Assembly (NCBI GenBank): GCA_947478755.1
Contig: CANJXH010000009.1
Location: forward strand, 1-35,432
DNA: 35,432 nt
Origin: Betaproteobacteria bacterium
GTDB lineage: Bacteria > Pseudomonadota > Gammaproteobacteria > Burkholderiales > Rhodocyclaceae
Reading direction: 5' to 3'
The notes below the pieces were generated by a model. It was not told the DNA's origin. It saw nothing but the letters and a program-made list of their open reading frames with translations, and did no database searches. Positions 1 through 35,432 of this stretch are shown piece by piece. Numbering within the stretch: position 1 is the stretch's first letter; each line of letters starts with the position of its first letter. The position numbers and the translations under genes were made by a program.

Positions 1-573
1 GATGGCAAACCGCTCGACCCCAAGGACCTGATTGCCCATTTCTTCGTCGTGCTCACCGCTGGGCACGACACGACTTCGTCGGCGATAACCGGGGGCATCA
101 AGGCATTGCTGGAACACCCGGATCAACTTCAGATGCTGCGAGCGGAACCTTCAAAAATTGCAAGTGCCGCGGAGGAAATCCTGCGTTGGGTGACCCCTAC
201 CGTGCAGTTTTGTCGCACGGCGACACAAGACTATGTATTGCGTGGCCAGAACATCCGAAAAGGGGACAGTCTGGTGCTGCTCTATTCGTCAGGCAATCGG
301 GACGCGGAGGTCTTCAACGATCCGGACAGTTTTCGAATCGATCGCACCCCCAACCCCCATCTTGGATTTGGGGCCGGCGTGCATTCCTGCCTAGGATCGC
401 AATTGGCCCGAATGGAAGTTCGCTGCTTTCTGAAAGTGCTCCTAGAACGCATCGAGCATCTGGAACTGGCTGGACCCACCCCGTATATCGCGGCCAATCT
501 TGTAACAAGGTTGGAGAGATTGCCAGTGCGCTATGCCTTTTACCAAGGCAGCCCGATACGCGATGTCAGTTGA
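1..573 (+). CDS. cytochrome P450, C-terminal part (5' end outside window)
   Basis: Heme-thiolate monooxygenase that inserts one oxygen atom from O2 into a substrate. The reading frame is open at base 1, so only the last 190 residues are present. The I-helix oxygen-activation motif AGHDTT lies at fragment residues 20-25, the K-helix ExxR as EEILRW follows, and the heme loop FGAGVHSCLG places the proximal cysteine at fragment residue 130 (bases 388-390). The I-helix and the stretch after ExxR resemble, from memory, the CYP125/CYP142/CYP124 group that hydroxylates sterol and methyl-branched side chains; this is inference and the substrate is unknown. It converges on the Rieske oxygenase operon with a gap of about 60 bases. 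No ferredoxin or reductase partner is visible. Confidence 0.95.
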   Translation, partial: DGKPLDPKDLIAHFFVVLTAGHDTTSSAITGGIKALLEHPDQLQMLRAEPSKIASAAEEILRWVTPTVQFCRTATQDYVLRGQNIRKGDSLVLLYSSGNRDAEVFNDPDSFRIDRTPNPHLGFGAGVHSCLGSQLARMEVRCFLKVLLERIEHLELAGPTPYIAANLVTRLERLPVRYAFYQGSPIRDVS

Positions 574-632
574 GCCGTGGCTCGTCAGTCGTAACAATTG
601 CCGAGGCGAAGCCGAATCTCGATTGGGCAGTA

Positions 633-1166
633 TCAAAAAAAGACGTTCAGATTGTTCGCCAACACCGTCGCGTGATCCAGATATACAGTGCGTGACGCAA
701 TCCGAAAGCTTTCGCCATCGGGTCGAAGTACATCGACCCGGGCACCAGTAAAGACCTCTACTTCGCGATCGAGCCGATAACGATGAACCTGGAAGCAGCT
801 GCGCGCGTCCAGCTCACCGCCTTCCAGTTGTCTGGCCTGAACGTTGGTGATCAGGTGGCGCTGTATTGACGGTGGGTCTTCGGCCCACGCCCTGCCCGAG
901 GCCATGCGGATCACACGCCGTTGCAGCACGGACTTGTCGTCATCGAAATGCGCGAGCCCCGCATCTCCAAGTGAATCGCTGAACTCATTGACCGCCGTAT
1001 TGCGATGAATGGGCACCAGGTAGCGCGTATCGTCGGTGAACAGGTTCAGCCATGCCATGAAGTCACGCCCGTCAATGAGGGCCGCCTCGGCGTAGTAGAA
1101 CTGCTCAACGCGGTGCTGCAACATTAACGCGTCAAGCGCGGTCCGGGTGTCTTGTAACGCGCTCAT
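633..1166 (-). CDS. aromatic-ring-hydroxylating oxygenase, small (beta) subunit
   Basis: Non-catalytic structural subunit of a Rieske non-heme iron oxygenase (177 residues, usual size for the family, NTF2-like fold). Recognisable features are the N-terminal EQFYYAEAALIDGRDFMAWL segment and the D-DTRYLVPIHR strand that follows. An in-frame upstream extension exists, but the ATG at 1166 has a strong AGGAGG Shine-Dalgarno seven bases upstream and overlaps the stop of the alpha-subunit gene as ATGA, so translation is probably coupled. It is the last gene of the minus-strand operon and converges on the P450. It should form a hexameric or trimeric complex with the alpha subunit in the cytoplasm. 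Confidence 0.92.
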   Translation of the reverse strand: MSALQDTRTALDALMLQHRVEQFYYAEAALIDGRDFMAWLNLFTDDTRYLVPIHRNTAVNEFSDSLGDAGLAHFDDDKSVLQRRVIRMASGRAWAEDPPSIQRHLITNVQARQLEGGELDARSCFQVHRYRLDREVEVFTGARVDVLRPDGESFRIASRTVYLDHATVLANNLNVFF

Positions 1167-2500
1167 TGGTGACCTCCTTCTGCATAGCGCGCTTGTGCGG
1201 CCCGGTCCATCTCGCGCCAGTTCTCGCTGGTGAGCATTTCGAGCCACCGATGGTAGAAGCCGCGCGCGGCCACTTCGGAATAGGCGCGCTGCGTCACCCG
1301 GCCCGGATAGTCGGGGTCAGGACCACGATTAACGCGGTCCCCCATCTGCACAGCGAATGGATGGCGGCGACCGATGGCACCCTTCATGGTGCGCTGGATG
1401 CCCGACCACACGGCGCTGTCTTCGGTCTCGAACAGGCCACCCGCACCGAAGGCGCGCTGCGAATTCTTCGCCCACAACTGCTTCACTTCGGGCGGCGCTG
1501 CTGCGGGCGACAATTGCCAGGTCCAGATTTCCGATTCGTCCACGCTGACCGGATGAATCACGCGTATGTGATTGAAGCCGAACAGCACCACGCCGGTCGG
1601 GAACAGTGTCATGTGCGCAGCCTGCACGTCGGCGCGAGCCTTGCCGACGCGCGCCACGGCTGCGGCGTACGAATCGTCGACCAGATAGTGTTTGACGCGC
1701 TCGCCCAGCGTCAGGTCAAGTATCGGACCATCGGTCCACAAGCCCATGCCGTGCCCTTGCGGCGACGTGAATTGCCGGCCGGTCACGGGCAACTGCATGT
1801 TGCTCATGTCCGCACCGGGCGGCACGCTCGCGATCAGCGCCGAGATATGGGTCATCTCCGGATGCAGCATGTCATTCACGAATTGTTCGGCGATGATTTT
1901 CCAGTTCGCCTTGACGATCCATTTGTTCACACCCCCCATCAACTCCATCCCGCCCTCGAAGCGATCAAGCGGGGTATCGAGGTACCAAGCCGCGTCGCCG
2001 AGATAATCAATCAGCGTCGGCGCCGACGGATCCCAGGTGCCAAATACAAGTCCCTTATAGGTATCCACCTGTGCCATCTGCACGCAGCCCCAGGCCGACT
2101 TGTCGAAACCTTCCGGAAAGACGATGTCCTCGTAGGGAACGCTGCGCAAGCTACCCGCCGTATCCCATGACCAGCCGTGGTAGGTGCAGGTGATGGCCTT
2201 GACGTTGCCGGAATCCTGGCGGATCAGTTCATTGCCGCGATGGCGACACTGGTTGAGCAAGGCCTTGACCGAGCCATCCTTTTGCCGCACAACGATCACG
2301 CGGTCGGCGCCGACATAGGTATTGAAAAAATCGCCGGGCGCGGGGATCTGGCCCGCCGGGCAGAGCAGCACCCAGGCGCGGCCGAAGATACGGTCGAGTT
2401 CCAGCTGGTAGATGGCTTCGTCGGTAAAAACGAGGGGGCTCAAGACGCCCTCGTTCATGTCGCACAGGCTGCGGACATCACCAAATCTCATATCAGACAT
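1163..2500 (-). CDS. aromatic-ring-hydroxylating oxygenase, large (alpha) subunit, Rieske type
   Basis: Catalytic subunit (445 residues) of a Rieske oxygenase, which uses electrons from a ferredoxin or reductase to hydroxylate a ring or an alkyl carbon. The Rieske [2Fe-2S] ligands are C85-x-H87 and C105-xx-H108, separated by 17 residues. The mononuclear iron site is visible as D210-xx-H213-xxxx-H218, with the same spacing as in naphthalene dioxygenase (D205, H208, H213); the third iron ligand near the C-terminus was not assigned. The ATG at 2500 is chosen because GAGGAG lies just upstream; a longer frame to 2566 has no such support. It overlaps the beta-subunit start by four bases and lies 49 bases after the membrane-protein gene. 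The electron-transfer partners must be encoded elsewhere. Confidence 0.95.
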   Translation of the reverse strand: MSDMRFGDVRSLCDMNEGVLSPLVFTDEAIYQLELDRIFGRAWVLLCPAGQIPAPGDFFNTYVGADRVIVVRQKDGSVKALLNQCRHRGNELIRQDSGNVKAITCTYHGWSWDTAGSLRSVPYEDIVFPEGFDKSAWGCVQMAQVDTYKGLVFGTWDPSAPTLIDYLGDAAWYLDTPLDRFEGGMELMGGVNKWIVKANWKIIAEQFVNDMLHPEMTHISALIASVPPGADMSNMQLPVTGRQFTSPQGHGMGLWTDGPILDLTLGERVKHYLVDDSYAAAVARVGKARADVQAAHMTLFPTGVVLFGFNHIRVIHPVSVDESEIWTWQLSPAAAPPEVKQLWAKNSQRAFGAGGLFETEDSAVWSGIQRTMKGAIGRRHPFAVQMGDRVNRGPDPDYPGRVTQRAYSEVAARGFYHRWLEMLTSENWREMDRAAQARYAEGGHQ

Positions 2501-2549
2501 TCGCGTACTCCTCGTCGAAGGCCGGCTGGTGCTGGCGTCGTTATTCTGT

Positions 2550-3233
2550 CTATAGCTGCTGCGCAATCGTCTTGCGCATCATGAAAAACATGACAAAGAA
2601 CCACGGCCCGAACAGCACTGCCGGCAACCAGAAAGCCAGCAGGCCATCCCAGGCAAAGGGCCCGGTCTTGAAAAAGGTCACCAGCGCGCCCGGCATGAAC
2701 AGCAGGCCGGTCCAGATATTGAAAAATCCTAACCACCGCGGGAAGACCGGTTTGATGTTGGTATCGGACAAAATGCAAAAGCCGATGGTGAGGTTCTGCA
2801 GCGCTGCCGGCGTGCCCGGCATCACCACCATCAGCCAGGCCAGATCAAAGAGCAGATAAGTGAGTTCCGGCCCGCGGTCCGGGCGGAAGGCCACGGCAGT
2901 CATCAGCATCGCGCCGACGATAATGATCACGCCACCCGCACATCCGACTGCGAGTTGGGCGTAGGTCCACATCGGATTCTCTTTTTCGATGCGTCGCAAC
3001 TGGGTCGAAATGGCACCGACCCACACGCAGTTCAGCGTGCCGGCAAACATCATCAGGATCATGCCGAAGCGGATGCCAGTGGTGTGCTCCTGGTAATAGG
3101 CCGCGACTTCTGTCGGCGTCATGGTCGCCGGCAGCGGCGGCAGGAAGCCGGCAAACGGCCAGAACGACAGGCCGAACATGATGATGGTGACGGGACCTGC
3201 CCAGGTACCGATTAGTTGCGCGCGCTTGTTCAC
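2550..3233 (-). CDS. six-segment integral membrane protein of unknown function
   Basis: I do not recognise this 227-residue protein by name. It is very hydrophobic, with six likely membrane segments at about residues 8-32, 54-76, 91-115, 126-155, 166-188 and 195-219, and a periplasmic- or cytoplasmic-loop segment PTEVAAYYQEHTTGIR between the first two. It starts at GTG (3233) behind GGGAGA. It sits inside the operon, 24 bases after an FAD oxidoreductase gene and 49 bases before the Rieske alpha subunit, so it probably serves the same pathway. Uptake of, or membrane access for, a hydrophobic substrate is a reasonable guess only. A relation to the DUF4386-like membrane families is possible but unproved. 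Confidence 0.85.
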   Translation of the reverse strand: MNKRAQLIGTWAGPVTIIMFGLSFWPFAGFLPPLPATMTPTEVAAYYQEHTTGIRFGMILMMFAGTLNCVWVGAISTQLRRIEKENPMWTYAQLAVGCAGGVIIIVGAMLMTAVAFRPDRGPELTYLLFDLAWLMVVMPGTPAALQNLTIGFCILSDTNIKPVFPRWLGFFNIWTGLLFMPGALVTFFKTGPFAWDGLLAFWLPAVLFGPWFFVMFFMMRKTIAQQL

Positions 3234-3257
3234 TTGGCTCTCCCTTGTTGTTGTGGC

Positions 3258-4832
3258 TTACATCGTGCGCAAAAATTCTTTCGCCGCCAGGCGCCCCGGC
3301 ATGCCGGAGACGCCGCCGCTCGGGTGTGCTCCCGCGCCACCGAGGAACAGCCCTTTCACCGGCAGACGATGATTGCCCAAGCCAAGGATTGGGCGCATCG
3401 GGCCAAAGGCGGGGAGGTCGACGTGCAGGGTGTGGCCGTTGGTCGCACCCTTGCGGCGCTCGATGTCGAGCGGTGAATCGATGAAGCGGCCGATTTCCAG
3501 CGAGTCGATGCCCGTGTAGTACTGGCTGACGTGGTCGATCATGGACTGCGTTGCTGATTCGGCCAACGAGTCCCAGCCCTGTTCCGGATGCAGCGGCACG
3601 TGGTTGGTGTACATATAGAGCACGTCCTGCCCTTCGGGCGTCTGGCTCGGTTCTTCTTCATTGGGGATGCAGCAGAAGGTGATCAACTCCTCCGACTTAG
3701 GCATCACCCCGCCGCCGGCTTTCATGTAGGTCTTGCCGCCCTGCTCGATGTCACCGATGAAGGTGAGCGGTCGTCTCAGGTTGAGGTCGTCGCGCCGCTT
3801 CTTCTGGTGCCGGTCGAGGCTCAGCCTGCCGGAGAAAGCCAGGTCGGCCTTGAGCACCGCCGTGCCGTGCGCGTTGCTCGGGATATGCTTTGCGCGTCCC
3901 ATGTCCTGCTGCGACAGCGTGCCCTCGGGCAGCAGACGGGTAAACAGCGTGATCGGGTCGCAGGTAGCGATGACGCCCTTGCTTGCCGCAAGCGTGCGGC
4001 CATCCTGCAGCACAACGCCGCGCGCGCGGCCGCCCTCGACGACGATCTGCGAGACACGCGCATTGGTCTCGATGCTGTTAGCCCCCCCACCGATCGACTT
4101 CAGCCGCGCCGCCATCGCATTGGGGATGGCTTGCTGGCCGCCCACGGCGCGATAGCAGCCGGTGCTGTGGATGAAGGCAATGAACATGTGCGACACGGCG
4201 GTGCCGGGGCGATCGCTCGGGTACTGAACGTGCGGGATGCCGTTGATGAAGTTGCGCACGATCGGGTGCCTGAAGTTGCGATCTAGATACTCGTCGGCAG
4301 AGGCAACAAAAAAGTCGGCGAACTTCTTCCAGTAGGGCATGGTCTTGAGTGCCGCCATGCCCAGAGTAGCAATCGACGCGAAATCCGGGCGTGCCAGGTT
4401 GGTCAGCATCGCGGGCACCGCCACCTTCATCAGCCGGTCAAGGAAGATGGCGTATTCGAGATAGGCCTTGGCATCGTCGGGCGAGAAATACCTGATCTCT
4501 TCCGCCGTCTTGGCTGCATCGCGCCAGAAGCACAGAGATTCACCATCCGGATGCAGGTAGGCATAGGCCGGGTCCGAGGCCTTGGTTTTGAGGCCATGGG
4601 CGGCAAGGTTGAGTTCTCGCGCCACCGGGCTCACCTGCCAGAACACAAGGTCCATCGAGCAATAGTTCACCAGATGATTGGGTGCGTCGGGAAAAGGGTA
4701 GCCCGATGCACTCATGCCGCCGATGGTGGTGTTCGCCTCCAGCACCTTCACCTTGAGGCCCTTGTCGGCGAGGTAGTTGGCGGTAGTCAGGCCGTTGTGC
4801 CCGGCACCGATCACGAGTACGTCATGTTCCAT
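3258..4832 (-). CDS. FAD-dependent oxidoreductase, phytoene desaturase-like (copy A)
   Basis: Predicted flavoprotein of 524 residues from the phytoene-dehydrogenase/CrtI-like group of NAD(P)/FAD oxidoreductases. The N-terminus has the dinucleotide-binding motif VIGAGHNGLTTANYL followed by the acidic strand end LEAN. The C-terminus carries a second FAD-contact block (GLFLGGAGAHPSGG followed by GMPGR). Relatives oxidise or desaturate hydrophobic, often isoprenoid, compounds. The start at 4832 has GGAGG eight bases upstream. It lies 81 bases downstream of a paralogous gene (4914-6470) in the same operon as the Rieske oxygenase. The substrate cannot be read from the sequence; dehydrogenation of an alicyclic ring or alcohol is an inference. 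Confidence 0.9.
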   Translation of the reverse strand: MEHDVLVIGAGHNGLTTANYLADKGLKVKVLEANTTIGGMSASGYPFPDAPNHLVNYCSMDLVFWQVSPVARELNLAAHGLKTKASDPAYAYLHPDGESLCFWRDAAKTAEEIRYFSPDDAKAYLEYAIFLDRLMKVAVPAMLTNLARPDFASIATLGMAALKTMPYWKKFADFFVASADEYLDRNFRHPIVRNFINGIPHVQYPSDRPGTAVSHMFIAFIHSTGCYRAVGGQQAIPNAMAARLKSIGGGANSIETNARVSQIVVEGGRARGVVLQDGRTLAASKGVIATCDPITLFTRLLPEGTLSQQDMGRAKHIPSNAHGTAVLKADLAFSGRLSLDRHQKKRRDDLNLRRPLTFIGDIEQGGKTYMKAGGGVMPKSEELITFCCIPNEEEPSQTPEGQDVLYMYTNHVPLHPEQGWDSLAESATQSMIDHVSQYYTGIDSLEIGRFIDSPLDIERRKGATNGHTLHVDLPAFGPMRPILGLGNHRLPVKGLFLGGAGAHPSGGVSGMPGRLAAKEFLRTM

Positions 4833-4913
4833 TGGTGTTTCCTCCGAAATTTTGTGAGTTCGGCTTAATGTTGGTCAACAAAGCAATATCTGGCGGGGAC
4901 CCCATTTCGACGA

Positions 4914-6470
4914 TTACTTGAGCATGGTCCGAGCGGTATTTCGTCCGGGCCATCCGTTGTAGCCGGACATCGGATGGGTGCCGTGGCCGGTCAGCCAGAG
5001 ACCATGAATCGGTGTGCGGTAGCCGGCGAGCGAGGGGCTGGGCCGCCACATGGCAGTCTGGGATGGAATGAGGTCGAGCGCGCGGGAAGATCCACGGTAC
5101 ACCCACGGCTGGTTGAACTCTGCCGGACTGTTGGTGTGCACACCGATGATGCTTTCTCTCAACCCGGGGGAGTACTCCTCGATGTGGTCAAGCACCTTGT
5201 CGAGATAGAACGGTTTGTGGTCGGGCCATGTTCTTCCACCAGAGAGCGTGTGAGGTACGGCACCACACCAAATGTAGGCGACATCGCCCTGGCTGCCGGG
5301 CGGCACCATGGTCCGATCCAGCACGGACGGAATCGCCATGAAGAACGGCACCTTGTCGGCAATTTCACCGCGGCGGTTCGCCGCCTGAAGCCGCTGGATG
5401 AAGTCGACACTGGGGGCAATCGTGATGCCTCCAAAGTGGTCTTCCGGCAGCGCGTGTCTGGGGAAGCTCGGGCGCCGGGAAAGGGCGAGGTCGGCCTTGA
5501 AGTGACTGATCCCGTTGCCCGCCACCTGCATGAGGCGAACCTCGTCCTGCACGATCGGTGGCACCGAAGCCTTCTCGATGAGGCGGGTGAACAGGCTGGT
5601 CGGATCAGTCGAAGAGACGATTTCGCTGGCCTGCAATTCTTCGCCATTCTGCAGGACAACACCACGCGCCCTGCCGTCGCGAACGATCACGCGCTGCACC
5701 GGTGCCGAAGTGCGCACCTCGCCGCCAGCCGCCCTGACACAGGCAGCCAGCGCATCGGTAAAGGCGCCAGACCCGCCTACGGCACGCTGCAGCGGATACA
5801 GGTGCATCATCGCAAAGTAAAGGAATATGCCGGTGTTCAGCGGTTCCTCAATCTCCTGAAAAGTTCCTGTCACGGTACTTGTCGCGAAAAATGCCTTGAT
5901 CTCCTCGCGCTCGAAGCCGTTGATGATCTGCAGCGGGGACATCATCATGATGCGCGCGCCCGGCAGCAGGCTCTTGCGATGCTTCACCGCACGCCGGATC
6001 AGGCTCGCTATCGTGCGCATGCCCGGCCTGGTCGGATGGTCCATGAGATAGGGCAGGATGGTATGCGTCAACGCCATGATCGGCTGCATGAGGCGTTTGT
6101 AATAGTCGGCATCATGCTGCGACAGGCGTGCGATCGATTCGCAAGTGCGGTCGAGGTCATGGAACATCGACCATGAGGTGCCCTCCGGGCCCAGGTAAGT
6201 GTTATGGGGATCCGGGTAAACCCATTCGAGGCCGTGGCGTGAAAGATCGAGCTCATCCACCACCGACGGACGAATCATCGTAAACGGGAACTCGATCCCG
6301 TAGGTGTTCATGCGATACCCCGGTGCACCGGGGACTTCCTCGGTCAAACAGAATCCACCAACTTGCTTGTTGGCTTCCAGCACGAGAACCCGCTTACCCG
6401 CTTTGGCAAGGTAGGCAGCACAGGTCAGGCCGTTATGTCCGGCACCAATTACGATTACGTCGTGTTCCAC
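4914..6470 (-). CDS. FAD-dependent oxidoreductase, phytoene desaturase-like (copy B)
   Basis: Second member (518 residues) of the same flavoprotein family as the downstream gene. Both begin MEHDV and share VIGAGHNGLT, and both end with a G-x-G-x-HP / PGR block (here GHGTHPMSGYNGWPGR), but the interiors differ clearly, so this is an old duplication rather than a recent one. The start is GTG at 6470, supported by GGAGGGG about six bases upstream. It is the first gene of the minus-strand operon that continues through copy A, the membrane protein and the Rieske subunits. It is divergent from the AraC-type regulator at 6611, which probably controls it. The two copies may act on successive intermediates or form a heteromer (inference). 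Confidence 0.9.
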   Translation of the reverse strand: MEHDVIVIGAGHNGLTCAAYLAKAGKRVLVLEANKQVGGFCLTEEVPGAPGYRMNTYGIEFPFTMIRPSVVDELDLSRHGLEWVYPDPHNTYLGPEGTSWSMFHDLDRTCESIARLSQHDADYYKRLMQPIMALTHTILPYLMDHPTRPGMRTIASLIRRAVKHRKSLLPGARIMMMSPLQIINGFEREEIKAFFATSTVTGTFQEIEEPLNTGIFLYFAMMHLYPLQRAVGGSGAFTDALAACVRAAGGEVRTSAPVQRVIVRDGRARGVVLQNGEELQASEIVSSTDPTSLFTRLIEKASVPPIVQDEVRLMQVAGNGISHFKADLALSRRPSFPRHALPEDHFGGITIAPSVDFIQRLQAANRRGEIADKVPFFMAIPSVLDRTMVPPGSQGDVAYIWCGAVPHTLSGGRTWPDHKPFYLDKVLDHIEEYSPGLRESIIGVHTNSPAEFNQPWVYRGSSRALDLIPSQTAMWRPSPSLAGYRTPIHGLWLTGHGTHPMSGYNGWPGRNTARTMLK

Positions 6471-6571
6471 TGTTTCCCCTCCGTGAACTTTTTATAGCCC
6501 CGCAGAACTGCAATCATCGTGGCGGTATACATGAGCAATTCGCCGAATTACACTCTTTCGCGACAACGATC

Positions 6572-6599
6572 ACTTGACCTGACGCGATCAAGACTTGAC
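6572..6599. promoter_or_regulatory. direct repeat, candidate AraC-type operator
   Basis: The heptamer ACTTGAC occurs at 6572-6578 and again at 6593-6599, a period of exactly 21 bases (two helical turns) in the same orientation. A CGATCA also precedes each copy (6567, 6585). AraC-family proteins commonly bind two directly repeated half-sites about 21 bases apart. The repeats end about 11 bases before the regulator's start codon, inside the 140-base divergent region that serves both the regulator and the oxidoreductase/Rieske operon. This fits autorepression together with control of the operon; no binding evidence exists. Confidence 0.45.
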
Positions 6600-6610
6600 T
6601 GGGAGTGCAT

Positions 6611-7609
6611 ATGGGAGACCTCACCGGCAATGCCGAATCGACAAAATCAACGGCCAGGGGTGGTCGCCGGTTTGAAGCCAGCAAGGTCAAGAGTTTCCTT
6701 GCCTCCGACTTCTTTACTGCCGATTACGAAGTCGTTGCCGGCGATGCATCCGAGCTTGCCTATCTCGGCGGCGTCCACCTCGGTGCTGTCGACGTCTTGC
6801 GCCATGAGGCCGTCGGCGTACACCGTGGCCACCGACGCCTGCAGCATTACCGGCAGGACCATATCGACGACTTCCTGATCTCGGTCCCTGTCCGCGGCCG
6901 AACCACAGTGATGCAGGCAAAAAGCAGTATCGCGATCGAGGCCGGCACCTTCATCATTTCGGCCACCGCCAAACCGATCACCTTCACCTCGGAATCCGCC
7001 AACTCGCATAGTACCTTCCAGACCTATCACGTCAAGGTATCGGGCTCGATGCTGCGGGTGCGCGTTCCACAGATCGACCTCTACTGCCACCATCCCATAA
7101 AGATCGACAATGGTGCCGGCGAAATCATGACTGCGATGTTTGCGCTGGCGATCAAGCAAGGCGCGGAGCTCACACTAACGCAGGCACGCAATTTCGGCGG
7201 CATGGTGATCGACGCCATAGCCAACGCAACGCGCGATGCCCCGGAGCTGGTGAGCTTCCACCCCGATTCGCGCCAGACGGCCTACGCGCGTATCCGTGAC
7301 GAGGCAGGACACTTCATCGCCTGCAACCTTTCCAACCCGGCGCTCGACCCGGCGCTGGTCGCCAAGCATTGCGGCATCTCGGTGCGCCATCTGCATGCCG
7401 CCTACGCTGCCACCGCGCAGACACTGGGATCGGTAATCAAGGAGACACGACTCAAGGGTTGCCGAATGGCGCTGCAAAGCGCAGAGTTGCGCGAGCGCAC
7501 GGTGTTCGAGATCGCCATGCGCTGGGGCTTCAGCGACCCCGCCTATTTCAGCCGCGCCTACAAGGCCATGTTCGGCGTCTCGCCGCGTGCCGATCGTGAC
7601 AGGGCTTGA
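6611..7609 (+). CDS. AraC-family transcriptional regulator
   Basis: DNA-binding regulator of 332 residues. The N-terminal two thirds match the AraC-binding-like (cupin-type, AraC_binding_2) sensor domain. The C-terminal 100 residues are an AraC/XylS double helix-turn-helix: first helix pair LVAKHCGISVRHLHAAY, then the signature TVFEIAMRWGFSDPAYFSRAYKAMFGVSP. GGGAG just upstream fits the ATG at 6611 better than the GTG six bases earlier. It is divergent from the FAD oxidoreductase/Rieske operon and has a 21-base-period direct repeat directly upstream, so it probably controls that operon in response to a pathway compound. It converges on the LLM oxidoreductase gene with a 41-base gap. Confidence 0.92.
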   Translation: MGDLTGNAESTKSTARGGRRFEASKVKSFLASDFFTADYEVVAGDASELAYLGGVHLGAVDVLRHEAVGVHRGHRRLQHYRQDHIDDFLISVPVRGRTTVMQAKSSIAIEAGTFIISATAKPITFTSESANSHSTFQTYHVKVSGSMLRVRVPQIDLYCHHPIKIDNGAGEIMTAMFALAIKQGAELTLTQARNFGGMVIDAIANATRDAPELVSFHPDSRQTAYARIRDEAGHFIACNLSNPALDPALVAKHCGISVRHLHAAYAATAQTLGSVIKETRLKGCRMALQSAELRERTVFEIAMRWGFSDPAYFSRAYKAMFGVSPRADRDRA

Positions 7610-7650
7610 GATGCCCCGTGCAGACGATCCAATGCGAGGGATCAGGTCGT

Positions 7651-8793
7651 CTACGATTTCAATGCCTGAAACGTCTTTACCGCACGCTGTATCGATGCCG
7701 CGCCATCGGCCGGCCCCAGCACCATGGGCGTCATGTCGGCAATACTGACAAAGTCGGCGCCTGCATCGATGTACTCGCGGCAGACGCCAGTGAGGTAATC
7801 CGGCGTGCCGCAGTAAAAGGACTTGCGCACCAGTTCGTTTGAGGTACGGGCAACGATGTCGCGAATCTCGGCGGCCGGGTGCTCGGCGGGCAGCCAGTGG
7901 GTCGGATAGTTCCAGCCCTCGGGCATCACGGGTGTGATGCCGACTTCCGCCCAGTTCTTGCCATCGACCCGCCCGTTGCACGCTGCGAAGTACTTGATCA
8001 GCGGGTTGTCGAGCACGACATCGAGTACATCGGGATCATCGTGCGTCGCGCACACCAGCCAGATGCCCATGCCGAATTTCTGCGGATCGCGGCCATTGGC
8101 TTCGACCTTCTCGCGCAGGCTGCGCACCAGCTGGGCGAACTTGTCGGGGTTGGTGATCGCTTGCGGAACGGCGGCCTCGAAACCATCCGCATGTTTGGCC
8201 GCAATCTCCAACAGCGTCGGCCCGCCGCCCAGGGCCCAGAACTCGGGTCTGATCGCCGGCCTTGCATCGCCCATGAAGGCATTCGTGTAATTCCAGAAGT
8301 GGCCTTCGTATGAAATGGGTTCCTGTGCATCGTAGAGCTTACGGACCAGTGCCAGCGTGTCTTCGAGCCGCTTCAGGCCCTCGGCACGCTTGTAGCCGAA
8401 AGGCTTGGTCTGCCGCGCCTCGCCGGCGCCGATCGCGCACACGACCGGCCCGCTGGTCGCGTTGGCAAGTGTCAGCAGGCGGCGCAACAGTTCAGCAGGA
8501 CCCGAACGCAGCGAGTCGGTCGACAGTCGCAAGCCAATGTCGGGATTTTTTGCCGCGATGTAGCCTGCTTCGATGAAGGGATCATAGAGGGCGCCGCCGT
8601 CAACGAAGTCTGCGGCAGGCGAGTTCTTTGGTGTCCACAGTTCCTTCGGAAACCAGGTCGACAGTTCATCCCAGAGGTAGACGAAATCGACGGCACCGGT
8701 CCCTCGCAGGGCGCCAGCATATTCCGCCAACGCCGGCAAGGGTGTGGTGCGGTGATCGTCGAGCGGAATGGCGGTGCTTATCTTTCTGGACAT
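7651..8793 (-). CDS. LLM-class (luciferase-like) flavin-dependent oxidoreductase
   Basis: Predicted flavin-dependent enzyme of 380 residues with the luciferase-like TIM-barrel fold. Family features are FVYLWDELSTWFP near the N-terminus, GLRLSTDSLRSGPAELLRRLLTLA, the GAGEARQTKPFGYKR segment and EFWALGGGPTLLEIAAKHADGFE, which resembles the F420-dependent methylene-H4MPT reductase/N5,N10 subgroup. In a proteobacterium the cofactor could be FMN or F420; the sequence alone does not decide. The start at 8793 has AAGGA upstream. It lies 12 bases after the AveC-like membrane protein gene, so the two form an operon read from the 9901-10099 promoter region next to a TetR regulator. Confidence 0.9.
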   Translation of the reverse strand: MSRKISTAIPLDDHRTTPLPALAEYAGALRGTGAVDFVYLWDELSTWFPKELWTPKNSPAADFVDGGALYDPFIEAGYIAAKNPDIGLRLSTDSLRSGPAELLRRLLTLANATSGPVVCAIGAGEARQTKPFGYKRAEGLKRLEDTLALVRKLYDAQEPISYEGHFWNYTNAFMGDARPAIRPEFWALGGGPTLLEIAAKHADGFEAAVPQAITNPDKFAQLVRSLREKVEANGRDPQKFGMGIWLVCATHDDPDVLDVVLDNPLIKYFAACNGRVDGKNWAEVGITPVMPEGWNYPTHWLPAEHPAAEIRDIVARTSNELVRKSFYCGTPDYLTGVCREYIDAGADFVSIADMTPMVLGPADGAASIQRAVKTFQALKS

Positions 8794-8805
8794 GTTCTCT
8801 TTCCT

Positions 8806-9900
8806 TCAGTGATTGGTGGCCGGTCCAGCCACCTCGGCGGGAATCGTCACGCGATTGGTCCGAGAGGTCTTGGTCGCCAGCGGCAATTCCGGCCGCGTGC
8901 AGTCATAGTCGGCATTCGGTCCGCACACCTTGCCCAGCAGGTAGGACGGGATGTTCTTCGGGAAAGGATCGGAATGCAGACCACCGAAGGCAACCGGCAC
9001 CGTATCGCCGATGAAGAACACCATGTTGAATACGCCGGCCAGCGCGAGGAAACGGACAAACTTCTTGCCGGCACGGCTCAAATTGAGCTTTTCGACACCA
9101 CGCTCGGCGAAGGTCAGACCGTGGTCGTCGCGCCAGAAGTAGATCGAGGCATACACGGCCCAGCAGAAACCCCAGAGCAGGAACTCGTAAATGGGAAACT
9201 GGTAATACTCGCCTGCCCAGAGCGTCAAGCTTTGCACCGCGCCGGCATACACGTACATGCCAGTACGTAGAAAAAATCCTTCGAGCACCAGGTCCAGCAG
9301 CATGAAGCCGATGTAGACCGCAAGAAAGAGGCGCGCCGAGTTCCAGTCCGGCCGACGTGCCTGTATCCAGCGCATGACGCGTGCGCCGGCGAGCATCGGA
9401 AAAAAGACAAACCAGCAGGCGTACGAAAGACCCCAGGCGATCGGGGCCTCGGGGATGTACTGCGCGTTGGGCGACACCCAGCCCGGGATGTTGCCGTACC
9501 AGGAACCGAAGTTGGTGAATACGGGACTGAGCAGCCCGGTCGGCGCAAACCAGTTGATCGCCGCGTTTTGCCAGTACAGCGTGATCAGGGCAAGCACCAT
9601 GAGGCCGTCAGATGAAATCTCGCCATCGCGCCGCCACGGTTTGATGACGTACCCGTACATCGCGACCGCGAACAGCACGATGGTCGAGGTCTCGATGATG
9701 CGAGCGACAACAAACATCCATGCCGGTGGCACGTCCGGCCCGAGAATGGGGACCGACTTGAAGTTCGGGCCGAACACCCAGGAACCAAACAGGTAAATGC
9801 TTAGGACGACGAGCGTCGCGCCGATCGCCGCCCACAAGGTGACCGGTGCAAAGCCCCCGGTCGAGCGGGGCAATAAGGTGGATTGCGCATTCATGGACAT
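8806..9900 (-). CDS. spirocyclase AveC-family integral membrane protein
   Basis: Polytopic membrane protein of 364 residues with about seven to eight hydrophobic segments, the first at about residues 18-45. It resembles the family annotated after Streptomyces AveC, which in avermectin biosynthesis acts as a dehydratase and spiroketal cyclase. Recognisable stretches are NWFAPTGLLSPVFTNFGSW, GWVSPNAQYIPEAPIAWGLSY and the C-terminal GGLHSDPFPKNIPSYLLG. Homologues in non-producers are uncharacterised, so the AveC activity should not be assumed. The ATG at 9900 has AGGAGG six bases upstream, better placed than the ATG two codons later. First gene of the AveC-like/LLM operon, divergent from the TetR gene. 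Confidence 0.8.
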   Translation of the reverse strand: MSMNAQSTLLPRSTGGFAPVTLWAAIGATLVVLSIYLFGSWVFGPNFKSVPILGPDVPPAWMFVVARIIETSTIVLFAVAMYGYVIKPWRRDGEISSDGLMVLALITLYWQNAAINWFAPTGLLSPVFTNFGSWYGNIPGWVSPNAQYIPEAPIAWGLSYACWFVFFPMLAGARVMRWIQARRPDWNSARLFLAVYIGFMLLDLVLEGFFLRTGMYVYAGAVQSLTLWAGEYYQFPIYEFLLWGFCWAVYASIYFWRDDHGLTFAERGVEKLNLSRAGKKFVRFLALAGVFNMVFFIGDTVPVAFGGLHSDPFPKNIPSYLLGKVCGPNADYDCTRPELPLATKTSRTNRVTIPAEVAGPATNH

Positions 9901-9986
9901 GCTCTACCTCCTGTGAGTTTTTTTGGTCGCGAGGCGGCTCGTGCCGGCTGGCGTTATGGAACGTGTCGCAGAATATATGAAGTATT

Positions 9987-10006
9987 TGCTTTATTTCTGC
10001 TTTATT
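9987..10006. repeat. 9-base direct repeat with 11-base period
   Basis: TGCTTTATT occurs at 9987-9995 and 9998-10006, one helical turn apart, in an AT-rich patch within the 199-base divergent region between the AveC-like operon and the TetR gene. It may be part of a promoter or a tandem half-site for a regulator. I see no further copy in the window. Confidence 0.4.
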
Positions 10007-10012
10007 ATTCAG

Positions 10013-10027
10013 CTGTCAGAATGACAG
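10013..10027. promoter_or_regulatory. palindrome, candidate TetR-family operator
   Basis: CTGTCA-GAA-TGACAG is a perfect inverted repeat with six-base arms and a three-base spacer, 73 bases upstream of the TetR start and 113 bases upstream of the divergent AveC-like start. TetR-family dimers typically bind such 15- to 20-base palindromes in their own divergent promoter. The position next to an AT-rich promoter-like patch supports a role as operator for both directions; binding is inferred. Confidence 0.5.
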
Positions 10028-10099
10028 ACCACGCCCACCGCAACAGGAGGCACTTACAGCAAATGCGGTGACGATCGGCGATCAGCGGCTTACGGAAAA

Positions 10100-10744
10100 A
10101 TGAGAAGAAAACCCAAACAACAGCGCTCGGAACAGACCGTCGACAAGATCAAGCAGGCCATGCGCGAGATCGTCCTCGAAAAATCCTATGCCGCTGCCAC
10201 CACCAACGAAATCGCAAGGCGCGCCGGCGCCAATATTTCGTCGCTTTATTTCTTCTTCCCGAATCGCGAAGCCATCGCGCAGGCAATTTTCGAGGAGACA
10301 TCACTCAAGATCGCCCAGGTCACGCATCGGCTGGTGTTGCAAAGCCTGACCAAGCCGTTGAAAGAAGGCATGACCGACATGGTGACGGAAATCATCAACG
10401 CACTAGATGAGGAGCAGGCGTTTCTGCAAAAACTGATTGAACAGGTACCCGACCTGCGCGAAACCGCCAACGCACTGGAACAGGAACGACTCGGGCGCCA
10501 CGTGGCGCGCCTCTATATCGAGCACCACCTGGGCAAGCAGGACGAAGAAGAAATAGCCTGCAAACTGTTCTTCGTCCAGCACCTGAGCTTCGACCTGATG
10601 CGCCGATATGTGGTCGAGCGGCCGGACAATATCTCACGCGACCGCTTCATCACCGAACTGTCATCGCTGGTCACCAGTTATCTCACGGCCCAGGGCACAC
10701 CTGCAGTGAAAAAGCCGCAACGCGCGGCACGCAGGCGCAGCTGA
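10100..10744 (+). CDS. TetR-family transcriptional regulator
   Basis: Regulator of 214 residues. The N-terminal helix-turn-helix spans about residues 12-60 (IKQAMREIVLEKSYAAATTNEIARRAG, then ISSLYFFFPNREAIAQAIFEE), typical of TetR. The rest is a helical ligand-binding and dimerisation domain, ending in a basic tail. The ribosome site is weak (GGA four bases before the ATG). It is divergent from the AveC-like/LLM operon and preceded by a 15-base palindrome, so it most likely represses that operon and itself until a ligand binds. It converges on the first DUF1214 gene with a gap of about 20 bases. Confidence 0.92.
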   Translation: MRRKPKQQRSEQTVDKIKQAMREIVLEKSYAAATTNEIARRAGANISSLYFFFPNREAIAQAIFEETSLKIAQVTHRLVLQSLTKPLKEGMTDMVTEIINALDEEQAFLQKLIEQVPDLRETANALEQERLGRHVARLYIEHHLGKQDEEEIACKLFFVQHLSFDLMRRYVVERPDNISRDRFITELSSLVTSYLTAQGTPAVKKPQRAARRRS

Positions 10745-10765
10745 TCCGCGCCGGGTTGGTGGGGA

Positions 10766-12028
10766 CTAGGTTCTCCGCCGCAACTGGAAAGCCCGCTTGT
10801 AGGCGCGTAGCTCCCGATCGCGTTGTTCCGGTGAAACACTGGGGGTGTCCGCGGGCATGTGCTGCTTCACTTCGTCGATCTTCACCTTGGTGGCTGTCGG
10901 CTCGGGTGCGCTGCTGCAGCGCGTCCAGCGGCCGTAGAGCATGCCTTTGGCGAAGCCGCTGTTGTCGAACCAGTTCGGCACGCCCGGGTCCTTCGCTGAC
11001 AGCACGGCGCGGAACTTGCCATCCTTGCTGATCTTCGCCTGGAAGCCGTTGATCGACGCGATGCGGCGTGCCGGGTCCGTGGTGCGCCACCAGTCATCGG
11101 CGATCTGAAAATTCCAGTAGGCGCATTGTTTCGGCAATTCGGTCTCGACGATCAGGGCCTCATCATCCTTGAGGTCGTACACCATCTCCGGATAGAACTG
11201 ACCACCGACACCACCGGACGTGCTGTAGTCGCGCACGACAAACTTGTTGGTCCCGTGCTGCTGCAGCGTGCCCTTGTACAGGCGCATCCCGAAGGTGATC
11301 CAGTTCTCCACCCAGCCGCTCACCTTGCGTAGCTGCTGGTCGATCTGTTCCTTGCTCGGGCGCCCTCGGCTGACGGAACGATCAAGTCGATCGATGGCAA
11401 TGCGCGCGTCGATCTCCTTTTCCCAGTCATACGAAATCTGCCGGATCACCATGTAGTCGGCGCCAGCATCCAGTTTCCACCAGTCGCCCTTGTAGCCGGC
11501 GGGACGCTCGGCACTGAGGATCACGTCGAAGGCGCCGTTCTTGCCAAGCTTCAACTTGTCTATGCTGTACGAAGCCAGCGTCGCGCCGAGGCCGATGGGC
11601 GCACCTTGCGTGAACATCTTGGCGGCGGCCACCTGGAAATCAACAATGCGCGTCGTGCCGCGATAGCCCGAAAGGCGATAGACACCCTTGGGATCGAGCG
11701 GTGTGAACTGGTAGATGTCGTCCGGGTTGGGAAAGGCGGCGTCGAACACCTGACTGAACAAGGGCCACAGGTCCGGGTGCTCCGGGTCGGCGTACAACAG
11801 GCCGTAGTAGGCCTGCGAAATCTCGGTAAACATGAAGCGGTACATCTCCGCACGGCGCTGCGGATCGTCGCCATCCGGCATCTGCGCTACCAGTCGATCA
11901 GCCACGCCTTTGAGGGGGTCCACATAGGCCGAGAACTCCGTTCCTGCGCTGGCCGTTTCGTCGGCGAATGCGGGCGACAGACTCAGCAACGATGCTGCCA
12001 TTGCCACCAACAAGCTTATCCGTTTCAT
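10766..12028 (-). CDS. exported DUF1214-domain protein (copy A)
   Basis: Protein of 420 residues with a clear signal peptide (MKRISLLVAMAASLLSLSPAFA, cut before DE), so it probably acts in the periplasm. The C-terminal part has DUF1214 features: PKQCAYWNFQIADDWW, then FRAVLSAKDPGVPNWFDNSG and GMLYGRWTRC. The biochemical function of this domain is not established. The start at 12028 is set by the signal peptide and an AAGGA seven bases upstream; the frame stays open far upstream but overlaps the sulfotransferase gene. It lies 17 bases after the sulfotransferase gene, in the same transcript. A paralogue lies at 14705-15976. Confidence 0.88.
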   Translation of the reverse strand: MKRISLLVAMAASLLSLSPAFADETASAGTEFSAYVDPLKGVADRLVAQMPDGDDPQRRAEMYRFMFTEISQAYYGLLYADPEHPDLWPLFSQVFDAAFPNPDDIYQFTPLDPKGVYRLSGYRGTTRIVDFQVAAAKMFTQGAPIGLGATLASYSIDKLKLGKNGAFDVILSAERPAGYKGDWWKLDAGADYMVIRQISYDWEKEIDARIAIDRLDRSVSRGRPSKEQIDQQLRKVSGWVENWITFGMRLYKGTLQQHGTNKFVVRDYSTSGGVGGQFYPEMVYDLKDDEALIVETELPKQCAYWNFQIADDWWRTTDPARRIASINGFQAKISKDGKFRAVLSAKDPGVPNWFDNSGFAKGMLYGRWTRCSSAPEPTATKVKIDEVKQHMPADTPSVSPEQRDRELRAYKRAFQLRRRT

Positions 12029-12045
12029 GTCATTTTCCTTGTTGA

Positions 12046-13242
12046 TCAACCCGCAAGCACGCGGGGAAAGCGTTTGATATAGCCGGCAAAGCGTTGGTGA
12101 ATCTTTTCCTTGCTGAGACCGAATCGCTCCATCGTGTAATCGTAGGTGCCGAAGTGGCTCTGCGGCCGGCGTGCCTCGTAGTCGGCGAAGGCCTTGCGTG
12201 CTGCCGGCGTCAACTCCCGGCCGGCGCGCGCATAGATCTGCGCGATGACGTCGATGCCATGGTCGCGGATGTCGTCGTAGTACACGTCGACGATGTGCGA
12301 CTCGCCATGCGTGGCACGGAAGGCGAGGTTGTTGTCGGTGGCCGCACCAAAGAACTCGTTGAAGTCGCTGCCAAGCTGAACCGTATCGGTATGCGAGCAG
12401 TAGATCTCGCGGTTGCATTCCAGCAAGGACGCAAAAGAGGTCACCGACTTGGCCGGATCGCGATGGCAGTGCACCACCGTGGCATCGGGAAATGCCAGCA
12501 GCAGGTTTTCGAATTCGCCGATGTGCGCCGGCGACTTGAGTATCCACGGCCTGCCCCTCGCGCCGCCATCCTGCCACTGCAGGTATTGCAGCATCTTGTA
12601 CACATGGGCATAGCTCGAACGCTGACCGTGCTTCTCGATGTAGGCGCGGTGCTTCGGCGCATGGGTCTTCATCGACGAAAAAGTGGACTGGAAGGTCATC
12701 TCCATGATGAACCACTCCTCATCCGGCTCCATTGCCTCCATCGCGTGGCGCGCCATCACCTTGGGAAAGTGCGTCGCCAGCAGCTGCTCGTATTGCAACG
12801 CAAGGCCAATGCGGGGGTCGGGCGTCATGCCCTCGCTGCCGGGCAATGGCGACGGGAAAAGGATGCGCCACACCTCCAGCCGTTGCACGCCCGGGTCGGC
12901 CGACATCATGCGCTGCAGCTTGGACGTACCCGTACGCGGCAGGCCGGTGATGATGATCGGCTTGACGATCGGGTCATCAAACATCTCGGGGTGTGCCTTG
13001 CTGTCGCGTACGAATACCAGCCGGTTCGACAGCAGGCGCACGATGTCCTGAAACGTCGCGCCGATGCCGGTCTCGCTGAGCCCGGCCGATTCACGCAGGT
13101 CTTCGAGCAATATCGTCAAGCCTTCGACAAAATTGCGCTCGCCGAAATCCTCAAGGCCCGTGGCCTGCACCGCAGCGACCATCAAGGTCTCGACATTCAG
13201 GCTGGCCATGGTCAAAGGGGATGCCGCGTTGAAATCAGTCAT
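12046..13242 (-). CDS. sulfotransferase-family protein
   Basis: PAPS-dependent sulfotransferase-like protein of 398 residues (Sulfotransfer_3 type). The 5'-phosphosulfate loop is TGLPRTGTSKL at residues 99-109 and the 3'-phosphate-binding region is CHRDPAKSVTS at 259-269; PWILKSPAH before it is also typical. Family members sulfate alcohols, sterols or glycans; many proteobacterial ones in catabolic clusters have no proven reaction. The ribosome site before the ATG at 13242 is modest (GGAAAG, about ten bases away). It follows a 39-residue membrane peptide gene by 46 bases and precedes DUF1214 copy A by 17 bases. Its substrate is probably a hydroxylated pathway compound (inference). Confidence 0.88.
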   Translation of the reverse strand: MTDFNAASPLTMASLNVETLMVAAVQATGLEDFGERNFVEGLTILLEDLRESAGLSETGIGATFQDIVRLLSNRLVFVRDSKAHPEMFDDPIVKPIIITGLPRTGTSKLQRMMSADPGVQRLEVWRILFPSPLPGSEGMTPDPRIGLALQYEQLLATHFPKVMARHAMEAMEPDEEWFIMEMTFQSTFSSMKTHAPKHRAYIEKHGQRSSYAHVYKMLQYLQWQDGGARGRPWILKSPAHIGEFENLLLAFPDATVVHCHRDPAKSVTSFASLLECNREIYCSHTDTVQLGSDFNEFFGAATDNNLAFRATHGESHIVDVYYDDIRDHGIDVIAQIYARAGRELTPAARKAFADYEARRPQSHFGTYDYTMERFGLSKEKIHQRFAGYIKRFPRVLAG

Positions 13243-13288
13243 TGCGCTTTGCTTTCCGTGATGGGTTCAGAAGGTGCGACCAGCCGTA

Positions 13289-13408
13289 TCAACGTGGCGC
13301 CGACTTTTTTCGGGTGCCGACAAGCAGGCAGGGATACCAGGCCCAGGCCACCGCCGCAATGGCGACCAGCGGCACCACCAGCACCGGCGAACGACGTTTG
13401 AAACGCAT
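13289..13408 (-). CDS. 39-residue single-span membrane peptide
   Basis: Short reading frame that starts MRFKRRSPVL and ends in a basic tail GTRKKSAPR. Residues about 9-30 form one hydrophobic segment rich in V, A, L and W, flanked by positive charges on both sides. The start codon has a strong GGGGAGGAG ribosome site with good spacing, the best in this neighbourhood. It is the first gene ahead of the sulfotransferase and DUF1214 copy A, 46 bases upstream. I recognise no family. The charge-flanked helix and the ribosome site argue that it is translated; it could be a small membrane anchor or partner protein. Confidence 0.55.
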   Translation of the reverse strand: MRFKRRSPVLVVPLVAIAAVAWAWYPCLLVGTRKKSAPR

Positions 13409-13436
13409 CAAGCTCCTCCCCTTTTTTATTGGGCCG

Positions 13437-13460
13437 TCAGGCCACTATTTTGATGCCTGA
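13437..13460. promoter_or_regulatory. inverted repeat upstream of the small membrane peptide operon
   Basis: TCAGGC at 13437-13442 and GCCTGA at 13455-13460 form an inverted repeat with a 12-base spacer, about 29 bases upstream of the 39-residue peptide start. It could be an operator over the operon promoter. No terminator-like T run follows on the minus strand. This 210-base gap (13409-13618) has no other gene. Confidence 0.3.
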
Positions 13461-13529
13461 TTTTAGCCGGCATCGGCCGCTTCGGACGCGATCACCATGC
13501 CGTGATTTGAGCATAAGGGCAGTGCCTTT

Positions 13530-13545
13530 TCCTGCAGCTGCAGGA
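13530..13545. repeat. perfect 16-base palindrome
   Basis: TCCTGCAGCTGCAGGA is fully self-complementary with no spacer. It lies between the end of the lipoprotein gene (13619) and the start of the small membrane peptide (13408), both on the minus strand. Without a loop or T run it is a poor terminator, so an operator is the likelier reading. Confidence 0.35.
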
Positions 13546-13618
13546 TGAAAGCTTGTTTACTTTTTCGTTGCCACAGCCCCTAGCGTGCTGAGGCCGAGAG
13601 GACGCCCACTTGAACTGA

Positions 13619-14143
13619 TCAATACCCCGGCGGTGGCGGCGGTGGCGGTGGAGATGTCGGCGTGCGTTGCTGTGCTTGCACGCCTTGCTGCTGCAGAGAG
13701 TCCCTGCCCGCCATCGAGGCCGGTACCGGCACGCGCTCGCCCTTGGCGTACATGCACTGGATGTAGGCATTGTCGTAACGCTGCTGGCTGCCATAGGCCG
13801 AGGCGTCGGCTGCGCCTGCGCCCGCCATGCTGCCCATGATCAGCCCGGTGCCTGCGCCCGCGCCGGCACCCTCATGCCCGCCGATCGCCGCGCCGGCCAC
13901 GGCACCGATGGCCGTGCCCACCGCCGCGCTGCGCACCGCCGCATTGTTGGCGGACTGGCTGGCTGACGCGCCGCCAATCTGCACCAGGGCATAGTCACGA
14001 CAACTCGCATCGTCGTAACGAAACTGGTCGAAGGTCTTGCTGGTGCCGGGCAAGGCCATCACGCTTGGCCCCGTGGGCACTGATGCACAACCTGCCAGCA
14101 CCAGCGCCCCCGCTGCTGCCACCCAAAGTTTCTGCCTGATCAT
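13619..14143 (-). CDS. glycine-zipper lipoprotein
   Basis: Probable lipoprotein of 174 residues. The lipobox LAGC puts the acylated cysteine at residue 19. The middle holds a glycine-zipper segment (GTAIGAVAGAAIGGHEGAGAG), as in proteins of the YMGG/SlyB-like group that insert in or span membranes. The C-terminus is a polyproline tail ending PPGY. Two ATGs are adjacent; the second (14143) is chosen because AAGGA sits about six bases before it and only three before the first. It follows the Gly/His-rich exported protein gene by 11 bases, so the two are one operon. Envelope maintenance is a general expectation for the family; a link to the metabolic cluster is unclear. Confidence 0.85.
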   Translation of the reverse strand: MIRQKLWVAAAGALVLAGCASVPTGPSVMALPGTSKTFDQFRYDDASCRDYALVQIGGASASQSANNAAVRSAAVGTAIGAVAGAAIGGHEGAGAGAGTGLIMGSMAGAGAADASAYGSQQRYDNAYIQCMYAKGERVPVPASMAGRDSLQQQGVQAQQRTPTSPPPPPPPPGY

Positions 14144-14154
14144 CATGGTTCCTT

Positions 14155-14574
14155 TCACGGCCCGGGCGGCGTCGGCGAAACCTGCTGCCAGCCGCTCGGG
14201 CATTGGCTCACATAAGGGTAATAGCGCTTCGACGCCGGGCAGTAATACCAATAGCTGCTCGCCTGCGGTGCGGCCGGCGCCGGTGCCATCTGAGGTTGCT
14301 CGATATACACCTGCGGTTGCGGTTGCACGATCACCGCGGGCGGGTAGTAATACGGTTGCGGCGGGTAATACCAGCCCGGCCCCCACCAGGGACCAACACT
14401 GAAATCGAGAAAGATGCGGCTGCGAGCGTGTCCTTCATAATGCCCGCCACCGCCGTAGTGACCGCCACCACCATGGTGACCTTGGCCGCCGCCGTGTCCA
14501 CCTTCGGCCCATGTCGTGCCGACCATTGCCGACACCAAAAAAACGGATGCAATACACGCTTTGAGAATTTTCAT
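14155..14574 (-). CDS. Gly/His-rich exported protein with C-terminal YYCP motif
   Basis: Secreted or envelope protein of 139 residues. It has a signal peptide (about residues 1-23, ending TTWA), then a low-complexity region of GGH and GGGGHY repeats, a Tyr/Pro-rich middle, and a C-terminal block SYWYYCPASKRYYPYVSQCPSGWQQV. The C-terminal block, with two cysteines probably joined by a disulfide, recurs in short proteobacterial envelope proteins of unknown function. The His/Gly region could bind metal (inference). The ATG at 14574 has GGAG about seven bases upstream. First gene of a two-gene operon with the glycine-zipper lipoprotein. Confidence 0.8.
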   Translation of the reverse strand: MKILKACIASVFLVSAMVGTTWAEGGHGGGQGHHGGGGHYGGGGHYEGHARSRIFLDFSVGPWWGPGWYYPPQPYYYPPAVIVQPQPQVYIEQPQMAPAPAAPQASSYWYYCPASKRYYPYVSQCPSGWQQVSPTPPGP

Positions 14575-14704
14575 GATTCGACTCCAAAGGTCCCAAGAGG
14601 GATTAACGTCTTTGTAGCCGATTCGTTACCCGACGATGCGGGGTGTTTTGTAAGCGCGTGTTGCAGCCATCCCCGCTATAACGGGGGATGCCAAGACAGC
14701 AGTG

Positions 14705-15976
14705 TTACCAGCGCTTTCTTAATTGCGCACCGGCACGGCGTTCGCGCAGGCTGGCGTCGCGCTGGGCTGGCGTAACCACGGGCGTGTCGGCCGGCAGATA
14801 CTTGCGCACGTCGACAAGCTTTACCTTCGTTACCGTTGGCGTCGGCTGGCTGTCGCATTGCAGCCAGCGGCCGAACAACGAACCCTGCGCGTAGCCGGCG
14901 TTGTCCAGCCAGTTGGGCACGCCAGGGTCGCTGGCCGACACCACGGCGCGGAAATTGCCATCCTTGTCGATGCGGGCGGTGTAGCCGTTGAGATTGCTCT
15001 GGCGATTGGTGTAATCCACCGTGTTCCACAGGCTGTCGTTGGTGACGATGTTCCAGTAGCGGCAGTGCTTCGGTACCTGCGTCTCGTAGATCAGGGCTTC
15101 ATCTGCGGCAATGTCGATCAGGCCCTCGACGTAATACTGCTTGGTCGTGAAGCCGCCCTGTGCCGAAAGATCACGCACCACCACCTTGTTGATCAGGCCG
15201 TCCGCGGTGTAGCTCGTCAGCCGACCGGTGGGTATGCGCGTCCAGTTGTCTGCGGCGATGGAAATTCGGCGCAACGCATCGGCAATCTCTTCCGGCGTCA
15301 TGCGCGGCTTGACTGCCGGCGTATCCAGGCGCTGGATGCCGAAGCGGCCATCCACCTCTTTCAGCCAGTTGTAGGCGATCTGCCGCACCATGACATATTG
15401 CGTGCGTTGGTCCATCTTCCACCAGTCACCCTTGTACCCGGCGGGGCGCTCGCTGCTGAGCAGCACCGAGAAACTGCCATCCTTGCCGAGATGCAGACTG
15501 TCGACATCGTAGTTGGCGAAGGTCGGCATCATGCCGCCCTGTCCGTGCGGATAAAAATCGCCACTGCCGATCTGGAAATCGATCAGGCGCACCGTGCCGC
15601 GGTAGCCGGATATTTTGTATGTGCCCTTGCCATCCAGCGGCGCGACGTAATAGGTATCGTCCGGATTGGCCGAACCGATGCTGTAGGCCTGGTTGAATAG
15701 CGGCCAAAAATCCGGATGCGCCGCATCACCGACGAAATACGCCATGTAGGCCATCGATAGCGTCTTGAACAACTGCTGGTAAAGCTCCTGCCGTTGCTGC
15801 GGATCGTCCGGGTTGGACATCAGCGACGTCGCCTTGCCAGCCAGCGGCAACAGCGGCTCGACATAACTGCGCCATTCGCGATCAATGGTCGCGGCGGTGT
15901 CGGGCGAGACATCGGCGAATGCGGTGGCGCTGTTGAGCAGACAGGCCAGCGCCAAAATGGAAATCGACTGTTTCAT
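14705..15976 (-). CDS. exported DUF1214-domain protein (copy B)
   Basis: Paralogue (423 residues) of the protein at 10766-12028. It has a signal peptide ending ATAFA before DVS. The two share ERPAGYKGDWWK in the middle, PK-C-YWN, and near the C-terminus FRAV-SA-DPGVPNW-DN-G followed by GRW--C and PADTP-V-P-QRD. The start at 15976 is set by the signal peptide and a GAGGAG eight bases upstream. It is divergent from the CrtC/AttH-like gene at 16199 with a 222-base gap. The reaction is unknown; two exported copies in one cluster suggest a periplasmic step or a binding role. Confidence 0.88.
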   Translation of the reverse strand: MKQSISILALACLLNSATAFADVSPDTAATIDREWRSYVEPLLPLAGKATSLMSNPDDPQQRQELYQQLFKTLSMAYMAYFVGDAAHPDFWPLFNQAYSIGSANPDDTYYVAPLDGKGTYKISGYRGTVRLIDFQIGSGDFYPHGQGGMMPTFANYDVDSLHLGKDGSFSVLLSSERPAGYKGDWWKMDQRTQYVMVRQIAYNWLKEVDGRFGIQRLDTPAVKPRMTPEEIADALRRISIAADNWTRIPTGRLTSYTADGLINKVVVRDLSAQGGFTTKQYYVEGLIDIAADEALIYETQVPKHCRYWNIVTNDSLWNTVDYTNRQSNLNGYTARIDKDGNFRAVVSASDPGVPNWLDNAGYAQGSLFGRWLQCDSQPTPTVTKVKLVDVRKYLPADTPVVTPAQRDASLRERRAGAQLRKRW

Positions 15977-16198
15977 AGCATTTCTCCTCGTATTTTTCTG
16001 AACGCAATATTTCAATCTACCACCGACCGGACCACCGGGCGCAGGTACATCGCTTACCGTTATGGTGCGGCGGCCAGGGTGCCAACAAAAACATTTCTGC
16101 ATCGGCATCTTGTCGCCGCCATTCGTCGCCGTGCTATCTTTCACCCCCCGGCGCAGCAGCGCTGCATTTACCTACAACAAGCAATCAAGGAGAAAACC
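15977..16198. promoter_or_regulatory. divergent intergenic region, promoters expected
   Basis: This 222-base gap separates DUF1214 copy B (minus) from the CrtC/AttH-like gene (plus) and must hold both promoters. The last bases before each gene are clear ribosome sites. I find no strong palindrome and no convincing -35/-10 pair; a TTGTCG to TATCTT pair on the plus strand has a 19-base spacer and is weak. Confidence 0.4.
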
Positions 16199-17176
16199 AT
16201 GGATATCATTGGCGGCGGCAAGATGCATGTTTACCCATCTTCGGATGAATACCCCCAAGAGAAGGGCGATCACGAGCACTTGCAGGAAAGCTATGTGCTC
16301 CACTTTTTCGACCGGGCGCAGGGCTGCGGCGGCTACTTCCGCATCGGCCATGAACCCAACTGCAACGGCGGTACCATCGCGCTGTGGAGCAACATCGTCA
16401 CGCCCGAAGGATTTTTCCATCGCGCGGACGACGTGAAGATCGCTCCCGGCGACATCACCAAGAACGGCTTCTCCGCCGACAAGGGTGCACTGGCCTACCA
16501 CTGGGATGGCAAGCAGATCACCTGGACGGTGAAGGAAAAGGACATCACTGCCAACCTGAAGCTGGAAGATTTCCACCCTGCAGTCGACGGCTACAAGCGC
16601 GACGGCAAGGTGGGCGACTATGCAGCAGCCCACGTTGAAGTGGCACTGCGCGTGACCGGCACGATCACCTCCCACGGCAAGACCTATCAGGTCGATGGCC
16701 TCGGCATCCGCGACCACGGCTGGGGCGTGCGCCACTGGAATGCCATGCTGTCGCACCGCTGGACGGTGGCGACCTTCGACAAGGACAACTCCTTCTGCGC
16801 AGTGGCGATGCATCTGAGCAGCGACGTGATCGCCAAATTCGGCTGGGTGATTCGCGGCGACAAGGTGATCTTTGCCGACAAGGTCGACATCCTCGCCAAA
16901 ATGGAAGTGGACGGCACCACCAACCGTGGCGGCACGACGACCATGACGCTCAGCACCGGCGAGATCTACACCGCGCACTTCACCCCGGTCACGCCATGCA
17001 TCAACTCATGGATCCACGGCACCGACTGCGTCGACAATTTTTCGCAGGTCACCTGGGGTGACAAGATCGGCGTCGGCTGCTTCGAGACCTCGAACAACAT
17101 GCACGCCGGCACCCGCCGTCCGCAAGTGTTCGATGGCGCCCTCTCGGCCAGCGGTTGGTACCCGACCAAGAAGTGA
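16199..17176 (+). CDS. CrtC/AttH-like (DUF7064/7065-type) protein
   Basis: Cytoplasmic protein of 325 residues with no signal peptide. The segment GLGIRDHGWGVRHWN in the second half resembles the conserved RDHSWG-R motif of the lipocalin-like AttH/CrtC (hydroxyneurosporene synthase-like) group, some members of which hydrate isoprenoid double bonds. The N-terminal ESYVLHFFDRAQGCGGYFRIGHEPN segment also fits. This assignment is from memory and moderate. The ATG at 16199 has an ideal AAGGAG seven bases upstream. It is a single-gene unit that ends 16 bases before a terminator. Being divergent from DUF1214 copy B, it probably belongs to the same pathway. Confidence 0.7.
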   Translation: MDIIGGGKMHVYPSSDEYPQEKGDHEHLQESYVLHFFDRAQGCGGYFRIGHEPNCNGGTIALWSNIVTPEGFFHRADDVKIAPGDITKNGFSADKGALAYHWDGKQITWTVKEKDITANLKLEDFHPAVDGYKRDGKVGDYAAAHVEVALRVTGTITSHGKTYQVDGLGIRDHGWGVRHWNAMLSHRWTVATFDKDNSFCAVAMHLSSDVIAKFGWVIRGDKVIFADKVDILAKMEVDGTTNRGGTTTMTLSTGEIYTAHFTPVTPCINSWIHGTDCVDNFSQVTWGDKIGVGCFETSNNMHAGTRRPQVFDGALSASGWYPTKK

Positions 17177-17192
17177 TTGCGATTGGTGGCAA

Positions 17193-17221
17193 AAAAAAGC
17201 CCGCGCGATGCGGGCTTTTTT
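17193..17221 (+). terminator. Rho-independent terminator after the CrtC/AttH-like gene
   Basis: Stem GCCCGC / GCGGGC with loop GCGAT, flanked by six A on the left and six T on the right, so it can work in both directions. It starts 16 bases after the stop codon. It is nearly identical in core and loop to the terminator at 17911-17953 on the other side of the toxin-antitoxin pair. Confidence 0.9.
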
Positions 17222-17292
17222 GTTATTCGCCAGTAAAAAACCAGAATCGGGGAATTGATCAATGTAATCCCATGCTATACACTGCGGACAGT

Positions 17293-17571
17293 ATGATCAA
17301 AACATTCCAGCACAAGGGCCTGAAGGTCTTTTTCGAGTCCGGCAGCAAGGCAGGTATACAGCCACATCACGCTTCCCGACTGGGGCGGCAGCTGATACGG
17401 TTGGACCTGGCCAAGTCAGCGGCGGACATGAATGTGCCGGGATGGAACATGCACTCTCTGACAGGTTCACTCGCTGGTCACTATTCAGTAACGGTAAATG
17501 GCAACTGGCGGATGACCTTCATGTTTGAAGGTGAAGATGCCGTACTGGTCGACTATCAGGACTATCACTGA
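17293..17571 (+). CDS. higB: type II toxin, HigB/RelE-family mRNA interferase
   Basis: Toxin of 92 residues, the usual size for HigB. It matches the family along its whole length: MIKTFQHKGLKVFFESGSK, the R-G-L-L-L region, then DMNVPGWNMHSLTGSLAGHYSVTVNGNWRMTF and the C-terminal DYQDYH. HigB cuts translated mRNA on the ribosome. An upstream in-frame extension exists, but the ATG at 17293 matches the family start. Toxin first, antitoxin second is the usual higBA order. TATACA at 17275-17280 is a possible -10, with an ATAC/GTAT near-palindrome around it that could be the autorepressor site (weak). Confidence 0.9.
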   Translation: MIKTFQHKGLKVFFESGSKAGIQPHHASRLGRQLIRLDLAKSAADMNVPGWNMHSLTGSLAGHYSVTVNGNWRMTFMFEGEDAVLVDYQDYH

Positions 17572-17583
17572 AAGGAATTGAAA

Positions 17584-17901
17584 ATGAGTCGAATGCATAA
17601 CCCACCGCACCCTGGCGAAACCTTGCGCGAAGACGTGTTGCCGGCACTGGGATTGAGCGTAACTGATGCAGCCGACCAGCTTGGCGTGACGCGCGCTGCA
17701 TTGTCACGCGTGCTGAATGGACGTGCGGCGATATCCCCACAGATGGCGTTGCGGCTAGAGGGCTGGCTGGGTGTGAAGAACGGTGGACGCGCCGATCTGT
17801 GGATTGCGCAACAGGCGGCTTACGACTTGTCCAAGGCGCGAAAAATCGGCATCCCAAAGGTTAAACGCGCAAAGATGGATGGGCTGAAGCTGGCTGCATG
17901 A
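17584..17901 (+). CDS. higA: HigA-type antitoxin, XRE-family DNA-binding protein
   Basis: Antitoxin of 105 residues that should bind HigB and repress the shared promoter. It begins with the family signature MSRMHNPPHPGETLREDVLPALG, followed by a Cro/XRE helix-turn-helix (SVTDAADQLGVTRAALSRVLNGRAAIS) and a short C-terminal part. The ATG at 17584 has AAAGGA seven bases upstream; a TTG two codons earlier is not favoured. It lies 12 bases after the toxin stop and ends just before a long terminator. Confidence 0.93.
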   Translation: MSRMHNPPHPGETLREDVLPALGLSVTDAADQLGVTRAALSRVLNGRAAISPQMALRLEGWLGVKNGGRADLWIAQQAAYDLSKARKIGIPKVKRAKMDGLKLAA

Positions 17902-17910
17902 CAACATGCG

Positions 17911-17953
17911 CCCCAACAAAAAAGCCCGCGTGATGCGGGCTTTTTTGTTGGGG
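17911..17953. terminator. bidirectional terminator between higA and aldehyde dehydrogenase
   Basis: Perfect 19-base stem CCCCAACAAAAAAGCCCGC, five-base loop GTGAT, and its complement to 17953. It lies 9 bases after the higA stop and 10 bases before the stop of the convergent aldehyde dehydrogenase gene, so it serves both. The T6 run lies within the stem, as is common for bidirectional terminators. Confidence 0.93.
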
Positions 17954-17963
17954 CGGACGCAGC

Positions 17964-19397
17964 CTATAACTTCAAGGCCTTGCGCATCGCATTGGCGAGG
18001 CCCGCGCCGTAGGGCGGCGCAATGTACTTGGTGACGTCGAACCACGGCCGCACCGCATAGCCCTTGCCGTTGGACATGGTCTTGAAACCGTCGTAGGCCA
18101 GATAGCGGCCCATGCCGCTTTCGCCAACGCCACCGAAGGGCACATCCTGCATGAAGGGGTGGAGCATCACGTCATTGAAGCTGATGCCGCCGGCGTAGGT
18201 GTTCTTGAGGATGAAGTCGCGATCCGCCTCGCTGCCGCCAATGAAATACATGGCGAGCGGACGAGAGAGCTTGGCCAGCACCTTCGCCGCGCCCTGAAGC
18301 GTGTCGTAGCTCACCACGGGAATGATGGGGCCGAAGATTTCCTCGTGCATCAGCGCGGCATCGAGCGGCGGGTTGATCACCAGCACCGGCGGGAAGGGGT
18401 CACGCGTGGCGAGCTGGTCAATGGGCGTACCGTCGAGCACTTCGACCTGTGCCCCACGCTGCGCGGCATCGGCCACCAGATGCGCAAGCCGGCTGCGCTG
18501 CCGGTCGAGATGCACGTGGGTGAAGTCCGGTCCCTGCGCGTATTGCGGGTGCATGCGCTGCAAGGCCGCCTTCACCTCGCCGACAAAGGCATCGGTGTCG
18601 CTGGCCTGCACATAGGCAAAGTCGGGCGCCATGCACACCTGTCCGGCATTGGTGGTCTTGCCGTTGATGAACTTGGCAGCGGCGTACTTGAGGTCAGCCC
18701 CCTTGACGACGATGCAGGGCGACTTGCCGCCGAGTTCCAGCGTCACCGGCACCAGATTTTCGGCCGCCGCGCGCAGCACATGGCGCGCGGTACCGGCGCC
18801 GCCGGTGAACACGAGGTGGTCGAAAGGCACTGCGGTAAATGCCTGCGAGACCTCAATGCCGCCGGTGACGACATCGACTTCATCTTCGTTGAAGGCTTCG
18901 CGCACCATGGCGGCAATCAGATCGGCCGTCTGCGGCACCAGCTCGGATGGCTTCAAGAAGGCGCGGTTGCCGGCCGCGAGGATGCTGCCCAGCGGGCTGA
19001 AGGCCAGCGCGACAGGCGCATTCCACGGCGACACCTTGCCCACCACGCCCAGCGGCTGATGGAAAACGCCGGCACGGCCGCCGATCAGGCCCATGGGGAA
19101 CTCGGGCTTGCGCTTTTCCGGACGCATCCAGCGCTCGACATGCTTCAGCGAATACTTGAGCGTGCGCACCGGCGCCATCACGTCAACCAGCAGGTTGATC
19201 GGCTCGGGGCGACCGGCAAAGTCCGCATTGATGGTGTCGGAGATGCGCTTTTCGTTTTTGATCAGCACATCCACTGCGCGACGCAGGCGGTCGATGCGCA
19301 CCGCAGCCGTCGGATAGGGATCGTTCTCGTGCGCTGCACGCAGGCGCGCGAGGCGGGCAAGCAGATCGGCACGGACGTCGGGGGCGGGGGAATTCAT
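17964..19397 (-). CDS. aldehyde dehydrogenase, coniferyl-aldehyde-dehydrogenase-like
   Basis: NAD(P)-dependent aldehyde dehydrogenase of 477 residues that oxidises an aldehyde to the acid. Catalytic Cys255 lies in TTNAGQVCMAPDF, general base Glu221 in LELGGKSP, the oxyanion Asn126 in SPWNAP, and Lys149 in KPSE. The N-AGQ-C-APD form and the C-terminal NDVMLHPFMQDVPFGGVGESGMG are typical of the coniferyl/class-3-like aldehyde dehydrogenases. The ATG at 19397 has AAAGGAG at good spacing. It ends at the shared terminator with higA. Its role may be oxidation of an aldehyde made by the upstream oxygenases, but it may also be unrelated. Confidence 0.93.
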   Translation of the reverse strand: MNSPAPDVRADLLARLARLRAAHENDPYPTAAVRIDRLRRAVDVLIKNEKRISDTINADFAGRPEPINLLVDVMAPVRTLKYSLKHVERWMRPEKRKPEFPMGLIGGRAGVFHQPLGVVGKVSPWNAPVALAFSPLGSILAAGNRAFLKPSELVPQTADLIAAMVREAFNEDEVDVVTGGIEVSQAFTAVPFDHLVFTGGAGTARHVLRAAAENLVPVTLELGGKSPCIVVKGADLKYAAAKFINGKTTNAGQVCMAPDFAYVQASDTDAFVGEVKAALQRMHPQYAQGPDFTHVHLDRQRSRLAHLVADAAQRGAQVEVLDGTPIDQLATRDPFPPVLVINPPLDAALMHEEIFGPIIPVVSYDTLQGAAKVLAKLSRPLAMYFIGGSEADRDFILKNTYAGGISFNDVMLHPFMQDVPFGGVGESGMGRYLAYDGFKTMSNGKGYAVRPWFDVTKYIAPPYGAGLANAMRKALKL

Positions 19398-19487
19398 GTC
19401 AGCTCCTTTATTCTTGATTCGCTGTTTTGCCGCAACGGGACAGCAAGGCAATGCGCGGCCTGGTGAGTGGATGCACGGATTTTACCG

Positions 19488-19509
19488 GGTCAGCGCCGCC
19501 GCGCTGACC
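19488..19509 (-). terminator. hairpin between cytochrome c and aldehyde dehydrogenase genes
   Basis: GGTCAGCGC, four-base loop, GCGCTGACC: a perfect nine-base stem, 81 bases past the cytochrome c stop on the minus strand. No T run follows, so termination is uncertain; it could also be a structured leader or an operator upstream of the aldehyde dehydrogenase. Confidence 0.4.
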
Positions 19510-19590
19510 ACGTGTTCGGCAGCCACAATATGTCGCGACCGGCGCTACCTCAGGAGCAGACAGGTAACGGGCAGCACCGGCATGAAACAG

Positions 19591-19923
19591 CTACTTCGTG
19601 GCGAGTATCCACTGCACCAGCATCATCGCTTCCACCTCGGCAAGCTCGACGCGGGCGCTGCTGGGCGGCATCTTGGTGGCCCCCCAGTGCACCGTGGCAC
19701 CGCTGCTGCCCTTCATCACCACCTCCTGCAACATGGTCTGGGCGTTGTTGAGCCCACGAAAGCGATTGGCGATGTTCTTGAACGATGGGCCGACCATGTC
19801 CTTGTCGACCGAGTGGCAACTGAGGCACTGCTTCTGTTTCGCCATGTCGAGCATGCCGTCGGCGTGGGCCGGCGCGATGAAGGCGATGGAGAGAAAGGAA
19901 ACTGTCGCGATGATTTTTTTCAT
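19591..19923 (-). CDS. class I c-type cytochrome (c551-like), periplasmic
   Basis: Electron carrier of 110 residues. Signal peptide MKKIIATVSFLSIAFIAPAHA is cut before DG. The heme site is CLSCH at residues 33-37 and the axial methionine is Met85 in WGATKMPPS, the pattern of small monoheme cytochromes c551/c552. The ATG at 19923 has AGAGGAG about seven bases upstream. It is transcribed alone or together with the downstream aldehyde dehydrogenase (193-base gap). It is divergent from the kinase-like gene at 20074. Confidence 0.93.
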   Translation of the reverse strand: MKKIIATVSFLSIAFIAPAHADGMLDMAKQKQCLSCHSVDKDMVGPSFKNIANRFRGLNNAQTMLQEVVMKGSSGATVHWGATKMPPSSARVELAEVEAMMLVQWILATK

Positions 19924-20073
19924 GGTGTGACTCCTCTTTGTCGATAGGCAAGACGCCAGACTTCACCCTACGACGACCGTCCAGCCGCACCTTGATGCAG
20001 GTCAAGCGTTTGGCAGCAAGCCGGTTCCGCAGGTAGGATGCGAATTCCCCCTCGCGACAAAGACGGACTGACC

Positions 20074-21420
20074 ATGAGCCAACAAAACACCACCATCATC
20101 GGCGCCACCCCCGAGACCGTGCGCAGCTATCTGCTGGTGCTGGCCGAAGCGCTGAAAGGCACGGTGATGCCCCGGCTCGACGGCCATGCCCACTCGATCG
20201 CCGACGAGTGCGCGATGATCGCCACACGGCTGGCGCAGCAGATCAGCGGTGACCCGGCGGCAAAGGCGCTGCTGGCGATGGTGGCGACCAATGGCGCGGA
20301 CGATACCAACGATACCAACGCCGGTCGGCTTCGCGACGTGAGCGCGGAACGGCGTGCCTTTGACCTGGTCGAGACCGAGGCCAAGGCGCTGTTCGGTGAA
20401 GGCCTGCACAACGAACCGGCGCGCGCATTCGATCGGCAACGATTCGAGAACTACCTGCAACAGCATCCGCTGGGCGGGCGCGACACCTGCATCGTCGAGA
20501 CCACCATGCTCTCGGGCGGACGCTCGAAAACGACGACGCTGATCACTCAGGAAGGCGCCCGCGATCTGCCGCGCCAGTTTGTGCTGCGCCAGGACGGCAC
20601 CGGTGCCCAGCAGGAATTCACCAAAGAGCTGGTGCGTCCGATAGCGCTGGAATACCAGATCATGGCCTTCGCCCACGCCAACGGCATCAAGGCCCCGCGC
20701 ACGCTGTTGCTGGAGGCCTCGACCGAGCCGATGGGCGGCGCCTTCATGGCGATCGAGCGTTGCGCCGGCAGTGCTGCGGGCGACATGTTCAAGCCGCTGA
20801 AGTCCGACCGTTACGCGCTGGAGCTGGCGGCACAACTGGGCCAATTGCACAGCCGACCGGTGGACAGCCTTGCCGCCACGGTACCGATGCGCAGCAGCAC
20901 CGAAGCGCAACTGAGCCGGGAACTCGCCGGCATGCGCGAGGTGCATCAGCAGATGGGCACACCGAGCCGTACCGTCGATATCGCGCTCGACTGGATGCAG
21001 GAGAACATCGCCAAGGTGCAAGGCCCGCTGAGCCTGGTGCATGGCGACATGGCCTACAACAACACCATGGCCGAGAACGGCCATCTGGTGGCCTTCCTCG
21101 ACTGGGAACTGTCTCACCTCGGCAACGCGGCGAAGGATCTCGGCTTCGTCCGGACCAGTATCGAGCAGGTGCTGCCGTGGCCGCAATTCATGGCCGCTTA
21201 CGAGGCCGCAGGTGGACCGGTCTTTTCACCACTCACCATCGACTTCTACACCCTGTGGGGCCAGATGTGGCTGTACTCGATCACCCAGCAGTCCCGCGTC
21301 GGCGTGGTCAAGCATGGCCTGAAGGACATCGAGCTGGTGCACTACTGCGCGCACTTCGGGCCGGTGATCATGCAACGCATGGCGCGCACGCTGGAGGCAG
21401 TGCTGGGCAAGCCCGCCTGA
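20074..21420 (+). CDS. phosphotransferase-family protein (aminoglycoside-phosphotransferase/choline-kinase fold)
   Basis: Protein of 448 residues. About 130 N-terminal residues of helical sequence precede a kinase-like domain. The catalytic loop is HGDMAYNN with His323-Gly-Asp325, and the metal-binding Asp343 is in FLDWELSHLG, the usual Brenner-type pattern of APH kinases. Members next to lipid and acyl-CoA genes resemble the ACAD10/11 kinase domain, which phosphorylates hydroxyacyl-CoA compounds; here the substrate is unknown and antibiotic resistance is unlikely from the context. The ATG at 20074 is the family-like start with only a weak ribosome site. It is divergent from the cytochrome c gene. 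Confidence 0.88.
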   Translation: MSQQNTTIIGATPETVRSYLLVLAEALKGTVMPRLDGHAHSIADECAMIATRLAQQISGDPAAKALLAMVATNGADDTNDTNAGRLRDVSAERRAFDLVETEAKALFGEGLHNEPARAFDRQRFENYLQQHPLGGRDTCIVETTMLSGGRSKTTTLITQEGARDLPRQFVLRQDGTGAQQEFTKELVRPIALEYQIMAFAHANGIKAPRTLLLEASTEPMGGAFMAIERCAGSAAGDMFKPLKSDRYALELAAQLGQLHSRPVDSLAATVPMRSSTEAQLSRELAGMREVHQQMGTPSRTVDIALDWMQENIAKVQGPLSLVHGDMAYNNTMAENGHLVAFLDWELSHLGNAAKDLGFVRTSIEQVLPWPQFMAAYEAAGGPVFSPLTIDFYTLWGQMWLYSITQQSRVGVVKHGLKDIELVHYCAHFGPVIMQRMARTLEAVLGKPA

Positions 21421-21501
21421 GCTGCGCAGATACGCCGAAAGCATCGAAAAAGGCAGGCTTTTGGCGCGTGGCCGGCGTTCCGGCGATGCAGTGCCTGTGC
21501 C

Positions 21502-21522
21502 TATAATTGTGGCAACAATTAT
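21502..21522 (+). promoter_or_regulatory. -10 element overlapped by a 20-base palindrome
   Basis: TATAAT at 21502-21507 is a perfect -10 hexamer. It overlaps the palindrome ATAATTGTGGCAACAATTAT at 21503-21522 (eight-base arms, four-base spacer). The -35 region is poor (TTCCGG-like), as in activated or tightly regulated promoters. A transcript would start near 21514, about 120 bases before the LTA-synthase-like gene. The rest of the 215-base gap shows nothing else clear. Confidence 0.5.
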
Positions 21523-21635
21523 TCGACGCACCCTACCCCGGAAATTCAGCACATGGCAGGACCAAGGCACAGGCGCGGCTTCATGCCGCATGACGCACTC
21601 GCCGGTTTTTTTCGGTCGCTGCACAAGGTAAGCAC

Positions 21636-23726
21636 ATGAGCATGTTCCGCAGTTCTCCTGGCAAACCTGCCATCAACCTGCTCACGCTGACACCCGCCTT
21701 CCTGTTGTCCAGCGCGCTGCTGCTGGCAGGTTTCCGGGCCGCCTTCCTGTGGCGTTACGCCGATGCCGCCAGCCTTGCCGGCATGGGGCAAGATATTGTC
21801 CATGCCTTTGTCCTCGGCCTGCGTTTTGACCTCAAGGTCGCCTGTGTCGCCACCCTGCTGTGGCTGATACCGCTGGCGCTGCTGCAAGGGCTGCTGTCGC
21901 GCCACCCCGCGCGTGCCGCCACCATTGCGCGCTGGCGTGATGCCGGTCTGCTGTTCTGGTTGTGCGTGCAGGCGCTGCTGTCGGTGGTGCAGCATTACTA
22001 CTTCGGCTTTTACCAGACGCCCTTCACGCCCATGGTCTTCGGCCTCGCCGACGACGACACCGTCAACGTGCTGCGCACCGTCTGGCAGGACTACCCGGTA
22101 CTGCGCGCCCTGCTCGGCGTCGCCCTGCTCGGTTGGCTGGGCAACTGGCTGACGCACCGGCTGGCCGCCCGCATCAGCAGGGTGTGGCCACCCTCGGGCT
22201 GGTCGCGCGGCTGGCGCCGAGGCCTGCTCAATACGCTGTTGGCGATCATCGTCGTGCTGCTCGCGCGCGGCTCGCTGGCGACTTTCCCGCTGAACAAGGA
22301 AGCGTCCTGGTTCTCGCTCAACCCGATGCTCAACAATGCCGCGCGCAATGCCCCGCAGACGCTGTATGACGCCTGGCGCTCGCGACAGGATGATTCGACC
22401 AAAATCGAGCGCGCCGACGAAGGGCTCAAAGCCCACGGCTTTGACAACGTCTTCGATGCCGCGACCGCCGCCGCCGGGCATCCCGTGCATAGCATCGAAG
22501 CAGTCGAAAACCTGTTCTGGCGCACGTCACCTGCCAGCAACAGCAACGCCCGTCCGCATGTCGTATTTGTTTTGATGGAGTCCTGGAGCGGCTACATGCT
22601 GAGCTTTGACGACCCCGACAAGACCGATCTGCTGGGCCGCCTGCGGCCGCTGACCAAAAGCGACTACTGGTTCCACAACTTCCTGCCCTCGCAGGGCGGC
22701 ACCCATGCCTCGATGGAAGCGCTGCTGTTCAATACGCCCATCACGCCGCTGACGCTGGGCGCCTATCGCAAGATACCCTTTGACACCAACATCACCTGGC
22801 CTTTCCGCCAGGCCGGATACGACACCGTGCTGGTGACCGGTGGCAGCGCACTGTGGCGCGACCTGCGTGATGCCATGCGCTACCAGGGTTTCGACAAGAT
22901 CTACGACAAGGCCGACATCAGCGCACGCTACCGCGAAGCACGATCAAACGACTGGGGTGTGCCGGACGAATATCTGTTCCGCTACGCCCACGACCTCCTG
23001 CAACAGGCTGATCGCGAGGGCCGTCACCTGTTGCTGATCGTGCAGACCACCACCAACCACCCACCCTTCCAGTTGCCGCCGGAACGTCGCGTGCCGCTCG
23101 ACACGACACAGCTTCGCGCCATCTCACGCCTGCCGCCCGAGACCGTGGACAATGTCGCGCAGACCTATCGATATTCAAGCGACCAGCTGGCTGGCTTCGT
23201 CGGCGAGATCAAGTCCGGCACACTGGCGGACCACACGCTGATCGGTGCCGCCGGCGACCACAACATGCGTTATTTCTTCGGCTTCAAGCGGCCGCGCGAT
23301 TCTTACATCGCAGACTTTGTCGCCAGCTACATGTACCTGCCGCCGGCCATGCGCCCGGCGCGCGGTCTCGACATGGACGCCTTTTATTCACACCAGGATT
23401 TCTTCCCCACCTTCATGGCGCTGGCACTGCCGCCGGGCATCCGCTATTTTGCCGGCGGCGAAAACATGCTCGCGCCGCAACGCACGCAGGACTCTGCCTA
23501 CTGCTGGTATTCAGGCTTGTATGCGCGCGAAGGCTATGTCAGCGGCAAAGCCAAAAATCCGGCCGCGTTTACCTGGCAAGCGGGGCGCCTGCTGGCACCG
23601 GCCGCAACCGCGACACCTGTGTTGATGGAAAAATTCCGCCGTGCCGATGCACGTCTGGCATTGCAGGACTGGTGGATTCGCCGCCGCGCACTGGGGCAGC
23701 AAGACGCGCAAGCGACGAAACACTGA
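21636..23726 (+). CDS. LTA synthase-like membrane sulfatase-fold phosphotransferase
   Basis: Membrane enzyme of 696 residues. The first ~220 residues hold about five membrane segments (near 13-36, 55-85, 103-125, 155-175, 198-215). The rest is an extracytoplasmic sulfatase/alkaline-phosphatase-fold domain. Metal and catalytic residues visible are Glu315 in VVFVLMESWSGY, the likely nucleophile Thr356 in SQGGTHASMEAL, DH in GAAGDHNMRYF and the YSHQDFFPTF segment. Relatives transfer phosphoglycerol or phosphoethanolamine to glycans or lipids. In a Gram-negative this probably decorates a periplasmic glucan or lipid A (inference). The ATG at 21636 has AAGG seven bases upstream. Confidence 0.9.
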   Translation: MSMFRSSPGKPAINLLTLTPAFLLSSALLLAGFRAAFLWRYADAASLAGMGQDIVHAFVLGLRFDLKVACVATLLWLIPLALLQGLLSRHPARAATIARWRDAGLLFWLCVQALLSVVQHYYFGFYQTPFTPMVFGLADDDTVNVLRTVWQDYPVLRALLGVALLGWLGNWLTHRLAARISRVWPPSGWSRGWRRGLLNTLLAIIVVLLARGSLATFPLNKEASWFSLNPMLNNAARNAPQTLYDAWRSRQDDSTKIERADEGLKAHGFDNVFDAATAAAGHPVHSIEAVENLFWRTSPASNSNARPHVVFVLMESWSGYMLSFDDPDKTDLLGRLRPLTKSDYWFHNFLPSQGGTHASMEALLFNTPITPLTLGAYRKIPFDTNITWPFRQAGYDTVLVTGGSALWRDLRDAMRYQGFDKIYDKADISARYREARSNDWGVPDEYLFRYAHDLLQQADREGRHLLLIVQTTTNHPPFQLPPERRVPLDTTQLRAISRLPPETVDNVAQTYRYSSDQLAGFVGEIKSGTLADHTLIGAAGDHNMRYFFGFKRPRDSYIADFVASYMYLPPAMRPARGLDMDAFYSHQDFFPTFMALALPPGIRYFAGGENMLAPQRTQDSAYCWYSGLYAREGYVSGKAKNPAAFTWQAGRLLAPAATATPVLMEKFRRADARLALQDWWIRRRALGQQDAQATKH

Positions 23727-23748
23727 AGTAAGCCTACTAAAGCAAGGC

Positions 23749-23783
23749 AAGCACCACAATGCATTGCCTGCATTGCGGTGCTT
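23749..23783. terminator. hairpin between convergent genes
   Basis: Fifteen-base stem (AAGCACC-A-CAATGCA against TGCATTG-C-GGTGCTT) with loop TTGCC, between the LTA-synthase-like stop (23726) and the convergent FkbM stop (23801). The single mismatch becomes a G-U pair in the minus-strand RNA, so it is best suited to the FkbM transcript. There is no T run, so it is a probable rather than certain terminator. Confidence 0.55.
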
Positions 23784-23800
23784 GATCAGTTCGCTGCCAA

Positions 23801-24463
23801 TCAGCTCGCGGCGACAGCGCCTTCCTTGGCGACATCCTGCCAGACGGCGTTGAAGCGGCCCTCGTTATTGTTCTCGATGAAGATGAAGGGCTTGAACCGC
23901 GCGATCAACTGCCTTGCGCCGCGCAAGACCTGGGACTCGAATCCTTCGGCATCGATTTTCAGCAGATCCAGCCGACCAATGTCCGCGATGGGCGGATGCT
24001 GGTCCAGCGCCAGCACCCTGACCTTTTCGGTATTGACGGCGCCGGCGTATTTCATCTCGGCATTGAATCCCGCAGTCAGCGAGAACGCGCCGTAGTTCCA
24101 GGGCTGGTCGTAATTGCCGGTCTGGATATCGACCATTGCCTCGGCATCGCCAACACCGCATTGGCTGGCAAAGACATTCAGCCGGCCGTTCAATGCGAGG
24201 TTCGCGCACAGCACCTGAAAGATGATGCGCTGCGGCTCGAAGCAGAACAGCTTGCCGTCCTTGCAGATCTGGCTGAGGGGCACGGCGTGCATGCCGATAT
24301 TCGAGCCGACCTCGATGGCCACGCCGTCGGCCGGCAGAAGCTGCTTGAAAAGCTCGACCTCGCCCTCGCACCACTCGCCATAGAGATTCACGTACTCGCT
24401 GATCAGGTCACCATGAATCAACAGGAACTGGCCCCAGCGGCATTGCTTCAGGTAGGTATTCAT
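23801..24463 (-). CDS. FkbM-family SAM-dependent methyltransferase, short
   Basis: Methyltransferase of 220 residues (Methyltransf_21 domain). The SAM-binding motif I is EVGSNIGMH at residues 51-59, the acidic strand is FCFEP, and the family signature KIDAEGFE at 169-176 is followed by VLRGARQLIARFKPFIFIEN. It usually O-methylates sugars or natural products. The protein ends about 23 residues after the last domain strand, without the 40-60 residue tail containing a YNP-like segment that many relatives have, so it may be a short form. There is no clear ribosome site before the ATG at 24463. Confidence 0.85.
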   Translation of the reverse strand: MNTYLKQCRWGQFLLIHGDLISEYVNLYGEWCEGEVELFKQLLPADGVAIEVGSNIGMHAVPLSQICKDGKLFCFEPQRIIFQVLCANLALNGRLNVFASQCGVGDAEAMVDIQTGNYDQPWNYGAFSLTAGFNAEMKYAGAVNTEKVRVLALDQHPPIADIGRLDLLKIDAEGFESQVLRGARQLIARFKPFIFIENNNEGRFNAVWQDVAKEGAVAAS

Positions 24464-24584
24464 CGGTTGGCGTGACGGTGTCAGAAATCAAGGCAACCCG
24501 GATGGTACACGGTACACATTTCGTCCGGAAAATCGGACTCATGTCTTACTTCCAACCGGGTGGCGTAGTCACGCAGAAATAAAA

Positions 24585-24697
24585 ATGGCCCGCATTGCTG
24601 TGGGCCGTATTTGCCATTTTTGGCGTGATCGTGGAATTCAACCCTCGCCCGGGCGAATCAGGAAAGCTCGCGCCAATTGCGTTACCAAGCGCTTGTG
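24585..24697 (-). pseudogene. candidate decayed tRNA copy with its terminator
   Basis: A hairpin at 24585-24608 differs at only two positions from the tRNA-Met terminator at 25036-25059 over 24 bases. Next to it, at the same order and nearly the same distance, lie GTGAT and then AACCCTCG (24640-24647), matching the T-arm and acceptor of the intact tRNA (25089-25096). TGG at 24621 would be the encoded CCA and GTTACCAAGC near 24681 resembles a D-arm. The T-stem is broken, so it cannot be functional. It may be an old gene duplication or a scar of an integrated element. The D-arm part is weak. Confidence 0.4.
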
Positions 24698-24698
24698 G

Positions 24699-24932
24699 TC
24701 AGATGTTCCCCGTCGACATGGCCGTCATCTGGATCGCCATCGGAAATGTAAATGTCGCTGTGGCAACGCCCATGAGATTTCCATACAGGGTGGAACGGCG
24801 ACGATTCACGCGTTGAAGATTCACTGCTTCAATGGTGTAGTGGCGGACGCAAACCGACAAGGTGGAGATCATCACCACAATGACCAACAGCGGGCGCGGC
24901 GCCACCAGATGCAACAGAATACTGATATCCAT
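24699..24932 (-). CDS. small hydrophobic protein, doubtful
   Basis: A 77-residue frame in the only large gap of the window (24464-25067). It has two hydrophobic stretches, about residues 4-30 and 53-72, separated by a basic segment with RRRS. No family is recognised and there is no ribosome site before the ATG, so it may be a chance frame. It is listed because it is not the shadow of another gene and lies between the tRNA remnant and the intact tRNA. Nothing else coding is visible in this gap. Confidence 0.25.
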   Translation of the reverse strand: MDISILLHLVAPRPLLVIVVMISTLSVCVRHYTIEAVNLQRVNRRRSTLYGNLMGVATATFTFPMAIQMTAMSTGNI

Positions 24933-25035
24933 GATTGAACGGTATTCAATGAAGTTGTTGAAGTGGGAATATATCCCATTTTTTGAGCGCTGTTATCAAA
25001 TTCGATGAAAATCGAAATTCCGGCCGGAAACAAAA

Positions 25036-25059
25036 ACGGCCCACATCGCTGTGGGCCGT
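25036..25059 (-). terminator. Rho-independent terminator of tRNA-Met
   Basis: Ten-base stem ACGGCCCACA / TGTGGGCCGT with a four-base loop, followed on the minus strand by TTTTG. It begins 8 bases after the encoded CCA end of the tRNA. A near copy stands at 24585-24608. Confidence 0.92.
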
Positions 25060-25067
25060 TCGTGTTT

Positions 25068-25144
25068 TGGTGGTGATGGGGGGACTTGAACCCTCGACCT
25101 ACGGATTATGAATCCGTCGCTCTAACCAGCTGAGCTACATCACC
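25068..25144 (-). tRNA. tRNA-Met (anticodon CAT)
   Basis: A 77-base gene with a full cloverleaf: acceptor GGTGATG pairing CATCACC, D-arm AGCTCAGCTGGTTAGAGC, anticodon stem ACGGA / TCCGT around loop TTCATAA (anticodon CAT), T-arm GAGGGTTCAAGTCCCCC, discriminator A and encoded CCA. The D-arm form is that of elongator tRNA-Met; it lacks the initiator features (unpaired first base, three G-C pairs in the anticodon stem). A lysidine-modified tRNA-Ile with CAT is a less likely alternative. Confidence 0.96.
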
Positions 25145-25223
25145 GCAACCTTCAAAAGGGGGCGAATTATCGTTGCCGGGGGTTTGCCTTGTCAAGGAAT
25201 ACCCGGTAGGTGACAATCGACCC

Positions 25224-26381
25224 ATGAAAGCAGATGTATTGATCATTGGCGGCGGTTTGGCGGGTCTGGCGCTGGCTGTTGCCTTGCGCAGCTCGCAACG
25301 CTCGGTGGTGCTGGTCGAGGGGCGGGCACCGACACGGCCGGCGGAGTGGGATGCGCGCATTTATGCGGTGAGCCCGGCCAACCAGGTGTTTCTGGAGTCG
25401 ATCGGGGCCTGGCAGCATATGGATGCGCCGCGCCTGACGGCGGTGGAGGCAATGGAGATCCACGGTGACGCGCAGGGGCGGGTCGATTTCTCGGCCTACG
25501 ATTCGGGCCTGAATGCGCTGGCGTGGATTGTGGAATCGTCGGCGATGCAATGCGAACTGTGGGAATCGGCCAAGCGCCAGGGCAACCTGACCCTGCTCTG
25601 CCCGGCCCAGCCGCAGACACTGGAACGTACTGAGACCAGATCGGTGCTGACCCTGGCCGACAGCAACACGATCGAGGCCGAATTGGTGGTGGCAGCAGAT
25701 GGGGCCGAATCCTGGACCCGCTCCGCGTCCGGCATCCATGTCAATTTCCACGCCTACGACCAGCTTGGCGTGGTGGCAAATTTCAGTTGCGAAAAGCCGC
25801 ATCGCGGCACCGCCTTCCAGTGGTTTCGCGAGGACGGCGTGCTGGCCTGGCTGCCGTTGCCGGGCAACAAGGTGTCGATGGTGTGGTCGACCCATGAAAC
25901 CAATGCCATCGAATTGCAGGCACTGAACGCCGAGGCGTTGTGCGCAAAGGTGGCGCAGGCAGGCAACCATCGCCTGGGCGGGTTTTCGCTGCTGACGCCG
26001 GCGATCGGCTTCCCCTTGCGGCTGATGCGGGCCCCTTCGTGCATCGCGCCACGGCTGGCGCTGATCGGTGACGCCGCGCACACGATCCACCCGCTGTCGG
26101 GCCACGGCATCAACCTCGGATTCCAGGATGCAAAGGCGCTGGCGGAACTGTTGCGCGACAAGCCGGACCATCTTGACTGTGGCGACTACAGTTTGTTGCG
26201 GCGCTATGAACGCAGCCGCAAACAGGATGTCATAGCCTTGCAGACCGCCACCCACGGCCTGCATCGCCTGTTCTCGCCCGGTTGGCGCCCACTCTCAAAA
26301 ATTCGCAATGCCGGCTTGAATTTCACAAATTCTTTACCTGTTGTAAAAGACGCGCTGGTGCGTTACGCCATTGCTTCCTGA
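25224..26381 (+). CDS. UbiH/UbiF/VisC/COQ6-family FAD-dependent hydroxylase
   Basis: Flavoprotein monooxygenase of 385 residues, of the family that hydroxylates the ring of ubiquinone precursors. The N-terminal Rossmann motif is IGGGLAGLALAVAL, the mid motif AADGAESWTR, and the second FAD motif GDAAHTIHPLSGHGINLGFQDA begins at Gly282. The start at 25224 fits the motif position; the ribosome site is distant and weak. It is followed after 46 bases by a DsbC-type gene, an arrangement I associate with betaproteobacteria. Which carbon of the quinone ring it modifies cannot be decided from sequence. Confidence 0.92.
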   Translation: MKADVLIIGGGLAGLALAVALRSSQRSVVLVEGRAPTRPAEWDARIYAVSPANQVFLESIGAWQHMDAPRLTAVEAMEIHGDAQGRVDFSAYDSGLNALAWIVESSAMQCELWESAKRQGNLTLLCPAQPQTLERTETRSVLTLADSNTIEAELVVAADGAESWTRSASGIHVNFHAYDQLGVVANFSCEKPHRGTAFQWFREDGVLAWLPLPGNKVSMVWSTHETNAIELQALNAEALCAKVAQAGNHRLGGFSLLTPAIGFPLRLMRAPSCIAPRLALIGDAAHTIHPLSGHGINLGFQDAKALAELLRDKPDHLDCGDYSLLRRYERSRKQDVIALQTATHGLHRLFSPGWRPLSKIRNAGLNFTNSLPVVKDALVRYAIAS

Positions 26382-26427
26382 ACATTCCACCCCCCTGATC
26401 CCCAACTACAGAAATCCCGGAGACCCA

Positions 26428-27156
26428 ATGAAACGCCTGCTGCCCCGCCTTGCCCTTGCCCTGCTCGCCCTGACTGCCCTGCCCGCTTTTGCCCAGGCCA
26501 ATGAGGCAATCCGCAAACTGTTCGAAGACAAGCTGCACGGCCACATCGAGCAGATCACCAAGTCGCCGATTGCCGGACTGTATGAAGTGGTGGCCGATGG
26601 ACAAATTGCCTACGTCGACGAAAAGGCCACCTACTTCATCGCCGGTGGCAACCTGGTCGACACCAAGAGCATGAAGAACCTCACCGCCGAGAAAAAGACT
26701 GCGCTATCGGACAAGAAGCTCGGCCAACTGCCCTATGAGCAGGCCATCAAGCAGGTGCGTGGCAACGGCAAGCGCGTACTGGTGACGTTTGAAGACCCGA
26801 ATTGCGGTTACTGCAAAAAACTGGCGAAAGAACTGAAGTCGGTCGACAACATCACCATCTACACCTTCATGATTGCGATCCTCTCCGACGACTCGGCCGA
26901 CAAATCGAAGGCCATCTGGTGCGCCGGCGATCGTGCCCGGAGCTGGAACGAGTGGATGATCAATGGATCGATCCCGGTCGCCGCAGCCGGTGCCAAGTGC
27001 GACGCCGATGCCATGCTGGACAAGAACCTGAAACTCAGCACCAGCCTTGCCATCCGCGGTACGCCTTACCTGTACTTCCCGGCGAGCAAGCAGCAGGTCG
27101 GTGGCTATATATCGGCGGCTGAAATCGAAAAGGCATTGATCAAGGACGGCGGTTGA
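26428..27156 (+). CDS. dsbC: DsbC-type thiol:disulfide interchange protein
   Basis: Periplasmic disulfide isomerase of 242 residues. Signal peptide to about residue 24 (LPAFAQA). The N-terminal dimerisation domain (about 25-85, with SPIAGLYEVVADGQIAYVDEKATYFIAGG) precedes a thioredoxin-fold domain with active site CGYC at 126-129, a second cysteine pair at 165 and 191, and the cis-proline loop GTPYL at 211. The pattern matches DsbC, which reshuffles wrong disulfides and is kept reduced by DsbD. The ATG at 26428 has GGAG five to six bases upstream. The gene ends four bases before the aldo/keto reductase gene. Confidence 0.93.
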   Translation: MKRLLPRLALALLALTALPAFAQANEAIRKLFEDKLHGHIEQITKSPIAGLYEVVADGQIAYVDEKATYFIAGGNLVDTKSMKNLTAEKKTALSDKKLGQLPYEQAIKQVRGNGKRVLVTFEDPNCGYCKKLAKELKSVDNITIYTFMIAILSDDSADKSKAIWCAGDRARSWNEWMINGSIPVAAAGAKCDADAMLDKNLKLSTSLAIRGTPYLYFPASKQQVGGYISAAEIEKALIKDGG

Positions 27157-27160
27157 TCCA

Positions 27161-28210
27161 ATGAAATACCGCAAACTCAGGCGTACTGGCCTCGATGTCA
27201 GCGTGATCTGCCTCGGCACCATGACCTGGGGTCAGCAGAACACCGAGGTCGAGGCGCACGATCAGATCGATTACGCGCTTGACCAGGGCGTCAATTTCAT
27301 GGACACCGCCGAAATGTATCCGGTGCCGCCGATCCCCGAGACGCAAGGCCGTACCGAGCAATACATCGGGACCTGGTTCAAGAAGACCGGGCGACGCAAG
27401 GATGTACTGCTGGCGACCAAGGCTGCCGGCCCCACGCACACCATGATGCGGCCCGGCCATGTACGTGGCGGACGGTTGCGCTTCACCCGCGAGAACCTGA
27501 CCGAGGCGGTGAACGAGAGCCTGAAACGCCTGCAGACCGACTACATCGACCTCTACCAGTTGCACTGGCCGGATCGGCCGGTAAACAGTTTCGGTCAGCG
27601 CGATTACCGGCACAAGATAGACCCGGAGTCGATACCGCTCGAGGAAACCCTGCGCGGACTGGAAGACCTGCTGAAGTCGGGCAAGGTACGCCATGTCGGC
27701 GTCTCCAACGAAACACCATGGGGGCTGTCGCGCTACGCGACGTTGGCCGAGTTCAAGCAGCTGCCGCTGATCGCCAGCGTGCAGAACCCCTACAGCCTGG
27801 TGAACCGCACCTTCGAGATCGGCCATGCCGAAATCGCGCTGCGCGAGGAAATCAGTCTGCTGGCGTATTCGCCGATGGCCTTCGGCACACTGAGCGGCAA
27901 GTATCTCGGTGGGGTCAGCCCGGCGGACGCGCGGCTGACGCTGTTCGACCGCTTCCAGCGCTACAAGGGCGGTACCACTGCGCAGGCAGTCGAGGAGTAC
28001 GTGATGCTGTTCCGCAAGCACGGCATCGACCCGGGGCAGGGTTCACTGGCCTTCGTCAATGATCGCGAGTTTGTCACCAGCTCAATCATCGGCGCGACCA
28101 GCGTGGAACAGTTGCGCAGCAACATCGCGAGCATTGACATCACCCTGCCTGAAGAAGTGATGAAGGGCATCGAGGATATCCATTCACGGATACCCAACCC
28201 GGCGCCCTAG
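27161..28210 (+). CDS. aldo/keto reductase, Tas-like
   Basis: NADPH-dependent aldo/keto reductase of 349 residues with a TIM barrel. The catalytic tetrad is visible: Asp48 and Tyr53 (FMDTAEMY), Lys87 (LLATKAAG), His135 (YQLHWPD). The length and the sequence YRKLRRTGLDVSVICLGTMTWGQQNTE resemble the E. coli Tas protein. It starts four bases after the DsbC-type stop, so it is translated from the same transcript, with no strong ribosome site of its own. The physiological carbonyl substrate is unknown. Confidence 0.92.
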   Translation: MKYRKLRRTGLDVSVICLGTMTWGQQNTEVEAHDQIDYALDQGVNFMDTAEMYPVPPIPETQGRTEQYIGTWFKKTGRRKDVLLATKAAGPTHTMMRPGHVRGGRLRFTRENLTEAVNESLKRLQTDYIDLYQLHWPDRPVNSFGQRDYRHKIDPESIPLEETLRGLEDLLKSGKVRHVGVSNETPWGLSRYATLAEFKQLPLIASVQNPYSLVNRTFEIGHAEIALREEISLLAYSPMAFGTLSGKYLGGVSPADARLTLFDRFQRYKGGTTAQAVEEYVMLFRKHGIDPGQGSLAFVNDREFVTSSIIGATSVEQLRSNIASIDITLPEEVMKGIEDIHSRIPNPAP

Positions 28211-28237
28211 CAACGGCACCTGATCAGGAGGGAACAC

Positions 28238-28489
28238 ATGGGGCTGTTTGTTTTCCTGATCGTCATGCTGGCTGCGGCGTGGGGCATTGTGTGGGAGATC
28301 AACCAGCCGGTCGAGTTGCCGCCGCCGGTTGCAAAACATGCTCCGGCCAAGCCGTCGCTGAGTGCGACCGCCAGCGAAGTGCCCGATGCCACCGCGACGC
28401 AGGCGGAAATGCCTAGCCCCTCAACCGACGCCCTGCCCGTCGCCAATGCGCCCGAACCTGAGAGCCGCGCTGCTTCGAATGACCACTGA
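28238..28489 (+). CDS. small membrane-anchored protein, Pro/Ala-rich
   Basis: Protein of 83 residues. Residues 2-20 (GLFVFLIVMLAAAWGIVW) form one membrane segment, and the rest is a soluble, low-complexity Pro/Ala/Ser-rich tail with acidic residues. There is an excellent AGGAGG ribosome site seven bases before the ATG, so it is probably real. I recognise no family. It lies 27 bases after the aldo/keto reductase and 39 bases before the flavin oxidoreductase, in the same direction and probably in the same operon. Confidence 0.7.
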   Translation: MGLFVFLIVMLAAAWGIVWEINQPVELPPPVAKHAPAKPSLSATASEVPDATATQAEMPSPSTDALPVANAPEPESRAASNDH

Positions 28490-28528
28490 TCGCCTGCAGC
28501 ATCCGTCGATTGAATTGGAGACAAAGTA

Positions 28529-29779
28529 ATGAGCAACCCCCTGTTTGCACCGCTGCGCATCAATACGCTGGAGATTGCGGGTCGCGTGTTCAAGACGGCA
28601 ACGACCGAGACACTGGCGACGGAGGACGGATTCATCAGCGAGGAATACCTGCGCTTCTACGAACCGTTTGCCTGGGCGAAAACGCCTCTGATCATCACCG
28701 GCAACATGTATGTGGGTCGTTCGGGGAAACCGACCTTCCGCAGTCCCGGCATAGACAACGATGACAAGCTATCGGGCCTGCGCCGCCTGACGCAGATGGT
28801 GCATGGGCATGGCGCGAAGATCGTAGCGCAGATCAACCACGTCGGGCGGCAGACCAACCCGAAAGTGGTGGGCATCGGCACGGCGCTGGCCCCGTCGGCC
28901 GTGCGCGAGATGACAACCTTCACCAAGCCGCGGGCGATGACGCTGGATGAAATCAAGCGCACGGTGGAAGAGTTTGCAGCGGCAGCCAAACGCGCGCAGG
29001 ACGCCGGCTTCGACGGTGTGCAGGTGCATGTCTCGCACGGCTATCTGCTGTGCGAATTCCTGACGCCGCACACCAACCGCCGCACGGATGAATATGGCGG
29101 TTCGTTCGACAACCGCTTGCGCCTGCCGCGCGAGGTGATCCGCGCGGTACGGGCACGTGTCGGGCCGGAATACCCGGTACTGATCAAGCTCAATGGTGCC
29201 GACAAACTGATGGTGAAAGGCGGCCTCGGCACGCCCGAACTGGTGGAGATCGCGAAGGCCTTGGTGAGCGATGGCGTGGACGCGATTGAAGTGAGCTGCG
29301 CCCACTACGAGTCCGGCTTCCCGATGCTGTGCGGCAAGTTTGACGGCTTCATCAAAACGCAGATCAAGCACGGCCAGGGCGCATTTTTGCCGAAGTGGCG
29401 GCAGTCGCTGATGGGTCTGATGGATGGCCCGCTGGCGCGCTACGCCAATCGCAAGTGGCCGACGCAGGAGGGTTTCAACCTTGAAGCCGCGCGTGCCTTC
29501 AAGGCGGCGGTGTCGGTGCCAATCATCTGCGTCGGTGGCTTCAACACACCGGAAGGCATGCGCTACGCCGTAGCCAGCGGCGGCACCGATGCGGTATCGA
29601 TTGCCCGTGCGATGGTGGCAGACCCGCTGATGGCGAAACACCTGCGCGAAGGCAGCAGCGGCCCGCGTTGCGACTATTGCAACCTGTGTGTTGCGCGCGG
29701 CGGGCGCGACGGTTTGAATTGTGTGAACCCTGCGCTGCAGGTGCAGCGCCGCGAAATGCTGAAAGCCGCCGGGTTCTGA
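28529..29779 (+). CDS. NADH:flavin oxidoreductase, old yellow enzyme family
   Basis: FMN-dependent oxidoreductase of 416 residues with a TIM barrel, of the family that reduces activated C=C bonds. Visible motifs are QINHVGRQ, the active-site VHVSHGYLLCEFLTPHTNRR followed by TDEYGGSFDNR, and the phosphate-binding GGFN and VSIARAMVADP. The C-terminus has four cysteines (381, 384, 387, 398) in a C-x2-C-x2-C-x10-C pattern, near but not equal to the 4Fe-4S motif of 2,4-dienoyl-CoA reductase. There is no second flavin domain. The ATG at 28529 has GGAG about eight bases upstream. It converges on hflX with a six-base gap. Confidence 0.92.
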   Translation: MSNPLFAPLRINTLEIAGRVFKTATTETLATEDGFISEEYLRFYEPFAWAKTPLIITGNMYVGRSGKPTFRSPGIDNDDKLSGLRRLTQMVHGHGAKIVAQINHVGRQTNPKVVGIGTALAPSAVREMTTFTKPRAMTLDEIKRTVEEFAAAAKRAQDAGFDGVQVHVSHGYLLCEFLTPHTNRRTDEYGGSFDNRLRLPREVIRAVRARVGPEYPVLIKLNGADKLMVKGGLGTPELVEIAKALVSDGVDAIEVSCAHYESGFPMLCGKFDGFIKTQIKHGQGAFLPKWRQSLMGLMDGPLARYANRKWPTQEGFNLEAARAFKAAVSVPIICVGGFNTPEGMRYAVASGGTDAVSIARAMVADPLMAKHLREGSSGPRCDYCNLCVARGGRDGLNCVNPALQVQRREMLKAAGF

Positions 29780-29785
29780 CGCGCT

Positions 29786-31156
29786 TTACGGCGCGAGGCT
29801 GATCTGCTCGCGCAGTTTGTCGACGGCGGCCTGTTCGGCTCGAACACTGAAAAACGCCCCCTCACCGTCGGCGCGCTCGGACAACACTTCGCAGTTGGCA
29901 AATATCTGGCCGCGCAATTGCTGCGCTGTCCAGGGCAGGAACAATTCCGCCTCGACCAGATCGCGCTGAAAAAAACCAACCAGCTTTTTGTGCAGCATGG
30001 CGACATCGGCCGGCCGCTTGGCGCTCATCACGATGCAGTCCGGATACTTCGCCAGGAGTGCGGCTTCGCATTCGGCCTGCGCTGCCGTGTCCCCCGGCCC
30101 ATCGCCCACGTGGTCGATCTTGTTGAAGACACGGATGCGCGGCACTTCGTCGGCATCGATTTCGGCCAACACCACGTCGGTCACTTCAAGCTGGCGCTCG
30201 AAGCCGGGGTCGGAAGCATCGATCACGTGCAGCAGCAGCGAGGCATCAAGCGCTTCTTCCAGCGTTGATTTGAAGGACGCCACCAGACCGTGCGGCAGAT
30301 TCTTGATGAAGCCGACCGTGTCGCTGACCAGCACCCGCGGGATGCTCTCCGGGTAGAGCGCCCGCACGGTGGTGTCGAGCGTGGCGAACAGCTTGTTGGC
30401 CACCAGCACTTCGCTGCCGGTGAGCGCACGCATCAGCGTGGATTTGCCGGCATTGGTGTAACCGACCAGCGCGACGCGAGCCAGGCCCTGGCTGCCGTGG
30501 CGGCGCGCGTTCTGGGTCTTGCGCTCAACTTCCATTGCCGCGATTTCCTGCTTCAGCTCGGCAATGCGGTCGCGGATCTTGCGGCGGTCGAGCTCGGTAT
30601 GCGATTCGCCGGCACCGCGGCCGCCGGTGCCGCTGCGTTGCCGGCCCTGCGGTCCGGCCAGCTTGGCGGCCTCGCGCAGGCGCGGCGCCATGTAACCGAG
30701 GCGGGCGATCTCGACCTGCGCCTTGGCCGCGCGCGAACGCGCATTGCGGTGGAAGATTTCGAGGATGACCATGGTGCGGTCCATCACTTCGCAACCGACG
30801 GCCTTTTCGAGATTGCGAGCCTGCGAGGGCGAGATTTCGTGGTCGACGAAAATCGCTTCGATCGGTTCCAGGTCAGCTCCCACCGGTGGGGGTGGCTCCG
30901 CACCCTCGACTTCATCGGCATCGGTACCGCCATTCACGTAGATGCGGATTTCCTCGCGCTTGCCGACGCCGAGATAGGCCGTGGTATCAAAGGCGTTGCG
31001 CTTCTGAGTGAAGGTCTGCACCACCTTGTAGCCCAGCGTCTTGGCCAGCTCGCGCAATTCGGTCAGAGAGGCCTCAAACTCGATGTCGCTGACGCTGGGC
31101 AATTGCACGGCGGCGACTATCGCATTGAGGGGCTTTTCGTCTGATTCTGATTGCAT
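29786..31156 (-). CDS. hflX: HflX-type ribosome-associated GTPase
   Basis: GTPase of 456 residues. HflX rescues or splits stalled ribosomes, mainly in stress. The P-loop is GYTNAGKST at 232-240, G3 is DTVGF at 279-283 and G4 is NKID at 345-348. The N-terminal HflX domain includes DHEISPSQARNLEKAVGCEVMDRT. Two points differ from the usual proteobacterial protein: an acidic/proline insert at about residues 76-97, and GGRGAGESHTELDRR in place of RGPGETQLETDRR. It is not next to hfq. The ATG at 31156 fits the family start but has no good ribosome site. Divergent from rdgC. Confidence 0.92.
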   Translation of the reverse strand: MQSESDEKPLNAIVAAVQLPSVSDIEFEASLTELRELAKTLGYKVVQTFTQKRNAFDTTAYLGVGKREEIRIYVNGGTDADEVEGAEPPPPVGADLEPIEAIFVDHEISPSQARNLEKAVGCEVMDRTMVILEIFHRNARSRAAKAQVEIARLGYMAPRLREAAKLAGPQGRQRSGTGGRGAGESHTELDRRKIRDRIAELKQEIAAMEVERKTQNARRHGSQGLARVALVGYTNAGKSTLMRALTGSEVLVANKLFATLDTTVRALYPESIPRVLVSDTVGFIKNLPHGLVASFKSTLEEALDASLLLHVIDASDPGFERQLEVTDVVLAEIDADEVPRIRVFNKIDHVGDGPGDTAAQAECEAALLAKYPDCIVMSAKRPADVAMLHKKLVGFFQRDLVEAELFLPWTAQQLRGQIFANCEVLSERADGEGAFFSVRAEQAAVDKLREQISLAP

Positions 31157-31232
31157 GGGTGGCCGTAGGGTTTGAGCGAGGGCGGATAGTACCTGAGTGC
31201 CGGCAAAGTCACGGTCACAACCGAAGTGAAAA

Positions 31233-31255
31233 TCCTGCTCCCGACCGGGGCAGGA
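31233..31255. other. hairpin in the hflX/rdgC divergent promoter region
   Basis: TCCTGC at 31233-31238 pairs with GCAGGA at 31250-31255, and the inner CCC/GGG extends the stem with one bulged T and loop GACC. It lies midway in the 141-base divergent region. It could be an operator or an mRNA leader structure; the function is unknown and it may be chance in GC-rich DNA. Confidence 0.25.
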
Positions 31256-31297
31256 GCGGTTATCCTCTCGTCCCTTTTGTGATTTGGCATTTCGCTC

Positions 31298-32197
31298 ATG
31301 TGGTTTCGCAATCTCAGAATCTATCGCCTGGCCGCCGACTGGAAACAGGGCCCCGAACAACTCAACGACCAGCTGGCCAAAAACCTGCTGAAACGCTGCA
31401 GCGGCCTCGACATGATCAGCCGCGGCTGGGTGTATGCCAAGCACGACACCTTTGTTCACTCGGTGAACAAGCAGTGGCTGGTGGCGCTTGGCGTGGAACA
31501 GAAGCTGTTGCCCGCCAGCGTGATCCGTCAGGAGACGCAGGAACGCATGGCAATCATCGAAGCCGAACAGGACCGCAAGGTGGGCCGCAAGGAAATGCGT
31601 GACCTGCGCGATGCGGTGACGCAGGAACTGCTGCCCAAGGCTTTTTCACGCAAGCGCACCACCTGGGGCTGGATCGACCCGACCAACGGCTGGCTGATGG
31701 TCGATGCCGGCTCGGATGCCAAGGCAGACGAGTTTGTCGAGGTGCTGCTGCATTCCGTCGACGACATCCAGCTGCGGCCGCTACAGACGGAGGTGTCGCC
31801 CATTTCGGCGATGACCGGCTGGTTGGCGACGGGCGAGGCGCCGGCCAACTTCACCATCGACGATGATCTGGAATTACGCGCGGCCGCGTCAGCGCAATCG
31901 GCGATCCGCTATGTGAAGCACGCACTGGAAGGCAAGGAAATCCAGCAGCACATCAGCGATGGCAAGATCGCCACCAAACTTGGCCTGACCTGGAACGACA
32001 AGGTGTCGTTCGTGCTCAACGACAAGCTGCAGTTGAAGCGCCTGGCGTTTCTGGATGTGCTGAAGGAAGAAGCCGAGCAGTCCGCGCGCGAAGCCGACGA
32101 GCAATTCGACGTCGATTTCGCGCTGATGGCGGGCGAATTGAACCTGCTGCTGCCTGACTTGCTGCTGGCGCTGGGCGGCGAGGTAAAGCCGGCGTAG
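31298..32197 (+). CDS. rdgC: recombination-associated protein RdgC
   Basis: DNA-binding protein of 299 residues that forms a ring dimer around DNA and limits RecA activity. The sequence is recognised over its full length: MWFRNLRIYRL, KAFSRKRTTWGWIDPTNGWLMVDAGS, the SPISAMTGWL and FTIDDDLELRA blocks, and the C-terminal LMAGELNLLLPDLLLALGGE. Length matches E. coli RdgC. No clear ribosome site precedes the ATG at 31298. It is found in beta- and gammaproteobacteria, which helps place the organism. It converges on the short-chain dehydrogenase with a six-base gap. Confidence 0.95.
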   Translation: MWFRNLRIYRLAADWKQGPEQLNDQLAKNLLKRCSGLDMISRGWVYAKHDTFVHSVNKQWLVALGVEQKLLPASVIRQETQERMAIIEAEQDRKVGRKEMRDLRDAVTQELLPKAFSRKRTTWGWIDPTNGWLMVDAGSDAKADEFVEVLLHSVDDIQLRPLQTEVSPISAMTGWLATGEAPANFTIDDDLELRAAASAQSAIRYVKHALEGKEIQQHISDGKIATKLGLTWNDKVSFVLNDKLQLKRLAFLDVLKEEAEQSAREADEQFDVDFALMAGELNLLLPDLLLALGGEVKPA

Positions 32198-32203
32198 GCG
32201 CCC

Positions 32204-32995
32204 TCAGGCCGACTTGCTGTCGAACACCGAGGCCGGCATCTCGTCCGGAAACGGGGCGCGGCGCAAGTGATTGCCGCCATCGACCGGCAACAGGCAGCCG
32301 GTCATGAAACATTCGTCGGCGCAAAGCCATTCCGCTGCGGCGGCAATTTCGCCGGCCGTGGCCACGCGCCCGAGAGGAACTTCGCGCGTCACCATTTTCA
32401 TGACCGCCGGGTTGTCGCGGATCGGGTCCATCATCGGCGTGTCGATGGAGCCGGGCAGGATCGAATTGACGCGAATGCGACGCGGCGCCAGTTCGACTGC
32501 GGCAAACTTCACCAGGCTGTTGGCGGCGGCCTTGGCATTGGCATAGGGCAACACCCCCGGCACGTAATGCGTCGATGCCAGCGAACTGATGGTGACGAAA
32601 GCGCCGCCATCCTTGATGATCGGTCCCAGATGTTTCAGCGCCAGGAACAGGCCGAAGTATTCGACCTCCATCGCCTCGCGCAAGTCGGCGATGCTGGCGG
32701 ATTCGATGGTGCCGGACACGACCTTGCCCACGGCATTAACGACCGCATCGACATGGCTGAGTTGTTCCTTCAGGCTTTTTGCCAGCGCCAGCACTTGTGC
32801 CTCGTCGGCGATGTCGCAGGGGAAGGCCAGGCCGCCAATTTCACTGGCGAGCTGCGCCAGCGTGTCAGGGCGCCGAGCTGACACGGCGACTTTCGCGCCC
32901 GCTGCGGCAAATCGTTTTGCTGCCACCCAGCCCACGCCGCCCGGTGACGAGGCGCCCAAAACAAGAATGTTTCTCTGTCCGGCCTTGCTGTTCAT
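32204..32995 (-). CDS. short-chain dehydrogenase/reductase
   Basis: NAD(P)-dependent oxidoreductase of 263 residues, classical SDR size. The cofactor motif is GASSPGGVG, one residue longer than the usual G-xxx-G-x-G. The structural motif VNAVG at 86-90 replaces NNAG. Catalytic residues are Ser138 (ISSLAS), Tyr151 and Lys155 (YANAK). The segment SILPGSIDTPMM and the C-terminal GCLLPVDGGNH are typical. The ATG at 32995 has GGAGGAG upstream. It lies 81 bases after the amt gene on the same strand; a small GC hairpin at 33030-33044 separates them. The substrate is unknown. Confidence 0.92.
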   Translation of the reverse strand: MNSKAGQRNILVLGASSPGGVGWVAAKRFAAAGAKVAVSARRPDTLAQLASEIGGLAFPCDIADEAQVLALAKSLKEQLSHVDAVVNAVGKVVSGTIESASIADLREAMEVEYFGLFLALKHLGPIIKDGGAFVTISSLASTHYVPGVLPYANAKAAANSLVKFAAVELAPRRIRVNSILPGSIDTPMMDPIRDNPAVMKMVTREVPLGRVATAGEIAAAAEWLCADECFMTGCLLPVDGGNHLRRAPFPDEMPASVFDSKSA

Positions 32996-33076
32996 TGCGG
33001 CTGCTCCTCCGTTGATTCATGCGTCGATGCCCCGGCAGTCGGGGTTCTGGGCCGCATCATAACGGAAGCTTGCCGC

Positions 33077-34279
33077 TTACCAGTGCGTCTCGTGTTCCGG
33101 CGTGGCCGATGTGCGATGGATGGAGACATCGGCACCATCGAACTCCTGCTCGGGATCGAGACGGATGCCGACGGTTTTTTTCAGCGCACCGTAAATGATG
33201 CCGCCGCCAACCAGCGCGATGGTGATGCCCATGACGGTGCCGGCGAGCTGCGACGTGAAACTGACACCGCCCATTCCACCGAACTGCTTGAGCCCGAATA
33301 TCCCGGCGGCAACGCCACCCCACGCGCCACACAAGCCATGCAGCGGCCAGACACCGAGTACGTCGTCGATCTTCCAGCGGTTTTGTACCAGCGTGAATAC
33401 ATAGACGAACATCGCCCCGGCAAAGGCGCCGATGAACAGGGCGCCGATCGGATGCACGATGTCGGACCCGGCACAGATCGCAACGAGGCCGGCCAGCGGC
33501 CCGTTGTGGACAAAGCCGGGGTCGTTGCGGCCTGCGGCCAGCGCCGCCAGCGTGCCGCCGACCATGGCCATGAGCGAGTTCATCGCGACGAGGCCGGTGA
33601 TCTTGTCGATGGTCTGCGCACTCATGACGTTGAAACCGAACCAGCCGACGATCAGTATCCATGCACCCAGTGCCAGGAAGGGAATGCTGGACGGCGGATG
33701 TGCAGCCACGACGCCATCCTTCGAATAACGGCCACGCCGGGCGCCCAGCAGGAGCACGGCAGTCAGTCCGACCCAACCGCCAACCGCATGCACCACCACC
33801 GAACCGGCGAAGTCGTGAAACTCTTCGCCAAAGCTGGCCTTCAGCCAATCCTGGATGCCGTAGGCATGGTTCCATGCAATGCCTTCGAAGAACGGGTACA
33901 CCAGCGCCACCAGCAGGAAGGTCGCACACAGTTGCGGGTAGAACCTGGCGCGCTCGGCAATGCCGCCGGAGACAATGGCCGGGATTGCGGCAGCAAAGGT
34001 CAGCAGGAAAAAGAAACGGGTGAGTTCATAGCCGCTTTTTTGCGCCAGGACGTCGGCGCCCACCAGAAAGTGGGTGCCATAGGCGATGCCGTAACCAATG
34101 AAAAAGTAGGCGATGGTCGAGACGCAGAAGTCACAGAGGATCTTGACGAGCGCGTTGACCTGATTTTTCTGGCGTACGGTGCCGAGTTCGAGGAAGGCGA
34201 AACCGGCATGCATGGCGAGAATCATGATCGCGCCCAGCAGGATGAACAGGACGTCGGTTGAAGTTTTCAGGTTTTCCAC
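33077..34279 (-). CDS. amt: ammonium transporter, Amt family
   Basis: Trimeric inner-membrane ammonium channel of 400 residues with about eleven membrane segments. The two pore histidines are His164 (DFAGSVVVHAVGG) and His314 (LGVWPLHGLCGAWGG). FNVMSAQTID and GLVAICAGSDIVHPIGALFIGA are further family blocks. The start is GTG at 34279, preceded by GGGGG at seven bases; no other in-frame start fits. No glnK gene lies beside it, unlike many amtB loci. A sigma-54-type promoter and an NtrC-like site lie directly upstream, so expression under nitrogen limitation is expected. Confidence 0.95.
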   Translation of the reverse strand: MENLKTSTDVLFILLGAIMILAMHAGFAFLELGTVRQKNQVNALVKILCDFCVSTIAYFFIGYGIAYGTHFLVGADVLAQKSGYELTRFFFLLTFAAAIPAIVSGGIAERARFYPQLCATFLLVALVYPFFEGIAWNHAYGIQDWLKASFGEEFHDFAGSVVVHAVGGWVGLTAVLLLGARRGRYSKDGVVAAHPPSSIPFLALGAWILIVGWFGFNVMSAQTIDKITGLVAMNSLMAMVGGTLAALAAGRNDPGFVHNGPLAGLVAICAGSDIVHPIGALFIGAFAGAMFVYVFTLVQNRWKIDDVLGVWPLHGLCGAWGGVAAGIFGLKQFGGMGGVSFTSQLAGTVMGITIALVGGGIIYGALKKTVGIRLDPEQEFDGADVSIHRTSATPEHETHW

Positions 34280-34312
34280 TTTAGTGCCCCCATTGATCTG
34301 ACCGCACCAAAT

Positions 34313-34328
34313 AGCAACATCCGTTCCC
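34313..34328 (-). promoter_or_regulatory. sigma-54 promoter of amt
   Basis: Read on the minus strand, GGGAACGGATGTTGCT has GG and GC exactly ten bases apart and matches the TGGCACG-N4-TTGCW consensus at nearly all fixed positions. Transcription would start near 34302, giving a leader of about 23 bases that contains the GGGGG ribosome site. The position and spacing are right for RpoN-dependent amt expression. Confidence 0.7.
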
Positions 34329-34379
34329 GAAAGTGACGGCTTAAGGAACAGTTACTTAGAAGATAGATGGTGATCTGAT

Positions 34380-34396
34380 GGCACTTTTTTGGTGCC
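34380..34396. promoter_or_regulatory. NtrC-like binding site upstream of amt
   Basis: GGCACTTTTTTGGTGCC is a 17-base inverted repeat close to the NtrC consensus TGCACC-N5-GGTGCA. It is centred about 85 bases upstream of the predicted sigma-54 start, a normal enhancer distance. Further GGTGC half-sites lie at 34421-34425 and 34460-34464, and a GCACC half-site at 34304-34308 overlaps the start region. Confidence 0.6.
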
Positions 34397-34452
34397 GAAT
34401 AATATTTTCAGCTTTAATTTGGTGCTGATTTTTATTCTCGGAGTGGGTCGGA

Positions 34453-35432
34453 TTATTTTGGTGCATACCCCCGGGGCAGCAGCGCCCACATCTGCCCTTT
34501 TTGCTTCATCTTGCCCGCCATCTCACCAGCGGACGGGCCGCTGCCCCAATAGAAATCAGCCCGCACCGGGCCGCGGATGGCGCCGCCGGTATCCTGCGCC
34601 AGCATCAGCCGCTGTAGCGGCACTTCCGAATTCGGGCGGGTCGTGGACAACCATACCGGGCTGCCCAAGGGCGTGGCACGGGTATCGACCGCAATGGTGC
34701 GCTCCGGCGTCAACGCGACAGTCAGCGCACCGGGCGGGCCGACACCGGTGAGTGGCACCTCGCGGAAGAACACCATGCTGGGGTTGGCGTTGAGCATTTC
34801 CTGTAGCCGCTTCGGGTTGGCCGCGGCCCATGCCTTGATGCCCTGCATCGAGGTCTGCTCGATTTTCATCTCACCCTGGTCGGCCAGCCAGCGTCCGATG
34901 GCCTTGTACGGATGTCCGTTCTGGTCGGCGTAGCTGATGCGGATGCGTTGATCGTTGCCAAGATCGACCTGCCCCGAGCCCTGTATCTGCAAGAAGAACA
35001 ATTCGACGGCGTCGCTTGCCCAGAGGAGCACGTCGTCGCGACGCTTGCTCTCCTGCCGGCTCCACTCGGCACGCGAAAAATAGGGCACCAGTCTTTTCCC
35101 TTCGAGCCGCCCACGCAGGCGCATGTTCTTGAGTTCCGGAAGTATCTCGGACAGGTCCACCGTGATCAGGTCGTTCGGCACTGCAAAGGCGGGGTATGCA
35201 AACTCCTTGCTCTGCTTGCGACTACCCTTGATCACTGGCTCGTAATAACCGGTGACCAGACCGTCACGCGTGCCGTCCGCGTTGACCAGTTGCCAGGGTT
35301 GCAATTGCGCCTCGAACCAGTCGCGCAGCTTGTTGCGGTCAGCAGTCTTTGCCGAGGCGCAGGTGGTGGCCCACGTCGCCTGACGTTCGAGTACTTTGCA
35401 TGAGGCGACAAAGGCATCGAAAGCCGGGGCAA
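34453..35432 (-). CDS. mltA: membrane-bound lytic murein transglycosylase A (5' end outside window)
   Basis: Outer-membrane lytic transglycosylase that cleaves peptidoglycan to 1,6-anhydromuropeptides. The frame is open to the end of the window, so about 326 C-terminal residues are present and the signal/lipobox region is missing. The MltA domain starts with LVTGYYEPVIKGSR, and the C-terminal 3D domain contains IAVDTRATPLGSPVW, then QDTGGAIRGPVRADFYWGSG, where the Asp of ADFYWG corresponds by position to the catalytic Asp308 of E. coli MltA. It ends GYAPK. The last codons overlap one of the GGTGC half-sites of the amt upstream region. Confidence 0.93.
   Translation of the reverse strand, partial: APAFDAFVASCKVLERQATWATTCASAKTADRNKLRDWFEAQLQPWQLVNADGTRDGLVTGYYEPVIKGSRKQSKEFAYPAFAVPNDLITVDLSEILPELKNMRLRGRLEGKRLVPYFSRAEWSRQESKRRDDVLLWASDAVELFFLQIQGSGQVDLGNDQRIRISYADQNGHPYKAIGRWLADQGEMKIEQTSMQGIKAWAAANPKRLQEMLNANPSMVFFREVPLTGVGPPGALTVALTPERTIAVDTRATPLGSPVWLSTTRPNSEVPLQRLMLAQDTGGAIRGPVRADFYWGSGPSAGEMAGKMKQKGQMWALLPRGYAPK

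Follow-up and report, generated by a model that had tools for sequence, protein, structure and literature searches.

Positions 24576–24651 of the window, the whole 35,432-nucleotide stretch of Rhodocyclaceae DNA analysed here, probably represent a displaced attachment end, left behind when an old integrative element that had inserted into the 3' half of an elongator tRNA-Met gene was mostly deleted. A terminator copy and the worn tail of a tRNA gene lie side by side there, downstream of the intact tRNA-Met and on the same strand, and the same tRNA gene carries elements with displaced 3' fragments in related genomes.

The tRNA-Met gene and its partial repeat

The intact elongator tRNA-Met (CAT anticodon, CCA encoded; 25068–25144, minus strand; Rfam RF00005, 73.1 bits) is the sole tRNA detected by ARAGORN in the window and stands at one end of the putative element. 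It is followed by a spacer and intrinsic terminator (25027–25067, minus strand; stem at 25034–25061, 12 pairs, fold energy −26.5 kcal/mol) and preceded by a predicted sigma-70-like promoter (TTGACA-18-GATAAT, 25166–25195, minus strand; consensus match only). A divergently oriented FAD monooxygenase gene (25224–26381, plus strand), here named UbiH-like from its sequence and context, is a neighbour of tRNA-Met that is conserved in relatives. Beyond the displaced copy lies a gene for an FkbM-type methyltransferase (23801–24463, minus strand; Pfam PF05050), in a region non-syntenic with G001, which alone among the other genomes surveyed belongs to the genus of the window.

The displaced terminator copy (24576–24608, minus strand) is a direct repeat of 25027–25059, identical at 29 of 33 positions with a spacing of 451, and its mismatches weaken the hairpin. 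The original prediction had counted two differences in 24 positions, which is slightly generous: there are 2 in 22 counted from 24587, 3 in 24 and 4 in 33. It had also named, as an observation that would tell against a copy, the same hairpin following many unrelated tRNAs. A search of its own genome with the terminator core, allowing one mismatch, returned these two places and no others (the next best match has two mismatches). The AGCGAT loop type is also found after other tRNAs in the family, including a second tRNA-Met of the same genome, so that the terminator by itself is insufficient evidence. Among all surveyed loci, the best match of the distal terminator is the window's own proximal terminator (46 against at most 37 elsewhere), so the tail of the lost element, if there was one, would derive from a close lineage; otherwise the repeat formed on the spot with no element involved. 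In our reading of the sequences, most differences between the two appear to be departures of the distal copy from the family consensus. The displaced terminator has no obvious present function; possibly it stops read-through.

The probable copy of the tRNA 3' end is decayed and spans CCA, the 3' strand of the acceptor stem and the T-arm (24618–24651, minus strand). It adjoins the terminator copy in register, shares the strand of the tRNA and lies on its 3' side. The alignment has 27 identities in 38 columns; in tRNA orientation the copy reads CGAGGGTTGAATTCCACGATCACGCCAAAA against CGAGGGTTCAAGTCCCCCCATCACCACCAAAA in the gene, tRNA order and strand being kept with a few one-base gaps. Of the two shared words pointed out originally, GTGAT (24625–24629 and 25073–25077) and AACCCTCG (24640–24647 and 25089–25096), the order is right and the spacing is slightly off, their starts being 15 bases apart in the copy and 16 in the gene. 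The repeat is real: none of 5000 dinucleotide shuffles attained the alignment score of linker and 3' half. Only 0.02% of shuffles attained the local score for the tRNA alone, as did 5 of 1692 windows taken from other parts of the contig. A covariance model of T-arm, 3' end and terminator, built from relatives only, gave 93.4 bits for the tRNA itself and 27.5 for the copy (E 5e-6 in 35 kb); the latter score is mostly due to the terminator, since terminator-like matches without a tRNA elsewhere reach 20–31 bits. With a T-arm-only sequence profile from relatives, the copy (5.6 bits, E 0.74) was the fifth-best match over 35 kb and is therefore significant only through its predicted place and strand; limited to some 40 positions of a single strand, the value is by our estimate roughly 4e-4. 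The low-cut-off tRNA search suggested earlier was carried out, and Rfam at a relaxed E-value recognised no tRNA at the displaced copy. The putative displaced tRNA 3' fragment, in the orientation of the gene, is a worn T-arm/CCA match, significant by its expected place and weak when taken alone. The terminator copy is solid and the copy of the tRNA tail probable.

No similarity to the 5' half of the tRNA was found at the copy (p 0.62 and 0.71 under two scoring schemes), and the whole-tRNA similarity expected of a tandem tRNA duplication or pseudogene is absent. Simulated full-length copies with 20–30% substitution scored this low in 0–1.5% of cases (about 0.25% for a full copy at 25% divergence), and duplication of a 451-bp unit was undetectable (p 0.39). 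With neither the 5' half nor such a unit detectable, the repeat comprises the 3' end and terminator, which is the segment duplicated by tRNA-targeting elements.

The intervening segment (24652–25026), presumed to be the remnant of the lost element, holds no recognisable gene; GC content is 0.50 over 24609–25026 (the segment plus the spacer of the relic) compared with 0.61 for the window. Two small frames between the copies (117 aa, plus strand; 77 aa, minus strand) gave no family matches and have weak or atypical third-position GC, and were therefore not counted as genes. The interval of about 420 bp showed no homology to phages, plasmids or the island proteins of relatives; a single match of 29 residues proved to be fortuitous, an unrelated gene having been read by chance. 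Because no integrase peptide was found in 24470–25070, the locus is called a scar and not an element. A search of the window's genome for an integrase of the G001 type returned two weak matches only, and the one inspected (C35) was XerC-like. Just beyond the proximal terminator and inside the presumed remnant, the stretch 25003–25031 contains a palindrome of 12 bp (TTCCGGCCGGAA) as well as a small hairpin (TTCGATTTTCATCGAA).

The tRNA-Met locus in related genomes

The protein scan matched Rhodocyclaceae and other betaproteobacteria; the genome of the window belongs to the same family as the surveyed genomes, for which the named matches are Rhodocyclaceae. About 80 loci downstream of tRNA-Met were examined in relatives, as had been proposed; many end at contig ends, so all counts are lower bounds. 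Islands at this tRNA were found, and a tandem double tRNA-Met was absent from all relatives surveyed. The tRNA-Met of relatives usually adjoins ubiH; in G029, G030 and G032 (L040, L041 and L042) it faces ubiH, inverted relative to the window.

A displaced tRNA-Met fragment was present in at least six genomes (G002, G015, G019, G030, G093 and G124). The six fragments run from tRNA nucleotide 30–31, in the anticodon arm, to the 3' end, and lie 1.4–10.3 kb away, every one of them downstream of the tRNA and oriented like it. Elements of relatives end in the 3' fragment and, in most, the host terminator, with a geometry like that of the window, and some are similarly worn. An integrase or part of one lies inside the interval in G001, G019, G030, G093 and G124, and in others (e.g., G009, G107, G113 and G084) an integrase adjoins the tRNA with no fragment in range. 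Across Rhodocyclaceae, elements recurrently integrate at the elongator tRNA-Met next to ubiH. Among the papers searched, none united tRNA-Met, genomic island, integrase and Rhodocyclaceae, so this hotspot may be undescribed, though as a concept it is not new. In G147 (L179, 6790–6866 and 8329–8373), a different tRNA-CAT gene has a 3' fragment 1.5 kb downstream (100% identity, from nucleotide 33); more than one tRNA-CAT gene is thus targeted.

Empty and occupied sites could be compared within two genera. In genus g89, the tRNA of G172 is followed directly by terminator and flank, and in G089 a 2.4-kb insert separates tRNA and terminator, the displaced end consisting of a 15-nt tail of the tRNA, followed by the host terminator and near-identical host flank. 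This pair is direct proof of the displacement mechanism at this tRNA gene. The insert encodes a DUF6538-domain protein whose PHROG matches have no assigned function and which we infer to be an integrase. In genus g65, G158 is empty; in G065 an integrase adjoins the tRNA, and tail and terminator are displaced by 5.1 kb, the 15-nt tail having one base deleted. According to the Islander work (PMC4383910), some tDNA fragments have a small deletion located 3 bp before the discriminator.

Two genomes of one genus, G002 and G140 (L037, 1395–2546; L151, 8206–9390), share a small element with a Fic gene that reaches from tRNA-Met to a displaced terminator. The host-like terminator beside the tRNA lies within 198 aligned positions that are nearly identical between both, and from this shared flank we take it to be probably the element's own; elements that bring a host-like terminator with them would explain the two terminators of the window. 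At the displaced end, the tRNA tail is retained in G002, and the terminator alone is left in G140. The layout of the window would fit a decay series that leads from a full 3' half through a worn tail to a terminator only. In G093 (L156, 1575–1841), a remnant element of 1.4 kb retains no more than the last 89 residues of an integrase next to the tRNA.

G001 has a 5.4-kb island between tRNA-Met and a worn 33-nt 3' fragment with terminator; it encodes a tyrosine integrase (PF00589 with PF12167), a rolling-circle Rep and an FtsK/HerA-like P-loop ATPase, and nadE lies beyond its far side. The window and G001 are syntenic on the side of ubiH, as far as the tRNA, where synteny is lost; because the window's far-side flank does not match that of G001, the two genomes yield no empty-site comparison for the window genome. 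The far-side gene was also considered as a marker of the ancestral junction and set aside, nadE being on small separate contigs in the window's genome and the left side of the window being non-syntenic with G001.

Probable origin of the repeat

Under the explanation preferred here, the element would have carried its own copy of the tRNA 3' end, and a tyrosine integrase would have recombined this copy with the tRNA-Met gene. The gene would have been rebuilt with the tail of the element, and the original 3' half and terminator pushed to its far end, two steps that are shown for relatives and presumed for the window. The displaced tRNA piece, no longer under selection, would then have lost its pairing through substitutions and small deletions, and almost the whole element would have been deleted, leaving about 0.4 kb. 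The lost element, its identity and the time of its loss are inferred. The original prediction had offered either the scar of a lost element or an old tandem tRNA duplication; the former gains support from the real elements with displaced 3' fragments at this tRNA in relatives and, as tRNA-Met is used there repeatedly as a landing site, would make the repeat an ordinary scar at a busy site. Against it stand the lack of an integrase, a mobile gene and a phage or plasmid match between the copies, and a T-arm match that is weak alone.

The same lack of a mobile gene would suit a local partial duplication, in which slippage or unequal exchange doubled a segment with the tRNA 3' end and its terminator, one copy decayed afterwards and no mobile element was involved; the lineage-specific stem arms common to both terminators and the departure of the distal one from the family consensus also agree with such an event. 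We nevertheless regard it as unlikely, given the undetectable 451-bp tandem unit, the missing tRNA 5' half and the common occurrence in relatives of element-borne duplication of exactly this segment at this gene. The tandem duplication considered originally, that is, a decayed second whole tRNA-Met with its own terminator, is disfavoured and in our view very improbable: T-arm, CCA and terminator are correctly ordered and a marginal alignment can be extended into the anticodon arm, yet the 5' half is at chance level (p 0.6–0.7), simulated full copies rarely score so low, and a tandem pair of this tRNA occurs in none of the relatives surveyed. That an independent terminator of a common family type lies next to a chance resemblance to a T-arm would agree with the AGCGAT-loop terminators of similar shape after several tRNAs in the family, with the E of 0.74 for the T-arm-only match in 35 kb and with the absence of a tRNA hit in Rfam. 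It is made quite improbable by an in-register alignment that beats 5000 of 5000 shuffles and by stem arms that specifically match the tRNA-Met terminator of this genome, in which no more than these two places match at one mismatch or fewer.

Relation to known islands

Like tDNA islands of the Islander class (PMC4383910), the window has a tRNA gene, a putative downstream 3' fragment in the same orientation and material in between, and the break in the anticodon arm seen in relatives equals the anticodon-centred attP sublocation 'A' of that work (PMC4383910). It differs from this class in its interval of 0.42 kb, which is below the 2-kb length filter of Islander (PMC4383910), in having no integrase and in a fragment too worn for a plain BLASTN match. 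The proposed scar is of a known kind, a further example of a tRNA gene serving as a landing site, and is so far decayed that it would be lost to the filters of standard island finders. In practice, strains can be checked at tRNA-Met/ubiH for mobile elements, which carry small cargo such as a Fic gene there, and displaced terminators may mark older events once the tRNA fragment is unreadable. A more speculative suggestion, which we hold tentatively, is that the tRNA-Met elements of this family carry a host-type terminator, so that the rebuilt tRNA stays terminated, and that displaced terminators are fossils which persist longer than the tRNA tail, so that earlier integrations at a site could be counted from them.

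Among the elements of relatives, that of G002 and G140 shares with the window two host-like terminators, one by the tRNA and one displaced; it measures about 1.3–1.4 kb and has a recognisable Fic gene, whereas the interval of the window has no recognisable gene. The G001 island occupies the same tRNA on the same side and likewise ends in a worn displaced 3' end and terminator; unlike the window, it is 5.4 kb long, has apparently intact genes and a different far-side flank, and its tRNA-proximal terminator is non-host-like and presumably that of the element. To the left of the tRNA, a large stretch of the window (5000–24560) is without a syntenic counterpart in G001; it contains many stretches with paralogues elsewhere in its own genome and encodes a sulfatase, an APH-type phosphotransferase, an aldehyde dehydrogenase and a TetR regulator.
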